NCBI RefSeq assembly: GCF_000302535.1
Contig: NC_018708.1
Coordinates: 1,488,001 to 1,552,000 of the forward strand
Length of the DNA stretch: 64,000 nucleotides
Reading direction: 5' to 3'
Source: Acidovorax sp. KKS102
GTDB lineage: Bacteria; Pseudomonadota; Gammaproteobacteria; Burkholderiales; Burkholderiaceae_C
The notes under the pieces were generated by a model, which saw only the letters and a list, made by a program, of their open reading frames with translations, ran no database searches and was not told where the DNA came from. Position 1 is the stretch's first letter. Each line of letters begins with the position of its first letter. A program made the translations under genes and the position numbers. Shown here in pieces: positions 1 through 64,000 of the stretch.

Positions 1-1
1 G

Positions 2-580
2 TTTTGTGTGGTGGTGGTGAACTACGCGCTGTGCCCGGGCACCCCCGATGCGCCGGTGAACATTCCCCACATTGCGCGGCAGATGGAAAAAGCGTTGGGC
101 TGGGTGTGGCACCAGATCGCCGCCCATGGGGGCGACCCCCGGCGGATCACCGTGGCGGGGCACTCGGCGGGCGGGCAGCTGGCGGCCCTGCTGCTGACCA
201 GCGTGTGGCCCCTGATCGGCAAGGGCTTGCCCGATGGCCTGGTGCGCAATGCGCTGTCGATCTCGGGGGTGCACGACCTGGAGCCCATCATGCACACGCC
301 CATGTACCAGTCGGTATTGCACCTGACTGAGCAGCAGGTGCTGCAGTGCAGCCCCGCACGTTTGCTGGAGCCGCCCACGGGCACGCTGTATTGCGCCGTG
401 GGGGCCGATGAAAGCCCCGAATTCCTGCGCCAGAACCAGCTCATGCAGGACGCCTGGGGCAGCCATTTTGTGCCCCGCAGCGTGGCCTTGCCGGGGTTGA
501 ACCACTTCAGCGTCGTCGATGCCCTGGCCAAGCCCGGGCATGACCTGCACCACATGGCGCAGAACCTGCTGCGGGCCTGA
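2..580 (+). CDS. Alpha/beta hydrolase (kynurenine-formamidase/esterase-like), 5' end outside window
   Basis: C-terminal part of a serine hydrolase of the alpha/beta fold. The reading frame is open to the left edge, so the true start lies upstream; the GTG codons near base 8 encode the middle of a beta strand (VVVVNYALCP) and are not a convincing start. GHSAGG (Ser about 53 residues into the visible part) is the nucleophile elbow, VGADESPEF carries the likely acid and LNHFSVVD the likely catalytic His. The NYALCPGTPDAPVNI stretch resembles the kynurenine formamidase and carboxylesterase branch, which has an HGG oxyanion motif further upstream, not visible here. Substrate cannot be decided. The stop codon overlaps the first base of a large inverted-repeat element. 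Confidence 0.8.
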   Translation, partial: FCVVVVNYALCPGTPDAPVNIPHIARQMEKALGWVWHQIAAHGGDPRRITVAGHSAGGQLAALLLTSVWPLIGKGLPDGLVRNALSISGVHDLEPIMHTPMYQSVLHLTEQQVLQCSPARLLEPPTGTLYCAVGADESPEFLRQNQLMQDAWGSHFVPRSVALPGLNHFSVVDALAKPGHDLHHMAQNLLRA

Positions 581-850
581 GAACCTGTTCCAAGTCTTTT
601 TGGAGATTGCATTGGAGTGCAATCGGGATGAGTGGATGCTCCGGGTGCGCCGCATGGGCTCATGCCCATGCAAGCAGCCGGGGCGTCCAATCGCCCGATT
701 TCACTCCAACCCTTCGGGCAAGTGCCTTGCCGGGCGGTCTGCGGCGTTGCGGCGCTTGCCAATAGCCGAGCTATTGGCCGCGCACCGCGCCTTGCACCCC
801 ATCCCGGCAAGGCACTTGTGCAACTCCAACAAGACTTTGAACAGGTTCTA
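580..850. repeat. Compound nested inverted-repeat element
   Basis: Outer arms: AGAACCTGTTC from 580 and GAACAGGTTCT ending at 849, extending to about 30 nt with mismatches. Inside lie two further modules, each with its own arms and central palindrome. Module A has arms at 612-627 and 694-709 (15 of 16 pairs) around the palindrome at 652-671. Module B has arms at 719-734 and 803-818 (16 of 16) around CCAATAGC/GCTATTGG at 759-777. There is no transposase. It fills the space between two convergent genes and probably folds strongly as RNA from either strand, so it may end transcription in both directions. It resembles a MITE or REP-type element. Confidence 0.8.
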
Positions 851-893
851 AGGGTTCTCCTAACCGGGCGGCGGATCGCACCCGGTGGTGTGG

Positions 894-1871
894 TTACATC
901 AGCAGGTGCTCGCCTGCGTTGTCGCCGCCCAGGATCACGTAGTTGACCTTGCGCACATCCATCAGCTTGGTGCCACCCGCATAGCTGATGGAGCTTTGCA
1001 CGTCCTGCTCCATCTCAATGAGCGTTTCGGCCAGCTTGCCCTTGATGGGCTCCAGGATGCGTTTGCCTTCGACGTGCTTGTATTCGCCCTTGTTGAAGTC
1101 GCTGGCCGAGCCGTAGTACTCCTTGAACAGCGCGCCGTCCACTTCCACCGTCTTGCCCGGTGATTCCTCATGGCCTGCAAACAGCGAGCCGATCATCACC
1201 ATGCTGGCGCCAAAGCGGATGCTCTTGGCAATGTCGCCATGGCTGCGGATGCCGCCGTCGGCAATGATGGGCTTGGTGGCCACGCGGGCACACCACTTCA
1301 GCGCGCTGAGCTGCCAGCCGCCCGTGCCAAAACCTGTCTTGAGCTTGGTGATGCACACCTTGCCCGGGCCCACGCCCACCTTGGTGGCGTCGGCGCCCCA
1401 GTTTTCCAGGTCGATGATGGCTTCGGGGGTGGCCACGTTGCCGGCAATCACAAACGACTGCGGCAGGTGCTTTTTCAGGTAGCCGATCATGTTCTTCACG
1501 CTGTCGGCATGGCCGTGGGCGATGTCGATGGTGATGTACTCGGGCGTGATGCCCTGTGCCACCAGCTGGTCCACCGTGGCGTAGTCGGGTTGCTTCACGC
1601 CCAGCGAGATAGACGCGTAGCAGCCCTTGGCATGCATGTCCTTGACGAACTGGACGTTGTCCAGGTCAAAGCGGTGCATGACGTAGAAATAGCCGTTCTG
1701 TGCCATCCAGGTGCAGATGGTTTCGTCCACCACGGTCTTCATGTTGGCCGGCACCACCGGCAGGCGGAAGCGGCGACCGCCCAGTTCCACGCTGGCGTCG
1801 CATTCCGAGCGGCTTTCCACGCGGCACTTGCGGGGCAGCAGCAGGATGTTGTCGTAGTCGAAGATTTCCAT
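894..1871 (-). CDS. guaC: GMP reductase
   Basis: Reduces GMP to IMP with NADPH and release of ammonia, in cytoplasmic purine salvage. The 325-residue product is of the IMPDH/GMPR TIM-barrel family. Visible motifs are the N-terminal [13 protein letters not shown], the nucleotide loop and catalytic cysteine in [12 protein letters not shown], the glycine-rich [16 protein letters not shown] and [14 protein letters not shown]. There is no CBS domain insert, which argues against IMP dehydrogenase (GuaB). I chose the ATG at 1871, matching the usual family start; an ATG 33 nt upstream adds residues with no family support. The gene stands alone and converges on the repeat element to its right side of transcription. 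Confidence 0.92.
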
Positions 1872-1995
1872 GAGATTCCAAGCTCCATAAAGGGACGCCG
1901 CCAAACTATTTCGACGGCGGTGGGCGCTTGGCTGTCAGACCGGCTTTGCGGGAGTGAACGTGACAGTCACTCCGAACCCTGCTGAGCGCAGGCAC

Positions 1996-2028
1996 AAAAA
2001 ACCGGGCGTCAAGAAACTTGGGCCCGGT
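1996..2028 (-). terminator. Intrinsic terminator of the secreted-protein gene
   Basis: On the minus strand ACCGGGC and GCCCGGT form a 7-bp stem with a 14-nt loop, followed at once by a run of six T. It lies about 50 nt after the stop of the gene ending at 2076. Confidence 0.7.
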
Positions 2029-2075
2029 GATTGATTCTACCCGCCTGACAAATGGCCGTCATAACGGCCCCGGTA

Positions 2076-2801
2076 TTACCTGCATACGGATTGCGCAGCC
2101 GCCACGATCTGGCCCGATGCATCCTGCACCCAGCCGACCAGGTGCAGCCGTTCGGCCCGCGCGCCTTCGGGAATGCGCATGGACCGGGTCTCCATCCAGG
2201 CCCACGGTTTGCCTGGGGTGCGAGCTTGCCGCTGGGCGGGGAGCCACTCGCCCTCGAACGCGTTGCGCACGACATGGCGGGGCACCACCGTGCCGTCCGT
2301 GCCGGCGGCGATGGCTTCCACCAGCAGCAGGTGAAAGGCAAAGGGGGCTGCGGCCACCTTGCGCTGTGGCTTCGCAGCGGAAGGCGCGAAGTTGATGCCC
2401 ACACCCACATAGTCATTGAACGCCACCCCGTGGGCCACGCGCAGCCTGCCACGTGCGTCCACATCGACGGTGCTGATGTGTACGTCAGTGGAGGTGGGGG
2501 GCTTGCGCCCCAGGGCTTGCAGGCGGGGCAGGGCGTCGGTGGTGGCGGCTGCCGACAAGGGGGCAAGGTCACCCGCCGCGCTTGGCACGATCCAGTCCAG
2601 CACCACGGCGCCTGCCTTGGCCGATGGCGCCGGGGTGGCTGCATCGCCCCAGCAGGCCTCGCAGTCGGCGCTGATGAAGCGCTCGAAGAGCGCCACGGGC
2701 TTGGGCGCGCCGTCGCTGCTGCAATGGGTCTGGGCCAGCGCCTGCGGGGCATGCGCCAGTGCCAACGACAGGCTGGCCAAGGTGAGGGCAATGTTTTTCA
2801 T
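2076..2801 (-). CDS. Secreted protein of unknown function with a CxxC motif
   Basis: A 241-residue protein with a clear Sec signal peptide (MKNIALTLASLSLALAHAPQ, cleavage probably after ALA about residue 23). The mature part begins near a cysteine and has LFERFISADCEACW about residues 38-51, a CxxC in a setting that resembles the start of thioredoxin-fold secreted proteins such as DUF1223, but the rest of that family's motifs are not visible. The C-terminal half looks beta-rich. It is divergent from uvrD with a 43-bp gap, so the two must share a short promoter region. A minus-strand intrinsic terminator follows. I do not recognise a function; a periplasmic location is the only firm inference. 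Confidence 0.7.
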   Translation of the reverse strand: MKNIALTLASLSLALAHAPQALAQTHCSSDGAPKPVALFERFISADCEACWGDAATPAPSAKAGAVVLDWIVPSAAGDLAPLSAAATTDALPRLQALGRKPPTSTDVHISTVDVDARGRLRVAHGVAFNDYVGVGINFAPSAAKPQRKVAAAPFAFHLLLVEAIAAGTDGTVVPRHVVRNAFEGEWLPAQRQARTPGKPWAWMETRSMRIPEGARAERLHLVGWVQDASGQIVAAAQSVCR

Positions 2802-2844
2802 GGTGCGGGGCAGCGTGGGGCGGGGTGCTTTCTACAATGGCCGG

Positions 2845-5319
2845 ATGTTCCCACAAGACCCGTTTTCGGGTGCGCCAGACGCCCTGGTGCCCCCACACTC
2901 CGGTGCGCCGTCGGCCGCATCCCCCCTTCTCGCCCACCTGAACGACGAGCAACTGGCTGCGGTGACCTTGCCCGCCGGCCATGCGCTCATCCTGGCGGGG
3001 GCCGGGTCGGGCAAGACCCGTGTGCTGACCACCCGCATCGCCTGGCTGCTGCAAAACGGCTATGCCACGCCCGGCGGCATTCTGGCCGTCACGTTTACCA
3101 ACAAGGCCGCCAAAGAGATGGTGGCCCGCCTGTCGGCCATGCTGCCTGTGAATGTGCGCGGCATGTGGATCGGCACCTTCCACGGCCTGTGCAACCGGCT
3201 GCTGCGCGCGCACCACAAGGCTGCGGGGCTGCCGCAGTCGTTCCAGATTCTCGACACGCAAGACCAGCTCTCGGCCATCAAGCGCCTGTGCAAGCAGCAC
3301 AACGTGGACGAGGAGCGCTTTCCGCCCAAGCAGCTGTCGTACTTCATCGCCAGCTGCAAGGAAGAGGGCATGCGGCCTGGCGATGTGCCTACGCACGACA
3401 GCGACAGCCGCAAGAAGGTCGAGATCTACCAGCTGTACGAAGAACAATGCCAGCGCGAAGGCGTGGTGGACTTTGGCGAGCTGATGCTGCGGTCTTACGA
3501 GCTGCTGCGCGACAACGACCCGATCCGCGAGCACTACCAGCGCCGGTTCCAGCACATCCTGGTGGACGAGTTCCAGGACACCAACAAGCTGCAGTACGCC
3601 TGGCTCAAGCAACTGGCGGGCAACGAGGTGGACGGGCGCTACGAAGCGCGTGGCAGCGTGATCGCCGTGGGCGACGACGACCAGAGCATCTACGCCTTCC
3701 GTGGCGCTCGCGTGGGCAACATGACCGACTTTGTGCGCGAGTTTGATGTGCAGCGCCAGATCAAGCTGGAGCAGAACTACCGCAGCTACAGCAACATCCT
3801 CGACTCGGCCAACCACCTCATCAGCCACAACAGCCGCCGCCTGGGCAAGAACCTGCGCACCACGCAGGGCGCTGGCGAGCCCGTGCGTGTGTACGAGGCC
3901 AGCTCTGACTTGGCCGAGGCGCAGTGGATGGTGGATGAGATCAAGCAGCTGGTGCGCAACGACGGCTTTGAGCGCAAGGAAATCGCCGTGCTCTACCGCA
4001 GCAACGCGCAAAGCCGGGTGATTGAATCTGCATTGTTCAATGCCAGCGTGCCCTACCGCGTATACGGCGGCCTGCGCTTTTTTGAGCGTGCCGAAATCAA
4101 GCACGCGCTGGCCTACCTGCGCCTCTTGGAGAACCCGCACGACGACACCAGCTTCACGCGCGTCGTCAACTTTCCGCCGCGCGGCATTGGCGCGCGCAGC
4201 ATCGAGGTGCTGCAGGACGCTGCCCGCGCCGCAGGCTGCTCGCTGCACGACGCGGTGAGCGCTGTGCCCGGCAAGGCGGGCGCCAACCTGGGCGCGTTTG
4301 TCGCCATGGTCGATGTGCTGCGCGAGCAGACCCAAGGGCTGAACCTGCGCGGCATCATCGAGCAGATGCTCGAATCCACCGGCCTGGTCGAGCACTTCCG
4401 CACCGAAAAGGAAGGCGCCGACCGCATCGAGAACTTGCAGGAACTCGTCAACGCCGCCGAGAGCTTTGTCACGCAAGAGGGCTTTGGCCGCGACGCGGTG
4501 GCGCTGCCGCTGGATGAGCACGGCACGCCGCTGACCCAAAGCGTGCAAAGCCCTGTGAGCCAAGGGCTGGACCCCAACGCGCCGTTGCTCGACGAGCCTT
4601 TGAAACCCGCCGTGCCCGGCATCGTGGACGCCGACACCGGCGAAACCCTCTCGCCCCTGGCCGCCTTCCTGACCCACGCCGCGCTGGAGGCGGGCGACAA
4701 CCAGGCCCAGGCTGGGCAAGACGCGGTGCAGCTCATGACCGTGCATGCCAGCAAGGGGCTGGAATTTGACTGCGTGTTCATCGGCGGCATGGAAGAGGGC
4801 CTGTTCCCCCACGAGAACTCGGCCAGCGACCGCGACGGCCTGGAGGAGGAGCGCCGCCTGATGTACGTGGCCATTACCCGCGCCCGCAAGCGGCTGTACC
4901 TCAGCCACTCGCAAACGCGCATGTTGCACGGCCAGACGCGCTACAACATCAAGAGCCGGTTTTTTGACGAGCTGCCTGAAGCAGCCCTCAAGTGGATCAC
5001 GCCCAAGCAGCAGGGCTTTGGCTCGTATGCGCCCAGTTTTGCTACTAATTCAGGAGCTGGTAGCGCATACGGATCTAGCACTAGAGGCCAATTTGGCTTC
5101 AAATCCGAGACGTTTGCCAGTCCCCCAGTGCCTGTGCAGAAGGCGGCGCCCTCGCACGGCCTGCGCGTGGGCATTGCCGTGTTTCACACCAAGTTTGGCG
5201 AGGGCAAGGTGCTGGCCATTGAAGGCACCGGCGACGACGCACGTGCACAGGTCAACTTTCCGCGCCACGGCACCAAGTGGCTGGCGCTGTCGGTGGCCAA
5301 ACTGACGGTGGTCGAATAG
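2845..5319 (+). CDS. uvrD: UvrD-family ATP-dependent DNA helicase (helicase II)
   Basis: 3'-5' superfamily 1A helicase for nucleotide excision and mismatch repair. The 824-residue product shows every family motif in order: Q motif LNDEQLAAV (32-40), Walker A AGAGSGKT (51-58), Ia TFTNKAAKEM, II VDEFQDTN (about 239), III GDDDQSIYAFRGA, IV LEQNYRS, V LMTVHASKGLEFD and VI LMYVAITRARKRLY. The C-terminus (after about residue 770) resembles the small RNAP-binding Tudor-like tail (VFHTKFGEGKV). The ATG at 2845 places the Q motif at the usual distance; earlier in-frame codons lie in the neighbouring gene. Residues 731-753, a Ser/Gly/Ala-rich linker, are encoded by a dispersed ~65-bp repeat, an in-frame insertion in the flexible region before the tail. 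Confidence 0.95.
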   Translation: MFPQDPFSGAPDALVPPHSGAPSAASPLLAHLNDEQLAAVTLPAGHALILAGAGSGKTRVLTTRIAWLLQNGYATPGGILAVTFTNKAAKEMVARLSAMLPVNVRGMWIGTFHGLCNRLLRAHHKAAGLPQSFQILDTQDQLSAIKRLCKQHNVDEERFPPKQLSYFIASCKEEGMRPGDVPTHDSDSRKKVEIYQLYEEQCQREGVVDFGELMLRSYELLRDNDPIREHYQRRFQHILVDEFQDTNKLQYAWLKQLAGNEVDGRYEARGSVIAVGDDDQSIYAFRGARVGNMTDFVREFDVQRQIKLEQNYRSYSNILDSANHLISHNSRRLGKNLRTTQGAGEPVRVYEASSDLAEAQWMVDEIKQLVRNDGFERKEIAVLYRSNAQSRVIESALFNASVPYRVYGGLRFFERAEIKHALAYLRLLENPHDDTSFTRVVNFPPRGIGARSIEVLQDAARAAGCSLHDAVSAVPGKAGANLGAFVAMVDVLREQTQGLNLRGIIEQMLESTGLVEHFRTEKEGADRIENLQELVNAAESFVTQEGFGRDAVALPLDEHGTPLTQSVQSPVSQGLDPNAPLLDEPLKPAVPGIVDADTGETLSPLAAFLTHAALEAGDNQAQAGQDAVQLMTVHASKGLEFDCVFIGGMEEGLFPHENSASDRDGLEEERRLMYVAITRARKRLYLSHSQTRMLHGQTRYNIKSRFFDELPEAALKWITPKQQGFGSYAPSFATNSGAGSAYGSSTRGQFGFKSETFASPPVPVQKAAPSHGLRVGIAVFHTKFGEGKVLAIEGTGDDARAQVNFPRHGTKWLALSVAKLTVVE
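5038..5104 (+). repeat. Dispersed ~65-bp repeat, copy 1 (inside uvrD)
   Basis: Pattern TTTTGCTA..AGCTGGTAGCGC..CTAGCACTAGAGGCC..GGCTTCAAAT. Same layout as the copies near 5.3, 28.9, 35.2, 47.6 and 55.4 kb. It stays in frame and codes for the uvrD linker ATNSGAGSAYGSSTRGQFGF. Confidence 0.8.
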
Positions 5320-5327
5320 CAGGTTTT

Positions 5328-5391
5328 GAGCAAAATCGCCTGGTAGCGCTAGTACCTTATGCCTGGATAGCTATCGTATATATAGCAATCC
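5328..5391 (-). repeat. Dispersed ~65-bp repeat, copy 2 (downstream of uvrD)
   Basis: Read on the minus strand it has the family order GGATTGCTAT..GATAGCTATCCAGGCAT..ACTAGCGCTACC..GATTTTGCTC. It begins just after the uvrD stop and before its terminator, opposite in orientation to copy 1 only 0.2 kb away. Confidence 0.75.
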
Positions 5392-5405
5392 AGAGCCGCC
5401 AATGA

Positions 5406-5435
5406 CAACGGGGCCCTCGGGCCCCGTTGGTTTTT
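5406..5435 (+). terminator. Intrinsic terminator of uvrD
   Basis: CAACGGGGCCC and GGGCCCCGTTG form a near-perfect stem closed by a short TCG loop, followed after one G by TTTTT. It sits between the convergent uvrD and phoX genes. Confidence 0.85.
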
Positions 5436-5497
5436 GAAGCGGGCCGCACGGGGTGCAGCCTTGTTGGCCCCTAGCTCAGGTGGGTTTCAGGCTGAGT

Positions 5498-7450
5498 TCA
5501 GGCCTGGTTCAGGCTGGGCTGCTTGGCAGCAGCCGTCAGGTAGCCCACGGCCGCGCCGTTCTTATTCTTGTAGTTGGCCTTGATCATCGGGTCCAGCGTG
5601 TCCTTGACCACGCTGTGGATGGCGCCCCAGTCACCGGCGTGCTGGAAGTTGCTCATGATGTACGTCCAGCCGTTGATCTCGTCCACAGCGTGCAGGCCGG
5701 TGGACTCGCCGCCTGCTGGGATCGACATCACGCGCGACAGCTGCTTGGTGTCCACGTTGTAGGCCCACAGGAAGTTGTTGACGTGCTGGCTGCTGTCTTC
5801 GCCGATGAACAGGGTGCGCATCTTTTCGGAGAACTTGAGGTTGTCCGGGTTGGCGATGTTGTTGGGGTTGGCGGTGTTGCCCAGGGCGTCGGCGGTGATG
5901 TCTTCACCGGCCAGCAGCACCTTGGTGTCCACGGGCATCCATTCGCTGTTGATGGTGCCGCCGGCGGTGTCCTTCTGGCCACCCTTGAGGTTCAGCGCCA
6001 TCACGGCGCCGGCCACCAGTTGCTTGGGCACCGAGATGCCGTTGCCCGGCACGTTGGCTGCGTTGCCTGCCACCATGGACGACTGGATGTTCTGCAGCGC
6101 AGAGTAGGCAATCTTGTCCTTGGCGTTGACCGTGGTGCCTTCCATCTTGGTGAAGCCCAGGCTGGCACCCAGGTAGGCGGCGTAGCGGTGGGTTTCCAGG
6201 AAGGCCGCGGCCTTTTCCATGCCGGGGTTCAGCTTGATCCACTCGGTCTTGCCGTTCGCCACGATCTTGGTGTAGCTGGCGTCGGCCGGGTCGGTGGTCT
6301 TCACGGTCATGATGTCCGTGGGCTTGAGCGTGTTGGCCAGGTTCTCGATCTCGGCGCTGGTGGCCGAGCCCATCTTGATCCAGGTGAGGGGGGCCGCTGT
6401 GCCCACCTTGGGGTCGATGGAGAAGCCGCTGCCCACCTTGGCAACGTACAGCGTGCCGGACGACAGGTCTTTTTCCTTGTCGGCCACGAACACGAAGTAG
6501 CCGCTGTTGGTGGCGTCGTCGCCCATCAGCGCCGTGCGGTTGTCAGGCATCACCTGCACCAGCTCGTGCGAGATGCGGCCCATGCAGAAATGCTTCTTGA
6601 TGCTGGCGGTGCCGTCGGGGTTCACCGTCACTTCGGGCATGTGGCCGTAGTGGTAGGGGTTGGCCTTGGTTTCGTCGCCATACAGGTTCTTGCTGTAGGC
6701 CTTGAACATGGCGTTGCTGGCAATGCTGAACGCATCGGGTTCGTACTCCTCGCTCGACAGGTGGGTGCCCCAGGGCGACAGGCTGGCGCCGCAGGTGATC
6801 CACAGGCCGTGCACCTTGGAGGTGTCCACGTTGTGGTACTTCACCAGGCTCAGCTTGCCGGTGGTCTGGTCCTGGTCCAGCGTCAGCACGGCGATGGGCG
6901 AGGGCAGCTTGCCGTACATGTCGGTCTTGCCGTCTTGCGCCCAGGTGGTGTATTCAAACTGCACCACGGCAAACACGGCCTTGCCCTTGAGGCCGGTCAC
7001 GGTGGGGTTGGCCACGGTCAGCAGCGAGGTGCCGTCGGGCGAGTCCGAGAAGTACTGGCGCTCCTTGCCAGCCACCGTGGCGTCGATGATGGGCTTGTTG
7101 TTGATGTCGTAGTAGCCACCCGACAGGATGGTGCCGCCCTTGCCGTCGGACACCATGTCGCCCGTCACGAAGAACGGCTGGTAAGCCAGCTGGTACGAGC
7201 GCACCGAGTCGTCGCTGAGCTTGATGTTGAGCGTGGAGCCCACGGTGGTGGTGGCCATGGCTGCGGCGTTGGCCAGGGTGGGGGCTGCCATCGACGTGAA
7301 GCTGGCCGACACAAAGCTGGGCGCGGCGGAGTCGCTGCCACCGCAGGCGGTCAGCAGGGCGGCCGAGGCGCTGGCGCTGAGCGGCAGCATGGGAACGCCG
7401 GCCAGCAGTTGCAGGGCCTTGCGGCGGGTGGGCATCGTCGGTTGGGTCAT
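5498..7450 (-). CDS. phoX: PhoX-family alkaline phosphatase, Tat-exported
   Basis: Periplasmic or lipid-anchored phosphatase of the DUF839/PhoX family, which frees phosphate from organic esters and uses Ca and Fe. The 650-residue product starts MTQPTMPTRRKALQLLAG: twin Arg 9-10, a hydrophobic stretch, then LLTAC with Cys36, which fits a Tat signal and a possible lipobox. The GLWITCGASLSPWGTHLSSE stretch contains the family's conserved Cys and acidic metal ligands, followed by EEYEPD. The start at 7450 puts the twin-arginine motif at the N-terminus; a longer frame to 7663 would bury it. A PhoB-type box of 11-bp repeats lies 125 nt upstream, so induction by phosphate starvation is very likely. 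Monocistronic, convergent with uvrD. Confidence 0.92.
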   Translation of the reverse strand: MTQPTMPTRRKALQLLAGVPMLPLSASASAALLTACGGSDSAAPSFVSASFTSMAAPTLANAAAMATTTVGSTLNIKLSDDSVRSYQLAYQPFFVTGDMVSDGKGGTILSGGYYDINNKPIIDATVAGKERQYFSDSPDGTSLLTVANPTVTGLKGKAVFAVVQFEYTTWAQDGKTDMYGKLPSPIAVLTLDQDQTTGKLSLVKYHNVDTSKVHGLWITCGASLSPWGTHLSSEEYEPDAFSIASNAMFKAYSKNLYGDETKANPYHYGHMPEVTVNPDGTASIKKHFCMGRISHELVQVMPDNRTALMGDDATNSGYFVFVADKEKDLSSGTLYVAKVGSGFSIDPKVGTAAPLTWIKMGSATSAEIENLANTLKPTDIMTVKTTDPADASYTKIVANGKTEWIKLNPGMEKAAAFLETHRYAAYLGASLGFTKMEGTTVNAKDKIAYSALQNIQSSMVAGNAANVPGNGISVPKQLVAGAVMALNLKGGQKDTAGGTINSEWMPVDTKVLLAGEDITADALGNTANPNNIANPDNLKFSEKMRTLFIGEDSSQHVNNFLWAYNVDTKQLSRVMSIPAGGESTGLHAVDEINGWTYIMSNFQHAGDWGAIHSVVKDTLDPMIKANYKNKNGAAVGYLTAAAKQPSLNQA

Positions 7451-7574
7451 TTTCGGGGTGTTTCCAAGTGGGTATGCAAACGGGCATGCCACGCCCTGAT
7501 CCGACCGGGAGCCTTGTTGGAAAAGGCGTAGTAGGCGGGGGGCATGGAATCCAGCCCGCGATCCTAGGAACGCC

Positions 7575-7611
7575 CCGTGACAGTGGTTTGACGTTTGTGT
7601 GACCGTTTGAC
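7575..7611 (-). promoter_or_regulatory. PhoB box (Pho box) upstream of phoX
   Basis: On the minus strand GTCA occurs with exact 11-bp spacing (complementary TGAC at 7578, 7589 and 7600), with one more at 7608, in the order GTCAnnnGTCACACAAAC, GTCAAACCACT, GTCACGGG. Direct 11-bp repeats with a conserved GTCA are the hallmark of PhoB binding sites. The position before a phosphatase gene supports it. Confidence 0.8.
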
Positions 7612-7690
7612 GCGGTGCCTTGCGCAGCGCGTGACGCCCGCCCAAGGCGCGCCGCGCAGGCATGGCTGCGCGTGCGCTGCGGGACAGGCC

Positions 7691-8482
7691 CTAGTCCCGG
7701 GAGCCGGGCGGGCCGTAGGAGTTGCCGGTTCCGTAGTTGTTGGCCGGTACGGCCGCGCCACCGCTGCCATCCTTGATGCCCTTGCGGCCCGACACCTGCC
7801 ACGCGGTGCGCTGGTTGACCAGCCCGGCCAAGAACTCCATCTCTTCGTCCGTGTGGTTGATGGCACCGGCCGGTGTCAGCAGCCGGCCATTGCGGGGTGC
7901 GGGCTCGGCCCAGAACGACTGGTGGTAGCTGGACTGGCTCACCAGGCGCTCGCCGCCTGCCGTCAGCTCCACCGTGCCATAACAGTTGCAAAGGTAGCCG
8001 CGCTGGTCCTGGTCGGCAAACACCTCGGCGTACACGCCGGTGCCGCGGATGCCTGCGGTGGCCGTGGGCAGCGCAATCTGCCGGTCTGGGCCGCGCCCCC
8101 ATACCGTCGCCACTGCACCGCTGAGCAGGCGCAGCAGCTTGACGGCGGTGGGTGTGTCGCTCTCCATCGCCATGCGCGAGTTCTGCCGCACCATGAAGGC
8201 GCTGTCGCCCACTGAGAACACCAGGCTGGCGCCCGGCCCGGTCTCAATGCGGTCGTTGGCGGTGATGGTGTGCTGCGCCGTCAGGGGCTCGCCATTGCGC
8301 AGCACCTCGCCGCGCACTTCCACGATATTGCTGCGCGCCTGCGCATGGGCGGCAGCCCAGCCACCGCCTGCCACCCACAGCGCGGCGGCCTGCACCACGC
8401 TGCGGCGCTGGAACCAGACCAGCTCGTCGTCAGAGCGGCCCTGCAGGTGGTGCGTCAGGGGGGCTGGGGGGCGGGGTGTCAT
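7691..8482 (-). CDS. FecR-domain protein, exported
   Basis: A 263-residue protein with FecR-type beta-sandwich repeats: EVRGEVLRNGEPL, ITANDRIETGPGASLVFSVG, SAFMVRQNSRMAM and ATAGIRGTGVYAEV, the last with the GIRGT motif typical of stand-alone FecR domains. FQRRSVVQAAALWVAGGG at about residues 24-41 is a signal sequence with a twin arginine. Unlike regulatory FecR proteins it has no partner sigma gene next to it and no N-terminal cytoplasmic helix domain, so it is more likely an envelope or periplasmic scaffold protein. Its start overlaps the end of the upstream membrane-protein gene by 53 nt, which implies an operon. The C-terminal 25 residues are Gly/Pro/Asn-rich. Confidence 0.75.
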   Translation of the reverse strand: MTPRPPAPLTHHLQGRSDDELVWFQRRSVVQAAALWVAGGGWAAAHAQARSNIVEVRGEVLRNGEPLTAQHTITANDRIETGPGASLVFSVGDSAFMVRQNSRMAMESDTPTAVKLLRLLSGAVATVWGRGPDRQIALPTATAGIRGTGVYAEVFADQDQRGYLCNCYGTVELTAGGERLVSQSSYHQSFWAEPAPRNGRLLTPAGAINHTDEEMEFLAGLVNQRTAWQVSGRKGIKDGSGGAAVPANNYGTGNSYGPPGSRD

Positions 8483-9284
8483 GGGGCGCCTCTTCTTGCT
8501 GCGGGGTGTAGGGGGGCTCGAAGCAGTCGCGGAAGGTGAAGACCACCGAGGTGAAGAACATGGCCGCCAACATCATGGCAGCGCCCACCATGATGCCACC
8601 GGCCATCGATCCCGCAAGCCCCGCCACAGCCAGCAGGGCCGACACGATGCTGACCACCAGCCCGCCCAGCAAAAACACCCCCAGCCAGCCCAGCCCATAG
8701 ACAAGGAACGCGCCAAAGTTGCGCACGCAGGCCACGATACTGAAGAACAACGCCTTGACTGGTGGCACGCCATGCCAGTGCACGAGGCCCGGTGCATGCC
8801 AGAACAGCAGCGATAGCGGCAGGTACAACAGCATCGACAGCCACATGGCGCGCTGGAAGTCCGGGTTCTCGGCAATCTCCCGGGTCATGGGCGCGCCGCC
8901 CAGGTACACCTGCGCAAACTGGCCGCCGTCCAGCAGGGCCGACAGCCCCATGATGCCGAGGAAAGCCACCGCATACAGCACACCCAGCGTGAGCATGTCG
9001 CGCAGCCTCTCGCGCCCGGTGCGAAACGCCACCAGCAGCACCGTGGGCATCGGAAACCGCCCTTGCGATGCCTGCGCCGCCGCCACCATCATGGCCAGCG
9101 TGGCCGACGGCAGCAGTGCGAGGGCAATGGCCGGGCCCACCAGCGGAATCATCGTGGCCAGCGACATCGCCGCCATGGTCATGAAGAACAGCGCAGCTAG
9201 CGCCATGGGCTGCCGCCAGAACGCCCGAACGCCGAGCTTGACCCAGGCCATGCCGGTGCGTGCGGGAACGATGTGGAGTTTCAT
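8430..9284 (-). CDS. BPSS1780-like inner-membrane protein
   Basis: A 284-residue polytopic membrane protein with about six or seven hydrophobic segments (examples LAALFFMTMAAMSLATMIPL, LFWHAPGLVHWHGVPPVKAL, GWLGVFLLGGLVVSIVSALL). The N-terminal MKLHIVPARTGMAWVKLGVRAF and the FWHAPGLVHWHG motif match a family of betaproteobacterial membrane proteins of unknown function (BPSS1780 type, from memory). The start at 9284 is chosen because the conserved N-terminus begins there; the frame is open 75 nt further. The C-terminal tail is Pro-rich and overlaps the FecR gene. Confidence 0.65.
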   Translation of the reverse strand: MKLHIVPARTGMAWVKLGVRAFWRQPMALAALFFMTMAAMSLATMIPLVGPAIALALLPSATLAMMVAAAQASQGRFPMPTVLLVAFRTGRERLRDMLTLGVLYAVAFLGIMGLSALLDGGQFAQVYLGGAPMTREIAENPDFQRAMWLSMLLYLPLSLLFWHAPGLVHWHGVPPVKALFFSIVACVRNFGAFLVYGLGWLGVFLLGGLVVSIVSALLAVAGLAGSMAGGIMVGAAMMLAAMFFTSVVFTFRDCFEPPYTPQQEEAPHDTPPPSPPDAPPAGPL

Positions 9285-9435
9285 GAATACGTTGGAAAGG
9301 AGGAGAGGCTCGCACCGCCAGCTGTGCCCTGGCGCCAACAGGGGGGCGTCGAGCGGCATTGGATGTCGGGTGGGCGAATAAGGCCGAATTTACCCCACCG
9401 CCCCAAACCGTTGGCCGGGTCAGGGGTTAGTGGGA

Positions 9436-10389
9436 TCAGCCCGCGTGTACGGGCAGGGCCAGGCGCCCGCGCAGCACGCGCTCGAAGTGCGTGGGGTCGT
9501 GCGGCTTGAGCATGGAGGCCTCGCGCGGCAGGTAGAAGTCCCACAGGCGTGAAATCCAGAACCGCAGAGCCCCGGCGCGCAGCATGGCGGGCAGCAGCTC
9601 GCGCTCGGCCGTCGTCAGCGGGCGCACGGCCTGGTAAGCGTCGAGCATGCGCGTGGCGCGCTCGGCGTCATGCGTGCCGGTGGGCAGGTCGATGCACCAG
9701 TCGTTCAGGCACACGGCCAGGTCAAACAGCCAGGTGTCCACCCCTGCAAAGTAGAAGTCGAAAAAGCCCGTCAGCTCTTCCCCTTCAAACATCACGTTGT
9801 CGCGGAACAGGTCGGCATGCACGGGCCCGCGTGGCAGAGCGGCGTAGGCGGAGCTGGCCGCCACATGGTTCTGGTAGGCCAGCTCGGACCGCAGCAGTGC
9901 GGCCTGCGCAGCGTCAATGTGGGGCAGCACCACCGGCACCGTCTCGTTCCACCAGGGCAGCCCACGCAGGTTGGGCTGGTGGCGGTCAAAATCGCGGCCC
10001 GCCAGGTGCATGCGGGCCAGCATGGTGCCCACGGCAGCGCAGTGCACGCCCTGTGGGGCCAGCTGGCTCTTGCCGCGCAGCTTGTTGACCACGGCGGCGG
10101 GCTTGCCGCACACGGTGTGCAGGATGTCACCGTTCTTGTCGGCGCGCGGGTCGGGCACGGGCACGCCGCCGTGCGCCAGGTGCTTCATCAGGTACAGGTA
10201 GAACGGCAACTGCTCGGCCGTGAGGCGCTCGAACAGCGTCAGCACGAACTCGCCCTGGTCGCTGGTCAGAAAGTAGTTGGTGTTCTCGATGCCGCCCTCA
10301 ATGCCGCGCAGCTCCACCAGCTCGCCCAGTTGCAAACGGCGCAGCAACTCGCGCGCCTCGGGATTGGAGACTTCGGTAAAAACGGCCAT
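9436..10389 (-). CDS. thrB: Homoserine kinase, APH-fold type
   Basis: Phosphorylates homoserine in threonine biosynthesis. The 317-residue protein belongs to the aminoglycoside-phosphotransferase-fold homoserine kinases found in pseudomonads and betaproteobacteria, not to the GHMP family of E. coli. The start MAVFTEVS, the [12 protein letters not shown] nucleotide loop, the Brenner motif [14 protein letters not shown] (about 190-203) with catalytic Asp, and [15 protein letters not shown] holding the metal-binding acidic residue are all seen. It lies beside a DUF2782 gene and polA, the same order that I remember from Pseudomonas, which supports the call. Confidence 0.92.
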
Positions 10390-10493
10390 CGCTCAGGGGG
10401 TCGAAGAAAAAAGAAAGAGGAAGGGGCGGGACAACGGGGGCAAGCGGAGGCTTAACTGGCGGCAGCGCAGTGCGCGCGCCACCCTGCAGCCCA

Positions 10494-10862
10494 TCAGAAC
10501 TTGAACACGTTCCAGACGCGGGGCGCCGTGGTGGTCTCGGCGCCATTGTTGCCGCCAGCGCGGCTGCGCGCGCCGTCGGGCGACTGCACTTCGTAGGCGG
10601 GCAAGTTGCCGGTCTTGGGCTGTACCGAGATGTTCTGGGTTTGCCCGCCCACGCGCAGTTCATCCACACGGCTGCCTGCGTCTTCGATCTGGATGCGCTC
10701 CGTGCGCTGGTTGCTGCGGCCGGACAGGGGCTCGGGATCGGACAGCGCATCGCGCTGGTTACCAGCGCCTGCGGTGGTGGCAGCAGGGGATGGGGGTGGG
10801 GTTTGGGCCAGGGCATTGCCGCAGGCCATGCCCAGCAGCAGGAGAAGGTGAACAGCGCGCAT
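10494..10862 (-). CDS. DUF2782 family exported small protein
   Basis: 122 residues with a signal peptide MRAVHLLLLLGMACGNALAQ and a short mature domain. The conserved block ERIQIEDAGSRVDELRVGG followed by QTQNISVQPK and LPAYEV matches DUF2782, a family of unknown function that usually sits between thrB and polA. The start at 10862 gives a proper signal peptide; the frame is open 63 nt further. It is divergent from polA with a 52-bp gap. Same strand as thrB, about 100 nt upstream of it, so the two may be co-transcribed. Confidence 0.75.
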   Translation of the reverse strand: MRAVHLLLLLGMACGNALAQTPPPSPAATTAGAGNQRDALSDPEPLSGRSNQRTERIQIEDAGSRVDELRVGGQTQNISVQPKTGNLPAYEVQSPDGARSRAGGNNGAETTTAPRVWNVFKF

Positions 10863-10914
10863 CGGGCGATTGTAGAGCGCCGCCCGGCGGGCGCTGCCCG
10901 TGCACAATTGCCGG

Positions 10915-13713
10915 ATGAGCAACAAAAAGACCCTGGTGCTGGTGGACGGCTCCAGCTACCTCTACCGCGCCTTCCACGCCATGCCCGACCTGCGGGCCGT
11001 GCCGGGCGACCCTACCAGCCCTGCCACCGGTGCCATTCGCGGCATGATCAACATGATGCAGGCCCTGCGCAAAGAGGTGGTGGCCGACTACGCCGTGTGC
11101 GTGTTCGACGCCTCGGGCCCCACCTTCCGCGATGCCCTGTACACCGAATACAAGGCCACGCGCTCTCCCATGCCCGACGATCTGCGCAGCCAGATCGAGC
11201 CCATCCACGAAGTGGTGGACCTGCTGGGCTGGAAGGTGGTGGCCGTGCCCGGCGTGGAGGCCGACGACGTCATCGCCACCATGGCCCACATGGCCGCAGC
11301 GCAGGGCATTGAGGTTATCGTGTCCAGCGGCGACAAGGATTTGAGCCAGCTGGTCAACGAGCACATCACCATCATCGACACCATGAGCGGCAAGCGCCGC
11401 GACGTGGCGGGCGTGACGGCCGAGTTTGGCGTGCCCCCCGCGCTGATGGTGGACTATCAGGCCCTGGTGGGCGACACCGTGGACAACGTGCCCGGCGTGA
11501 CCAAGGTCGGCCCCAAGACCGCCGCCAAGTGGCTGGAAGAATATGGCTCGCTCGACAACCTGATTGCCAACGCCGATGCCATCAAGGGCGTGGCGGGCAA
11601 CAACCTGCGCGAGGCCATTGCAAGCGGCCAACTGGCCTTGAGCCGCCAGCTCGTCACCATGAAGACAGACTGCGCGCTGGCCGACTACATTCCCGGCCTG
11701 CCCGCGTTTGACGACATCACACTGGATGCGCCCGACAACGAGGGCCTGCTGCCGTTTTACGAAAAGTACGGCTTCAAGGGCCTGGCCGCCGCCATCAAGG
11801 GCGCTGCAGCCCCGGCCACAGCAGCCCCCACCGTCGCCATGCCCGGCCAAAGCGGCGACCTGTTCGCGGACCACTCCGCCAGCACCGTGGCCGAAGAAGC
11901 CCAGCACCGCACGGTGGTGTACGACACCATCCTCAACTGGGCCGACTTTGACCAGTGGCTAGAGCGCCTGCACAAAGCCCCGCTCACGGCCATCGACACC
12001 GAGACCGATTCGCTGGACGAGATGCGCGCGCAAATCGTCGGCATCAGCTTCAGCGTGCAGCCCGGCGAAGCCGCCTACATCCCCCTGCGCCACGAAGGCC
12101 CCGATGCGCCCGCGCAGTTGCCGCTGGATGAAGTGCTCGCCCGCCTCAAACCCTGGCTGGAGGACCCCAAGCACCACAAGCTGGGCCAGCACATCAAATA
12201 CGACCGCCATGTGTTCGCCAACCACGGCATCGAAGTGCAGGGCTACGCGCACGACACCATGCTGCAAAGCTATGTGCTCGAAGTGCACAAGCCCCACAAC
12301 CTGACCAGCCTGGCCGAGCGCCACACGGGCCGCAAAGGCATCACCTACGAAGACCTGTGCGGCAAAGGCGCGCACCAGATTCCGTTTGCGCAAGTGCCGG
12401 TAGACAAAGCCGCCGCCTACTCGTGCGAAGACTCCGACCAGACCCTGGACGTGCACAACGCCCTGTGGCCGCTGCTGCAGGCCGATGACAAACTGCGCTT
12501 TATCTACGAGCTGGAGATCGCCAGCAGTGAGGCCCTGTACCGCATCGAACGCAACGGCGTGCTGATTGACGCGCCCACGCTGGCCGCCCAAAGCCACGAA
12601 CTGGGCCAGCGCATCTTGCAGCTCGAAACCGAGGCGTATGAAATTGCGGGCCAGCCCTTCAACCTGAGCAGCCCCAAGCAGCTCGGCGAAATCTTCTTTG
12701 ACAAGCTGGGCATGCCCGTGGTGAAGAAGACCGCCACCGGTGCCCGCAGCACCGACGAGGAAGTGCTGGAAAAACTGGCCGAGGACTACCCCCTGCCCGC
12801 CAAACTGCTGGAGCACCGCAGCCTCGTCAAGCTCAAGGGCACCTACACCGACAAGCTGGCCCAGCTGGCCCTGCCACGCACCGGCCGCGTGCACACGCAC
12901 TACGCGCAGGCCGTGGCCGTCACAGGCCGCTTGTCCAGCAACGACCCCAACCTGCAGAACATCCCCATCCGCACGCCCGAAGGCCGCCGCGTGCGCGAGG
13001 CCTTTGTGGCCCCTGCGGGCCGCGTGATTGCGAGTGCCGACTACTCGCAAATCGAACTGCGCATCATGGCCCACCTGAGCGGCGACCACTCGCTGCTGCA
13101 CGCCTTCCACGCCGGGCTGGATGTGCACCGCGCCACTGCTGCCGAAGTGTTTGGTGTGGAAGTGGACCAGGTCACCAGCGAGCAGCGCCGCTACGCCAAG
13201 GTCATCAACTTTGGCCTCATCTACGGCATGAGCAGCTTTGGCCTGGCCAAGAACTTAGGCATCGAAACCAAGGCCGCAGCCGCCTACATCGACAAATACT
13301 TCCAGCGCTACCCCGGCGTGAAGCAGTACATGGACGACACCAAGGCCGCCGCCAAATCCATGGGCTATGTCGAAACCGTGTTTGGCCGCCGCCTGTACCT
13401 GCCCGAAATCAACTCCCCCAACGGCCCCCGCCGCGCCGGGGCCGAACGCGCCGCCATCAACGCGCCCATGCAGGGCACGGCGGCCGACCTCATCAAGCTG
13501 GCCATGGTGGCGGTGCAGAAGGAGCTGGACGCCCACAAGACAGATATCAAGATGATCATGCAGGTGCACGACGAACTGGTGTTCGAACTGCCCGAGAGCG
13601 AAGTGGACTGGCTCAAGACCCACATCCCGCGCCTGATGGCGGAAGTGGCGGCGCTGAAGGTGCCGTTATTGGCGGAAGTGGGGGTGGGGGCTAATTGGGA
13701 TAAGGCGCATTGA
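10915..13713 (+). CDS. polA: DNA polymerase I
   Basis: Full-length three-domain enzyme of 932 residues for Okazaki-fragment processing and gap repair. The N-terminal 5'-3' exonuclease domain shows LVDGSSYLYRAFHA, EADDVIATMA and SSGDKDLSQLV. The middle 3'-5' exonuclease domain is intact, with TAIDTETDSLDEM keeping the Asp-x-Glu metal ligands, and so should proofread. The polymerase domain has motif A ASADYSQIELRIMAH, the O-helix RRYAKVINFGLIYGMSSFG and motif C IMQVHDELVFE. The ATG at 10915 gives the family N-terminus MSNKKTLVLVDG. Divergent from the DUF2782 gene. Confidence 0.97.
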   Translation: MSNKKTLVLVDGSSYLYRAFHAMPDLRAVPGDPTSPATGAIRGMINMMQALRKEVVADYAVCVFDASGPTFRDALYTEYKATRSPMPDDLRSQIEPIHEVVDLLGWKVVAVPGVEADDVIATMAHMAAAQGIEVIVSSGDKDLSQLVNEHITIIDTMSGKRRDVAGVTAEFGVPPALMVDYQALVGDTVDNVPGVTKVGPKTAAKWLEEYGSLDNLIANADAIKGVAGNNLREAIASGQLALSRQLVTMKTDCALADYIPGLPAFDDITLDAPDNEGLLPFYEKYGFKGLAAAIKGAAAPATAAPTVAMPGQSGDLFADHSASTVAEEAQHRTVVYDTILNWADFDQWLERLHKAPLTAIDTETDSLDEMRAQIVGISFSVQPGEAAYIPLRHEGPDAPAQLPLDEVLARLKPWLEDPKHHKLGQHIKYDRHVFANHGIEVQGYAHDTMLQSYVLEVHKPHNLTSLAERHTGRKGITYEDLCGKGAHQIPFAQVPVDKAAAYSCEDSDQTLDVHNALWPLLQADDKLRFIYELEIASSEALYRIERNGVLIDAPTLAAQSHELGQRILQLETEAYEIAGQPFNLSSPKQLGEIFFDKLGMPVVKKTATGARSTDEEVLEKLAEDYPLPAKLLEHRSLVKLKGTYTDKLAQLALPRTGRVHTHYAQAVAVTGRLSSNDPNLQNIPIRTPEGRRVREAFVAPAGRVIASADYSQIELRIMAHLSGDHSLLHAFHAGLDVHRATAAEVFGVEVDQVTSEQRRYAKVINFGLIYGMSSFGLAKNLGIETKAAAAYIDKYFQRYPGVKQYMDDTKAAAKSMGYVETVFGRRLYLPEINSPNGPRRAGAERAAINAPMQGTAADLIKLAMVAVQKELDAHKTDIKMIMQVHDELVFELPESEVDWLKTHIPRLMAEVAALKVPLLAEVGVGANWDKAH

Positions 13714-13747
13714 GCCCACCCATGCTCAAGCTCTGCAAATTAATTTA

Positions 13748-14242
13748 ATGAGAGTGAGACCTGATATGAGCGACCCTGATTTTGGATTTGCCGCTGGAAC
13801 CTTGGTCCGTACGAAGGAAGGCTCCAAACCGATCGAAGATGTCAAAGTGGGTGAGTGGGTCCTGACATTTCCCGATATGCAGACACCGCCAAGCAACAAA
13901 AGGGAGGAAAGCGAGTACATCTTCGCAAAGGTCGCGGAAGTCTGGCGTATTCCAGAAAGTTCTCTATCGAGGTTGCTGATTGATCACTTGGCCAATAACC
14001 AGCGTGATGAAATTTTTGCGACGCCCAACCAACCCATCTATTTGGCGAACCATGGTTGGGCAAAGTTACAAAGCCTGAGGGCTACAAGCACGTTGGAGAA
14101 CTATTACTTCGGGAATTTGATGGTGGCCAGGAACTACGCTGACGCGAAGCCTGGGGTTGCCTATAACCTGTCGCTGGACACGCATCACACGTTTTACGTC
14201 GGTGTCCATGGCGTTTGGGCGCACTCGTGCAGCATCGACTGA
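13748..14242 (+). CDS. Stand-alone Hint-domain protein (polymorphic-toxin type), Cys1 replaced
   Basis: A 164-residue protein consisting almost only of a Hint (hedgehog/intein) module. Block A reads GFAAGTLVRTKEGSKPIEDV, followed by KVGEWVLT, and the C-terminal blocks read NQPIYLANHGWAKL and YNLSLDTHHTFYVGVHGVWA ending HSC. In active pretoxin Hint domains the first residue is Cys (CFAAGT or CFVAGT); here it is Gly, so the N-S acyl shift should fail. A second start, ATG 13766, is equally possible. Base composition (about 50% GC) is far below the neighbours, as expected for transferred DNA. No toxin, Rhs core or immunity gene lies beside it, so it looks like a remnant of a polymorphic toxin locus. 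Confidence 0.75.
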   Translation: MRVRPDMSDPDFGFAAGTLVRTKEGSKPIEDVKVGEWVLTFPDMQTPPSNKREESEYIFAKVAEVWRIPESSLSRLLIDHLANNQRDEIFATPNQPIYLANHGWAKLQSLRATSTLENYYFGNLMVARNYADAKPGVAYNLSLDTHHTFYVGVHGVWAHSCSID

Positions 14243-14260
14243 CCCGCTTTCCCTTGTTGA

Positions 14261-14281
14261 TTGAGAGGTTTCCCCTCTCAA
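14261..14281. terminator. Hairpin after the Hint gene
   Basis: TTGAGAGG and CCTCTCAA form a perfect 8-bp stem with a 5-nt loop, 19 nt after the stop codon. There is no T run, so termination is only possible. Confidence 0.35.
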
Positions 14282-14408
14282 GCCAGACTGAGGCAGCGTA
14301 GCCGGCGGAATGCCCGCCATTGCAGGAGCCCCGGCGCGACCTCTTTTGCTCTCGCCGTCCGGCAACCGCAAGTCAATCGCCCCTTCTAACTTCATTTGGG
14401 AGTCCTTG

Positions 14409-15314
14409 ATGTCTGAACCTACCTCCTACATCCCCCCCGCCATCTGGCAATGGAACAAAGCAAACGGCGGCCAGTTCGCCAGCATCAACCGGCCGATCGC
14501 CGGAGCGACGCACGATAAAGAGCTGCCTGTGGGCAAGCACCCGCTGCAGCTGTATTCGCTGGGCACGCCCAATGGCGTAAAAGTCACTGTCATGCTGGAA
14601 GAGCTGCTGGCGCTGGGCCACAGCGGGGCGGAGTACGACGCGTGGCTGATTCGTATCAACGAGGGGGAGCAGTTTGGCAGTGGGTTCGTGTCTGTGAACC
14701 CCAACTCCAAAATCCCCGCGCTGCTGGACCGCACCGACCCCGCCAAACCGGTGCGCGTGTTCGAGTCCGGCGCCATCCTGATGTACCTGGCCGAGAAGTT
14801 CGGTAGCGCCTTCTTGCCCAAGGAGGGCGCGGCGCGGGCGGAGTGCCTGTCGTGGTTGTTCTGGCAGATGGGCAGTGCGCCGTTTGTGGGCGGCGGGTTT
14901 GGGCATTTTTATGCCTACGCGCCGGTCAAGATTGAGTACGCCATTGACCGCTATGCCATGGAGGCCAAGCGCCAGTTGGATGTGCTGAACCAGCGCCTGG
15001 CCGTGACCGAGTACGTGGCGGGCGATGAGTACACGGTGGGAGACATTGCGATCTGGCCCTGGTATGGCTTGCTGGTGAAAGGGCAGGCCTACAACGCTGG
15101 CGAGTTTTTGCAGGTGCACGAATACACGCATGTGGTGCGCTGGGCCGAGCAAGTAGCCAAGCGCCCTGCAGTGCAGCGGGGGCGCAAGGTGAACCGCGTG
15201 CAGGGCGACCCGGCCAGCCAGTTGCGCGAGCGGCATGACGCGAGCGACTTTGACACGAAGACGCAGGACAAGATCGAGGCTGCGGCAGCAGCAGATTCTT
15301 CACCCGCACGCTGA
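14409..15314 (+). CDS. yghU: YghU-type glutathione S-transferase / disulfide-bond oxidoreductase
   Basis: 301 residues of the Nu-class GST family, glutathione-dependent disulfide reductases active in the cytoplasm. The N-terminal extension with INRPIAGATHDKELPVGKHP is typical of YghU, followed by the thioredoxin-fold domain (LYSLGTPNGVKVTVMLEELL, then VNPNSKIPALLD and VFESGAILMYLAEKFG, the glutathione-binding ES motif) and the helical domain (GDEYTVGDIAIWPWY). The Thr-Pro-Asn at the active-site position fits the family, which lacks a catalytic cysteine. The ATG follows a GGGAG ribosome site. A second GST gene follows 22 nt later, so the two form an operon. Confidence 0.88.
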   Translation: MSEPTSYIPPAIWQWNKANGGQFASINRPIAGATHDKELPVGKHPLQLYSLGTPNGVKVTVMLEELLALGHSGAEYDAWLIRINEGEQFGSGFVSVNPNSKIPALLDRTDPAKPVRVFESGAILMYLAEKFGSAFLPKEGAARAECLSWLFWQMGSAPFVGGGFGHFYAYAPVKIEYAIDRYAMEAKRQLDVLNQRLAVTEYVAGDEYTVGDIAIWPWYGLLVKGQAYNAGEFLQVHEYTHVVRWAEQVAKRPAVQRGRKVNRVQGDPASQLRERHDASDFDTKTQDKIEAAAAADSSPAR

Positions 15315-15336
15315 TTGTTTTTTGCAAGGCGTCTCC

Positions 15337-15969
15337 ATGATCACCCTATACGACTGCTCCACCGCCCCCAGCCCGCGCCGTGCGCGCATCCTGCTGGCAG
15401 AAAAGGGCGTGGCCCACGACACCGTGCAGGTGGATCTGCGCAATGGCGAGCAACTGGGCGATGCCTACCGCCAGATCAACCCGCAGTGCACGGTGCCTGC
15501 GCTGCGCGCGGAAGACGGTTTGCTGTTGACCGACAACGCGGCGATCACGGCGTATGTGGAGGCGCGCTACCCGCAGCCTGCACTGCTGGGCGAGACGCCT
15601 GCAGAAAAGGCCGAGATTGCGAGCTGGAACTGGCGCATGGAGTTCGAAGGCCTGCAGGCCATTGCCGAGGCGCTGCGCAACAGCGCGCCCGCGATGGCCA
15701 ACCGGGCCTTGCCCGGCGCGGTGGACTACCCGCAAATCCCGGCCCTGGCCGAGCGTGGGCTGGTGCGTGTGGGGCAGTTTTTTGCCCTGCTCAACGAGCG
15801 CTTGGCAGACCGCGACTTCATCGCCACTGACCGCTTCAGCGTGGCCGACATCACGGCGGTGGTGGCGGTGGACTTTGCGCGTGTGGTCAAGCACAAACCG
15901 GGCGAGCAGCACCCAAACCTGTTGCGCTGGCGTGCGGCCATGGCGCAGCGGCCGTCGATGTCGCTCTAA
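15337..15969 (+). CDS. Glutathione S-transferase family protein
   Basis: 210 residues. The N-terminal thioredoxin-fold half contains LYDCSTAPSPRRARILLAEK with Ser/Thr near the catalytic position, the cis-Pro region INPQCTVPALRAEDG and LLTDNAAITAYVEARYP (glutathione gamma-glutamyl contact). The C-terminal half is helical, with FSVADITAVVAVDFARVV. The start at 15337 follows the end of yghU by 22 nt. Substrate is not apparent. Confidence 0.85.
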   Translation: MITLYDCSTAPSPRRARILLAEKGVAHDTVQVDLRNGEQLGDAYRQINPQCTVPALRAEDGLLLTDNAAITAYVEARYPQPALLGETPAEKAEIASWNWRMEFEGLQAIAEALRNSAPAMANRALPGAVDYPQIPALAERGLVRVGQFFALLNERLADRDFIATDRFSVADITAVVAVDFARVVKHKPGEQHPNLLRWRAAMAQRPSMSL

Positions 15970-16011
15970 CTATCGCGCTGCTCAAGCACCCGTTCTAGTC
16001 GCAATGGGTGG

Positions 16012-16046
16012 ATGCAAGGATTGCGCATCGGGCCTGTTCCTTGCAT
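16012..16046. promoter_or_regulatory. Candidate operator: interrupted palindrome before the LysR gene
   Basis: ATGCAAGGA at 16012-16020 and TCCTTGCAT at 16038-16046 are perfect inverted 9-bp arms 17 nt apart, ending 9 nt before the LysR start codon. The position would suit autorepression or an RNA hairpin in the leader; I cannot tell which. Confidence 0.4.
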
Positions 16047-16055
16047 TGTTAGTTG

Positions 16056-16985
16056 ATGCGCCTTCGCCACATAGAAGTTTTCAACGCCGTCATGCTCACC
16101 GGCAGCGTGAGCGCGGCGGCCCGCCTCATCAACGTCACGCAGCCTGCGGTCAGCCGCATCCTGGCGCATGCCGAATTGCAGCTGGGCTTTCCGCTGTTTC
16201 ACCGGCTCAAGGGCAAGCTGGTGCCCACCACCGAGGCGCAGACGTTGTACCCGCACATCGAGCGCCTGTTCACGCAGTTGGATGATGTGCAGCGCCTGGC
16301 CAACAGCCTCAAAAGCGACCGGCGCGAAGGGGAGTTGCACATCCTGAGCGTGCTGGCGTTGAGCTACGAGGTGCTGCCGCGCGCATTGCGGTTCTTCAGG
16401 CAAAAGCACCCGGATGTGCAGGTCACCATCGATGCGCTGCACTCGCCCCAGATCGTCTCGGCACTGGTGTTGCAGGAGGCGGATGTGGGTTTTGTGTTCA
16501 GTGCCATCGCACACCCCGCGTTGACGCAAGAGCATCTGGCCGATGGGCGCATGGTGTGTGTGGCGCCCAAGGGCATGCTGGGTACTGCGCTGGTGGCGGC
16601 CGGTGTGGTGCACCTGGCCGACCTGGCAGACACACCGGTGGTGCGGCTGGATGTACGCGACCCTATCGGCACGGTGGTCAACCACGCGTGCCGCGAGGCG
16701 GGTGTGGGCCTACAGACAGCGTTCACGGTGCAGACCTACCATGCGGCGCTGGCACTGGCACACCATGGTCACGCGGTGGCGCTGGTGGATGCCTGCACGG
16801 CGGCATCGGCCGACCGCAGCAAAGTGGATGTGCTGGCGCTCGCGCCGCACATTGCCGTGCCCATCAAGTCGCTGCGCACCGTGAACCGGCCCAGCTCACT
16901 GCTGGCCAGTGCCATGACGCAATGCATGCGCCAGGCGGTGGCAGAGACGCTGGAAGCGGTGGGCCTGCAGCCTGAGGTGGAATGA
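16056..16985 (+). CDS. LysR-family transcriptional regulator
   Basis: 309 residues. The N-terminal winged helix-turn-helix (residues 1-60) reads MRLRHIEVFNAVMLTGSVSA, ARLINVTQPAVSRILAHAE, QLGFPLFHRLKGKL; the rest is a two-lobe effector domain. The FNAVMLTGSVSAAARLINVT region resembles regulators of opine, D-amino-acid or lysine uptake genes (NocR/OccR/LysR side). The neighbours fit: the next genes are a DadA-like dehydrogenase, two amino-acid binding proteins and a racemase. The ATG at 16056 is preferred to the TTG just before. It converges on the DadA gene, so control of that set would be in trans. Confidence 0.88.
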   Translation: MRLRHIEVFNAVMLTGSVSAAARLINVTQPAVSRILAHAELQLGFPLFHRLKGKLVPTTEAQTLYPHIERLFTQLDDVQRLANSLKSDRREGELHILSVLALSYEVLPRALRFFRQKHPDVQVTIDALHSPQIVSALVLQEADVGFVFSAIAHPALTQEHLADGRMVCVAPKGMLGTALVAAGVVHLADLADTPVVRLDVRDPIGTVVNHACREAGVGLQTAFTVQTYHAALALAHHGHAVALVDACTAASADRSKVDVLALAPHIAVPIKSLRTVNRPSSLLASAMTQCMRQAVAETLEAVGLQPEVE

Positions 16986-17060
16986 ACGCTCCCCCCGCCG
17001 AGGCGGGCGGCACCTTAGGTTGCAATAGAGCGCTGGAGCGCGGTTGTGAGTGCGATGGGA

Positions 17061-18275
17061 TTAGGCGGGTGCCAGCAGCTCGGCCACCTGTGCGGCCGTG
17101 CCAAACGCCAGTGTGAACCCCAAAGACCCATGGCCTGTGTTCAGCAAAAGGTTGTCGGGCGCGTCCGCCCACCGGCCCACCACCGGCAGCCCGGTGGGCG
17201 TGGCGGGGCGCATGCCGGTCCAGGCATGCAGCTCCCCGCCTTGATGGCAGTGGGGGAGGACGGCGCGTGTGGCGTCGCGCAGGCTCTGGATGCGCGCGGC
17301 AGGTATGCGGGCATCGTGCCCTACCAGTTCGGCCATGCCCGCCACCCGCAGGCGATGGCCGATGCGCGCAAACACTACCTTGCGTGCAGCGTCGGTCACA
17401 TTGACCCGCGGCGCTGCCGATGGTGCGGGGCTGGTGACGAGTGTGATGCTGTAGCCCTTGAGGGGGTACACGGGCAGGCGTAACCCCATTGTCTGCGCCA
17501 CCTGGTGGCTGCGGCTGCCCAGGGCCAGCACAAACTGCTGCGCCTCGATCGCACCTGCACTGGTCCGCACCGCAGCAATGCGCGAGCCCCTGCGCACAAA
17601 GCCCTGAACTGTGGCACCCAGTACAAAGCGCACGCCCCGTGCGGCCAGCACGGCCTGCAAGCCTTGGCAGACCATAAGGCAGTCGGCCGCGCATTCGCTG
17701 GGGGTGTAGATGGCTCCGGCAATGCGCGGCTGGTAGTGCTGCAGTGCGGGCTCGATCTCTGTGCAGCGCTGGGCAGACACGGCCTGTTGTTCGCAGCCCC
17801 ACTGGCGCTGCAGGTCCATCTGGCGTTGCGCAGCGGCCAGGCCGGTGGCGGTGTCGTACAGCACCAGCTTGCCGGTGCGGGAGAAGTCGCAGTGCAGAGC
17901 TTCTGCCCGCAGCATGACCTCGAAGTGGTGGCGGCTCAGGGCGGCCAGGGCCAGCAGCTGCGCGGTGCTGCGTTCAGAGGTGGGTCGGTTGCAGGCGCGC
18001 AGAAACTCCAGCCCCCAGCGCCACTGGTGGGTGTCCCACTGCAGGCGCAGCTTGAGCGGTGAGCTGGGCGAGAGCAGCAACCGGGGCAGCTGCCGCCAGA
18101 TGCTGGCGTCTGCCAGTGGCTGCACATAGCTGTAGCTCAGCTGCGCGCCATTGCCACCGCTGGCGCCCGTGCCCGGCTGCGCCTGGTCGATGACGGTGAC
18201 CTGCAGGCCGCGCTGTTGAAGTTCATACGCCGTGGCCAGGCCGACGATGCCTGCGCCCAATACACATACCTGCAT
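17061..18275 (-). CDS. dadA: D-amino-acid dehydrogenase (DadA-like FAD oxidoreductase)
   Basis: 404 residues of the DAO superfamily, oxidatively deaminating D-amino acids and passing electrons to the membrane. MQVCVLGAGIVGLATAYELQ is the FAD-binding Rossmann start, followed by the DadA-like GASGGNGAQLSYSYVQPLAD. The C-terminal FAD motif includes GMRPATPTGLPVVGR and LNTGHGSLGFTLAFGTA, both typical of DadA. The start at 18275 opens directly on the Rossmann strand. It faces away from the binding-protein/racemase genes across a 358-bp divergent promoter region. Symbol by family resemblance; the exact D-substrate is unknown. Confidence 0.82.
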   Translation of the reverse strand: MQVCVLGAGIVGLATAYELQQRGLQVTVIDQAQPGTGASGGNGAQLSYSYVQPLADASIWRQLPRLLLSPSSPLKLRLQWDTHQWRWGLEFLRACNRPTSERSTAQLLALAALSRHHFEVMLRAEALHCDFSRTGKLVLYDTATGLAAAQRQMDLQRQWGCEQQAVSAQRCTEIEPALQHYQPRIAGAIYTPSECAADCLMVCQGLQAVLAARGVRFVLGATVQGFVRRGSRIAAVRTSAGAIEAQQFVLALGSRSHQVAQTMGLRLPVYPLKGYSITLVTSPAPSAAPRVNVTDAARKVVFARIGHRLRVAGMAELVGHDARIPAARIQSLRDATRAVLPHCHQGGELHAWTGMRPATPTGLPVVGRWADAPDNLLLNTGHGSLGFTLAFGTAAQVAELLAPA

Positions 18276-18633
18276 CGGAGAGAGTGAAACGGTTGGAGGA
18301 GGTGCCAACGAATGTAGGGGGCGATGCACCTGCTGAACAATGCCAAAGCAGTGCCTTGCCATGCCGGGAAGTTATGCGCATGTCGGCGCCTGACGCGTCC
18401 AGCCAAGCATGTGGAGGTGGAGTGGGGGCTGCCGACGCCATGGTTCAAAAAGAGGGCGAGGCGGTCCACGATGGTGCATAGATGTGCACCGAAACAGAGC
18501 CATAACTTTTCATCATGGTGGACCCGTGCAAATGAATTGTTCAAGACCGCCGCAAATTTTTACAGTGCCCCTGCGTCCTGTTTTCTTGTCTGTCCGACTG
18601 TCTGTTCACCTGATTTTTTGCAAAGGGATTCCC
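18276..18633. other. Divergent promoter region between the DadA-like gene and the binding-protein gene
   Basis: 358 bp without a gene. The left part is GC-rich. From about 18470 it becomes AT-richer and contains the inverted repeat GGTGCA-N6-TGCACC (18473-18490), then AT-rich stretches (CATAACTTTTCATCATGG, GCAAATTTTTACAG) that could hold the rightward promoter. No LysR site can be assigned with confidence. Confidence 0.4.
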
Positions 18634-19524
18634 ATGAAGCTCTCCGCTGTCACCGCTGCTGTCCTCGTGGTCGCCGGTGTGCTGGCCAGTACCGTGGCCA
18701 GTGCCGACACCCTCAAGAAGATTGCCGACACCGGCAAGATCACACTGGCCTACCGCGAGTCGTCCGTGCCCTTCAGCTATCTGGCGGGCCCGGGCAACCC
18801 GGTGGGCATGTCGGTGGACATCTCCAACGCTGTCGTCGATGCGGTGAAGAAGCGCCTGAATAACCCCGCCATCAAGGTGGAGCTGCAGGCCGTGACTTCG
18901 CAAAACCGCATTCCGCTGCTGACCAACGGCACCGTGGACCTGGAGTGTGGATCGACCACCAACAACACGGCGCGTGGCAAGGATGTGCAATTTGCCATCA
19001 ACTATTTCTACACCGGCACCCGGCTGCTGACCAAGAAGGCCTCGGGCGTCAAGAACTACGCCGACCTTGCCAAGAAAAAGGTGGCCAGCACCTCGGGCAC
19101 CACCAACGCGCAGGTGATCCGCAAGTACAACCGCGACAACAACCTGGACATGGACATCGTGCTGGGCAAGGACCACGAGGACTCCCTGCTGCTGGTGGAC
19201 ACCGGCCGTGCAGAGGCCTTCGCCATGGACGACATCCTGCTGTTTGGATTGATGGGCAACACGCGCAACCCGGCCGACTGGGTGGTGGTGGGCGACTCGC
19301 TGCAGGTCGAACCCTATGCCTGCATGCTGCGCAAGGACGACCCGCAATTCCAGGCGCTGGTCAACGGCGTGATCGGCGGGATGATGAAGTCGGGCGAGTT
19401 CGACAAGCTCTACACCAAGTGGTTCATGTCGCCCGTGCCCCCGCGCGGCCAGAACCTCAACCTGCCCATTAGCAAGGAGCTGCGCGACAACCTGGTGGCC
19501 CAGAGCGACAAGCCTGCGCTGTGA
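18634..19524 (+). CDS. GltI-type amino-acid ABC transporter substrate-binding protein
   Basis: 296 residues, periplasmic, with signal peptide ending near VASADT. ITLAYRESSVPFSYL and VDLECGSTTNNTARGKDVQF are the glutamate/aspartate-binding (GltI) signature, followed by KKVASTSGTTNAQVIRKYN and AFAMDDILLFGL of the second lobe. The start follows AAGGGA. No permease or ATPase gene is next to it, so it must work with components encoded elsewhere. Its stop overlaps the racemase start by one base (TGATG), so the two are translationally coupled. It is paralogous to the products at 20464 and 63438. Confidence 0.9.
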   Translation: MKLSAVTAAVLVVAGVLASTVASADTLKKIADTGKITLAYRESSVPFSYLAGPGNPVGMSVDISNAVVDAVKKRLNNPAIKVELQAVTSQNRIPLLTNGTVDLECGSTTNNTARGKDVQFAINYFYTGTRLLTKKASGVKNYADLAKKKVASTSGTTNAQVIRKYNRDNNLDMDIVLGKDHEDSLLLVDTGRAEAFAMDDILLFGLMGNTRNPADWVVVGDSLQVEPYACMLRKDDPQFQALVNGVIGGMMKSGEFDKLYTKWFMSPVPPRGQNLNLPISKELRDNLVAQSDKPAL

Positions 19525-20348
19525 TGAGCGTGAGCATGTTGCCGTCCCCCCCGCACCCCCAGGCCCCGCAGGTGGTGGGCATTTTGGGCGGCATGGGGCC
19601 TGCTGCAGGTGCTGACTTTGTGCGTCTGTTCGTGCAGGCCTGCACCGACCGCATGGCGGCGCTGAGCATCCCCGTGCACGATCAGGCTTACCCTGAGCAC
19701 TGGCTGGCCCAGGTGCCGATCCCCGACCGCACTGCCGCTCTGCACGACACGCGGCCCGGTGCCCACCAGCCTGCGGACCCCATGCTGCAGGCCACGGGTC
19801 GCCTGGCGGCGCTGGGCGCGCGCGTGGTGGCCATTGCCTGCAACACGGCCCATGCCTGGCATGGTTTGCTGCAGCAGCGCTTCCCGCAGTTGGTGGTGCT
19901 GCATGGGGTGCAGGAAGTGGCGGCCGACCTGGCGCTGCGCAAGGTGCACGGCGTGGGCCTGCTCGCCACACAAGGCGCGTACGAGGCGGGCTTGTACCAG
20001 CGCGAACTGGAGCACCGCGACATCGACTGCTTTGTGCCCGAACCGCGCGAACGTGATCAGCTGATGCAGGGCATCTATGACGGCGTGAAGGCCGGCAACT
20101 ACGCACTGGCCCGCCAGCGGTTTGAGGCGGTGTCGCTGGTGTTGCAACAGCGCTATGGGATCTCCACGCTCATCATGGGTTGCACCGAGATTCCGCTGGC
20201 ACTGTCGGAGCATTCCCGGCTGGAGGGGCTGACGCTGGTCAACCCGTCTCTGGTGCTGGCGGCCGCCTTGGCGCGGCATGCGTACGGGTCCATGGGCGCG
20301 GGAGTGCCCCCCACCGCTGCGTCCTCCACCCCACGGGCGTTGGTGTAG
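19524..20348 (+). CDS. Aspartate/glutamate racemase family protein
   Basis: 274 residues, PLP-independent racemase fold. VGILGGMGPAAGADF is the N-terminal signature, and the two catalytic cysteines are present: Cys106 in AIACNTAH and Cys220 in IMGCTEIPL. It should interconvert L and D forms of aspartate, glutamate or a related acid. It lies between two GltI-type binding proteins and near a DadA-like D-amino-acid dehydrogenase, which suggests uptake of acidic amino acids and conversion of one enantiomer before catabolism. Start ATG at 19524 overlaps the upstream stop; a GTG three bases earlier is possible. Confidence 0.9.
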   Translation: MSVSMLPSPPHPQAPQVVGILGGMGPAAGADFVRLFVQACTDRMAALSIPVHDQAYPEHWLAQVPIPDRTAALHDTRPGAHQPADPMLQATGRLAALGARVVAIACNTAHAWHGLLQQRFPQLVVLHGVQEVAADLALRKVHGVGLLATQGAYEAGLYQRELEHRDIDCFVPEPRERDQLMQGIYDGVKAGNYALARQRFEAVSLVLQQRYGISTLIMGCTEIPLALSEHSRLEGLTLVNPSLVLAAALARHAYGSMGAGVPPTAASSTPRALV

Positions 20349-20463
20349 CGGCTTCGCGCCGTTGCGCTGCAGACCGGTAGCGCCGCCGCGCCTGCCGGGC
20401 CTGATGCAAAGGGCAAAGGCCACTTCGACGGCGGCAGTCATCCAGATTGATGAGAGGTAAGCC

Positions 20464-21453
20464 ATGAGCTTTGGAGCAACCCTACCGAGACGGGGACTGG
20501 TGTGTGCCCTGATCGCCTGTGCCATGGGGCCCATGGCGGGCGCCATGGCGCAGAGCAGTGGTGCGGCAGCTAACCCATCGTTACTGCCCAAGGCAGGCGC
20601 GTCTGCCACCGTCGCTGCGCTCTCTGCCCTGCCGCCGGGCAGGACGCTACAGCGCATCCAGGCCTCCGGGGTGGTGGTCATCGGCCACCGCGAGTCCTCT
20701 TTGCCCATGTCTTACGTGGCCAATGGGGTGCCCATGGGCTACAGCGTGGATGTGTGCCTGCAGATTGCGCAGGCCATCGGGCGCCATCTGCAGCGGCGGG
20801 ATTTGCGGGTGGACTACCGGCAGGTCACGTCGGGCAACCGCTTTGAGGCCATCGAGCGCGGCGAGGTGGACCTGGAGTGCGGCTCCACCACCAACACGGC
20901 CTCGCGCAGGCAGCGGGTGGCTTTCACCATAGCGCACTTCATTGCGTCGTCGCGCATCGTGGTGCAGAGCCAGCGCCCCTACGAGCGCATTGAAGACCTG
21001 GACGGCAAGACCGTGGCCTCGACGGTGGGCACAACCAACATCGAGTCGCTGGCGCGCGAGGCCGCCAACAAATCGGTGCGCTTGCGCATCGAGCCCGCCC
21101 GGGACCATGCCGAGGGCTTTGGCTGGGTGGTGGATGGCAAGGTGGACGGCTTCGCGATGGACGATGTGCTGCTCTACGGCCTGCGTGCCAGCCATGCGCG
21201 TCCACAAGACCTGAAGGTGATTGGCAAGCCCATGACCATCGAGCCCTATGCGGTGGCGTTTGACCGCAGCGACCCGGCGCTCAAGGCCGTGGTCGACGCC
21301 GAGCTGCGGCGGCTCATCCAGACGCGGGAGCTGCACCGCCTGTACGACAAGTGGTTCACCCAGCCCATTCCACCCCACGGCATCAACCTGGGCATGCGCA
21401 TGTCGCACCTGCTGGTGGATTCGCTGCGGTATCCGTCGGACTACGTGCCCTAG
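20464..21453 (+). CDS. Second GltI-type amino-acid binding protein
   Basis: 329 residues with a signal peptide (cleavage near GAMAQS) and a 35-residue Ala/Ser/Pro-rich linker before the folded part. VVIGHRESSLPMSYV and VDLECGSTTNTASRRQRVAF match the GltI signature, as does KTVASTVGTTNIESL. It is clearly paralogous to the product of the gene at 18634 but diverged: 15 to 20 extra N-terminal residues and a Ser-Arg-Arg in place of the Arg-Gly-Lys. Ribosome site AGAGGTAAGCC precedes the ATG. The gap to the racemase is 115 nt; no transport partners are nearby. The roles of the two paralogues may differ in enantiomer or ligand. Confidence 0.88.
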   Translation: MSFGATLPRRGLVCALIACAMGPMAGAMAQSSGAAANPSLLPKAGASATVAALSALPPGRTLQRIQASGVVVIGHRESSLPMSYVANGVPMGYSVDVCLQIAQAIGRHLQRRDLRVDYRQVTSGNRFEAIERGEVDLECGSTTNTASRRQRVAFTIAHFIASSRIVVQSQRPYERIEDLDGKTVASTVGTTNIESLAREAANKSVRLRIEPARDHAEGFGWVVDGKVDGFAMDDVLLYGLRASHARPQDLKVIGKPMTIEPYAVAFDRSDPALKAVVDAELRRLIQTRELHRLYDKWFTQPIPPHGINLGMRMSHLLVDSLRYPSDYVP

Positions 21454-21477
21454 TGACAAGGGCCCAGGCTGTGCGCG

Positions 21478-22368
21478 TCAGCGCCAGGCGGTCGCCACCA
21501 GCTGGCTGTAGTGCACCGCCTTGCGGCCCAGCAGCTGTTCGAACACCGCAGGGTTGCCCACGTTGTCGCTGCCCAGCATGGTGAGGGTTTCGGTGCACCA
21601 GGGCACGCTGGGCACGGCATCGCCCAGGCGAGCACTCAACTGGGTGAGCGGGTCGGGCAGGCGCAGCACATGCGCCTTGCCATGACCCAGTTGCTGGCGC
21701 AGGCTCGCAATGAAGTCACCCATGGTCAGGGCCTCGGGGCCAGCGCACTCGACGATGCCCTGCGTGGCGATGGCAGGGCCCAGCAGGGCAACGATGGCGG
21801 CGGCCAGGTCGTGCACCGACACGGGCTGCACCCGCGCCGTGAGCATGGGGCCGGGGAACAGTGCCACCGGCAGGCGCGCCAGGTTCATGAACAGCGCGCT
21901 GCTGTCACCGCCTTTGCCAAACACCACACTGGGGCGCAGGATGGCGGGGTGCAATGCCCCTTGTTTGGCCAGCGCCAGCAGGTGCGTGTCTGCCGCGCGT
22001 TTGGTGGTGGCGTAGCGGGTGGCGCTGCCTTCAATGCCCAGTGCCGAGATATGCACCACGCGCCGCACGCCCGCCTGGGCGCAGGCGTCAAACAGCGCGA
22101 CGGGCGTGTGCTGGTGCACGGCATCAATCGGGCGCGCACGGCTGTCGCGCAGTACCCCCACGGCGTTGACCACGGCATCGATGCCCGCCAGGCGCGGCAG
22201 CCAGGCCTGGGCCGAGGTGTCCCGCGCAAAGTCCATGGGCACCTGCAAGGCGCCGGGTGACCGGTGGCGGGGCGATATGCCGCCGTGCACCTGGTGTCCT
22301 GCCCGGGTGAGTGCGGCAGCCACGGTGCGGCCCACAAAACCCGTGGAGCCGGTGAGCAAAATGTTCAT
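21478..22368 (-). CDS. Atypical SDR, NAD(P)-binding epimerase-like protein
   Basis: 296 residues. MNILLTGSTGFVGRTVAAAL is the dinucleotide-binding Rossmann start (GxxGxxG), followed by AVVNAVGVLRD, VVHISALGIEG and YATTKRAAD, where the usual YxxxK is changed to a Thr-Lys pair, as in the atypical NDUFA9-like SDR group. LRPSVVFGKGGDSSALF is also typical of that group. These are often quinone-related or regulatory rather than catalytic. The chosen start gives the Rossmann strand at once. Convergent with the second binding-protein gene. Confidence 0.8.
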   Translation of the reverse strand: MNILLTGSTGFVGRTVAAALTRAGHQVHGGISPRHRSPGALQVPMDFARDTSAQAWLPRLAGIDAVVNAVGVLRDSRARPIDAVHQHTPVALFDACAQAGVRRVVHISALGIEGSATRYATTKRAADTHLLALAKQGALHPAILRPSVVFGKGGDSSALFMNLARLPVALFPGPMLTARVQPVSVHDLAAAIVALLGPAIATQGIVECAGPEALTMGDFIASLRQQLGHGKAHVLRLPDPLTQLSARLGDAVPSVPWCTETLTMLGSDNVGNPAVFEQLLGRKAVHYSQLVATAWR

Positions 22369-22463
22369 CAGCGTTGTCCTGCGAAGAAGGTGAAGCGTGC
22401 AAAAAAACCGAAGGCCCGGCGCGGACCTGCTCAGGCCGTCGCTACCCCCCGCAGGCAACACGG

Positions 22464-24854
22464 TCACTGCGGAGGCGTGAAGACCTCGAAGCGGTTGCGC
22501 CCCCCGTACTTGGCGCGGTACAGGGCTGCGTCGGCCGCGTGCACGAGTGTGTCAGAACTGGTGCCGGGGCGTGGCACCAGGCTGGCAATGCCCATGCTCG
22601 CCGTGATGTAGGGCGCCGTGGGAGAGCGGGGGTGGGCCAGGGCCGCCTCGCGCAGGCTGGCCATGCAGCGCTCTGCCACCGTCACGGCCTCTGGCAGGGG
22701 CACATCGGGCAGCAGCAGCACGAACTCCTCGCCGCCGTAGCGCGCGGCCACCTCGTCGGCCCGGCGGATGGTGCCCTGCAGTAGCTGCGCCACGCGGCGC
22801 AGGCATTCGTCACCGGCCAGATGGCCGTAGTGGTCGTTGTAGAGCTTGAAGTGGTCGATGTCGATCAGGATCACGGCCAGCGGCAACTGGTGCCGTCCGC
22901 AGCGCATCCATTCGGTGGCCAGCCGCTCGTCAAAGCGCCGGCGGTTGCCAATGCCCGTCACGCCGTCGGTGGTGGACAGCAGGGCCAGCTTGGCGTTGGC
23001 GGCGGCCAGTTCCTGTTCCTTGCGCACCAGTTGCGTGACGTCGGTGCGCACACCGGCGATGCCGCCCTGGGGGGTACGCCGTTCGTCGGCCTGCAGCCAG
23101 CGGCCCTCGGGCAGGCGCTGCAGCACGGCATGGTTGGCCGCACGGTGGTCGGCCATGCGCTGGGCGAGCCAGGCTTCTTCGTTGCCAACGGCGTCGGGGT
23201 ACTGGCCGCGCTCCGCGCCGTAGCGCGCGATCTGCTCAAACGTGCTGCCGGGCACGATCATGGGGGCCGAGATGGGGTACAGGCGCCGGTATTGGGCGTT
23301 GCACACCACCAGCTTGTCTTCTGCATCGAACAGGGCAAAGCCTTCGGGCAGTGACTCCACGGCGTCCTGCAGCAGCTGGCGCGCCTGCTGCGCGGCCTGT
23401 TGGGCGGCCTCCAGGGCCTGGCGTTGCTCGATGAGGTTGGTGATGTCCAGCCGCACGGCCACGACATAGTTCTCGGGCGTGCGGGTTTCGTAGATGTTGA
23501 TCCAGCGGCCGTCGCTCAGGCGCTGCACCAGGGTGGACGTGCTGCTGCCATGCTCCGACAGGCGCTCTGCGATCCAGGCCTCTTCGCGTCCCTTGGCCGA
23601 AGGGATCAGCCCGCGCGAGACCGAATAGCGCAGGATGTCCGCAAACCCCTTGCCCAGGTGCTCGGCATAGTCAATGTAGGGGTACATGCGGGACAGCTGC
23701 TGGTTGTAGAGCACCAGCCGGTCCTGCTCGTCGAAGATCTCGATGCCCACGGGCAGGGCCTCCACCGCGCGCTCCAGCAGCTGGCGCATGCGTTGGCTTT
23801 CCTGGCGGGCGGCCTCGACCTTCTGGCGCTGCTCGATCAGGTCGCTGATGTCCAGGCGCACGCACACCGTCATGCCGGACGGGGTGCGGCATTCGTGCAT
23901 GTGCATCCACGTGCCGTTGGGGTAGTGGCGCACCTCGGGGCCGGGCCGATGGCCCCGGATGGCCAGCTCATGCGCAAGCCAGAGCTCTTCCTGGTCTTTG
24001 GCCTCCTCGGGGATGCCGTAGCGCAGGCCCTCGCGCAGCAGTTCCTCATACGTCTTGCCCAGGGACTCCGCCACGGGCAGGTGCGGACGCAGGCGGGCCA
24101 TCTGGTCATTGCACAGCACCAGCCGGTCTTGTTCGTCATAGATGTCCAGCCCGGCGGGCATGGCATTGACGGCTTCGCGCAGGCTGCGTTCGGCACGTTC
24201 GGCGTCATGCAGGGCCTGCTTGAGTGCGCGCTCCTTGTGCACCGCGTCCGTGATGTCGGCGCGCAGCACCACCATGCCGCCCCCCTCTTGCAGGCGCTCG
24301 GTGATGAGCATCCAGCGGTCGCCCTCGACCTCCTGCACCTCGGGCTGGCCGGGGGCGCGGTGGCGGGCCATGCGGTCGGCCAGCCAGGCGTTGGTGTCCT
24401 GCCGTGCGGCGACGATATGGCCGGATTCGGCAGCGCGGCGCAGCACATCTTCAAAGCGGGTGCCGTACTCGACGGCCATCATGGTGCCGGGGCTGACTTC
24501 CCGGTACCGGGGATTGCACAGCACCAAGCGGTCGTCGGCGTCGTAGATGGCCAGGCCATCAGGCAGGATGTCGAGCGTGGCGCAGAGCTGGTTGGTGGCC
24601 CGCTGCGCGGCGTCCTGGGCGGCGCTGGCGGTGGCATGCAGGGCCACCAGTCGCAGGCTGAGCCACCAGCACAGCACCGCGCTGGCCACCAGCCCCAGCC
24701 CGGCGCCCACGCTGGCCAGGCGCATGGCGGGGTCCATGCTCTGGCGGGCCAGGGCCCAGGTCAGCAGCCCCAGGCCCCCGGCGCCACAAATCCCGGCCAC
24801 CAGCCGGACCAGCAGCTGTCCGCGCAGGGGGAGGGGGGTGGGGTGAGGGGGCAT
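22464..24854 (-). CDS. Membrane diguanylate cyclase with four tandem PAS domains
   Basis: 796 residues. Two hydrophobic segments at about 14-35 and 45-70, then four PAS-like domains with near-identical opening motifs spaced about 135 residues apart: LPDGLAIYDADDRLVLCN (98), MPAGLDIYDEQDRLVLCN (232), LPVGIEIFDEQDRLVLYN (367) and LPEGFALFDAEDKLVVCN (502). The C-terminal GGDEF domain has GGEEF at 707-711 and TDGVTGIGNRRRFDE before it, so it should make cyclic di-GMP. The inhibitory I-site position reads RADE rather than RxxD, so product inhibition may be weak. Cysteines in the second and fourth PAS openings (LCN, VCN) are notable. No EAL domain. Confidence 0.9.
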   Translation of the reverse strand: MPPHPTPLPLRGQLLVRLVAGICGAGGLGLLTWALARQSMDPAMRLASVGAGLGLVASAVLCWWLSLRLVALHATASAAQDAAQRATNQLCATLDILPDGLAIYDADDRLVLCNPRYREVSPGTMMAVEYGTRFEDVLRRAAESGHIVAARQDTNAWLADRMARHRAPGQPEVQEVEGDRWMLITERLQEGGGMVVLRADITDAVHKERALKQALHDAERAERSLREAVNAMPAGLDIYDEQDRLVLCNDQMARLRPHLPVAESLGKTYEELLREGLRYGIPEEAKDQEELWLAHELAIRGHRPGPEVRHYPNGTWMHMHECRTPSGMTVCVRLDISDLIEQRQKVEAARQESQRMRQLLERAVEALPVGIEIFDEQDRLVLYNQQLSRMYPYIDYAEHLGKGFADILRYSVSRGLIPSAKGREEAWIAERLSEHGSSTSTLVQRLSDGRWINIYETRTPENYVVAVRLDITNLIEQRQALEAAQQAAQQARQLLQDAVESLPEGFALFDAEDKLVVCNAQYRRLYPISAPMIVPGSTFEQIARYGAERGQYPDAVGNEEAWLAQRMADHRAANHAVLQRLPEGRWLQADERRTPQGGIAGVRTDVTQLVRKEQELAAANAKLALLSTTDGVTGIGNRRRFDERLATEWMRCGRHQLPLAVILIDIDHFKLYNDHYGHLAGDECLRRVAQLLQGTIRRADEVAARYGGEEFVLLLPDVPLPEAVTVAERCMASLREAALAHPRSPTAPYITASMGIASLVPRPGTSSDTLVHAADAALYRAKYGGRNRFEVFTPPQ

Positions 24855-25113
24855 GCGCTGGGGTCGTTGCGATGGACTGCGGAAAGTGGTCGGGCGGGTG
24901 GGGGTGAGAAAAAATCGACAACAAAGGGGCGGGCGAGCAGACGTTTGAGTGGCGGCAGTCCGTGGACGCAGGCCCCTGACGACGGTGCTCGCAGAAAGTC
25001 TAGCAGCGCTCCCCGTTTTCCGGTATCCGAAAATGCGGAGGCGGTGCAAACCCCATAGACTCCGAGGCTGGCACTTTTCACCCCTCGCCCATCCCTTCTT
25101 TTGGAGAAACCCG

Positions 25114-26010
25114 ATGTTCAATGACGACCTCCATGCCGACGCCCAGGCGCTGTTGCCCGGCCGCACCACCGAAGCGGGCGCCACGCGCCGCACTGCGCTG
25201 CAGGCGGCGCTGGGCCTGGGTTATGCGGCCGCAGCCGCACCCATCATGGCGCAGACGGCCATTGCCACGCCGGCAGACGGCCTGACGGTGGGGGAGGTGA
25301 GCTTCACGGTCAACGGTTTCAAGGTACCCGCCTACCGCGCGGCGCCCGCAGGCAAGACCGGCCTGCCCGTGGTGCTGGTGATCCAGGAGATTTTTGGTGT
25401 GCACGAGTACATCGCCGACACCTGTCGCCGTTTTGCCAAGGCGGGTTACCTGGCCATTGCGCCCCAGCTGTACGCGCGCCAGGGCGACGCCTCGGCCTAC
25501 ACCGATATCGCCAAGCTGATGGCCGAAGTGGTGTCCAAGGTGCCCGATGCCCAGGTGATGGCCGACCTGGATGGCGCCGTGGCCTGGGCCACCGCCAACG
25601 GGGGCGATGGCGCCCGCGTGGGGATCACCGGCTTTTGCTGGGGCGGCCGCATCACCTGGCTGTATGCCGCCCATGGCCCCGTCAAGGCTGGCGTGGCGTG
25701 GTACGGGCGGCTGGTGGGCCAGGCCAGCGAACTCACCCCCAAGCACCCCGTGGACCTGGCGCCTATTCTCAAGGCGCCGGTGCTTGGCCTGTATGGTGAA
25801 AAAGACACCGGCATCCCCCTTGACACGGTTGATAAGATGAAAGCGGCCTTGTCCAGCGGCTCGCCGCAGGCCAAGGCGTCGGAATTTGTGGTGTACCCCG
25901 ATGCACCGCATGCCTTCCATGCCGACTACCGCGCCAGCTACCGCAAGGAAGCGGCCGAAGACGGCTGGAAGCGTGCGCTGGCCTGGTTCAAGACGCACGG
26001 TGTGGTTTGA
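25114..26010 (+). CDS. Dienelactone hydrolase family protein, Tat-exported
   Basis: 298 residues. The Cys-His-Asp triad of dienelactone hydrolases is present: Cys175 in GFCWGG, Asp in GEKDTG and His in APHAFH. The N-terminal [20 protein letters not shown] (Arg 25-26) ends MAQTAIA and is a Tat signal, so the enzyme acts in the periplasm, unlike classic cytoplasmic DLH. A GGAG ribosome site lies 9 nt before the chosen ATG. The gene stands alone and has its own terminator. Substrate unknown. Confidence 0.88.
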
Positions 26011-26043
26011 TGCACAAACCCCCGGCCCAGCAGGCCACCCACA

Positions 26044-26072
26044 GCCGCCCCACACCCGGGGCGGCTTTTTTC
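26044..26072 (+). terminator. Intrinsic terminator after the dienelactone hydrolase gene
   Basis: GCCGCCCC and GGGGCGGC make an 8-bp perfect stem with loop ACACC, then TTTTTT. Confidence 0.9.
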
Positions 26073-26136
26073 ATCTTGCATCGGGCGTGCAGAGCTTAAA
26101 CAGGTTTTAAGGCTTACAGATAAAGCGCAACAAGCT

Positions 26137-26979
26137 ATGACTTTGGTAGCAATCATTCTGGCCACCCTGGCCGCTGGTATCGGCAGCGTGTGGCTGGCCG
26201 CCTTGCTCATGCGGCTGGGCCTGGGTGGGCGGGGCGACAGCGTGGGCCCGCAGCACCTGCTGAGCCTGGCGGCGGGTGCCCTGCTGGCCACGGCCTTCAT
26301 GCACCTGCTGCCCGAGGCGTTCGAGAGCCAGGCCGGCGCCCACGACCTGTTTGCCACCCTGCTGGTGGGGGTGGTGTTCTTCTTCCTGCTCGACAAGGCC
26401 GAGCTGTGGCACCACGGGCACGAGCACAGCCACGCGGAGACCGCCGCACACAGCCACGCCCCACACGACCACGGCCGCGCGCATGACCACAGCCATGGCC
26501 ATGCCCACCACCATCACCACGGCCCCCGTTCGGGCGGCTGGGCGGTGCTGACGGGCGACAGCGTGCATTGTTTTGGCGACGGCATCCTGATCGCGTCCGC
26601 CTTCATGGCTGACATCCGCCTGGGCGTGATCGCCGCTGTGTCGGTGCTGGCGCACGAGGTGCCGCACCACATGGGCGATCTGGTGGTGCTGCGCCAGACC
26701 AGTCCCAACCGCCGCATGGCGCTGGTGAAGGTGTCGCTGGCAGGCGCCGTGACGGCGCTGGGCGGCGTGGTGGGCTACTTTCTGGTGGGCCAGTTGCAGG
26801 ACTTCCTGCCGTACTTCCTGGCCGTGGCGTCGAGCAGCTTTGTGTACGTGGCGCTGGCCGATTTGATCCCCCAGCTGCAAAAGCGCCTCACGGCCAGGGA
26901 GACCATTGCGCAGATTGCCTGGCTGATCGTGGGCATGGTGATCGTGACGCTGGTGAGCGGGGCGGCGCACGCGCATTGA
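26137..26979 (+). CDS. ZIP-family divalent metal transporter
   Basis: 280 residues, polytopic inner-membrane protein. Transmembrane helices are seen at the N-terminus (TLVAIILATLAAGIGSVWLA), around 45-85, and four more after residue 145. Between them is a His-rich cytoplasmic loop (about 92-128; HEHSHAETAAHSHAPHDH), typical of ZIP proteins. The metal site motifs are HCFGDGILIASAF and HEVPHHMGD, variants of the canonical HNxxDG and HEIPxExGD; a Glu is replaced by His and Asn by Cys, so metal preference may differ. Probably zinc. Short gap to the DLH terminator; probably monocistronic. Confidence 0.87.
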   Translation: MTLVAIILATLAAGIGSVWLAALLMRLGLGGRGDSVGPQHLLSLAAGALLATAFMHLLPEAFESQAGAHDLFATLLVGVVFFFLLDKAELWHHGHEHSHAETAAHSHAPHDHGRAHDHSHGHAHHHHHGPRSGGWAVLTGDSVHCFGDGILIASAFMADIRLGVIAAVSVLAHEVPHHMGDLVVLRQTSPNRRMALVKVSLAGAVTALGGVVGYFLVGQLQDFLPYFLAVASSSFVYVALADLIPQLQKRLTARETIAQIAWLIVGMVIVTLVSGAAHAH

Positions 26980-27042
26980 TGCGCTGGGGGGCGCCTTGAC
27001 TTTGCTCAAGGCGGAACCGGGCGGTTATGCCATGCTGGACGC

Positions 27043-28875
27043 ATGACCGCTCCAAACGCCAGCACCGTCTCCCTGGGCCTGCTCGCCCAGCCCACGCGTT
27101 TTCTGTTCTTCACCGGCAAGGGCGGGGTGGGAAAAACCTCGCTGTCCACCGCCACGGCCATTGCCCTGGCGGATGCCGGGCGGAAGGTACTGCTGGTCAG
27201 CACCGACGCAGCCTCTAATCTGGATGAAATGCTGGGCGTGCCGCTGTCCAACCAGCCCGTGGCCGTGCCCGGCGTGCCGGGGCTGCACATGCTCAATATC
27301 GACCCCGACACGGCGGCCGAAGCCTACCGCCAGCGCGTGCTGGCGCAGCTGGAGGCCACGGCCACCAGCGAAGAGCGCGCCACCGTGAGGGAGCAGCTCT
27401 CGGGTGCCTGCACCACCGAGATTGCGGCGTTCGACGAATTTGCGGCCTTGCTGGCCAGCGAAGGCGATGCGGTGGGCCACCGGTTCGACCATGTGGTGTT
27501 TGACACCGCACCCACCGGCCACACCCTGCGTCTGCTGAGCCTGCCCAAGGCCTGGACCGGATTCTTGGCGGGCAATGACCGGGGCGCCTCGTGCCTGGGC
27601 CCGCACTCGGGCCTCAAGATGCAGGAGGCGCGCTTCAACGCAGCCCTGGCCGCGCTGAGCGACCCGGCCCTGACCACCGTGGTGCTGGTCACCCGCCCCG
27701 ACCCCCGCCCCATGCAGGAGGCCGCACGCACGGCAGTGGAGCTGCGCGCCCTGGGCTTGGCCCACCAGCGCCTGGCCATCAACGGTGTGTTCCGTGCCAG
27801 CCAGCCGGGGCAGGACGCGGTGGCCGATGCCATCGAGGCCCTGGGTCGTCAGGCCCTGGACCAGATGCCCGATGCGCTGGCGCAACTGCCGCGCGACGAG
27901 GTGCCGCTGCGCGCCTTTGACACGGTGGGCCTGCCTGCGCTGCGGGCATTGCTGAGCGGCGGCGACGTGCCTTCCAGTGCGCTCAGCGCCACAGCCGCAA
28001 CGCCCTTGCAGGCCGAACCGCTCGCAGCCCTGGCCGACGCGCTGGCCGCCAAAGGCCACGGCCTGATCATGGTGATGGGCAAGGGCGGCGTGGGCAAAAC
28101 CACCATTGCTGCCGCACTGGCCGTGGGGCTGGTGCAGCGTGGGCACAGCGTGCACCTCACCACTACCGACCCGGCCGCCCATGTGCAAAGTCAGCTCGAT
28201 GGCAGCCTGCCGGGGCTGAAGGTGGGGCGCATCGACCCCCATGCTGAAACCCAGGCCTACATCGACAAGATCATGGCCACGCGCGGCAAGGCGCTGGACG
28301 ACGCGGGCCGCGCCCTGCTGCTGGAAGACCTGCAGTCGCCCTGTACCGAAGAGGTGGCCGTGTTCCATGCCTTCAGCCGCGTGGTCAACGAAGCGCGCAG
28401 CGCCTTTGTGGTGCTGGACACGGCTCCCACCGGCCACAGCCTGCTGCTGATGGACGCCACCGGCGCCTACCACCGGCAGATGACGCAGCAGTACGAAGGC
28501 AACGTCAACGCCAAACACATCATCACGCCGCTGATGCGCCTGCAGGACGCGGACATGACCCATGTGGTCATCGTCACGCTGCCCGAGGTCACGCCCGTGA
28601 GCCAGGCCGCTGCGCTGCAGGACGACCTGCGCCGCGCCCGCATCGAGCCCTGGGCCTGGGTCATCAACAAAAGCGTGGCGGCCACGGGTACAAGCGACCC
28701 GCTGCTACAGGCCCGACTGGTGGGCGAGCAGCAGCAGACGGCACGCATTGCCAGCGGCCTGGCGCAGCGTACCTACGTGCTGCCCTGGCTGGCGACCCCG
28801 CCGGTGGGGGTGGATGCGTTGGGGCGGCTGGTGGCGGCGCCTTCTGCAGCAGCAGAAGATTTGCTATCGCATTGA
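27043..28875 (+). CDS. arsA: ArsA-family arsenite/antimonite-driven ATPase, two-domain
   Basis: 610 residues with both ATPase halves: P-loop GKGGVGKT at 25-32 and again about 346, switch motifs DTAPTGHTLRLL and DTAPTGHSLLLM. The three metalloid-binding cysteines of the family are conserved: Cys123 (ACTTEIAAF), Cys184 (ASCLGPH) and Cys434 (PCTEEVAVF). This indicates As(III)/Sb(III)-stimulated ATPase for the ArsB pump. Yet there is no arsR, arsD, arsB or arsC within the window, so its partner is elsewhere or its role differs. A dispersed repeat overlaps its last codons and supplies the stop. Confidence 0.93.
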   Translation: MTAPNASTVSLGLLAQPTRFLFFTGKGGVGKTSLSTATAIALADAGRKVLLVSTDAASNLDEMLGVPLSNQPVAVPGVPGLHMLNIDPDTAAEAYRQRVLAQLEATATSEERATVREQLSGACTTEIAAFDEFAALLASEGDAVGHRFDHVVFDTAPTGHTLRLLSLPKAWTGFLAGNDRGASCLGPHSGLKMQEARFNAALAALSDPALTTVVLVTRPDPRPMQEAARTAVELRALGLAHQRLAINGVFRASQPGQDAVADAIEALGRQALDQMPDALAQLPRDEVPLRAFDTVGLPALRALLSGGDVPSSALSATAATPLQAEPLAALADALAAKGHGLIMVMGKGGVGKTTIAAALAVGLVQRGHSVHLTTTDPAAHVQSQLDGSLPGLKVGRIDPHAETQAYIDKIMATRGKALDDAGRALLLEDLQSPCTEEVAVFHAFSRVVNEARSAFVVLDTAPTGHSLLLMDATGAYHRQMTQQYEGNVNAKHIITPLMRLQDADMTHVVIVTLPEVTPVSQAAALQDDLRRARIEPWAWVINKSVAATGTSDPLLQARLVGEQQQTARIASGLAQRTYVLPWLATPPVGVDALGRLVAAPSAAAEDLLSH

Positions 28876-28928
28876 TAGCTGCTCAGGCATATGGAACTAG
28901 CGCTAGCGGCCAAAATGGCTCGAAAAAT
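28861..28928 (+). repeat. Dispersed ~65-bp repeat, copy 3 (at arsA 3' end)
   Basis: TTTGCTATCGCATTGATAGC, then TGCTCAGGCATATGGAAC, then TAGCGCTAGCGGCCAAAAT. The first 15 nt encode the last four arsA codons and the stop (LLSH then TGA), so the reading frame ends inside the repeat. Confidence 0.8.
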
Positions 28929-28976
28929 ATCTGTAGGGATGTTCCAAGGCCCTCAAAGGCCTGCGCAGCCCTCCTG

Positions 28977-29726
28977 CTAGCGCGCCAGCTCCTCGCGCAC
29001 GGCCGCCACCTGCCGCCGCGACACCGCCAGCAGTTCGGTCGAGCCTTGCAGCCGCACGGCCCAGCCTTCGCCCTCTTCAGGGTCGTAGTGCTTTTCCAGC
29101 GCGCGCACGGCGCGGCGCGCCACCAGGGCATTGCGGTGGATGCGCAGAAAGCGCGGCGCGAACTTGGTTTCCAGCTCGCTCAGCGATCCGTCCATGATGT
29201 AGCTGCGGGTGGTGGTGCGCACGGTCACGTACTTCTGCTCGGCCTTGAAGTACAGCACCTCGGCCAGGGGCAGGCGTTCGGTGCGGCCCCGGTCCTGGAT
29301 CAGCAAGGTTTCGCCCTCGGGCAGGCTGGGCACGGCGCTGGGCCCTGCCGGGCGACTGGTTCGTTGCACCTTCGCCAGGGCCTGCTGCAGCCGCTCGCGG
29401 CGCACGGGTTTGGTGAGGTAGTCCACGGCGTCCAGCTCGAACGCGCTCACCGCGTGGTCCGCATGGGCCGTCACGAACACCACAGCCGGCGGCTGGGGCA
29501 GGGCCTGCAGCGCATGCGCCAGCGCCAGGCCGTCCTGCCCCGGCATGTGGATGTCCAGCAGCACCAGGTCATACGCACGCCCCCCGGTGGGGCCCAGCAG
29601 CGCCATGGTCTCGGCGGCGTTGGAGGCCTCTGCCACCGTGCAGCGCTGGATATCCGAGCAGTCGGACAGCAGGGTGCGCAAGCGGCTGCGCGCCAGGGCT
29701 TCGTCGTCAACGATCAGGATGTTCAT
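28977..29726 (-). CDS. algR: LytTR-family response regulator (AlgR-like)
   Basis: 249 residues. N-terminal receiver with [20 protein letters not shown], phospho-acceptor Asp in DLVLLDIHMPGQDGL, and the conserved Lys in DAVDYLTKPVRRERL. The C-terminal LytTR DNA-binding domain contains VLYFKAEQKYVTVRT, MDGSLSELE and FLRIHRNALV. The gene overlaps the sensor gene algZ by 20 nt, so the pair is co-translated. Divergence of algZ-algR from argH is the order also known from Pseudomonas. Start ATG 29726 is directly at the receiver. Confidence 0.9.
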   Translation of the reverse strand: MNILIVDDEALARSRLRTLLSDCSDIQRCTVAEASNAAETMALLGPTGGRAYDLVLLDIHMPGQDGLALAHALQALPQPPAVVFVTAHADHAVSAFELDAVDYLTKPVRRERLQQALAKVQRTSRPAGPSAVPSLPEGETLLIQDRGRTERLPLAEVLYFKAEQKYVTVRTTTRSYIMDGSLSELETKFAPRFLRIHRNALVARRAVRALEKHYDPEEGEGWAVRLQGSTELLAVSRRQVAAVREELAR

Positions 29727-30963
29727 GGGGTTTGGAGGGGGTAGGTTCGGTGGGCGCGACCACGCCACGGCGGGAGCTGCCGCGTGGGTCGCCACGCCCG
29801 CGTGGGGCCTTGCGCTGGCGGGAGGTGGGCTGGGACGTGGGGTCGGCAGCGGGCAGGGTGATGCGTACCTGGTACAGCCCGTCCTGCACACCGGCGGTGA
29901 ACTCGCCCTGCACGTCGTGCAGCAAGGCCAGCCGCGCGCGCACGTTGGCCAGTGCGATGCCGTGCCCCCGTGTGCTGGGCTCGTCGTGCCTGCCGGGTTT
30001 GCCCTCCTTGGGGGGCAGGGTGTTGGTGATGCGCACCACCACGCGGTTGCCGCGCAGCTCGGTCAGCACGCGCAGCTTGCCGCCCCGGGCGCTGGGCTCC
30101 ACGCCGTGCTTGACGGCGTTTTCCACCAGCGGTTGCAGCAGCAGCGGGGGCAGGCGCGCGCTGTCGGTGCGCGGGTCCAGGTTCCACTGCACTTGCAGGC
30201 GGTTGCCAAAACGCACCTGCTCAATGCCCAGGTAACGCCGCGCCAGGGTGATCTCCTCGGCCAGCGTGGTGGATTCGCCCTGCTCGATGAGGGCCACGCG
30301 GAACAGGTCCGACAGATCTTCAAGCAGCGACTCAGCCTTGGCCGGCTCCTCACGCACCAGCGCAATGGCGCTGTTGAGCGTGTTGAACAAAAAATGCGGG
30401 CGGATGCGCGACTGCAGCTCCGTCAGGCGCGCCGTGGTGGCGGCCGGGGTGCGGCCCCGGGCACGCAGCACCAGCGCGGCCACCAGCATGGCTGCCAGCA
30501 ATGCGCCGGTGGCAGCGCTAGCCAGCCAGGGCGGCGATGCCGACAGGCCCACCAGCGCCAGCATGGCGCAGGCATAGGCACCCGCCACGGCGCCCAGCAG
30601 CACCCCGGCGGCATATTGCTGCGCGGTGGACAGCCGCTGCAGCACCGTCTTGAGGCTGCACGCCGTGACCAGCCACACCAGCGTGGCCGGCAGCGCGCCG
30701 CCGGTCAGCAGCGCCAGGCTGGCCAGCCATGCGGACGGGCTGCTGGCGCCGTACATGGCGCCCACGCCCACCACCACCTCCACAAACAGCACGGCCCGCA
30801 GCACCACACCGACCTGGCAGGCATCGAACACCAGGGCCCGCCCGCGTGGCGGCTGCCCGCCCGGGCCGGCGCCTGCAGCCGCCCGCACGCTGCGCACGGG
30901 CCTGTGTGGCAGGGCGGAATCCGGCGGCGGGGGCTGGGTCGATAAAATTTGGGTGTTTTGCAT
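29707..30963 (-). CDS. algZ: Sensor histidine kinase of the LytS/AlgZ type
   Basis: 418 residues. Four hydrophobic segments (about 55-75, 82-105, 120-140, 147-167) form a membrane domain. Then comes the His_kinase dimerisation motif [20 protein letters not shown] with phospho-accepting His and an ATPase domain with [19 protein letters not shown] (N-box) and [13 protein letters not shown] (G-box). The C-terminal tail of about 40 residues is Arg/Pro/Ser-rich and overlaps algR. Partner of the adjacent AlgR-like regulator, divergent from argH. Confidence 0.9.
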
Positions 30964-31015
30964 TGCGGCATCCGGGCAGTCCGGGTGTCTGAACCATCGG
31001 ATTATTGCCCTCCTT

Positions 31016-32485
31016 ATGTCCAAAGCCCAAGCCACCAGCGCCGACTCTGCGCCGTCCCACAACCAGCTCGACACCAAGGCACAGGCCTGGTCGGCGCTGT
31101 TTTCCGAGCCCATGAGCGACCTGGTCAAGCGCTACACCTCCAGCGTGTTCTTCGACAAGCGCCTGTGGCAGGCCGACATTGCAGGCAGCCTGGCGCACGC
31201 CGAAATGCTGGCCGCGCAAGGCATCATCAGCCCCGAAGACCACGCCTCCATCCAGCGTGGCATGGCGCAGATCAAAGAGGAGATCGAGTCCGGCGCCTTT
31301 GAGTGGAAGCTGGACCTGGAAGACGTGCACCTGAACATTGAAGCCCGCCTGACCCAGCTGGTGGGCGACGCGGGCAAGCGCCTGCACACCGGCCGTAGCC
31401 GCAACGACCAGGTGGCCACCGACGTGCGCCTGTGGCTGCGCGGCGAGATTGATTTGATCGGCGACCTGCTGAAAGAGCTGCAGGTATCGCTGGTGGACGT
31501 GGCTGAGCAGAACGTGGAGGTGATCCTGCCCGGCTTCACCCACCTGCAAGTGGCCCAGCCCGTGAGCTTTGGCCACCACATGCTGGCCTACGTGGAAATG
31601 TTCAAGCGCGACGCCGAGCGCATGGCCGATGTGCGCCGCCGCACCAACGTGCTGCCCTTGGGCAGCGCAGCATTGGCTGGCACCACTTACCCGCTGGACC
31701 GCGAGCGTGTGGCCAAAACCCTCGGGATGGACGGCGTGTGCCAGAACAGCCTGGACGCCGTGAGCGACCGCGACTTCGCCATCGAATTCACCGCCGCCGC
31801 CAGCCTGTGCATGGTGCACGTGAGCCGCTTGAGTGAAGAACTCATCATCTGGATGAGCCAGAACTTCGGCTTCATCAAGATCGCTGACCGCTTCACCACG
31901 GGCAGCTCGATCATGCCGCAGAAGAAGAACCCCGACGTGCCCGAACTCGCGCGCGGCAAGACCGGCCGCGTGGTCGGCCACCTGATGGGCCTGATCACCC
32001 TGATGAAGGGCCAACCCCTGGCCTACAACAAGGACAACCAGGAAGACAAGGAGCCGCTGTTCGACACCGTGGACACGCTCAAAGACACGCTGCGCATCTT
32101 TGCCGAGATGGTCGGCGGCCAGCTCAACCCTGCCACGGGCAAGAAGGAGGGCGGCATCACCGTCAACGCCCAGGCCATGGAGCAGGCCGCGCTCAAGGGC
32201 TACGCCACCGCCACCGACCTGGCCGACTACCTGGTCAAAAAGGGCCTGCCCTTCCGCGACGCGCACGAAACCGTGGCCCACGCCGTCAAGGCGGCGACCT
32301 CGCACGCATGTGACCTGTCAGAGCTGCCCCTGAACGTGCTGCAGGGCTTCCACCCCGCCATCGAGAAGGATGTGTACGAGTGCCTGAGCCTGCGCGGCTC
32401 GCTCAACGCCCGCAACACGCTGGGCGGCACCGCCCCCGCGCAAGTGCGTGCCCAGCTGGCCCGCCACCGCGCCCGCCTGGCTTGA
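31016..32485 (+). CDS. argH: Argininosuccinate lyase
   Basis: Cleaves argininosuccinate to arginine and fumarate. 489 residues, slightly longer than usual (about 460) because of an N-terminal extension of some 20 residues, [20 protein letters not shown]. Signature [20 protein letters not shown] holds the fumarate-lyase catalytic Ser loop. [18 protein letters not shown] and [20 protein letters not shown] are further conserved regions. The ATG at 31016 is chosen; the 53 bp separating it from algZ must hold both promoters. A Bug-type gene follows 41 nt later. Confidence 0.96.
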
Positions 32486-32526
32486 TCTTTGCACTGCCGC
32501 TTGACCTTCTACCCTGGAGCTTTTTC

Positions 32527-33517
32527 ATGACAACTTCTCGCCGCAGCCTGCTGTCCCGCCTTGTACGCACCAGTGCTTTTGTGGGGGCCGCACTGGCCAT
32601 GGGCCTGGCGTCTGCCCAGCAGGCCAAGCCCATCCGCCTGCTCGTGGGTTTTCCGCCCGGCGGTGGCACGGACGCCATTGCGCGCACCTTGTCCGAGAAG
32701 CTCAAGGACGAGCTGGGCCAGCCCGTGGTGGTGGAAAACCGCCCCGGCGCGGGCGGCCAGATTGCCGCGCAGACCCTCAAGGCCTCGGCGCCCGATGGCA
32801 CCACGCTGTTCCTCACGCACGACCACACCATCTCCATCCTGCCCCAGGTGGTGAAGAACCCCGGCTACGAACCCGCGCGCGACTTTGTGGCGGTGGGCGG
32901 TTTTGCCACGTTTGTGAACGCGTTTGCGGTGTCAGGCGGCACGCCGGCCAAGTCGTTCACCGAGTACGTGGGCTGGGTCAAGGCCTCTGGCGGCGGCAAG
33001 GGGGCTGTGGGCATTCCGGCCCCGGCGTCCACGCCGGAGTTCCTGGTCAAGCTGATCGGACAAAAGTACCAGCTGGACCTGGTGGTCCGCACCCTACCGG
33101 GGCAGCGCCCCCATGATGGCCGACATGCTGGGCAACCAGATCAGCGCGGGCGTGGCCTCGGTGCAGGACTTCATGGAAAACCACAAGGCCGGCAAGGTGC
33201 GCGTGGTGGGCGTGCTGGGCACCAAGCGCCAGGCCTCCATGCCCGACGTGCCCACGTTCGACGAGATGGGTCTCAAAGGCTTTGAAGACCTGCCGTACTA
33301 CGGCATCTACGCCCCCGCCGGCACGCCGCAAAAGTTCATCACCGACTTCTCGAACGCGCTGGCCAAGGTGGTGGCCCAGCCCGACGTGCGTGAACACCTG
33401 ACTGCCATGGGCCTCACGGTGGGCTACATGTCGCCCCAGCAGCTGGCCACGCGCGAAAAGGCCTACACCGAAGCCTGGACGCGCATCATCAAGACCAGCG
33501 GGTTTGTGGCGCAGTAA
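32527..33517 (+). pseudogene. Bug/TctC-family solute-binding protein, one-base frameshift
   Basis: Periplasmic tricarboxylate-type binding protein with signal peptide MTTSRRSLLSRLVRTSAFVG and the family motif IRLLVGFPPGGGTDAIARTL. The reading frame runs normally to about 33087 (KYQLDLVV). The family continuation APYRGSAPMMADMLGNQIS then appears in the next frame, and continues to a normal stop (IIKTSGFVAQ). Removing one C near 33086-33088 restores a product of about 329 residues. It could be a genuine inactivation or a sequencing error; the rest of the gene is undamaged. Strong GGAG ribosome site. Downstream of argH by 41 nt. Confidence 0.85.
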
Positions 33518-33717
33518 GGGCCGTCAAACGGGCGGCGGGTCATACACCTGACCCCGCCCGGATTCGCAGCGCGGGCGGTGCGTCCCCTGAGGGGCCGACG
33601 TGAGGCCTTTGGCCCGATCGCCCTGGATGTTATCCGCGCGTTCAGCGTCTGCGCATTCGGTGCTGGCTGGCCTGCGCAGACCATGGCACCATCCGGCACC
33701 CACCCCGGACCTCATTC

Positions 33718-35175
33718 ATGCCCACCAGCCGCCTTCCTTCGAACTGGATCCATCACCGGTACCTGCCCCTTGCGGTGGGCGTGTGCAGCAGCACACTGGC
33801 CGCCTTGCTGGCCTGGGTGGTCATCGACATCTCGCACACCAAGGCACGTGCCGAGATTGCTGCGCAGGCGCAAAGCCACCTGCTGCAGATCCGCGACCGT
33901 CTGGACCGGCAATTGCAGAGCACGTTGTCGGTGCCCGAAACGGTGTCCGCCTTCATTGCCGCACAAGGCAGCATGTCGCCCGACATCTTTGCCACCGTGG
34001 TGGGCCGCCTGCTGGAGCACCAGCGCAATATCCGCAACCTGGCCCTGGCGCCCGACAACGTCATCAGCGATGTGTACCCGCGCGTTGGCAATGAGCGGGC
34101 GATTGGCCTGCGGTACCTGGACAACCCGCAGCAGCGTGGCGCGGTGGAGCGCGCCATCCAGACCCGCCGCACGGTCGTTGCGGGCCCCATTCCGCTGGTG
34201 CAAGGGGGGCTGGGCATCATCAGCCGCACGCCGGTGTTTCTGGCGCATCCGCCGGGGCGCGCACCGGTGGGCGGGCCCCGTTACTGGGGTATCGTGTCGC
34301 TCACCGTCAATGCCGACACCCTGTTCGCCGATGTGGGCCTGAACTCTGATCAGATGGGCTTTCAGGTGGCGGCACGTGGCCTGGACGCCATGGGCGCGCA
34401 GGGCGCGGTGTTCATCGGCCGATCCCAGTTGTTCGACGAGGAGCCCGCCACGCTCGATGTGCCTTTGCCGGGTGGCGGCAGCTGGATTCTGGGCGCCGTG
34501 CCCACCGGTGGCTGGGGGGCTGCAGGCCGCGCACCCGTGCTGGTGGTGATGCTGGCCTATGCGTTTGCGCTGGTGCTGGGGCTGTTGAGCGCGCGGCTGG
34601 TGCGCGCCCACCAGCAGGTATTGGCCCTGGCCAGCCATGACCGCCTGACAGGCTTGCCCAACCGGCGCCTGTTTGAAGACCGCTTGTCGCAGGCGGTGCT
34701 GACGGCCTACCGCGACCACCGTGCTGGCGCCTTGCTGCTGGTGGATCTGGATGGCTTCAAGGCCGTGAACGACAGTCTGGGGCACGGCAGTGGCGACCAG
34801 GTGCTGGTGCGTGTGGGGCAGCGTCTGGCCGGACTGGCGCGTGCCAACGACACCGCCGCCCGCCTGGGTGGCGACGAATTTGCCCTGGTGCTGAACGCCG
34901 TGGCGTCCCCCGAGGCCGCCATGGAAATGGCCCAGAAGGTATTGGCAGCGCTGGTGGCACCCATCGGGCTGGACAGTGGCCAACACGTGCTGACCGGTGC
35001 GAGCATCGGGGTGGCCTTGTTCCAGGGCCCTGCGGTGGAGTCCATGCCGGCGCTCATGGACCGGGCGGACCGGGCGCTGTACACCAGCAAGCGCAGCGGC
35101 AAAGGGCTGGCCACATTGGCCGAAGCCCCCGGCGCTGCAGAGTTGCCGCAGGAGACCTCGCCGCCGTTGGCCTGA
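33718..35175 (+). CDS. CHASE-domain diguanylate cyclase
   Basis: 485 residues. N-terminal TM helix (about 15-37), then a periplasmic CHASE-type sensor domain (about 45-275; RNIRNLALAPDNVISDVYP, GPIPLVQGGLGIISRTPVFL), a second TM helix (about 277-300), and a C-terminal GGDEF domain. The last has HDRLTGLPNRRLFEDRL, GGDEF and the I-site RxxD as RAND, so product inhibition is expected. ATG at 33718. Probable ligand is a small periplasmic molecule; nothing more can be said. No operon partner; a dispersed repeat follows. Confidence 0.85.
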   Translation: MPTSRLPSNWIHHRYLPLAVGVCSSTLAALLAWVVIDISHTKARAEIAAQAQSHLLQIRDRLDRQLQSTLSVPETVSAFIAAQGSMSPDIFATVVGRLLEHQRNIRNLALAPDNVISDVYPRVGNERAIGLRYLDNPQQRGAVERAIQTRRTVVAGPIPLVQGGLGIISRTPVFLAHPPGRAPVGGPRYWGIVSLTVNADTLFADVGLNSDQMGFQVAARGLDAMGAQGAVFIGRSQLFDEEPATLDVPLPGGGSWILGAVPTGGWGAAGRAPVLVVMLAYAFALVLGLLSARLVRAHQQVLALASHDRLTGLPNRRLFEDRLSQAVLTAYRDHRAGALLLVDLDGFKAVNDSLGHGSGDQVLVRVGQRLAGLARANDTAARLGGDEFALVLNAVASPEAAMEMAQKVLAALVAPIGLDSGQHVLTGASIGVALFQGPAVESMPALMDRADRALYTSKRSGKGLATLAEAPGAAELPQETSPPLA

Positions 35176-35185
35176 GAAGCATGTT

Positions 35186-35257
35186 TTGCATGAAAATCAA
35201 GCAAAAATAGCTGCAGGCGCTAGTACATAAAGCGCTTGCAGCTATATTTTTAGGAGC
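35186..35257 (-). repeat. Dispersed ~65-bp repeat, copy 4, with bidirectional terminator-like hairpin
   Basis: The arms AAAAATAGCTGCAGGCGCT and AGCGCTTGCAGCTATATTTTT form a long stem with an 11-nt loop and run of T on both sides. It sits between a + and a - gene and could end transcription of both. Confidence 0.75.
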
Positions 35258-35300
35258 GTTTGCTGCCTCGGGCCTGTCATCGTGCAGCCCCGCAACCCGG

Positions 35301-35909
35301 TCACAGCATGGCCGTGCGCTGCTGCTCGGCGCGCGATGCGCCGATGGCGGTCTCCACGTTCTTGACCTCTTCGGGCGGGGGCAGCACGGCGGGCATGCCC
35401 AGGGCCTGAATGGCCAGTTCGCGGCACCAGCCCTTGGTGTGGTACAGGTGGTGGTCCTCGTCTTTTTCCACCGCCTTGTGGGCCACCTTGAGGGTGTGGC
35501 CCACATCGCCCGTGGCCACCTTGGCCACCTGGCCCAGCAGCTCCCAGTTGGCGTGGTCCTTGGTTTCGGCATGCACCACGCATTCGCAGGCCACCAGCTG
35601 TGCGGCCTCTGGCGTGCCCGACTTTTTGGCCAGCTGCATCGCCTGGACCAGGGAGGTGCCAATGTGCTTGACCACAGCCCGTGTGGGCGACTGCGCATCG
35701 GGGTCCAGGCCCAGCGCATCGCAGATGCCGCGCACCACGTTCTGGTGCGCCAGCGTTTCTTCCAGGTAGCCTTCCCATTCCTTCTTCAGGTCGGGGTTGA
35801 TGGCGCAGGTGATGGCGGTGCGGTACACCTGTTCGCCGCCGAGTTCGGTCTCCATCATCTGCAGGACGAGGTCGTCGAGTTGATGGCTGTCGTAGTGGCT
35901 TTTGGGCAT
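35301..35909 (-). CDS. Ferritin-like protein, co-transcribed with catalase
   Basis: 202 residues, all helical, no signal peptide. METELGGEQVYRTAI, KKEWEGYLEETLAHQNVVRG and CECVVHAETKDHANWELL carry the Glu/His ligand spacing of a four-helix ferritin-like di-iron bundle, and VEKDEDHHLYHTKGWCRELA adds more. I do not recognise the exact subfamily. The strong ribosome site AAGGAGTCACC precedes the ATG, and the catalase gene ends 44 nt upstream on the same strand, so the two form an operon probably aimed at iron handling or peroxide. Confidence 0.7.
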   Translation of the reverse strand: MPKSHYDSHQLDDLVLQMMETELGGEQVYRTAITCAINPDLKKEWEGYLEETLAHQNVVRGICDALGLDPDAQSPTRAVVKHIGTSLVQAMQLAKKSGTPEAAQLVACECVVHAETKDHANWELLGQVAKVATGDVGHTLKVAHKAVEKDEDHHLYHTKGWCRELAIQALGMPAVLPPPEEVKNVETAIGASRAEQQRTAML

Positions 35910-35953
35910 GGTGACTCCTTGGGGGGTGGGTGAACAAAAAGGGGGCGATGCGG

Positions 35954-38071
35954 TCAGGCCAGGGTGCGGACCTGGGGCTCGCGGTCCCACTGGCGGGTTT
36001 GGGCGGCGGCGATGAAGCCCTGCACATCGGCCGGGTCCACCACGCCCGCATCGGGCTCGATGCCACCGGCCTGCAGGATCGCCCGCGTGCCCTTGCAGGC
36101 GGCAATGGCCTTGAGGTGGCCGAACGCGTCGCGGAACCAGTCCACGGCCGCCGCCTCCTTGGCCAGCTGTGCGCCCATGTCGGGCGACAGGATGGAGGCC
36201 ACGGCGTCAAACACCGCCGACGGGGTGCCCGCCAGCTGGCCGTCGGCGGGCAGCAGCGTGCCGTCTTTCAGTACCGCGCCACCCACCTTGGGCGCGACGA
36301 TCTTCACGGTAGCGCCCACCTTCTCCAGCGCCTTGCGCAGGTTGGACACCGAGGTGCCGTTGGAGCCATCGGCCACCAGAATGCCGATGCAGCGGCCCTG
36401 CAGCGTGGGCTTCATGCGGTCGATGATGCGCAGCGCGGGCGACAGGGGCAGTTCCTGCACCGGCTCGGTGGTGGCGGGGGCGGGCGGCAGGGTTTGCAGA
36501 CCCAGGCCGTCGGCCACGCGCTGGGCCAGGTCAGCATCCACATGCAGCAGATGACCGACCACGGCTTCGCGTACATGGGGAGTGCCCACCTTGGACAGCT
36601 CGAACACCAGCGCTGACGCCATGTGCGCCTGCTCCAGCGGGCTCTGGCTGCGGTAGAACATGCGCGCCTGGCTGTAGTGGTCGGCAAAGCTCTCGGGGCG
36701 TACGCGGCCCTTCACCCCGTCGTCGGCCTGGGTCACATGGCGAAAGCCTTGCGCCAGCGAGGCCCGGGGCGTGTCGCCCTGCAGGCTGCTGGGCTCGTAG
36801 TTGACGCGGCCCTTGGGCACCTGCATCTGCATGTGGCCGTCGCGCTGCATGTTGTGGAACGGGCACTTGGGCGCGTTGATGGGGATCTGCGCAAAGTTGG
36901 GCCCGCCCAGGCGGGACAGCTGGGTGTCCAGGTACGAGAACAGGCGGCCCTGCAGCAGCGGGTCGTTGCTGAAGTCAATGCCCGGGGGCACATTCGCGGG
37001 GCAGAACGCCACCTGCTCGGTCTCGGCAAAAAAGTTGTCGGGCCAGCGGTTGAGCACCATGCGGCCGACGGGCTGCAGCTGTACCAGTTCTTCGGGGATG
37101 AGCTTGGTCGGGTCCAGGTGGTCAAAGGGGAAGCGCTGGGCGTCCTCCTCGGTGAACAGCTGCACCGACAGCTCCCACTCGGGGAAGTCGCCCGCCTCGA
37201 TGGACTCGAACAGGTCGCGCCGATGGAAGTCGTTGTCGGCCGACTGCAGCTTGACCGCCTCGTCCCACACGGTGGACTGGATGCCCAGCTTGGGCCGCCA
37301 GTGGAACTTCACAAACGTGCTCTCGCCCGCCGCGTTGAGCAGCCGGAAGCTGTGCACGCCAAAGCCTTCCATCATGCGCAGGCTGCGCGGGATGGTGCGG
37401 TCGCTCATGGCCCACATGATCATGTGCATGCTTTCGGGCATCAGCGAGACAAAGTCCCAGAAGGTGTCGTGCGCGCTGGCGGCCTGCGGAAAGCCCCGGT
37501 CGGGCTCCATCTTCACGGCGTGTACCAGGTCCGGGAATTTCATTGCGTCCTGAATGAAGAACACGGGGATGTTGTTGCCCACCAGGTCCCAGTTGCCTTC
37601 GGGCGTGTAGAACTTGACGGCAAAGCCGCGCACATCGCGCGGTGTGTCCACCGAGCCCGCGCCACCGGCCACGGTGGAAAAGCGGGTGAACACAGGGGTC
37701 TGCACCCCTAGCTCGGTCAGCACCTTGGCGGTGGTGTACTTTTTGAGCGAGTGCGTGAGTTCAAAGAAGCCATGGGCCGCTGTGCCCCGTGCATGCACGA
37801 TGCGCTCGGGAATGCGTTCATGGTCAAAGTGGGTGATCTTCTCGCGCAGGATGAAGTCTTCCAGCAGCGCCGGGCCGCGCGGCCCCGCGCGCAGCGAGTT
37901 CTGGTTGTCGGCGACCGGAATGCCCTGCTGTGTGGTCAATACCGGGTGCTTGCCGCGAGCCTGTTGCTGCAGTTCGCCCGCATTGCCGCGAAAGTTGTCG
38001 GACTGGGTGGAAGAGGGCAGGGCAGGCGGCGATTTGTGGGCCGCGCTGCGCGAGGTAGGGGGTCGTGCCAT
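35954..38071 (-). CDS. katE: Large-subunit catalase HPII type
   Basis: Decomposes hydrogen peroxide. 705 residues, close to HPII (753), so it has the extra C-terminal flavodoxin-like domain (from about 560: [17 protein letters not shown]). Heme-pocket motifs are [16 protein letters not shown] with the distal His about residue 93, [14 protein letters not shown], and [20 protein letters not shown] with the proximal Tyr. The ATG at 38071 follows a good site, CAGGAGCGCCC. The N-terminal 35 residues are low-complexity and basic. It is upstream of the ferritin-like gene in the same operon and divergent from the macroglobulin gene over about 200 bp. Confidence 0.95.
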
Positions 38072-38274
38072 GGGCGCTCCTGAGGGTGCGTGGGGTAAAA
38101 CGAAGCCGTTATCTTTGGGCGCTGAGCAGGGGCAGCGGGTAGGACATGGCCCCATCGGCACGTCGTCATGCACAGGAGATGCCCATGGGCCCGCTCGATA
38201 CGTAAGTGCTTGCAACACACACCCGCGCGACATGGCACTTTGTTACGCTTGCCGGTTCCTTCGGAGGGGATAGC

Positions 38275-41200
38275 GTGAACGCAAAAAAATGGATGTTGGC
38301 CGCCAGTCTGTCTCTGGTGGCCTGGGGGGCGCAGGCCCTGCAGATCACCAGCTTCTCGCCCCAGGGCGAGGTGGCGCGCGTGCGCCAGGTGGTGGCCAAG
38401 TTCGATAGCGCTGCGGTCAATTTCGGCGACCCCAAGGCGCCCGCGCCGCTGAGCCTGAGCTGCAGCGACGCCAGCGTCACCAAGGGCACGGGCCGCTGGA
38501 CCGGCGAGCGCGAGTGGGTGTTTGACTTCGAGCGCGACCTGCCGCCGGGCGTGCGATGCACAGCCAGCGTCAAGCCAGGCTTCAAATCGGCCGCTGGCGC
38601 AGAGCTGACGGGCGCCAAGAGCTATCAGTTCAATAGCGGCGGGCCGTTTGTGCAGAACCTCCGCCCCAGCACCTACGAGCAGATCGACGAGGAGCAGTTC
38701 TTTGTGCTGTTCCTCAACGGCGCCGCCACCACGGCCAGCGTGCAGGCCAACGTGTGGTGCACGGCCGAAGGCGTGGGCGAGCGCATCCCCGTGCGCCTGA
38801 TCGAAGGAGCCCAGCGCGCCGAGATCCTCAAGGGCCTGGGGCTTGAGAAAGACGCCGCACGCGATCCCTTGTCGTTTGCCACGCTGGCCTGCAACCGCCG
38901 GTTCACCTCCGGCTCGCGCATGCAGATCGTGTTCGGCAAGGGTGTGGCAACGCCCAGCGGCGTGGCCAACACGGTGGAAAAGCGCTTCGATTTCAAGGTG
39001 CGCGAGCCGTTCTCGGCCGAGTTCAACTGCGAGCGTGAAAACGCCCAGGCGGCTTGCCTGCCCATCCGGCCGATGATGCTGTCGTTCAATGCGCCTGTGC
39101 CGCGCAAGCTGGCCGCAGCCATTCGCCTCAAGTCCGCCAAGGAAACCCTCAAGCCCCAGATCGACGGCGGCGCAGAAGGCGCCCAGGCCGATGCCCTGGT
39201 CAACAGCCTGCAGTTCAACGCGCCGCTGGCCGAGAACACGGCCTTCACCATCGAGCTGCCCAAGGACTTCAAGGACGCCTCGGGCCGCCCGTTGCGCAAT
39301 GCGGACAACTTCCCGCTCAAGGTGTCTACCGGTGGCATGCCGCCGCTGGCCAAGTTTGCGGCGGCGCCGTTTGGCATCGTGGAGCGTTTTGCCGAAGGCC
39401 CCGCATCGGACAACCCGCCTGCGCTGCTGCCCGTGACGCTGCGCAACGTGGAGGCTGCCCTGCGTGTGCAGGGCCTGCAGGCGGGCACCGCCACAGCCAG
39501 CGCGCCAGCGGGCAAGGTGAGCACGCTAAAGCCCCGCACCGACGCGGACATCATTGCCTGGTTCCGAAAGGTGCAGCGCTACGACAACTATGTGGTGAAC
39601 CGCAAGCAGGCGCGCCAGGACGTGACCGGCCCTCTGCCCAAGGTGCTGGATGACGAAAAGGAGTACGTGCAGTCGCGCATGCTGTCGCTGCTGGCGGGCA
39701 AGGGCGGCGTCAAGACGCTTCAGCTCCCCAAGCCCGCGAGCAACGACCCGCGTCCGTTCGAGGTGGTGGGCATTCCGCTCACGCCCGGCTTCCATGTGGT
39801 GGAGATCGCGTCGCAAAAGCTCGGCGCCTCGCTGCTGGACGACCGCCATGGCGAAGGCCGCACGATGTACGTGCGCACCTCGGCGCTGGTGACCAACCTG
39901 GGGGTGCATTTCAAGCTCGGCCGCGAAAACGCCATGGCCTGGGTCACCACGCTGGACAAGGGCCAGCCCGTGCAGGGCGCCACAGTGCGCGTGTCGGACT
40001 GCCGGGGCAACGAACTGGCCAACGCCACCACCGATGCCCAGGGCATAGCCCGCATCGAAGGGCTCTCGCCCGAGCCGCCGGGCTGCAATTCCAATTCTGA
40101 GGACGAGGTCGGCCAGTCGTACTTTGTGAGCGCCCGCCACAAGGGGGGCGATGGCGTCGAGGACATGGCCTTCACCTGGAGCGACTGGCAGCGCGGCATC
40201 GAGCCCTGGCGCTTCAATGTGCCCACCAGCCGGTCTCCATCGCCGGACGAGCGCGCCCACACGATCTTTGACCGCACGCTGTTCCGCGCAGGCGAAACCG
40301 TGTCGATGAAACACCTGCTGCGCGCCGAAACACGCCAGGGCTTTGCCCTGCCGGGGTCGCGTCCCGACACCCTCGTCATCACCCACCTGGGCAGCGGCCA
40401 GCAGTTCACCCAGCCCCTGGTGTGGCGTGGCACGGCCACGGGGGGGCTCAGCGCGCAAAGCACCTTTGCCATTCCGCCCGCCGCCAAGCTGGGCGTGTAC
40501 CAGGTTGAACTGGCGGGCAATGGCACGATGAACGGCAACATTGCGTCGGGCTCGTTCCGGGTGGAGGAGTTCCGCCTGCCGGTGTTGGAGGGGCGCATTG
40601 CCCCGGTCGATAAAAAGGCGCTGGTGCGTGTGCGCTCGGTGCCCACCGACGTGCAGATCAACTACGTGGCCGGTGGTGGCGCAGCCAACCTGCCGGTGCG
40701 CGTGTCAGCCCTGGTGCGCGGCAAGTCCCTGGAGTTCAGCGACTACGACACCTTCCGCTTCAGCCCGTCGCGCAAGCGCGAGCAGAGCAATGCCAACAGC
40801 GACGACGAAGAGGCCTCCGCCAGCCAGGACGCGCGCGTGATTGCCGACAAGCTGCCGCTCACGCTGGACAAGAACGGTGCGGGCAAGGTCACCATCGACA
40901 ACGTGCCCCAGTCGCGCCAGCCGCAGGAGCTGCTGCTGGAGGCCACCTATGCCGACCCCAATGGCGAGGTGCAGACCCTGCGCAGCACGCAGACGCTGTG
41001 GCCCGCCGGGGTGGTCGCGGGCATCAAGACCGAAGGCTGGGTGTCTGCGCGCCAGAAGATTCGCTTCCAGGCGCTGGCGCTGCAGCACAACGGCAAGCCG
41101 GCGGCCGACACCTCGCTGCAGGTGCAGGCGGTGGCACGCATCACCACCACCACGCGCAAGCGCATGGTGGGCGGCTTCTACAGCTACGACAACCAGACCG

Positions 41201-44200
41201 AAACCAAAGACCTGGGCACGCTGTGCACCGGCAAGAGCGACGCGCGCGGCCTGCTGCTGTGCGAGGCCAAGCTCGACGAGGCGGGCGAGGTGGAGCTGGT
41301 GGCCACGGCCACCGACAAGGACGGCAACACCAGCGTGGCCGCGTCGTCGGTATGGGTGACGCGCCAGGGCGAGCTGTGGTTTGGCGGCGAAGACCACGAC
41401 CGCATCGACCTGCTGGCCGAGAAGAAGAGCTACCAGCCCGGCGAGACCGCCAAGTTCCAGGTGCGCATGCCGTTCCGCTTTGCCACGGCCCTGGTGGCGG
41501 TGGAGCGCGAGGGCATCATCGACACGCAGGTGGTGCAGCTCAACGGCCAGGACCCCACGGTGAGCCTGAAGGTTCAGCCCGACTGGGGACCCAATGTGTA
41601 CGTGAGCGTGCTGGCCCTGCGCGGCCGCCTGCGCGAGGTGCCGTGGTACAGCTTCTTCACCTGGGGCTTCAAGGCGCCGCGCGAGTGGTGGAACTCGTTC
41701 TGGTACGAAGGCAAGGAATACCAGGCGCCCACGGCGCTGGTGGATCTGTCCAAGCCCGCCTACCGCCTGGGCGTGGCCGAAATCCGCGTGGGCACGCAGG
41801 CCCACCAGATCGATGTGAAGGTGCAGGCCGACAAGGAGAGCTATGCCGTGCGCGGCAAGGCCCAGGTCACCATCACCGCCACGCTGCCGGGCGGCAAGCC
41901 CGCCGCCAATGCCGAAGTGGCCTTGGCCGCTGTGGACCAGGCCCTGCTGGAGCTGATGCCCAACAGCAGCTGGAACCTGCTCGAAGCCATGCTGCAGCGC
42001 CGCAGCTGGGGCGTGGAGACATCGACCGCGCAGATGGAAATCATCGGCCGGCGCCACTACGGCAAGAAGGCTGTGCCCGCTGGCGGCGGTGGGGGCAAGT
42101 CGCCCACGCGCGAGCTGCTGGACACCCTGCTGCTGTGGGAGCCCGCGCTCAAACTCGACGCCAACGGCCAGGCCAAGGTGACCGTGCCGCTCAACGACGC
42201 ACTGACCACCTTCAAGATCGTGGCGGTGGCCGATGCCTCCACGGGGCTGTTTGGCACCGGCAGCACCAGCATCCGCGCCACGCAGGACCTGCAGATCATC
42301 AGCGGCCTGCCGCCGCTGGTGCGTGAGGACGACCAGTTCCGCGCGCAGATCACGCTGCGCAACACCACCAAGACCGCCATGAAGGTCGAGGTGGCGCCGC
42401 GCGCCACGCTGCTGGAGCTGAAGCCGCAGACCATCGACATCCCGGCCGGAGAGGCACGTGAGGTGGCCTGGGACGTGACCGCCCCCGCGCAGCTGGCGCA
42501 AACGCGCGCCGAGGCCATCCTGTGGGAGATCGAAGCCAAGGACCAGGTCAGCGGCGCCCGCGACGCCCTCAAGGCCCGCCAGCGCATCGTGCAGGCGGTG
42601 CCGCTCACGGTGCAGCAGGCCACGCTGGTGCAGGTGGACGGTAGCTACAACCTCGACGTGAACCCCCCCGCCGACGCATTGCCCGGCCGGGGCGGCCTCA
42701 AGATGTCGCTGCAGCCCAAGCTGGCCGAAGGCCTGCCCGGCGTGCGCGACTGGTGGGCCCGCTACCCGTTTGCCTGCCTGGAGCAAAAGACCAGCAAGGC
42801 CGTGGGTCTGCGCGACGGCGCGCTGTGGCAGACCGTGGTGGCGCAGTTGCCCACCTACCTCGACAGCGATGGCCTGGCCAATTACTTCCCGCCGCGCGAC
42901 GGCGATGCCAACCGGGGCAGCGACACCCTCACGGCCTATGTGCTGGCCGCCACGCACGAGGCCGCCAGCATCAACCCCGCGTTTGCCCTGCCCGACGAAG
43001 CCCGCGCGCCCATGGAGCGTGGCCTGATCGCGTTTGTGGAAGGCCGCATCCAACGCAACTTCTGGAGCCCGCGCAAGGACCTGGACATGCGCAAGGTGGC
43101 CGCGCTCGAAGCGCTGTCGCGCTACGGCAAGGCCCAGGGCCGCATGGTGAGCAGCATCACCATCGCGCCCAACCAGTGGCCCACCCACACGGTGATCGAC
43201 TGGGTGAATGTGCTCAAGCGCGTGGCCGATGTGCCCGAGCGCGACAAGCGCCTGGCCGAGGCGATGCAGATCCTGCGCGGCCGCCTGTCGTTCCAGGGCA
43301 CCAAGCTCATATTCAGCAACGAACAGGACGACTACTGGTGGTGGCTGATGCAGAACGGCGACGTGAACACCGCCCGCCTGATGCTGGCCGTGATGGACGA
43401 CCCGGCCTGGAAGGACGACATGGGCCGTCTGGCCAACGGCTTCATCAGCCGCCAGCAGGCGGGCGCCTGGCACACCACCACGGCCAACCTGTGGGGCGGC
43501 CTGGCGCTGGAAAAATTCAGCGCCAAGTTCGAGGCCACACCGGTGTCGGGCACCACCAAGGCCAGCATGGGTGGCAACACCGCCAGCGTGGACTGGAGCA
43601 AGGTCGATCGCGTGAAGGCATCGGACGCCACCGGCGCTCCCAACCAGATCACCTGGTTTGGCGCGCCCGCATCGCCCGGCAACCTGAAGAACAACGGCAT
43701 GTTCCTGCCCTGGAGCAAAGCCGGTGGCAAGGAGCAGCTGGCCGTCACGCACCAGGGCCCGGGCAAGCCGTGGCTCACGCTGCAGTCGGTGGCGGCCATC
43801 GATCTCAAGGCGCCGTTCGCGGCGGGCTATGCGATCAAGAAGACCATCACCCCGGTGGAGCAGGCCAACAAGTCGCTGCCCGCCGGCCAGTACACACGCG
43901 GCGACGTGCTGCGCGTGACGCTGGAGGTCAACGCCACGGCCGACATGACCTGGGTGGCCATCACCGACCCCATCCCGGGCGGGGCCACCATTTTGGGCAG
44001 CGGCCTGGGTCGCGACTCCGAGATCGCCACGCAGGGCGAAAAGAAGACCGGGGCGGGCTGGCCCGCGTTCGAGGAGCGCAGCTTCGAGTCCTTCCGCAGC
44101 TACTACGAGTACCTGCCCAAGGGCACCGTCAAGATGGAGTACACGGTGCGCCTGAACAACGCGGGCGACTTTGCGCTGCCACCGAGCCGCGTCGAGGCCA

Positions 44201-44265
44201 TGTATGCGCCCGAGATGTTTGGTGAACTGCCCAACGCCCGGGTGAAGGTGCAGGTGGCCAAATAG
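38275..44265 (+). CDS. Alpha-2-macroglobulin family protein with CLEQ thioester
   Basis: 1996 residues, the periplasmic/outer-surface protease trap family (YfhM/ECAM-like). Signal peptide MNAKKWMLAASLSLVAWGAQ ends at ALQ; no lipobox, so it is not a lipoprotein as in E. coli YfhM. The GTG at 38275 has a strong site (GGAGGGG, 6-8 nt away). The thioester motif is CLEQ at 1501-1504 within RYPFACLEQKTSKAVG, so it should be able to form the Cys-Gln thioester and capture proteases. MG domains precede it; TFKIVAVADASTG is the usual domain before it. The gene lies near pbpC (1.4 kb downstream), the conserved A2M/PBP1C pairing, with two unexpected genes in between. Confidence 0.92.
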   Translation: MNAKKWMLAASLSLVAWGAQALQITSFSPQGEVARVRQVVAKFDSAAVNFGDPKAPAPLSLSCSDASVTKGTGRWTGEREWVFDFERDLPPGVRCTASVKPGFKSAAGAELTGAKSYQFNSGGPFVQNLRPSTYEQIDEEQFFVLFLNGAATTASVQANVWCTAEGVGERIPVRLIEGAQRAEILKGLGLEKDAARDPLSFATLACNRRFTSGSRMQIVFGKGVATPSGVANTVEKRFDFKVREPFSAEFNCERENAQAACLPIRPMMLSFNAPVPRKLAAAIRLKSAKETLKPQIDGGAEGAQADALVNSLQFNAPLAENTAFTIELPKDFKDASGRPLRNADNFPLKVSTGGMPPLAKFAAAPFGIVERFAEGPASDNPPALLPVTLRNVEAALRVQGLQAGTATASAPAGKVSTLKPRTDADIIAWFRKVQRYDNYVVNRKQARQDVTGPLPKVLDDEKEYVQSRMLSLLAGKGGVKTLQLPKPASNDPRPFEVVGIPLTPGFHVVEIASQKLGASLLDDRHGEGRTMYVRTSALVTNLGVHFKLGRENAMAWVTTLDKGQPVQGATVRVSDCRGNELANATTDAQGIARIEGLSPEPPGCNSNSEDEVGQSYFVSARHKGGDGVEDMAFTWSDWQRGIEPWRFNVPTSRSPSPDERAHTIFDRTLFRAGETVSMKHLLRAETRQGFALPGSRPDTLVITHLGSGQQFTQPLVWRGTATGGLSAQSTFAIPPAAKLGVYQVELAGNGTMNGNIASGSFRVEEFRLPVLEGRIAPVDKKALVRVRSVPTDVQINYVAGGGAANLPVRVSALVRGKSLEFSDYDTFRFSPSRKREQSNANSDDEEASASQDARVIADKLPLTLDKNGAGKVTIDNVPQSRQPQELLLEATYADPNGEVQTLRSTQTLWPAGVVAGIKTEGWVSARQKIRFQALALQHNGKPAADTSLQVQAVARITTTTRKRMVGGFYSYDNQTETKDLGTLCTGKSDARGLLLCEAKLDEAGEVELVATATDKDGNTSVAASSVWVTRQGELWFGGEDHDRIDLLAEKKSYQPGETAKFQVRMPFRFATALVAVEREGIIDTQVVQLNGQDPTVSLKVQPDWGPNVYVSVLALRGRLREVPWYSFFTWGFKAPREWWNSFWYEGKEYQAPTALVDLSKPAYRLGVAEIRVGTQAHQIDVKVQADKESYAVRGKAQVTITATLPGGKPAANAEVALAAVDQALLELMPNSSWNLLEAMLQRRSWGVETSTAQMEIIGRRHYGKKAVPAGGGGGKSPTRELLDTLLLWEPALKLDANGQAKVTVPLNDALTTFKIVAVADASTGLFGTGSTSIRATQDLQIISGLPPLVREDDQFRAQITLRNTTKTAMKVEVAPRATLLELKPQTIDIPAGEAREVAWDVTAPAQLAQTRAEAILWEIEAKDQVSGARDALKARQRIVQAVPLTVQQATLVQVDGSYNLDVNPPADALPGRGGLKMSLQPKLAEGLPGVRDWWARYPFACLEQKTSKAVGLRDGALWQTVVAQLPTYLDSDGLANYFPPRDGDANRGSDTLTAYVLAATHEAASINPAFALPDEARAPMERGLIAFVEGRIQRNFWSPRKDLDMRKVAALEALSRYGKAQGRMVSSITIAPNQWPTHTVIDWVNVLKRVADVPERDKRLAEAMQILRGRLSFQGTKLIFSNEQDDYWWWLMQNGDVNTARLMLAVMDDPAWKDDMGRLANGFISRQQAGAWHTTTANLWGGLALEKFSAKFEATPVSGTTKASMGGNTASVDWSKVDRVKASDATGAPNQITWFGAPASPGNLKNNGMFLPWSKAGGKEQLAVTHQGPGKPWLTLQSVAAIDLKAPFAAGYAIKKTITPVEQANKSLPAGQYTRGDVLRVTLEVNATADMTWVAITDPIPGGATILGSGLGRDSEIATQGEKKTGAGWPAFEERSFESFRSYYEYLPKGTVKMEYTVRLNNAGDFALPPSRVEAMYAPEMFGELPNARVKVQVAK

Positions 44266-44352
44266 GCTGCTACGTCGCAACACCCTGACGCCTTAACACC
44301 CTAGCGCCGCCATGCACCGCCTTGCCCATCGCCCACCCCAGGCCTTCATGCC

Positions 44353-44721
44353 ATGAGCCTCAGCGTCTTTCTGGAGCTGCGGTTCTGGCTGCTGGTGGGG
44401 TTCTCGCTGGTGCTGCCGGTGGGCATCTATGCGCTGCTGCTGGTCACCCGGTCGATCTCGCGCTGGGCGGTGCTGGGGTTTGGGGTGGCGCTGGTGCTCA
44501 TTGCGGGCGTGGATGTGTACCTGCTGCAGTCCATCGCCGCGCAGGCCAAGAGCACGCCGTCGCTGGCCGACGATGCGTGGTTCAGTTCCGAGCTGACGAT
44601 TGCGCTGTACCTGCTGCCGGTGGTGTTCGGCGGCATCGGCGTCAACCTGATCTCGCACGTGCTGCTGCGCCACCTGACCGAGGCCGAGGGGCGGTTTGAC
44701 CGTGAGCACTCCGATCGTTGA
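44353..44721 (+). CDS. Small three-helix membrane protein
   Basis: 122 residues with three predicted transmembrane helices (about 8-30, 37-58, 80-104) and a short charged tail TEAEGRFDREHSDR. No family is recognised. It lies between the macroglobulin and methylglyoxal-synthase-like genes, 87 nt after the first and 55 nt before the second, in the same direction, so co-transcription is likely. The ATG at 44353 is the first in a frame that stays hydrophobic. Confidence 0.6.
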   Translation: MSLSVFLELRFWLLVGFSLVLPVGIYALLLVTRSISRWAVLGFGVALVLIAGVDVYLLQSIAAQAKSTPSLADDAWFSSELTIALYLLPVVFGGIGVNLISHVLLRHLTEAEGRFDREHSDR

Positions 44722-44776
44722 GTCGTGAGGCGCTTACGATGTTCAGATCCCTTCGTTTTCAGAAAGTCAACCTGCC

Positions 44777-45646
44777 ATGATCCTGGGTCTCGCTGCCAAC
44801 CGCTTGCACCACCACACCGAAGATGCGGCGCTCTTTTCCTGGCTGCGCGCCTGCGAGGCGGGCATCCGGGAACTTCAGCTGGGGCTGCACGCCGTGGGTC
44901 GCACGCACGATGCCATCGTCGCTGCGGGCATGCTGCAGGGGTACCGCCCGCTGGTGCGCTATCCCTACGGGCGCGACGGTGGGCTGATGAAAGTGGTGGC
45001 AGAGGTGGTGGGCATGGGGGAAGGGCGCACGCTCGACGGCGCGATTTACCTCACCGACCCCGTGGACTCTTCTTCCATCTTTCCCGAGGCGCTGGCCCTC
45101 AAGCGGCAGTGCGTGATCCATGGCAAGCCGTTTCTCTCCACCGTGGCCAGCGCACGCGACTGGATCGAGATGGAGCGCATCCACGCCGGGTTGCCGCCCG
45201 ATCCGCAGGCCGACCGGTTTCATGACCATGGCACCCAGACGCTGGCCCTGATTGCGCACGACGCGTGCAAGCAGGCCATGCTCGACTTTGCGGATCGCAA
45301 CTTTGATGTGCTGTCGCAGTTTCGCCATCGGGTGGCCACCGGCACCACGGGCCAGCGACTGAACGCCCTGGCGTGGAGCAAGGGCTGGCCCGAAGGGCAG
45401 CCCTGGGTGCAGCGCTTCAACAGTGGGCCGCTGGGTGGCGACGCGCAGATTGCCGACCTGGTGCTGGAGCGCCGTTGCCACCGGGCTGTTTTCTTTGAGG
45501 ACCCGCATGTGGCGCGCCAGCACGAGGCTGACATCCAGCTGCTGGAGCGTGCCGTGACCACCGCCACGCACGATGCGGTGTGTGTCACCGTGCCGGCCGT
45601 GGCGCAGCGCTGGTGCGACGCCGTGCGCCTGCGCGCGGCGCGCTGA
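44777..45646 (+). CDS. Methylglyoxal-synthase-like protein with duplicated MGS domain
   Basis: 289 residues, about twice the 150 of MgsA. The C-terminal half (about 152-285) has the full active site of methylglyoxal synthase: IAHDACK (His161, Asp162), ATGTTGQ, SGPLGGDAQIA (Asp222), FFEDP (Asp242) and RQHEADI (His249, Asp252). It should convert dihydroxyacetone phosphate to methylglyoxal. The N-terminal half (about 1-135) is a second MGS-like domain with DGGLMKVVAEVVG and YLTDPVDSSSIFPEALALKR, but without the His-Asp pair, so it is probably non-catalytic. Its last base group ATG overlaps no gene; pbpC starts 27 nt later. Confidence 0.8.
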   Translation: MILGLAANRLHHHTEDAALFSWLRACEAGIRELQLGLHAVGRTHDAIVAAGMLQGYRPLVRYPYGRDGGLMKVVAEVVGMGEGRTLDGAIYLTDPVDSSSIFPEALALKRQCVIHGKPFLSTVASARDWIEMERIHAGLPPDPQADRFHDHGTQTLALIAHDACKQAMLDFADRNFDVLSQFRHRVATGTTGQRLNALAWSKGWPEGQPWVQRFNSGPLGGDAQIADLVLERRCHRAVFFEDPHVARQHEADIQLLERAVTTATHDAVCVTVPAVAQRWCDAVRLRAAR

Positions 45647-45673
45647 TGGCGCTTTTTTTATCTCTGCGCGTTT

Positions 45674-48007
45674 GTGTTCCTTCCGTTCGCTTCCTTCTTC
45701 ACCTTGCGCCTGCGAACGCAGGCCGCCGCGCTGGTGCTGGCGGCCTGCGCCTCGGGCGCCTGGGCCATCCCCGCGTTTGACGAGGTGCGCGCGGACTTCA
45801 AGCCCTCGGACACCCTGATCCTCTCGCGCGAAGGCGAGGTGCTGCAGCGCTTGCGCACCGATGCCACCGTGCGGCGCGGCCAGTGGGTGCCGCTGGCCGA
45901 CGTGTCGCCCGCGCTGCGCCAGGCGCTGGTGCTGAGCGAGGACAAGCGCTTTTTTGAACACAGCGGCGTGGACTGGCGTGCGGCGTCGGCGGCTGCCTGG
46001 GGCAACCTGTGGAACCAGCGCACACGCGGGGCCAGCACCATCACCATGCAGCTCGCGGGCCTGCTCGACGGCGACTGGCGCCAGGGCCCGGGCGGGCGCA
46101 CCGTGGCGCAAAAGCTGGGCCAGACGGTGGCAGCCCAGGTGCTGGATCGGCGCTGGCGCAAGGACCAGATCCTGGAGGCGTACCTCAACCTCGTGCCATT
46201 TCGCAGCGAGCTGGTGGGCATCGACGCCCTGAGCCGCACGCTGTTCGACAAGGCGGCCCACGGGCTGGATGACCGTGAAGCCGCAGTGGCAGCAGCCCTG
46301 GTGCGCGCGCCCAACGCACGGCCCGCACTGGTGGCGCAGCGTGCCTGCGGCGTGCTGCGCGATATGCAGCAGCGCCCCTCCACCCCCACCTTGCCTGCTG
46401 CACCAGCGGCGCGCGTGGACTGCGATGCGCTGGACCTGTTCACTACAGCCGCATTGCAACGCCGCGCGTTCGATGCGAGCGAGGGTGTGGCGCCGCACTT
46501 TGCGCGCTACCTGCTGCGCCAGCGGGACAAGGACAGCGCCGTGCCCGAGCGGGTGACCAGCACCCTGCGCGCACCGTTGCAGCGTTTTGCCATGCAGAGC
46601 CTGCAGCAGCACCTGCGCGAGCTGCGGGGGCGGCATGTGGAAGACGGCGCGGTGCTGGTGCTGGACAACGCCACGGGCGCGGTGCTGGCCTGGGTCGGGT
46701 CGTCCGGCCAGCTCAGCCAGGCCAGCGAGGTCGATGGGGTGCTGGCGTTGCGCCAGCCGGGCTCCACGCTCAAGCCTTTTTTGTATGCCCAGGCGATTGC
46801 AGAGCGGCGGCTCACGGCGGCGTCGCTGGTGGAGGACTCGCCCGCGCAGATCACCACGGCGGGGGGGCTCTACATCCCGCAGAACTATGACCGCCAGTTC
46901 AAGGGCTGGGTGTCGGTGCGTACGGCGCTGGCGGCGTCGCTCAACGTGCCGGCGGTGCGCACGTTGGTCATGGTCACGCCCGACGCCTTCCACCGCCAGC
47001 TGGGCGCGGTGGGATTGCCACTGCGCGAAAGTGGCGACTACTTTGGCTACAGCCTGGCACTGGGCAGCCCCGAGGTGCCGCTGCTGCATCTGACCAATTC
47101 CTATCGCACGCTGGCCAACGGCGGGCGAGCCAGTCCTGTCGCAGCCACGCTGGCCGATGGCAAGCCCCGCTTCACACCTGCCATTGCGGCCCACGCCGCC
47201 TTCATCGTGGGCGACATCCTGTCCGACGGCAATGCACGCGCACGCACCTTTGGCACCGACAGCGTGCTGGCCACCCGCTTCTGGACGGCCGTGAAAACCG
47301 GCACCAGCAAGGACATGCGCGACAACTGGGCCGTGGGTTGGTCGGAGCGTTACACCGTGGGCGTGTGGGTGGGCAACGCCAGCGGCGCAGCCATGCACGA
47401 GGTCAGCGGCACCAGCGGCGCAGCACCCATCTGGGCGGCGGTGATGGGCTTTCTGCACGCCCGCGAGCCCAGCCGTGCGCCCAAGGCCCCTCAGGGGCTG
47501 GTGCGGGCGGCTGTGCGGTTCGGCCCGGGGCCGTCTTCGGGCGCGGGGGCGCCCCAGCCGCTGGAGGCCGCGCGCGACGAGTGGTTTGTTCCCGGCACGC
47601 AGCAGTCCTTGTTTGCTATGGATTCAATAGCTGGCGAGGCATATGGCACTAGCGCATCTGCTCCAAAAACCTCCAAAAATGCCACCCGTACCCCTGTAGA
47701 GCCTGCATCGGCTTCTGCCGCCGCCCCGGCGCGCATCACTGCCCCTGCATCCGGCACGGTGATTGCGCTGGACCCGGACATTCCGCCCGCGCGCCAGCGC
47801 CTGCAGTTCACCGCCACGCGCGATGCGGTGCAGTGGCGGCTGGACGGCAAACCGCTGGGCCGCGGTGCCCGGGTGCCCTGGCTGCCCTGGCCGGGTCGGC
47901 ATGTGGTGCAGATCACCGACGCCCAAGGCACGGTACTGGACGAGGTGCGGCTGGAGGTGCGCGGCGCCGGTGTGGTGGCGGCGCCCACCCGGGCAGGTGC
48001 GCATTGA
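45674..48007 (+). CDS. pbpC: Penicillin-binding protein 1C (bifunctional glycosyltransferase/transpeptidase)
   Basis: 777 residues. The GTG at 45674 is the only plausible start, as no ATG or TTG occurs in frame after the preceding stop. N-terminal membrane anchor (LVLAACASGAWA), then GT51 glycosyltransferase domain with catalytic SEDKRFFEHSGVDW (Glu89) and GASTITMQLAGL, then a transpeptidase with SxxK Ser364/Lys367 (QPGSTLKPFLYA), SLN and VKTGTSKDMRDNW (Lys541). The last 100 residues form the C-terminal PBP1C domain. Residues 646-668 (LFAMDSIAGEAYGTSASAPK) come from a dispersed repeat, in the linker before that domain. Pairs with the A2M gene as in other proteobacteria. Confidence 0.93.
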   Translation: MFLPFASFFTLRLRTQAAALVLAACASGAWAIPAFDEVRADFKPSDTLILSREGEVLQRLRTDATVRRGQWVPLADVSPALRQALVLSEDKRFFEHSGVDWRAASAAAWGNLWNQRTRGASTITMQLAGLLDGDWRQGPGGRTVAQKLGQTVAAQVLDRRWRKDQILEAYLNLVPFRSELVGIDALSRTLFDKAAHGLDDREAAVAAALVRAPNARPALVAQRACGVLRDMQQRPSTPTLPAAPAARVDCDALDLFTTAALQRRAFDASEGVAPHFARYLLRQRDKDSAVPERVTSTLRAPLQRFAMQSLQQHLRELRGRHVEDGAVLVLDNATGAVLAWVGSSGQLSQASEVDGVLALRQPGSTLKPFLYAQAIAERRLTAASLVEDSPAQITTAGGLYIPQNYDRQFKGWVSVRTALAASLNVPAVRTLVMVTPDAFHRQLGAVGLPLRESGDYFGYSLALGSPEVPLLHLTNSYRTLANGGRASPVAATLADGKPRFTPAIAAHAAFIVGDILSDGNARARTFGTDSVLATRFWTAVKTGTSKDMRDNWAVGWSERYTVGVWVGNASGAAMHEVSGTSGAAPIWAAVMGFLHAREPSRAPKAPQGLVRAAVRFGPGPSSGAGAPQPLEAARDEWFVPGTQQSLFAMDSIAGEAYGTSASAPKTSKNATRTPVEPASASAAAPARITAPASGTVIALDPDIPPARQRLQFTATRDAVQWRLDGKPLGRGARVPWLPWPGRHVVQITDAQGTVLDEVRLEVRGAGVVAAPTRAGAH
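47611..47682 (+). repeat. Dispersed ~65-bp repeat, copy 5 (inside pbpC)
   Basis: TTTGCTATGGATTCAATAGC, TGGCGAGGCATATGGCACTA, GCGCATCTGCTCCAAAAACC. In frame with pbpC and coding for the Ser/Ala-rich linker before the C-terminal domain. Confidence 0.8.
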
Positions 48008-48091
48008 CGCCGCCAATCCCGAGGAATACGGTGTGCTTTGGTGCTAAGTCTCAGCTAAGGCGGCTGTTTAAAATAGTTACAAACTATCCCT

Positions 48092-50380
48092 ATGCCATCG
48101 CTCCGCCAGTTTTTCTCTCACCGCCTGATCTGGCTGGCCTTGCTGGTGGCTCTGGGCATTGGTGCGTTGTTTGCGCGCGCCATTTGGACCATTCGCAATG
48201 ACGAGTGGAGCTACGCAGAGCAAACCAACGCCAACCTGGCCCGCACCCTTGAGCAGGGCCTGGCATGGTCGCTGGATTCGTTTGACAAATCTTTGGAAGG
48301 CGTAGCCCGCGAGGTGGCACGCCCCGAGGTCTGGGCCTTGCCCCCCGACCTGCGCGCGCGGGTGGTGTTCGACAACTCGCTGCGCGCGCGTGGCGCGGGC
48401 GATGTGCTGGTGCTGGACGCGCAGGGCAACGTCATCCTGGACTCGGGTTCACTGGTGCCCCGCAAGGCCCATTTTGCCGACCGTGACTACTTTCTGGCGT
48501 TCCGCGAGCAAGGCCAGCAGGGGCTGTTCTTCGGCAAGCCCGTGCCTTCGCGGGTGACGGGCCTCAACATCCTGCCCATCTCGCGCGGCTACTACAACGC
48601 AGACGGCAGTTTTGCCGGTGTGGTGGTCGGCGCCATCCGCCTGAGCTATTTCAATGAACTGTTTGGCTCGCTGAACCTGGGCCCCAACAGCGGCATCAAC
48701 CTGTTCAGGCAGGACGGGGTGGTGATCTCCCGGTTTCCCTATGGCGATGCCGACGTGGGCAAGACCATTGCGGGCTCGCCCAACCTGCTGCGCTTTCAGA
48801 CGGAGGGCTCGGGGTCGTTTGTGGGCAAGGCCGCGCTCGATGGCGTGGAGCGGCTGTACTCCTTCCGGCCCGTGGGCAACTATCCGCTGATCCTGAACGT
48901 CGCCCAGTCCACCGACACCATCCTGGCCAAATGGCGGAGCAGCGCCTTGGTGCTGGGCGGCTTTGCCGTAATGCTGATGCTGGGCTGCCTGGGGCTGGCC
49001 CTGCTGTTTGTGCGCGAGCTGCTGCTGCGCCAGAAGGTGTCGGCGCGCCTGACCGAGGCCGAGCACGACCTGCGCACCACCCTGGACAACGTGCCCTCCA
49101 TGATTGCCTACTGGGATGCCGGTATGCGCAACCGCTTTGCCAACCGCGCAGCGCTGGAGGAGTTTGGCACCTACCCGGCACCAGTGCGGGGCCGCCACAT
49201 CAGCGAGCTGCTGAGCGAGGCCCGGTATGCAGCCAGCAAGCCCAATTACGACTTGGCCTTGGCAGGCAAGCCACTGCGCTTTGAGCGCACGGACGAGGAC
49301 CACGACGGTCTGCCGCGCCACTGCATCGTGTCCTATCTACCCGATACCGATGAGCGCGGCGTGGTCACCGGCCTCTTTGTGCAAGTGACGGACATCACCG
49401 AGCGCAAGCGCATGGAGAACGAGCTGTTCGACGAGAAAGAGCGCGTACGCCTCACGCTGCAATCCATCGGTGATGCCGTGGTCTGCTCGGACGCCAAAGG
49501 CATGGTGACCTACCTCAACCCCGTGGCCGAACGCCTTACGGGCTGGCAGGCGTTTGATGCGGCCGGGCACAACGTGGACGAGGTGGTGAGCCTGCGCAGC
49601 CCCGACAACGACGAGCCCTTGCCCAACACGCTGCGCACCGCGATACAGCAAGGCGCCGCCACGGACCCCGTGCGGGGCGTTCTGGTGCACCGCACCAGCG
49701 GCCAGCGCTTCCAGGTGGAGGAGACGGCCAGCGCCATCACGGACCGCCATGGTGCGGTGACCGGTGCGGTGGCCGTGTTGCGCGATGTGACCGAGGCCGT
49801 GGCCATGGCCGAGCGCATGGCCCACCTGGCCCAGTACGACGCACTGACCGACCTGCCCAACCGCGTGCTACTGCAGGACCGCGCCCAGCTGGCGATGGCG
49901 CTTGCGCGGCGCGAAGGCAAGTCGCTGGCGGTGATGTACCTGGACCTTGACGGTTTCAAAGAGGTCAACGACCGCCTGGGCCATGACGCGGGCGACATCC
50001 TGCTGGTGCAGTTTGCCCAGCGCCTGCGGGCGGCGGTGCGCGCGTCCGACACCGTGTGCAGGCAAGGGGGCGACGAGTTTGTGGTGTTGTTGCCGGGGCT
50101 GGACGGAGTGGAGCCCGCCTGCCTGGTGGCGCGCAAGATCCTGGCGGCCTGCGATGCTGCTTTTGAGCTGGCCGGGCAGCCGGTGCGGGTGGGGGTCAGC
50201 GGCGGCATTGCACTGTTCCCGCAGCATGGCAGTACCTTTGACGAGTTGTCGCGCCATGCCGACGGAGCCATGTACGCGGCCAAGCGGGGTGGCCGCATGC
50301 GCTTTATGCTCTACCGGGGGGCTGAAGCCGAGCCCGAGTCGGTGTTGCCAGAGTCGGACCTGGCGGCCACCGCCCAGTAG
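48092..50380 (+). CDS. Sensor diguanylate cyclase with periplasmic double-Cache-like domain and two PAS domains
   Basis: 762 residues. TM helix 1 (about 10-32), a periplasmic sensor (about 35-275) with the Cache-like block VLDAQGNVILDSGSLVPR, ADRDYFLAFREQGQQGLFFG and NILPISRGYYNADGSFAGVV, TM helix 2 (about 280-305), two PAS domains (about 325-445 and 450-575; TLDNVPSMIAYWDAGMRNRF, TLQSIGDAVVCSDAKGMVTY) and a GGDEF domain (AVRASDTVCRQGGDEFVVLL). The I-site RASD is present. No EAL domain. A 'TAAAATAGTTACAAACTAT' AT-rich stretch directly before the ATG could contain its promoter. Confidence 0.9.
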   Translation: MPSLRQFFSHRLIWLALLVALGIGALFARAIWTIRNDEWSYAEQTNANLARTLEQGLAWSLDSFDKSLEGVAREVARPEVWALPPDLRARVVFDNSLRARGAGDVLVLDAQGNVILDSGSLVPRKAHFADRDYFLAFREQGQQGLFFGKPVPSRVTGLNILPISRGYYNADGSFAGVVVGAIRLSYFNELFGSLNLGPNSGINLFRQDGVVISRFPYGDADVGKTIAGSPNLLRFQTEGSGSFVGKAALDGVERLYSFRPVGNYPLILNVAQSTDTILAKWRSSALVLGGFAVMLMLGCLGLALLFVRELLLRQKVSARLTEAEHDLRTTLDNVPSMIAYWDAGMRNRFANRAALEEFGTYPAPVRGRHISELLSEARYAASKPNYDLALAGKPLRFERTDEDHDGLPRHCIVSYLPDTDERGVVTGLFVQVTDITERKRMENELFDEKERVRLTLQSIGDAVVCSDAKGMVTYLNPVAERLTGWQAFDAAGHNVDEVVSLRSPDNDEPLPNTLRTAIQQGAATDPVRGVLVHRTSGQRFQVEETASAITDRHGAVTGAVAVLRDVTEAVAMAERMAHLAQYDALTDLPNRVLLQDRAQLAMALARREGKSLAVMYLDLDGFKEVNDRLGHDAGDILLVQFAQRLRAAVRASDTVCRQGGDEFVVLLPGLDGVEPACLVARKILAACDAAFELAGQPVRVGVSGGIALFPQHGSTFDELSRHADGAMYAAKRGGRMRFMLYRGAEAEPESVLPESDLAATAQ

Positions 50381-50389
50381 CGGGCGCGT

Positions 50390-50411
50390 AAGGGGGGCGA
50401 AGTGCCCCCTT
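50390..50411 (+). terminator. Terminator-like hairpin after the sensor cyclase
   Basis: AAGGGGG and CCCCCTT form a 7-bp stem with an 8-nt loop 10 nt after the stop; no T run follows, so the call is weak. Confidence 0.4.
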
Positions 50412-50507
50412 GCTGGAAATTTGTTGCAAGCCGTCGAAAAAATTTTGATGGCTGCGCCCCGCGCCACCGCCTACCATTTGGCGCATTTCCCATACCGGAG
50501 AGCCCGC

Positions 50508-51674
50508 GTGCCCAACCTGTCCAAAATCACCTGCATCGAAGACCTGCGTGTCATTGCCCAGCGCCGCGTGCCGCGCATGTTCTATGACTACGCCGATTCG
50601 GGCTCGTACACCGAGGGCACCTACCGCGCCAACGAAAGCGACTTCCAGCGCATCAAGCTGCGCCAGCGCGTGGCTGTGAACATGGAAGGCCGCACCACCC
50701 GCACCACCATGGTGGGTCAGGATGTGGCCATGCCCGTGGCCATTGCGCCCACCGGGCTCACCGGCATGCAGCATGCCGACGGCGAAATTTTGGGCGCCAA
50801 GGCCGCCAAGGCGTTTGGCATTCCGTTCACGCTCTCGACCATGAGCATCTGCTCCATCGAGGACATTGCCGAACACACGGGTCGCCACCCGTTCTGGTTC
50901 CAGGTCTATGTGATGCGCGACCGCGACTTCATCAACCGCCTGATTGATCGCGCCAAGGCCGCCAACTGCTCGGCGCTGCAACTCACGCTGGATTTGCAGA
51001 TCCTGGGTCAGCGCCACAAGGACATCAAGAACGGCCTCTCGGCCCCGCCCAAGCCCACCATCGCCAACCTCATCAACCTGGCCACCAAGCCGCGCTGGTG
51101 CCTGGGCATGCTGGGCACGAAGCGCCGCAGCTTCGGCAACATCGTGGGCCACGCCAAGGGCGTGGGCGACCTGTCGTCGCTGTCGTCGTGGACGGCCGAG
51201 CAGTTCGACCCGCAGCTCAACTGGGGCGACGTGGAATGGATCAAAAAGCGCTGGGGTGGCAAGCTGATCCTGAAGGGCATCATGGACGCCGAGGACGCGC
51301 GTCTGGCCGTGAACAGCGGTGCCGATGCGCTCATCGTCAGCAACCACGGCGGCCGTCAGCTCGATGGCGCGCCGTCCTCCATCGCGGCGCTGCCCGGCAT
51401 TGCTGCTGCGGCCGGCAAGGACATCGAAGTGTGGATGGACGGCGGCATCCGCAGCGGGCAGGACGTGCTCAAGGCCCGCGCGCTGGGTGCGCGGGGCACG
51501 CTGATCGGCCGCAGTTTTCTGTATGGCCTGGGTGCCTACGGCGAGGCGGGCGTCACGCGGGCCCTGCAGATCATCCAGAAAGAGCTGGACATCACCATGG
51601 CGTTCTGCGGCCACACCAACATCAACAACGTGGATTCTTCGATCCTGCTGCCCGGCACGTATCCCACGGCCTGA
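50508..51674 (+). CDS. lldD: L-lactate dehydrogenase / alpha-hydroxy-acid dehydrogenase, FMN type
   Basis: 388 residues of the FMN-dependent alpha-hydroxy-acid oxidase family. MFYDYADSGSYTEGTYRANE, APTGLTGMQHADGEILGAKA, LTLDLQILGQRHKDIKNG and the active-site SNHGGRQLDG with the catalytic base His280 are seen, together with WMDGGIRSGQDVLKA and GRSFLYGL for phosphate binding. The GTG at 50508 has CGGAGAG 9 nt upstream. Membrane-linked LldD passes electrons to quinone; glycolate oxidase-like activity is possible. Cytochrome c gene follows on the opposite strand. Confidence 0.88.
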   Translation: MPNLSKITCIEDLRVIAQRRVPRMFYDYADSGSYTEGTYRANESDFQRIKLRQRVAVNMEGRTTRTTMVGQDVAMPVAIAPTGLTGMQHADGEILGAKAAKAFGIPFTLSTMSICSIEDIAEHTGRHPFWFQVYVMRDRDFINRLIDRAKAANCSALQLTLDLQILGQRHKDIKNGLSAPPKPTIANLINLATKPRWCLGMLGTKRRSFGNIVGHAKGVGDLSSLSSWTAEQFDPQLNWGDVEWIKKRWGGKLILKGIMDAEDARLAVNSGADALIVSNHGGRQLDGAPSSIAALPGIAAAAGKDIEVWMDGGIRSGQDVLKARALGARGTLIGRSFLYGLGAYGEAGVTRALQIIQKELDITMAFCGHTNINNVDSSILLPGTYPTA

Positions 51675-51689
51675 GCGGCGGAATGCGCC

Positions 51690-52103
51690 CTACCTTGCTG
51701 CTGGCACCGGCGCGGGCAGGCGTTTGAGCGTGGCCAGATAGGCCACCACGTCCTCGCGGTCCTGCGCATCGTCAAGCTGGTAGTCCATGCCCTGGCCGGG
51801 TATCAGCGCCTCGGGGTCCGTCAGCCAGGCCTTGAGCGTGGCCCGCGTCCACAGGATCTTGCTGGCGCGCAAGGCCGGCGAGTAGTCAAAGTCCTTCAGG
51901 GCGCCAGCGCGGCGCCCCACCACGCCCCGGTGCGCCGGGCCGTCTTCATGCTGGTCAGGGCTGTGGCAACTGCTGCAATGCGCTGCGTACAGCGCAGCGC
52001 CACGCTCCACCGACTGGGCCATGGCAGCGCCGTGGCCCGCCCAGAGCAGGGCGGCTGCCAGGGCAACACAACGAACAGGGGACCGTGGACAGGGCAGGGG
52101 CAT
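51690..52103 (-). CDS. Monohaem class I cytochrome c, periplasmic
   Basis: 137 residues. Signal peptide ends MAQS (about residue 30), the heme-binding motif is CSSCH (Cys43, Cys46, His47) and the distal ligand is probably Met106 in GQGMDYQ. EDVVAYLATLK at the C-terminus is the usual helix of class I cytochromes. It is an electron carrier in the periplasm, and its candidate promoter shares a motif with the sigma-factor gene opposite (see separate entry). It is divergent from the sigma gene and convergent with the lactate dehydrogenase gene, so it may accept electrons from that enzyme, but the shared promoter points to the sigma module. Confidence 0.88.
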   Translation of the reverse strand: MPLPCPRSPVRCVALAAALLWAGHGAAMAQSVERGAALYAAHCSSCHSPDQHEDGPAHRGVVGRRAGALKDFDYSPALRASKILWTRATLKAWLTDPEALIPGQGMDYQLDDAQDREDVVAYLATLKRLPAPVPAAR

Positions 52104-52155
52104 GGTGGTAGCGAAAGGGGAGTCAGCGTGGGGGCGAGAGCCGTCTAGGCCCTTG

Positions 52156-52183
52156 TAATACGGCTGATGTCACCCCCTGGATT
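52156..52183 (-). promoter_or_regulatory. Candidate ECF-sigma promoter for the cytochrome c gene
   Basis: On the minus strand AATCC, 16 nt, CGTATTA. Upstream of the cytochrome start by 53 nt. Same layout as the sites at 52239 and 53873. Confidence 0.65.
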
Positions 52184-52238
52184 CAGCCGCTTCGCGGTGT
52201 TCTTTCATGGGTGTCGTTCCTGCTGTGTGTCCCGCCCA

Positions 52239-52266
52239 CATCCAAAACGCCAGCTGTGGCGTATTC
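52239..52266 (+). promoter_or_regulatory. Candidate autoregulatory ECF-sigma promoter
   Basis: CATCC, 16 nt, CGTATTC, ending 57 nt before the sigma start codon. The spacer length is identical to the other two sites. Confidence 0.65.
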
Positions 52267-52323
52267 ACCTACAGCAAAGCCCCACAGGCCCTGCCCACCC
52301 AACCAATCCCAGAGAATGGGCGC

Positions 52324-52899
52324 ATGAGCACCCTCCACCCAGACAGCGAACTGATGGACCTCCTAGACCGTATTGCCGCGCAGGACGACGCCGCGCTGAA
52401 AAGACTGTACGAGCGCACCTCGTCGCAGCTTTTTGGCCTGGCCCTGCGCATCGTCCGCAACCGCGACGCGGCGGAGGATGTGTTGCAGGAGGCGTTTTTG
52501 ACCATCTGGCGCGGTGCCGGCAGCTACCGCGCATCGCTGAGCCCGCCGATGGCCTGGATGGGGCTCATCGTGCGCAGCCGGGCGCTGGACGCCCTGCGCA
52601 AGCGCACCACCGACCGGGCCGATCTGATGATCGAGCTGGATGACGCCATGGCGCAGACGATGGAGGGCGATGCCCCCAACCCCATGGACGCTGCCGATGC
52701 GAGCGAGCAGGCGTTTGCGCTGCACCACTGCCTGGGCAAGCTGGACCACAAGCAGCGCGAGGTGGTGAGCCTGGCCTACCTGCGCGACCAGAGCCATGGC
52801 GAGCTGGCCGAGCAACTCAAGCTGCCGCTGGGCACCGTCAAGACCTGGATTCGCCGGGGGCTGGAGCAACTGCGTGCCTGCATGGCGCGCTACGCCTGA
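52324..52899 (+). CDS. ECF (extracytoplasmic function) sigma factor
   Basis: 191 residues of the sigma-70 family group 4. Region 2 (about 20-88) with ALRIVRNRDAAEDVLQEAFL and IWRGAGSYRASLSPPMAWM; region 4 (about 133-187) with LDHKQREVVSLAYLRDQSHG and LKLPLGTVKTWIRRGLEQLR. The start ATG at 52324 is the first with a proper N-terminus MSTLHPDSELMDLLDR. The anti-sigma gene follows 10 nt after its stop. An identical-spacing motif before it and before two other operons suggests it drives them. Confidence 0.93.
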   Translation: MSTLHPDSELMDLLDRIAAQDDAALKRLYERTSSQLFGLALRIVRNRDAAEDVLQEAFLTIWRGAGSYRASLSPPMAWMGLIVRSRALDALRKRTTDRADLMIELDDAMAQTMEGDAPNPMDAADASEQAFALHHCLGKLDHKQREVVSLAYLRDQSHGELAEQLKLPLGTVKTWIRRGLEQLRACMARYA

Positions 52900-52909
52900 G
52901 GTCGTCGCC

Positions 52910-53701
52910 ATGAACATCACCCAACACCCTGATTTGCTCGACCGCCTGGCCGCCAGCTACGCGCTGGGCACGCTGCGCGGCGGCGCTCGCCGCCGTTTTG
53001 AGGCCCTGGCGCGCGAACACGCCACCGTGCGCGCCGCCGCCCTGGTGTGGCAGACCCGCTGGTCGGGCCTGACCGAGCTGCAACCGCAGGTGGCGCCTTC
53101 GCCCGCCGTCTGGACGCGCATTGACAACCTGGTGCGGGCTGGCCAGCTGGAGCAGGCCATGCTGGCCGCCCGGCAGGCCGCGCCCGCCCAGGCCCCCGGC
53201 GGCTGGTGGCGCAACCTGCTGGTGTGGCGGGGTGCGGCCGCTGCGGGGGCCATCGCCACGCTGGCGGCGGTGGTGGTGGGCGTGCAGGTCAACGGCGGCC
53301 TGCGCGCCACCACGGGCGCGCAGATTGCTGCGCTGCAGCAGCAACTGCAGGCCACGCCCCAGATCCAGTACGTGGCCGTGCTCGCGGACGACAAGGCGGC
53401 TGCCTCCATGCTGGTCACTTTTGACCCCAAGAACAACCAGTTGGTGCTGCAACGCGTGGGCGGTTTTCAGGAGGGGGCGGACAAGTCGCTGCAACTGTGG
53501 GCACTGCCACCGGCGGGCGGGCCACGCTCGCTGGGGGTGTTGGGCCAGGACAAATTGCTCAAGCTGGCCGCCGGCGAGGCCGATGTGCGCCAGGTGCCCG
53601 CCTTGGCCATCAGCCTGGAGCCCAAGGGCGGCGTGCCCAGCGAGACGGGGCCCACCGGGCCGGTGCTGTTCAAGGGCGAGCTGATCCAGCGGATGCTGTA
53701 A
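52910..53701 (+). CDS. RskA-type anti-sigma factor, membrane-anchored
   Basis: 263 residues. N-terminal cytoplasmic anti-sigma domain (about 1-95; DRLAASYALGTLRGGARRRF, ALVWQTRWSGLTELQPQVAP) with no zinc motif (no His-x3-Cys-x2-Cys), one TM helix (about 103-127; WRGAAAAGAIATLAAVVVGV) and a C-terminal periplasmic domain (AAALQQQLQA start; YVAVLADDKAAASMLVTFDP; LPPAGGPRSLGVL) of the RskA family. This topology is that of a membrane-bound anti-sigma that releases the sigma factor after proteolysis or a periplasmic cue. Its stop codon overlaps an inverted-repeat element. Confidence 0.9.
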   Translation: MNITQHPDLLDRLAASYALGTLRGGARRRFEALAREHATVRAAALVWQTRWSGLTELQPQVAPSPAVWTRIDNLVRAGQLEQAMLAARQAAPAQAPGGWWRNLLVWRGAAAAGAIATLAAVVVGVQVNGGLRATTGAQIAALQQQLQATPQIQYVAVLADDKAAASMLVTFDPKNNQLVLQRVGGFQEGADKSLQLWALPPAGGPRSLGVLGQDKLLKLAAGEADVRQVPALAISLEPKGGVPSETGPTGPVLFKGELIQRML

Positions 53702-53819
53702 GAGCGGCTCACAAAACTCCCCCTGGCGTCGTTGTCTCGCCTTGTCGTACTGGTTGTATGTACTGCCTGCGGCGAAACGCCTGGCCAGGGCCGCTTCGCT
53801 GAGTTTTGCGAGCCGCTCT
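53701..53819. repeat. Inverted-repeat element at the anti-sigma 3' end
   Basis: Arms AGAGCGGCTCACAAAACT (53701-53718) and AGTTTTGCGAGCCGCTCT (53802-53819), 17 of 18 pairs, around an 83-bp core. The left arm starts on the last base of the anti-sigma stop codon. No protein is encoded. Confidence 0.8.
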
Positions 53820-53872
53820 GGGCACCTGCGCAGCGATTTGCTACCGCCGCGCAACATTTTTGAAAATTCGTG

Positions 53873-53900
53873 AATCCGCCGGGCATCCGGGAGCGTATCC
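53873..53900 (+). promoter_or_regulatory. Candidate ECF-sigma promoter for the DUF3034-globin-cupredoxin operon
   Basis: AATCC, 16 nt, CGTATCC, ending 43 nt before the DUF3034 ATG. The motif and exact spacer match the two sites at 52.2 kb. Confidence 0.65.
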
Positions 53901-53942
53901 AGATGGCAACATCTTCTTACATCCCGTTTCCTGGAGACCACG

Positions 53943-54881
53943 ATGACCCTCAGGCCCCCCTTTCCCCTCCTGGCTGCCGCCGCGCTGACCCTGGTCAGCG
54001 GCCAGGCCCAGGCCGATACCGGCAAGCTGCTGCTCACCGGCGGCGTCAGCACCATCGCCGGGTCGGCCGGTGGCGGGCTGACCCCCTGGGCGGTGATTGG
54101 CAGTAACGCCACCGAGGGCGAGGTGGGTGTCAGCGCCTATGCCACCCGCGCGGCCACACAGGACTACAGCCTGAACGGCTATGGCGTGGCCCTGGGCCTG
54201 CACGACCGCGTGGAGCTGTCGCTGGCGCGGCAGGACTTTGATGCCTCGCCCGCCATCGCGCTCAACGGCATTGCGCCGTTTGGTGTGACGCCCGGCCAGC
54301 ACATCAAGATGGACGTGCTGGGCATCAAGCTCAAGGTGGCGGGCGACGCCGTGCTCAACAGCGACAGCTGGATGCCGCAGATTGCGGTGGGGCTGGAGCA
54401 CAAGCAGGTGCACCCGGGCTCCATCGGCTCGGTGCTGGACTTTCTGGGCACTAAAACCAGCGGCACCGATGTGTACGTGAGCGCCACCAAGCTGCTGCTG
54501 GCGCAAAGCGTGCTGGTCAACGGCACGCTGCGCTACACCAACGCCAACCAGAACGGCCTGCTGGGCTTTGGCTCGGCTGCACCGGGCAAGAACGGCCGCA
54601 GCCTGCAGCCCGAGTTCTCGGTGGCGTACCTCATCAACAAGAACCTGGCGGTGGGCGCCGAGTACCGCTTCAAGCCCAACAACCTGCAGGCCCTGGGCGC
54701 AGCAGCGGGCCTGGGCGCCGCGCTGCGTGAGGACGACTGGAAGGACATCTTTGTGGCCTGGGCGCCCAGCAAGAACGTGTCGCTCACGCTCGCCTATGTG
54801 GACCTGGGCCGCGTCGTGCCCGGCATCACCAACAACCGCCGCCAGACCGGCTATTACCTGTCGGCTCAAGTCGCCTTCTGA
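53943..54881 (+). CDS. DUF3034 outer-membrane-like protein
   Basis: 312 residues with a signal peptide (cleavage near AQAD). The mature protein has alternating hydrophobic/polar strands typical of an outer-membrane beta-barrel (for example VGVSAYATRAATQDYSLNGY, SVLVNGTLRYTNANQ, VSLTLAYVDLGRVVPG) and ends in Phe, as OM barrels do. TGGVSTIAGSAGGGLTPWAV at the N-terminus is the DUF3034 signature. The GGAG ribosome site is 9 nt before the ATG. First gene of the putative sigma-controlled operon. Function unknown. Confidence 0.82.
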   Translation: MTLRPPFPLLAAAALTLVSGQAQADTGKLLLTGGVSTIAGSAGGGLTPWAVIGSNATEGEVGVSAYATRAATQDYSLNGYGVALGLHDRVELSLARQDFDASPAIALNGIAPFGVTPGQHIKMDVLGIKLKVAGDAVLNSDSWMPQIAVGLEHKQVHPGSIGSVLDFLGTKTSGTDVYVSATKLLLAQSVLVNGTLRYTNANQNGLLGFGSAAPGKNGRSLQPEFSVAYLINKNLAVGAEYRFKPNNLQALGAAAGLGAALREDDWKDIFVAWAPSKNVSLTLAYVDLGRVVPGITNNRRQTGYYLSAQVAF

Positions 54882-54891
54882 GGACATTGTC

Positions 54892-55368
54892 ATGACGCAC
54901 TCCAAAACCCTCATCGCCCTGGCCGTCTCTCTCGGCAACTTGCTTGCTGCCCCGGCCTTTGCGCAGACCGCTGCGGCTCCGGCAGCCACAAGTGCTGCCC
55001 CAGCAGCCCCTGCAGGCCTGTACCAGGCCCTGGGCGAAAAGCCGGGCATCACCCGCCTGGTGGACGATTTTGTGAACCGCGTGGTCAAAGACCCGCGCAT
55101 CGGCGGCCACTTCAAGGACACCAAACCGGCCGCGCTCAAGGAGAGCCTGACCGACCAGTTCTGCCAGCTGAGCGGTGGCCCTTGCAAATATGAAGGCGCT
55201 GACATGAAGTCGGCCCATGCCGACATGGACATCAACAAGGGCCATTTCAACGCCCTGGTGGAGGTGCTGCAAAGCGCCATGGACGCCCAAGGCATACCGT
55301 TCGCTCAACAGAACCGCCTGCTGGCCTTGTTGGCGCCCATGCACCGCGATGTGATCACCAAACACTAA
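54892..55368 (+). CDS. Exported group-1 truncated haemoglobin-like protein
   Basis: 158 residues, with a Sec signal peptide (MTHSKTLIALAVSLGNLLAA, ending AFAQ) and an Ala/Pro linker, then a two-on-two globin: LGEKPGITRLVDDFVNRVVK, TDQFCQLSGGPCKYEG and HFNALVEVLQ. Proximal His is His109 in MKSAH. The usual B10 Tyr (FY pair) is here Val61 (FV), so oxygen binding would differ from known group-1 truncated globins. Periplasmic location is unusual for this family. The ATG is 10 nt after the DUF3034 stop. Confidence 0.87.
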   Translation: MTHSKTLIALAVSLGNLLAAPAFAQTAAAPAATSAAPAAPAGLYQALGEKPGITRLVDDFVNRVVKDPRIGGHFKDTKPAALKESLTDQFCQLSGGPCKYEGADMKSAHADMDINKGHFNALVEVLQSAMDAQGIPFAQQNRLLALLAPMHRDVITKH

Positions 55369-55372
55369 GACG

Positions 55373-56137
55373 ATGAAAAATGCTATTTTTTTCATAGCTG
55401 CCAGCGCAATATTCACTAGCACTTGGGCCGGAAATGTCCAAATCCAGGTGCTGGACCGCGACGGCAAGCCTGTGCCCGACGCCGTGGTGGTGGTGTACCC
55501 CAGCGCCACCACCGCTGCGGCCCCCAGCCTGCTGCAGCCCAGTCCCACCATCGAGCAGGAGCGCATGCGGTTTGTGCCTGCCGTCACGGTGGTCATGCCC
55601 GGCTCCACCGTGCGGTTCACTAACCAGGACCGCTGGGACCACCATGTACGCGGCAACCCCACGGGGGCGGCCGCTGCGGCAGCACCGGCTGCGGCCAGTT
55701 CCAACTTCGAGCTGCGCCTGGCGGGCAAGGCCGATGGCAAGCCTGCCAACTTTGCCGATGTGAAGCTGGATACGCCCGGCGTGGTGCTGCTGGGCTGCCA
55801 CCTGCACGGCTCCATGCGGGGCCATGTGTTTGTGACCGATTCTGCCTGGACGCTCAAGACCGACAGCGACGGCATCGCCCGTTTTGCCAGCGTGCCCGAT
55901 GGCGCCGCGCAAGTGCGCGTGTGGCATGCCGAGCAACTGGTGGACCTGCCGCGCAAGGCGCTGAATGTGGTGCCTGGCCCGGTGCTGGATACCGTGCAGC
56001 TCAGCGTGGTGCCCCGCGTGCGGCGTGCACCCCCGGCTGCGCCTGCAGGCCCCGGCAATACCCCGGGCGGACCCATGGGGTCTTACAGCCTGGCTCCTGT
56101 TTCGGCCCACCCAGCCCATCAGCACCCCGGCAGCTGA
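55373..56137 (+). CDS. Cupredoxin-like periplasmic protein (methylamine-utilisation-type)
   Basis: 254 residues, exported. The signal peptide is MKNAIFFIAASAIFTSTWAG, encoded mostly by a dispersed repeat. The mature domain contains a carboxypeptidase-regulatory-like strand pair at its N-terminus (VQIQVLDRDGKPVPDAVVVV) and the plastocyanin-type copper ligands: His90/91 in DHH, Cys142, His145 and Met148 in LLGCHLHGSMRG. The C-terminal region is Pro/Gly-rich. Its 5-nt gap to the globin gene shows an operon. It probably carries electrons to or from the globin or a cytochrome; a periplasmic copper site is firmly supported, the partner is inferred. Confidence 0.83.
   Translation: MKNAIFFIAASAIFTSTWAGNVQIQVLDRDGKPVPDAVVVVYPSATTAAAPSLLQPSPTIEQERMRFVPAVTVVMPGSTVRFTNQDRWDHHVRGNPTGAAAAAAPAAASSNFELRLAGKADGKPANFADVKLDTPGVVLLGCHLHGSMRGHVFVTDSAWTLKTDSDGIARFASVPDGAAQVRVWHAEQLVDLPRKALNVVPGPVLDTVQLSVVPRVRRAPPAAPAGPGNTPGGPMGSYSLAPVSAHPAHQHPGS
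55376..55436 (+). repeat. Dispersed ~65-bp repeat, copy 6 (encodes a signal peptide)
   Basis: AAATGCTATTTTTTTCATAG, CTGCCAGCGCAATATTCACT, AGCACTTGGGCCGGAAATG. Overlaps the first codons of the cupredoxin gene and yields its hydrophobic signal sequence. Confidence 0.7.
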
Positions 56138-56194
56138 CCCGCCACACCAGCGGGTGGTCCACCGGGGGCGGGCCAGCAGGGCAGTCATTTTTGA

Positions 56195-56222
56195 ACGGGC
56201 GGAGTGCTTCGCCCTTTCTTTG
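56195..56222 (+). terminator. Weak intrinsic terminator of the cupredoxin operon
   Basis: GGGCG and CGCCC form a 5-bp stem with an 8-nt loop, followed by TTTCTTT, about 60 nt after the cupredoxin stop. Confidence 0.4.
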
Positions 56223-56271
56223 CCTGTGTCTCAGGGGTCTCCCTACTGCAGGGCACCCTGAGGTTCCAAGA

Positions 56272-57255
56272 TCAGCCAGGCAGCTTGAGTCCGCCAGGTC
56301 CGGAGGGGACGGTGTTGGCACTGCTCTTCTGGCCGCCGACCGTGGTGCTGCCCACCTCCTGCTTCACGCTGCCCGGGGGCGCGTTCAGGTACAGGTACAG
56401 CGCCTGCGCATCCACATCGCTCAACTGACCCAGCGACTCGAAGGGCATGACCTGGATGGGCGTGCCGTCCGGTCGCTTGCCGGTGCGCAGCATGGACACA
56501 AAACTGGCAGCGTTGGGATAGCGGGCCAGGGCGGTACCCGCGCTGTGTGTTCCAGGGCGGATGTCTGCGGCCGCAGGCCAGTCGGGTGGTGCGCCTGGAA
56601 TCTTGCCGCCCGACAGGTCGGCACCATGGCAGCCGATGCACATGTTGGCCACGTATTGGCCGTTGGCCAGCGTCACACCGGCAGCGGTGGGGCGCGAGGG
56701 CGCCAACTGGTGGTCGATGCGCGAGGCCGCGTCAGGAATCGCACCCAGCCCATACAACACCCAGGCAGGGTGCGGGAGATCGATCACGGCCTGCGCGCCT
56801 TCCTTCGGCGGGAACTGGCGTACGTAGGAGACCAGGGCGTTCAGGTCTTCGTTGGTGAAGCGGTTGTAGTCCTCGCTGGGCATGACCAGCACGGGGCGGC
56901 CGTTGGGCTTGACGCCATGGCGGATCACGCTGTTCCAGTCCTCGGGCTGGTAGCGTGCCACCACGCCAGCGGGCGTGATGTTGGGCCCCACGATGCGCGT
57001 GCCCTTGCCATCGTTGACGAACTCGCGGCCCGTGCCCTGTGCGCCGTGGCAGTCGGTGCAGCCGCGCGATGCATACAGATAGCGCCCGCGCTCGATGGTC
57101 TGCGCATCGGTGGTGTAGGCCACGGGGCGGGGTTTGATGTCGATGTAGCGGTTGCGCTTTTGCTCGGCCAGGTACAGGCCGCTGGCGGCGGTGGCGACAA
57201 CGATCACGCCCAGCAGCAGCGCGCTGCCAGCGGTCCATTTGATCCAGCGTTTCAT
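56272..57255 (-). CDS. Diheme cytochrome c
   Basis: 327 residues. N-terminal hydrophobic anchor (SALLLGVIVVATAASGLYLA, about 11-30). Two heme-binding motifs, CTDCH at Cys66/Cys69 and CIGCH at Cys206/Cys209, with two cytochrome c domains. Met ligands are probably within VLVMPSEDY and IQVMPFES. Membrane-bound or periplasmic electron carrier. It is convergent with the cupredoxin operon, so the two sets meet at the 3' ends; no copy of the ECF motif was found upstream of it. Family could be that of alcohol or sulfite/thiosulfate related cytochromes; substrate is not shown. Confidence 0.9.
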   Translation of the reverse strand: MKRWIKWTAGSALLLGVIVVATAASGLYLAEQKRNRYIDIKPRPVAYTTDAQTIERGRYLYASRGCTDCHGAQGTGREFVNDGKGTRIVGPNITPAGVVARYQPEDWNSVIRHGVKPNGRPVLVMPSEDYNRFTNEDLNALVSYVRQFPPKEGAQAVIDLPHPAWVLYGLGAIPDAASRIDHQLAPSRPTAAGVTLANGQYVANMCIGCHGADLSGGKIPGAPPDWPAAADIRPGTHSAGTALARYPNAASFVSMLRTGKRPDGTPIQVMPFESLGQLSDVDAQALYLYLNAPPGSVKQEVGSTTVGGQKSSANTVPSGPGGLKLPG

Positions 57256-57750
57256 GGTGGTATCCCTCTTCTTCGAATGTGGGCGGACTGGCTGAAAGGA
57301 TCAGCGTGTCCAGGCGCCGGATTCTGAAGTCGAAGCAGGGTTTTGTGACACCCCACCACCGCAGGGGACAGCGGGGCCGGTGAAATTTGTCACAAACGGC
57401 CCGCCGGTGTGAGCAGGTGTAGCCCGCTCACACGTTCGCCACGTTCTCTCAACGCTCTCTCAACGTCCTGTCAGCGCTCGATGGTCTTGTTCCAGCGTGC
57501 ATTCCACGCGGGGCGGTTCGCGTTCACGCTGTCCCAGTCCAGGGTCACGGCGTTTTTCATCCACTGGCTGATCTGTGCAATCGTAAGCGCCGTAAATGTC
57601 GCTGAGGGCCCTGGCAGTTTGATGCTGGCGGGGCTTTTGGCGAGTGCTGGACTGGGCTGTCTGCTCCGACATCTCTGAGCGAATGGGGTGATAGGCAGTG
57701 GGGCTCGGAGTGGCACTGTGGATGGGTGTTTGTGTGGTCGGTTGTTCTTC
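57256..57750. other. Gene-poor region with a possible gene remnant
   Basis: 495 bp between two minus-strand genes. A minus-strand frame ending at 57471 has a protein-like C-terminus (ISQWMKNAVTLDWDSVNANR followed by PAWNARWNKTIER), but its upstream part loses coherence around 57620, so it may be a decayed gene end. The rest contains the promoter area of the diheme cytochrome (57256-57340) and nothing else recognisable. Confidence 0.35.
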
Positions 57751-58437
57751 TCAAAGCATCGCAAATGCCCGTGTGACCTGCGCATAGGCATCTGTGTCCA
57801 CCACCTGGTTATGGGCCGTCACGACACGCTCAAAGGGCCAGCGCAGCACGCGTTCTGCACTGCGGGCTGCGGCACGACGGTCACGCACCAGCGCGCGCAC
57901 TGTGAGCGGAACCGCCAGTTGGCGCCGCACCCCGGTCAGCGTGGCATAGGCACGCGTGGACCAAGCCAGGTCACCCGCCATCCACTGCAGCAGGTCTGTC
58001 ACGATGAGCGTGGCGGAAGGGCGGTGGAACCATACCGATTCATTGCCTGCAGGAATGCCCTCAAAAGCCAGGTGCTCCAGGTCTGGAAGCCATTCGTGCA
58101 CATCGCCTGAGGGCAGATCGTGCAGCCTGGCTGCCAGGTCCGGCCGCTTCTGAGCCAGGCCCTTGGGGCCATACACCCTGGCGTTCGGGAAGGTCTGGGC
58201 GCAAGGCGTCAGAAACAGGTGGTGCATCTTGTTCGGTGCCACGATGAAAGCCACCGTGCCAAGTGCCTGCAGCTGCTCCAGCAGTGCACTGCCTGAGGGC
58301 ATTGGAATCGGTGAGTGGACCAGAAGCTGCTCTCCTGACAGCCGCACCACCGTCATGCGCGTGGTGATGGGAAATCCGTTGGCCTTGAACGCGTGGGTGG
58401 CGTGCCAGAGATGGGTGTCGAGGGATTCAAGTTGCAT
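57751..58437 (-). CDS. DUF4336 family protein
   Basis: 228 residues. MQLESLDTHLWHATHAFKAN, MTVVRLSGEQLLVHSPIPM, FIVAPNKMHHLFL, YGPKGLAQKRPDL and the central HEWLPDLEHLAFEGIPAGNE match DUF4336, a group related to the metallo-beta-lactamase fold but lacking its HxHxDH. The start at 58437 follows the family; the frame stays open 105 nt more. No function is known. It lies between an intergenic region with a remnant and the micro-ORF/ankyrin pair. Confidence 0.75.
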   Translation of the reverse strand: MQLESLDTHLWHATHAFKANGFPITTRMTVVRLSGEQLLVHSPIPMPSGSALLEQLQALGTVAFIVAPNKMHHLFLTPCAQTFPNARVYGPKGLAQKRPDLAARLHDLPSGDVHEWLPDLEHLAFEGIPAGNESVWFHRPSATLIVTDLLQWMAGDLAWSTRAYATLTGVRRQLAVPLTVRALVRDRRAAARSAERVLRWPFERVVTAHNQVVDTDAYAQVTRAFAML

Positions 58438-58690
58438 GGCGCGGCATGGTGCCCTGGCCCTGGTGGCGGTGTCTTGAACGAATTCGACATGGCACAGAGT
58501 TTTGCCGCGTGGTTGGACGCTTTGGAGCGCATCAATTTCCAAAGCAGATAAGGGTCACTTACCTGCTTCTTCGAACGCTATAGTTCGCTGGGTTGAATTT
58601 TCCGGGGTGCCATGGGATCTTGGCCTTCACCATTCGCGCAACGCGTCACATCTGCAAACCCAGTTAGTCAGTCATTTCCAGGAGGTATCG

Positions 58691-58762
58691 ATGTCCAGCG
58701 TTTTCAGAACGGCCCCTTCCATCCTCGATGGTTCTGCAATGCAAGTGACGGAGAGGCAATGA
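58691..58762 (+). CDS. Micro-ORF, 23 residues, translationally coupled to the ankyrin gene
   Basis: Encodes MSSVFRTAPSILDGSAMQVT plus ERQ. It has a perfect Shine-Dalgarno AGGAGG 5 nt before the ATG, better than most genes here, and its stop TGA overlaps the ankyrin ATG (ATGA, 58759-58762). Local GC is lower than in the neighbourhood. It could be a leader peptide, the stub of a larger gene whose rest was lost, or an independent small protein. Too short for domain recognition. Confidence 0.5.
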   Translation: MSSVFRTAPSILDGSAMQVTERQ

Positions 58763-59178
58763 CGCGCAAAAGTCCGAAGAAGAACGAACGCTCGGGCGTG
58801 GATCGCATGGGGCGAACCGAACTTCACTACGCGGCTCTGGAGGCTGACTTGTCGAAGGTGAAAGAACTTCTGTTGGCCAGTGCGGACCCCAATGCGTCGG
58901 ATGACAATGGCTTGACCCCACTGTACTTCGCTGCACAGTCCAACAGCTACGCCGTCACAGAGGCCTTGATATTGGCGGGAGCGAGCGTCGACTCTGCTGA
59001 TGCCAATGGAAATACACCGCTTTCAGATGCTGTTTTCCATTCCGAAGGTAATGGCGATTTGATCAAGTTGTTGCTTCGCTCTGGGGCTGACAGAAACAAA
59101 GAGAACAACTACGGTATCTCTCCTTTGGAGCTTGCGAAGTCTATTGACAATTTTGACCTGGTGCAGTTCTTTCACTAG
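58759..59178 (+). CDS. Ankyrin-repeat protein
   Basis: 139 residues, cytoplasmic (no signal peptide), with three to four ankyrin repeats: GRTELHYAALEADLSKVKEL, GLTPLYFAAQSNSYAVTEAL, GNTPLSDAVFHSEGNGDLIK, GISPLELAKSIDNFDLVQFF. The ATG at 58759 is preceded by GGAGAGG and overlaps the stop of the micro-ORF. Low GC (about 50-55%) versus the flanks suggests acquisition. Small ankyrin proteins of this type are often immunity proteins of polymorphic toxins or regulators of catalase; no toxin is visible here. Confidence 0.8.
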   Translation: MTRKSPKKNERSGVDRMGRTELHYAALEADLSKVKELLLASADPNASDDNGLTPLYFAAQSNSYAVTEALILAGASVDSADANGNTPLSDAVFHSEGNGDLIKLLLRSGADRNKENNYGISPLELAKSIDNFDLVQFFH

Positions 59179-59211
59179 CGTTCAGGCTTCGGCAAGCACT
59201 GGGGTCAACCG

Positions 59212-59376
59212 AGGGAGCCTCTGCACGAATGAAGCGGCAAGGGAGCGCAGCGGATCGGGAGGGGCTGCAAGGCGCAAAACGCAGCAATAGCCGTAGCTAT
59301 TGCGAGTATTTGCAACGCCGCAGACTGCCCGAGCCCGCTGATGCGCACGGCGCGCTGATTCGTGCAGAGGCTCCCT
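59212..59376. repeat. Inverted-repeat element with palindromic centre
   Basis: Arms AGGGAGCCTCTGCACGAAT (59212-59230) and ATTCGTGCAGAGGCTCCCT (59358-59376) are perfectly complementary over 19 bp; the centre GCAATAGCCGTAGCTATTGC (59284-59303) resembles that of module B at 759-777. Between convergent genes. Confidence 0.85.
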
Positions 59377-59451
59377 AGGGCCGCGTATGCTCCCCGCGCA
59401 CCTCCTCAAGCGCTTGAGCACGGGTGCCCTTCTGCGTCAGCGGTGAGCGTT

Positions 59452-60363
59452 TCACCCCTGCCTCTGCCCTGCGCACTCCCCTACCAGCCAGTCCCTGAAC
59501 GCCTTCACCAGCGGCGTCTGTGCCCGCGCCTCGGGGTACACCAGGTAGTACGCATCGGTGCTCGTCAGAACCTGGTCTGACAGCTCCACCAGGCTGCCTG
59601 CCGCCAGCTCCTGCTCGATCAAGAAGCGCGGCAGCAGCGCCGCGCCCAGGTGCGATACGGCGGCTTGCGCAATCATGGCGAAGTGCTCCGACTGGGGGCC
59701 GCGCAGGGCCAGGGCGGTGGGGGCGCCAACCAGCTCAAACCATTCGGCCCATTGGGTGGGGCGGGTGCTTTGCTGCAGCAGCACCACACGCGTCAGGTCC
59801 TGTGGGGTGCGGATGTGGTGGCGGTCGCTGTAGGTGGGGCTGCACACGGGCACGGTTTCTTCGTGCATCAGGTATTCGCACACGGCGCCCGCCCAGTGCG
59901 GCGTGCCGAAGTGAATGGCAGCGTCGAACGGCGTGCCCGCAAAGTCAAACGGCTCGGTGCGGGCCGAGAAGTTGACCATAGCCTCGGGGTGCAGCGCCAT
60001 GAAGCCGCCCAGGCGCGGGATGAGCCAGCGCGTGCCCAGCGTGGGCAATACGGCCAGGTTGAGCAGGCCGTCGGTGCTGGAGAACGCCATGGCTTTTTGT
60101 GTGCTGGCCGACAGCTGCTGCAGCACGTTTTGCACATCGGCCGCATAGACGCGGCCCGCGTCGGTGAGCACCACACGCTGGCGCACGCGGTGGAAGAGGG
60201 CGGTGCCGATCTGTTCTTCCAGCTGGCGGATCTGGCGCGACACCGCGCTTTGGGTGAGGTGCAGCTCCTCGGCTGCGCGCGACACGCTTTGGTGGCGTGC
60301 TGCCGCCTCAAAGGCCAGCAGGTCGGCGGTGGAGGGCAGGAAGGCGCGGCGCAGCAGGGTCAT
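59452..60363 (-). CDS. LysR-family regulator, GcvA-like
   Basis: 303 residues. Helix-turn-helix in the first 65 residues: LLAFEAAARHQSVSRAAEEL, HLTQSAVSRQIRQLEEQIG, TALFHRVRQRVVLTDAG. The effector domain has LNLAVLPTLGTRWLIPRLG, typical of the GcvA branch. The chosen ATG at 60363 fits the family. Divergent from the aldehyde dehydrogenase gene over 256 bp, so it probably controls that cluster. Confidence 0.9.
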   Translation of the reverse strand: MTLLRRAFLPSTADLLAFEAAARHQSVSRAAEELHLTQSAVSRQIRQLEEQIGTALFHRVRQRVVLTDAGRVYAADVQNVLQQLSASTQKAMAFSSTDGLLNLAVLPTLGTRWLIPRLGGFMALHPEAMVNFSARTEPFDFAGTPFDAAIHFGTPHWAGAVCEYLMHEETVPVCSPTYSDRHHIRTPQDLTRVVLLQQSTRPTQWAEWFELVGAPTALALRGPQSEHFAMIAQAAVSHLGAALLPRFLIEQELAAGSLVELSDQVLTSTDAYYLVYPEARAQTPLVKAFRDWLVGECAGQRQG

Positions 60364-60619
60364 GGTGGCAAATGGGGGCAATCATGCGCAGGGGGAATGA
60401 GCGGCTCTGTCTCGTTGTGCATGGTTTTGGGGCGTAGCGCTACTACATCAAGCGTCGGCCGCTCTGCAATTTTCAGGCACTTCATGCTGATTTGTGATCA
60501 AGTAGTTCCATTTTTTTGCTATCCAGCACGGCGCGATTGGCGGATATTGGCGCATTCATTGCGTGTGTTCTTCCACGCTGTTGCCATCTCTCTGTCTCCA
60601 TTCACCTTTGCGAGCCGCC

Positions 60620-62167
60620 ATGTCTGCCACCCCTGCCGCCACCCCTGTTGTCACACCGCTCTTGTCTGAAGTCGATCAACTGCTGCAACGCCTGGGCGTG
60701 CCCCGCACTGCCTACACCGGCGGCACGCTGGCGGCGCGTTCGCCCATCACGGGCGAGGTGCTGGCCCAGGTGCCGCAACAAAGCGCGGCCGATGCCAAGG
60801 CCGCCATCGGCCGCGCGCATGCGGCCTTTTTGGCGTGGCGCAATGTGCCCGCACCGCGCCGGGGCGAGCTGGTGCGCCTGCTGGGCGAAGAGCTGCGTGC
60901 CGCCAAGGCCGACTTGGGCCTGCTGGTGACCATCGAGGCGGGCAAGATCCCGTCCGAAGGCCTGGGCGAGGTGCAGGAGATGATCGACATCTGCGACTTT
61001 GCCGTGGGCCTGTCGCGCCAGCTGTACGGCCTGACCATCGCCACCGAGCGCCCCGGCCACCGCATGATGGAAACCTGGCACCCGCTGGGCGTGTGCGGCG
61101 TGATCTCGGCCTTCAACTTCCCGGTGGCCGTGTGGTCGTGGAACGCCGCGCTGGCACTGGTGTGTGGTGACTCGGTGGTGTGGAAACCGTCGGAAAAGAC
61201 CCCGCTCACCGCCCTGGCCACGCACGCGATTGCACAGCGTGCCATTGCACGCTTTGGCAGCGACGCGCCCGAAGGCCTGCTGGAGCTGATCGTGGGCCAG
61301 CGCGACATTGGCGAGGTGCTGGTGGATGACGCCCGCGTGCCCGTGCTGTCGGCCACGGGCTCCACCGCCATGGGCCGCGCCGTGGGCCCGCGCCTGGCAG
61401 CGCGTTTTGCGCGCGGCATTCTGGAGCTGGGCGGCAACAACGCGGCCATCGTGGCGCCCACGGCCGACCTGAACCTGGCCCTGCGCGGCATTGCGTTTGC
61501 CGCCATGGGCACGGCGGGCCAGCGCTGCACCACGCTGCGCCGCCTGTTTGTGCACGAGAGCATTTACGACCAGCTGGTGCCCCAGCTTGCCAAGGTGTAT
61601 GCCAACGTGCAGGTGGGCGACCCGCGCACCGCTGGCACGCTGGTGGGCCCGCTGATCGACCGCATGGCCTTTGACGGCATGCAAAAGGCGCTGGAGCAAA
61701 GCCGCGCGCTGGGCGCCACGGTGCATGGCGGGGGCCGTGTGGAGGGCGTGGGGGGGGCGGATGCATACTACGTGCGCCCCGCGCTGGTGGAGCTGCAAAA
61801 GCACGAAGGCCCCGCGCTGCACGAAACCTTTGCGCCCATCCTGTACGTGGTGCGGTACAGCAGCATCGACGAAGCCATTGCCATGAACAACGCCGTGGGC
61901 GCGGGCCTGTCGTCGTCCATCTTCACGCTCAATGTGCGCGAGGCCGAGCAGTTCATGTCAGCCGCCGGTTCGGACTGTGGCATCGCGAATGTCAACATCG
62001 GCCCCAGCGGCGCCGAGATTGGCGGAGCGTTTGGCGGCGAGAAGGAAACCGGCGGTGGCCGCGAGGCGGGATCGGACAGCTGGAAGGCCTACATGCGCCG
62101 GGCGACGAACACCATCAACTACTCCACCGCTTTGCCGCTGGCGCAGGGCGTGACGTTTGACGTGTAA
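60620..62167 (+). CDS. Aldehyde dehydrogenase, ALDH7 (alpha-aminoadipate semialdehyde / piperideine-6-carboxylate) type
   Basis: 515 residues. ALDH7 (antiquitin) features: GVCGVISAFNFPVAVWSWNA, GRAVGPRLAARFARGILELGG, catalytic Cys303 in AGQRCTTLRR, IANVNIGPSGAEIGGAFGGE and the C-terminal KETGGGREAGSDSWKAYMRR. These enzymes oxidise alpha-aminoadipate semialdehyde / L-piperideine-6-carboxylate in lysine and pipecolate catabolism; in Pseudomonas the gene is called amaB, but I leave the symbol open. It is followed 23 nt later by a FAD oxidase gene, which fits a pipecolate oxidase. Confidence 0.85.
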   Translation: MSATPAATPVVTPLLSEVDQLLQRLGVPRTAYTGGTLAARSPITGEVLAQVPQQSAADAKAAIGRAHAAFLAWRNVPAPRRGELVRLLGEELRAAKADLGLLVTIEAGKIPSEGLGEVQEMIDICDFAVGLSRQLYGLTIATERPGHRMMETWHPLGVCGVISAFNFPVAVWSWNAALALVCGDSVVWKPSEKTPLTALATHAIAQRAIARFGSDAPEGLLELIVGQRDIGEVLVDDARVPVLSATGSTAMGRAVGPRLAARFARGILELGGNNAAIVAPTADLNLALRGIAFAAMGTAGQRCTTLRRLFVHESIYDQLVPQLAKVYANVQVGDPRTAGTLVGPLIDRMAFDGMQKALEQSRALGATVHGGGRVEGVGGADAYYVRPALVELQKHEGPALHETFAPILYVVRYSSIDEAIAMNNAVGAGLSSSIFTLNVREAEQFMSAAGSDCGIANVNIGPSGAEIGGAFGGEKETGGGREAGSDSWKAYMRRATNTINYSTALPLAQGVTFDV

Positions 62168-62190
62168 GCCACGCGCTGCTGGCCCCGTTC

Positions 62191-63387
62191 ATGTCCATCG
62201 CTAAGGCTTCACACCCCATCGTCATCATTGGCGGTGGTGTCATCGGCAGTGCCATTGCGTACTTCCTCACGCTGCAGCAACCGGGCTGCGAGGTGGTGGT
62301 GGTCGAGCGCGATCCGACGTACGCGCGTGCATCGTCCGCGCTGTCGGCCAGCTCGATCCGCCAGCAGTTTTCTACCGACATCAACATCCAGATCTCGGCG
62401 TTTGGCATCGGCTTCTTGCGCAACGTCGGCACGCTGTTGGCGTGCCATGGCGATGTGCCCGACATTGGTCTGCACGAAGGCGGCTATCTGTACCTGGCCA
62501 CGCAGGCAGGCGAGGCCACGCTGCGCGAAAACCATGCACTGCAGAAGCAGCATGGCGCCGATGTCGCGCTGCTGAGTCCGCAGCAACTGGCCGAGCGCTT
62601 TCCGTGGCTGGCGTTGCAGGATGTGGTGTTGGGCTCGCTGGGCCTGTCGGGCGAAGGTTGGTTCGATGGCTACCTGCTGCTCACGGCCTTGCGCAAAAAA
62701 GCGCAAAGCCAGGGTGTGCGCTACGTGGCTGATGAAGCCGTGGGGCTGGACACGGTGAGTAGCGATGGCGTGCTGCACGTGAACGCGGTGCGCCTGCAAA
62801 GCGGCACCGTGCTGCCCTGCCGCTATGCCGCGAATGCCGGTGGCCCTTGGGCTGCAGCGATTGCAGGCTGGGCGGGCATCGATCTGCCCGTGGTGGGCAA
62901 GCGCCGCACGGTGTTCAACCTGGCCAGCCCCGCCGCGCTGCCGGGCTGCCCCCTGCTCATCGACACCAGCGGCATCTGGCTGCGGCCCGAGGGCAAAGGT
63001 TTTATCTGCGGCTTTGCGCCTGAGGCCGACAACGACGCCGACTTTGCCCCGCTGGAGCCCGAGTACGACGCGTTTGACCACCACATCTGGCCCACCCTGG
63101 CCGAGCGCATCCCAGGCTTTGAGGCACTGCGCATGCAGGGTGCCTGGGCGGGCTACTACGAGATGAACACCTTCGACCACAACGCCATCGTGGGCCTGCA
63201 CCCGGCGTGCGACAACCTGGTGTTTGCCAACGGCTTTTCGGGCCACGGCCTGCAGCAGTGCCCTGCCGTGGGCCGGGGCGTGGCCGAGCTGTTGCTCACG
63301 GGCAGCTACCAAAGCCTAGACCTGTCGCCGCTGTCCATTGAACGCATTGCGCGCAACGCGCCGCTGCTCGAAAAGAACGTGATCTGA
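62191..63387 (+). CDS. DAO-type FAD-dependent oxidoreductase, candidate pipecolate oxidase
   Basis: 398 residues. Begins with the FAD-binding Rossmann motif IVIIGGGVIGSAIAYFLTLQ, has ARASSALSASSIRQQFSTDI (DAO signature) and the C-terminal YYEMNTFDHNAIVGLHP and FANGFSGHGLQQCPAVGR. This order is that of the FOXRED1/sarcosine/pipecolate oxidase group. It lies 23 nt after the ALDH7 gene, so the pair could oxidise pipecolate to piperideine-6-carboxylate and then to aminoadipate. Other amine or D-amino-acid substrates cannot be excluded. Confidence 0.75.
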   Translation: MSIAKASHPIVIIGGGVIGSAIAYFLTLQQPGCEVVVVERDPTYARASSALSASSIRQQFSTDINIQISAFGIGFLRNVGTLLACHGDVPDIGLHEGGYLYLATQAGEATLRENHALQKQHGADVALLSPQQLAERFPWLALQDVVLGSLGLSGEGWFDGYLLLTALRKKAQSQGVRYVADEAVGLDTVSSDGVLHVNAVRLQSGTVLPCRYAANAGGPWAAAIAGWAGIDLPVVGKRRTVFNLASPAALPGCPLLIDTSGIWLRPEGKGFICGFAPEADNDADFAPLEPEYDAFDHHIWPTLAERIPGFEALRMQGAWAGYYEMNTFDHNAIVGLHPACDNLVFANGFSGHGLQQCPAVGRGVAELLLTGSYQSLDLSPLSIERIARNAPLLEKNVI

Positions 63388-63437
63388 GCCTCGCCTTTTT
63401 TCAATCTGCCAAAGATAAAACACCAGGAGACAACGAC

Positions 63438-64000
63438 ATGGCAATTTCCCGCAAGACCTTCACTGCGCTCGCCGCAGGCCTGGCTCTGGCCTGTGTGGCC
63501 ACGGCCCCCGCGTTGGCGCAGACGGTCACCCAGCCCACGCTGGAGAAGATCAAGGCCAGCGGCAAGGTGGTGCTGGGCGTGCGCGAAACCTCGCCGCCCA
63601 TGGCCTACGCGCTGGGCGCGAATGAAAAATACGTGGGCTACCACGTCGAGCTGTGCGAACGCGTGCTGAAAGAAATCGCGCCCGACGCCAAGCTCGAATA
63701 CATGGCGGTGACGGCGCAGAACACGCTGCCCCTGGTGCAAAACGGCACGCTCGACATTGGCTGCGGTCCCACCACCAACAACACCGCGCGCCAGCAGCAA
63801 GTGGCCTTTGCGGTGACCACCTATGTGAGCGAAGTGCGCATGGCGGTGCGCAAGGATTCGGACCTCAAGTCCATCAGCCAGCTTGCAGGCCGCACCATTG
63901 CGGCATCCACCGGCACCACCGCCGTGCAGCTGCTGCGCAAGCAAGAGCGCGCGCTGGGCGGCGCCCCCATCAAGACCGTGCTGGGCAAGGACCACCACGA
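63438..64000 (+). CDS. Amino-acid ABC transporter substrate-binding protein, 3' end outside window
   Basis: First 187 residues of a GltI-like periplasmic binding protein, open at the right edge. Signal peptide (SRKTFTALAAGLALACVATA, ending ALAQ), then VVLGVRETSPPMAYAL, LDIGCGPTTNNTARQQQVAF and TIAASTGTTAVQLLRKQ. The GGAGA ribosome site is 9 nt before the ATG. It lies 50 nt after the FAD oxidase gene, so transport of the catabolic substrate (for example pipecolate or lysine) is plausible. It resembles the two binding proteins at 18.6 and 20.5 kb, but the ECGSTTNN position reads GCGPTTNN. Confidence 0.87.
   Translation, partial: MAISRKTFTALAAGLALACVATAPALAQTVTQPTLEKIKASGKVVLGVRETSPPMAYALGANEKYVGYHVELCERVLKEIAPDAKLEYMAVTAQNTLPLVQNGTLDIGCGPTTNNTARQQQVAFAVTTYVSEVRMAVRKDSDLKSISQLAGRTIAASTGTTAVQLLRKQERALGGAPIKTVLGKDHH

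Follow-up and report, generated by a model that had tools for sequence, protein, structure and literature searches.

In Mycobacterium tuberculosis, the SigK regulon includes mpt70 and mpt83, which encode FAS1 proteins, and dipZ. A cassette of mpt83, sigK, and rskA with a SigK site is reported to be conserved even in Yersinia, and the SigK cysteine pair is reported in 94% of ECF18, 56% of ECF19, and <2% of other ECF families (PMC7509140). The same source places M. tuberculosis SigK in ECF18, at odds with the placement of its RskA in AS19 (PMC7406223). An R. capsulatus pair named 'rpoE-chrR' is described as singlet-oxygen induced and as adjoining a glutathione peroxidase (GPx) operon; its proteins score 34% and 25% against M. 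tuberculosis SigK-RskA versus 24% and 13% against R. sphaeroides RpoE-ChrR (PMC7074977). For SigK-RskA, one source calls the signal still unknown (PMC7509140), and another calls the stimuli obscure (PMC9861118).

We find that a 64-kb window of Acidovorax DNA (the whole stretch analysed) very probably holds, as judged from its sequence, the core of an Acidovorax regulon run by a SigK-RskA-like ECF sigma system. The kind of system is known, and its targets are new. As in M. tuberculosis, an ECF sigma gene is followed by a gene for an RskA_C membrane anti-sigma factor, both SigK cysteines are present, and a FAS1 gene lies under the sigma factor's motif. Unlike the mycobacterial case, the Acidovorax FAS1 gene is unlinked, and the predicted regulon also extends to DUF3034-globin-cupredoxin, cytochrome c, GPx, DUF4148-like, and DUF4331 genes. 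The Gram-negative Yersinia enterocolitica is reported to have SigK-RskA in a FAS1-sigK-rskA cassette (PMC7509140). The Yersinia-type cassette is single with a 17-nt spacer, whereas the Acidovorax regulon is dispersed with a 16-nt spacer. At two FAS1-sigK-rskA loci (L294 and L303), we find TGCATCC-N17-CGTAT at 46 and 42 nt, respectively, before FAS1. A site near the sigma gene was present at only 7 of 29 distant sigma loci; of three neighbouring FAS1 genes one (L302) lacked the site, as did both neighbouring DUF4331 genes.

Other systems share features with the Acidovorax one. The R. sphaeroides RpoE regulon is described as containing the FAS1 protein RSP_1409 (induced) and cycA, encoding cytochrome c2 (hardly induced) (PMC7074977). 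Like the Acidovorax system, Shewanella RpoE2-ChrR is reported to place a periplasmic glutathione peroxidase under an ECF sigma factor, but its anti-sigma factor is ChrR-type and its other targets differ; the mutant is described as sensitive to H2O2 and paraquat (PMC4336711).

The sigma gene (52324..52899, + strand) encodes a SigK-like ECF sigma factor of 191 aa with Sigma70_r2 and Sigma70_r4 above the Pfam cut-offs, these two regions being the only ones present. Its best PDB match is SigK (4nqw_A, E 3.2e-21), and Cys136 and Cys186 align with C133 and C183 of M. tuberculosis SigK. Both cysteines are kept in 53/53 distinct orthologues at ≥60% identity and in 27/28 below that identity, the exception being L130. 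We file the protein as SigK-like, not SigK, because it scores 129.8 bits against the strict NCBIfam SigK subfamily, under the curated cut-off of 226 bits. A tree built on the window sigma, two partial PDB chains, and 47 sigma sequences out of the 96 recovered (including the source genome's own paralogue, L304) had long branches and placed M. tuberculosis SigK beside the outgroup. The next gene (52910..53701, + strand) encodes an RskA-type membrane anti-sigma factor of 263 aa (PF10099 RskA_C, E 1e-24, residues 112-252), and no solved relative of it was returned by sequence search. R. sphaeroides ChrR is reported to need zinc (PMC7406223), whereas the Acidovorax RskA contains no cysteine. An RpoE-ChrR (ECF11) identity, which needs a zinc-binding His/Cys anti-sigma factor, was therefore rejected. 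By its RskA_C anti-sigma factor, both SigK cysteines, and predicted FAS1 target, the window system is SigK-RskA-like.

Divergent from the sigma gene lies a gene for a monohaem cytochrome c of 137 aa with a CSSCH motif (51690..52103, - strand; PF00034, E 8.8e-13), whose export was predicted by eye. Downstream of rskA, three genes follow on the + strand. The first (53943..54881; PF11231, E 6.3e-94) encodes a DUF3034 protein, a predicted outer-membrane beta-barrel; its AF2 model (pLDDT 76.7, pTM 0.77) gave Foldseek matches to OmpG, FapF, and NanC. The second (54892..55368) encodes a group 1 truncated globin with an N-terminal signal-like extension (Bac_globin PF01152 above the Pfam cut-off). Both marks of a group 1 truncated haemoglobin, the 2/2 globin domain and the proximal His, are present. 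His109, the proximal residue, is kept in 72/72 homologues, Cys91 in 72/72, and Cys98 in 71/72. The third (55373..56137) encodes a cupredoxin-like exported protein with putative type-1 Cu ligands H90, C142, H145, and M148, which are invariant in 51/51 homologues from the named loci. The gene identities proposed originally are backed by Pfam for the cytochrome c, sigma, RskA, DUF3034, and globin genes; the cupredoxin assignment is putative, as neither Pfam nor PDB gave a match above cut-off. A convergent dihaem cytochrome c gene (56272..57255, - strand; Pfam match) is not a predicted member, and the motif preceded it in 0/16 relatives with the gene start on the contig and in 0/18 named loci.

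The original prediction placed three sites sharing [A/C]ATCC-N16-CGTAT[T/C] at 43-58 nt from a start codon. We recover all three within one base of the claimed coordinates. The predicted SigK-type promoter of the cytochrome c gene (52157..52185, - strand; short form 52183-52157) reads TGAATCC-N16-CGTATT, and its CGTAT end lies 54 nt from the start codon (52103, -). The predicted autoregulatory SigK-type promoter of sigma-rskA (52237..52265, + strand; short form 52239-52265) reads CACATCC-N16-CGTATT and ends 59 nt from the start (52324, +). That of DUF3034-globin-cupredoxin (53871..53899, + strand; short form 53873-53899) reads TGAATCC-N16-CGTATC and ends 44 nt from the start (53943, +). Extending the earlier box upstream gives a refined box, TGAATCC-N16-CGTA(T), to which the window's sigma-gene site is the exception. 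In 37 DUF3034 sites selected by [AC]ATCC-N16-CGTA alone, the two preceding bases were G in 37/37 and T in 35/37. The R. sphaeroides RpoE promoter differs from this motif.

Almost every Acidovorax locus checked, and many from other Comamonadaceae, has the refined box ahead of the same three transcription units; these orthologous sites are not independent of one another. The spacers between the boxes diverge in orthologous loci while the 16-nt length stays. We found the cytochrome c site in 10/10 relatives that have this gene as the neighbour (6 exactly, 4 with a single mismatch) and in 17 of the 26 named loci, plus 1 with N17. The sigma site was present in 18/18 relatives (17 exactly, 1 with a single mismatch) and in 37/46 named loci. 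Of the 26 loci whose contig includes the DUF3034 start, 24 have the site (11 exactly, 13 with a single mismatch), as do 39/77 named loci, plus 2 with N17. No site lay within 250 nt of DUF3034 in 36 of these 77; 20 of the 36 are Comamonadaceae or unresolved beta-proteobacterial, including five Acidovorax. The regulon reading thus passes the check in orthologous clusters, although not every cluster has the motif. At one DUF3034 locus (L079, on the same contig as L043), a site lies further upstream than 250 nt.

Across 40 Acidovorax genomes, TGMATCC-N16-CGTAT gave 131 matches, and the reversed control gave 0. Every genome with a sigma orthologue (27/27) has matches. Among the 13 genomes lacking it, 11 have no match, G032 has one, and the fragmented MAG G025 has five. 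We tallied by hand, from the match rows, the 144 matches of TGAATCC-N(10-22)-CGTAT in the 40 genomes: 112 had N16, while the 12 other spacings totalled 32, and the reversed control gave 6. The N16 share was 107/130 in the 27 sigma-bearing genomes versus 0/9 in 12 sigma-less genomes, with G025 set aside from the latter (Fisher p 7e-7). The sites are absent where the sigma gene is absent, G025 and G032 apart. The motif thus tracks the sigma gene across the 40 genomes, which supports the proposed ECF regulon. This and the GPx comparison given below are stronger tests than the check in orthologous clusters. The source genome itself has 4 matches of TGMATCC-N16-CGTAT (2 inside the cluster), 6 when the end is relaxed to CGTA, and 13 for the short MATCC-N16-CGTAT form, of which 3 are in the cluster and 3 are identical repeat copies.

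We examined 104 site records (103 distinct of the 131). Nine recurrent families account for the genes behind 87 of them, DUF4148-like paralogues making up 34 of the 104, and 17 had no recurrent family downstream. The motif is less specific across the 60 genomes of the wider family than in Acidovorax: 55 matches fell in 27/60 genomes (reversed control 1). In a sample of 32 site records from 29 loci (two repeats and the window's own DUF3034 site included), 13 precede a known member family, 9 assigned by pattern and four by eye (3 sigma-like, 1 cupredoxin-like); the other 19 are without assignment.

Off-cluster sites in Acidovorax genomes precede FAS1/fasciclin, exported GPx, and DUF4148-like genes and, in few genomes, DUF3455, MsrP, and DUF4331 genes. 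The 'three-promoter' regulon originally predicted is therefore too small, its three window sites standing, because FAS1, GPx, and DUF4148-like genes elsewhere carry the motif. The label 'periplasmic redox proteins' describes some of the members; DUF3034, DUF4148-like, DUF3455, and DUF4331 have no known function. The FAS1 gene (PF02469 match in the G006 sequence) carries the motif in 15/40 genomes, with the source genome's site at C1:3263515-3263542, and its orthologues were absent from 9/9 sigma-less genomes searched. GPx is preceded by the motif in 16 genomes; upstream of the GPx orthologues of six sigma-less genomes the motif was missing, the best candidates having 3-5 mismatches. The motif preceded DUF4331 in 11/11 named loci. 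DUF4331 was not found in the source genome, a null that is weak alone because the control genomes gave no match either. DUF3455 was preceded by the motif in three genomes. MsrP was rejected as a general member, with the motif in only 2 genomes (G031 and G063) and none at the source genome's own copy. Sites were also seen at BcsB-like genes in G004, G020, and G062. An HbpS-like gene (C1:4651303) with a CGTAG end and a start 114 nt away is a weak candidate. A search of open-licence full texts gave two papers with a single mention of DUF3034 apiece, and DUF4331 was named in neither. The regulon gives a regulatory context to DUF3034, DUF4331, and DUF3455, and several of its predicted targets are exported redox or oxidant-defence proteins.

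We infer that RskA inhibits the sigma factor and would hold it. An envelope challenge would inactivate or cut RskA, and the released sigma factor, presumably recognising the motif directly, would guide RNA polymerase to promoters of the form TGAATCC-N16-CGTAT. These would be the promoters of sigma-rskA itself, the divergent cytochrome c gene, and the DUF3034-globin-cupredoxin operon, and the unlinked promoters of FAS1/fasciclin, periplasmic glutathione peroxidase, and DUF4148-like genes, with DUF4331, DUF3455, and MsrP in some species. A single SigK-like sigma factor thus probably turns on, as a group, genes scattered over the chromosome.

The trigger we tentatively prefer is photo-oxidative or peroxide damage to the envelope, though with somewhat less than even confidence. 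Of the triggers proposed originally, an oxidant gains indirect support from GPx, from MsrP in two species, and from the literature parallels. In M. tuberculosis, an oxidised cysteine pair is reported to stabilise SigK-RskA, and reduction frees SigK (PMC7509140); a simple oxidation switch in the sigma factor is therefore not expected. We raise, as a doubtful extension, that SigK-RskA-like pairs from Mycobacterium to Acidovorax could be one conserved detector of envelope photo-oxidative or lipid-peroxide damage, to which Burkholderiales would have added a new periplasmic redox relay. This relay would consist of the outer-membrane DUF3034 barrel, the exported disulfide-bearing truncated globin, and the blue-copper-like protein, and would move electrons to or from a haem, destroying the oxidant. 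The Acidovorax regulon offers a harmless, non-mycobacterial model for what this widespread type of switch senses. Because its promoter code is sharp and GPx, FAS1, the exported globin, and the cupredoxin serve as diagnostic targets, the signal question can be addressed with reporter strains.

It is unlikely that the system answers to a misfolded or lipid-damaged envelope generally and not to oxidants. In favour of this reading, the DUF3034 protein is predicted to form a barrel in the outer membrane, and small exported proteins without a known role make up several of the targets. Against it, neither a chaperone nor a protease gene was recognised, whether by pattern or by eye, in the 104 site records (17 unclassified), and the presence of GPx and MsrP suggests peroxides and oxidation of methionine. 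We consider it distinctly unlikely that the trigger is nitric oxide or copper, with the globin, cupredoxin, and cytochrome as an NO- or copper-handling module. The globin's conserved proximal haem His and the cupredoxin's four putative Cu ligands would suit this role, and the globin's nearest solved relatives are HbN chains; HbN of M. tuberculosis has been proposed to act as an NO dioxygenase. However, this part of the original prediction finds no off-cluster support: among the targets GPx, FAS1, DUF4148-like, DUF4331, DUF3455, and MsrP, none was recognised as an NO- or copper-detoxification gene.

It is improbable that some other regulator or sigma factor reads the motif, instead of or together with the window sigma. 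One candidate is a paralogous SigK-RskA-like pair at C1:620493-621017 of the source genome, whose sigma is 42-46% identical to the window sigma and has, as judged by eye, an RskA-like gene beside it and a DUF3455 gene just upstream, DUF3455 being motif-bearing in three other genomes. The sites that G025 and G032 carry without the window sigma also fit this possibility. However, motif sites are present even in genomes such as G001, G006, G010, and G016, which show the window sigma alone at E <= 1e-30, and the motif is absent both from the paralogous sigma's own 350-nt upstream region and from its locus (L304) as a whole. Finally, a chance meeting of unrelated ATCC and CGTAT words at a coincidental spacing, as often underlies motif claims from one window, is practically negligible because of the shuffles, the spacer controls, the conservation, and the co-absence with sigma. 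MATCC-N16-CGTATY matches exactly three times in the 64-kb window against 0.02 expected from dinucleotide shuffles, and three matches occurred in 0/100 of these.

Scanning the whole 64-kb window for [A/C]ATCC-N16-CGTAT[T/C], we found exactly three matches, all within the cluster. Shuffled windows gave an expectation of 0.02 matches and reached three in 0/100 shuffles, so the three shared sites of the original prediction are borne out. They lie upstream of the monohaem cytochrome c gene (51690-52103, minus strand; Pfam cytochrome c), the sigma-rskA pair (52324-53701, plus strand; Pfam sigma-70 regions 2 and 4, RskA_C) and the DUF3034-globin-cupredoxin operon (53943-56137, plus strand; Pfam DUF3034, bacterial globin). 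A dCache-PAS-GGDEF protein is encoded upstream of the cluster (48092-50377), with one gene in between that we take to be lldD-like.

DUF3034 is present in 27/60 genomes including our own, namely 26/36 of the genus and one from another family. In relatives we scanned up to 450 nt upstream of the start codons, permitting no more than one mismatch and spacers of 15-17. The sigma gene has the site in 18/18 (17 exact) and the cytochrome gene in 10/10 (6 exact); DUF3034 has it in 24 of the 26 loci with the gene start on the contig (11 exact; L055, whose start is off the contig, was left out). Neither the L031 locus nor L056, from another family, showed a DUF3034 site within these limits. The spacer was 16 in every one of these sites, though 15-17 were permitted. 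At equal stringency, no site preceded rskA (0/18) or cytB, the convergent dihaem cytochrome c gene (0/16); globin and cupredoxin each gave 1/26, both with one mismatch. Four relatives (L031, L042, L044 and L045) carry a DUF4331 gene inserted between rskA and DUF3034, preceded by the motif (two exact matches, two with one mismatch) and accompanied by genes that, by eye, are presumably TPR-like and HupE/UreJ-like.

The motif was expected in orthologous clusters, and it is seen there also among 78 named loci, whose strains partly overlap with the genus set. Within 250 nt upstream, [AC]ATCC-N16-CGTA precedes the sigma gene in 37/46, DUF4331 in 11/11, the cytochrome gene in 17/26 (one more with N17) and DUF3034 in 39/77 (N17 in a further two; 5 matches over 15 other spacings combined). 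In the same interval no site was found before rskA (0/45), globin (0/72), cupredoxin (0/51), cytB (0/18), TPR (0/12), HupE (0/12) or lldD (0/19). The 36 site-less DUF3034 loci comprise 20 Comamonadaceae or unresolved beta-proteobacterial records, five of them Acidovorax, and 16 from Rhizobacter, Roseateles/Pelomonas, Xanthomonadales, alpha-proteobacteria, Bdellovibrionales and marine gamma-proteobacteria. Rhodoferax and its relatives provide nine loci (L096, L098, L100, L101, L108-L112) with an inverted sigma pair that begins 3.8-5.6 kb past the DUF3034 start. Both units keep the site there, indicating that the sites survive rearrangement. The two bases preceding the selected pattern were G in 37/37 and T in 35/37 DUF3034 sites, which extends the box to TGAATCC-N16-CGTA.

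Genome-wide, TGMATCC-N16-CGTAT had 131 matches over 29 of 40 Acidovorax genomes; the reversed control motif had 0 in the same 40. Allowing spacers of 10-22 in TGAATCC-N-CGTAT, we counted by hand 144 matches, 112 of them at spacer 16. The 12 other spacers shared 32, with at most seven at any single spacing, and the reversed control gave 6 over all 13 spacings. A sigma ortholog (82-100% identity) occurs in 27/40 genomes, and sites occur in 27/27 of these. Among the 13 sigma-less genomes, 11 have no site (three of them only 72-82% complete), G032 has one and G025 five. G025 is a fragmented MAG in which DUF3034, cytochrome and cupredoxin are all present; the sigma gene may therefore sit on a missing contig. 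With G025 excluded, N16 accounted for 107/130 of the 10-22-spacer matches in sigma-plus genomes versus 0/9 in sigma-less ones (Fisher p 7e-7). The predicted ECF regulon is well supported by our computational tests. Across the wider family, with one genome per genus, 27/60 had a match (reversed control, one). Of the site records read in this wider set, 32 in all, 13 lie upstream of a member family (9 assigned by pattern, 4 by eye), so the pattern alone is less specific beyond the genus.

Our reading covered 103 of the 131 sites, in 104 records because one site was read twice; the remaining 28 fall within the cluster by coordinates. Assigning families by sequence patterns, we placed 87/104 records upstream of one of nine: DUF4148-like (34), GPx (16), FAS1 (15), sigma (7), cytochrome (7), DUF3455 (3), DUF3034 (2), MsrP (2) and DUF4331 (1). 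Six of the other 17 have no listed ORF, among them L199, a DUF4331 site in a clipped region. One representative each passed the Pfam cut-offs for Fasciclin, GSHPx, DUF3455, Oxidored_molyb, DUF4331 and HbpS-like; the single DUF4148 representative scored under its cut-off. Our own genome, one contig (C1) of 5.197 Mb, has sites before FAS1 (C1:3263515-3263542), a DUF4148-like gene (C1:3796894), GPx (C1:5027344, CGTAA end) and, weakly, an HbpS-like gene (C1:4651303). The three cluster sites are real, and the predicted regulon is wider than the three originally proposed. The DUF4148-like genes encode near-identical small proteins, exported as judged by eye from the N-termini like the other targets, with near-identical promoters and up to five copies per genome (e.g. 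L180-L183, L206-L210). In three genomes (L157, L171, L224) the motif lies 45-165 nt upstream of genes that are presumably BcsB-like; a link to cellulose synthesis is possible. AATCCCCCAGTGTCCTCTTACCGTAT occurs in three identical copies (C1:1848693, 4516100 and 4860092) and lacks the TG prefix. Downstream of L059, the one copy inspected, no ORF is listed, so the copies probably represent a repeated element and not a regulon member.

As a natural knock-out comparison, we searched nine sigma-less genomes, leaving out the three incomplete ones and G025. A GPx ortholog (77-84%) persists in six of the nine, in every case with no motif before it (best candidates, 3-5 mismatches). A protein search located the GPx gene of our own genome, which is preceded by an exact TGAATCC-N16-CGTA. 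Eight more sigma-plus GPx loci all carry the motif, by construction, because they were found via it. No FAS1 ortholog was found in 9/9 sigma-less genomes; the remaining matches reach just 40-60% identity.

The solved structure nearest to the sigma factor is M. tuberculosis SigK (4nqw_A, E 3.2e-21). Both functional cysteines of SigK align with Cys136 and Cys186, a pair kept in 53/53 distinct orthologs at ≥60% identity and 27/28 below 60%. SigK activity is reported to require both cysteines, and the pair to be rare beyond ECF18/19 (PMC7509140). The placement of M. tuberculosis SigK in our sigma tree is insecure and the window sigma scores below the NCBIfam SigK cut-off, so we class it as SigK-like, not SigK. 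The regulator is of a known type. A sigma relative at E ≤ 1e-32 occurs in 87/398 genomes spanning the phylum. FAS1 lies beside the pair in three of 29 distant loci with such a sigma relative (own excluded) and DUF4331 in two. The mpt83-sigK-rskA cassette, in which mpt83 is the FAS1-type gene, is described as extending with its conserved site to Yersinia (PMC7509140). A site lies near the sigma gene in seven of the 29 distant loci. TGCATCC-N17-CGTAT precedes FAS1 in L294 and L303; no site was found at the L302 FAS1 or at either DUF4331 neighbour. Our own genome has a second SigK-RskA-like pair (L304, C1:620493-621017), with a DUF3455 gene, called by eye, directly upstream of its sigma gene.

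Of the triggers originally suggested, an oxidant is supported indirectly, by GPx and MsrP among the targets and by parallels elsewhere. Singlet oxygen is reported to induce a SigK-RskA-like locus of R. capsulatus that adjoins a GPx operon, and FAS1 to belong to the R. sphaeroides RpoE regulon (PMC7074977). Likewise, light is described as inducing FAS1 genes of M. kansasii that have putative SigK sites (PMC9861118), and a Shewanella ECF sigma as driving a periplasmic GPx (PMC4336711). Oxidation reportedly tightens the M. tuberculosis SigK-RskA complex, which disfavours a simple oxidation switch, and the same source calls the SigK-RskA signal unknown (PMC7509140). NO or copper, also proposed, has no supporting gene among the off-cluster targets.

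We found no prior description of this target set, above all DUF3034-globin-cupredoxin, in the open-licence literature searched. DUF3034 is predicted to be an outer-membrane barrel (pLDDT 76.7), and its model matched OmpG, FapF and NanC in the PDB (NanC TM 0.73 by target, 0.50 by query). Across the named loci, conserved globin residues are the proximal His (72/72), Cys91 (72/72) and Cys98 (71/72), and those of the cupredoxin are H90, C142, H145 and M148 (51/51). This conservation fits a periplasmic redox module, as which the products may act. The module is found apart from the window sigma too: five marine gamma-proteobacterial loci (L137, L138, L139, L140 and L142; ~5000-9250 each) have cupredoxin, a large GGDEF-EAL-type gene, DUF3034 and globin in a row, tying the module to c-di-GMP signalling in these bacteria. 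GGDEF, EAL and dCache_3 are Pfam-confirmed in L138 and L139, and assigned by homology in L137, L140 and L142.
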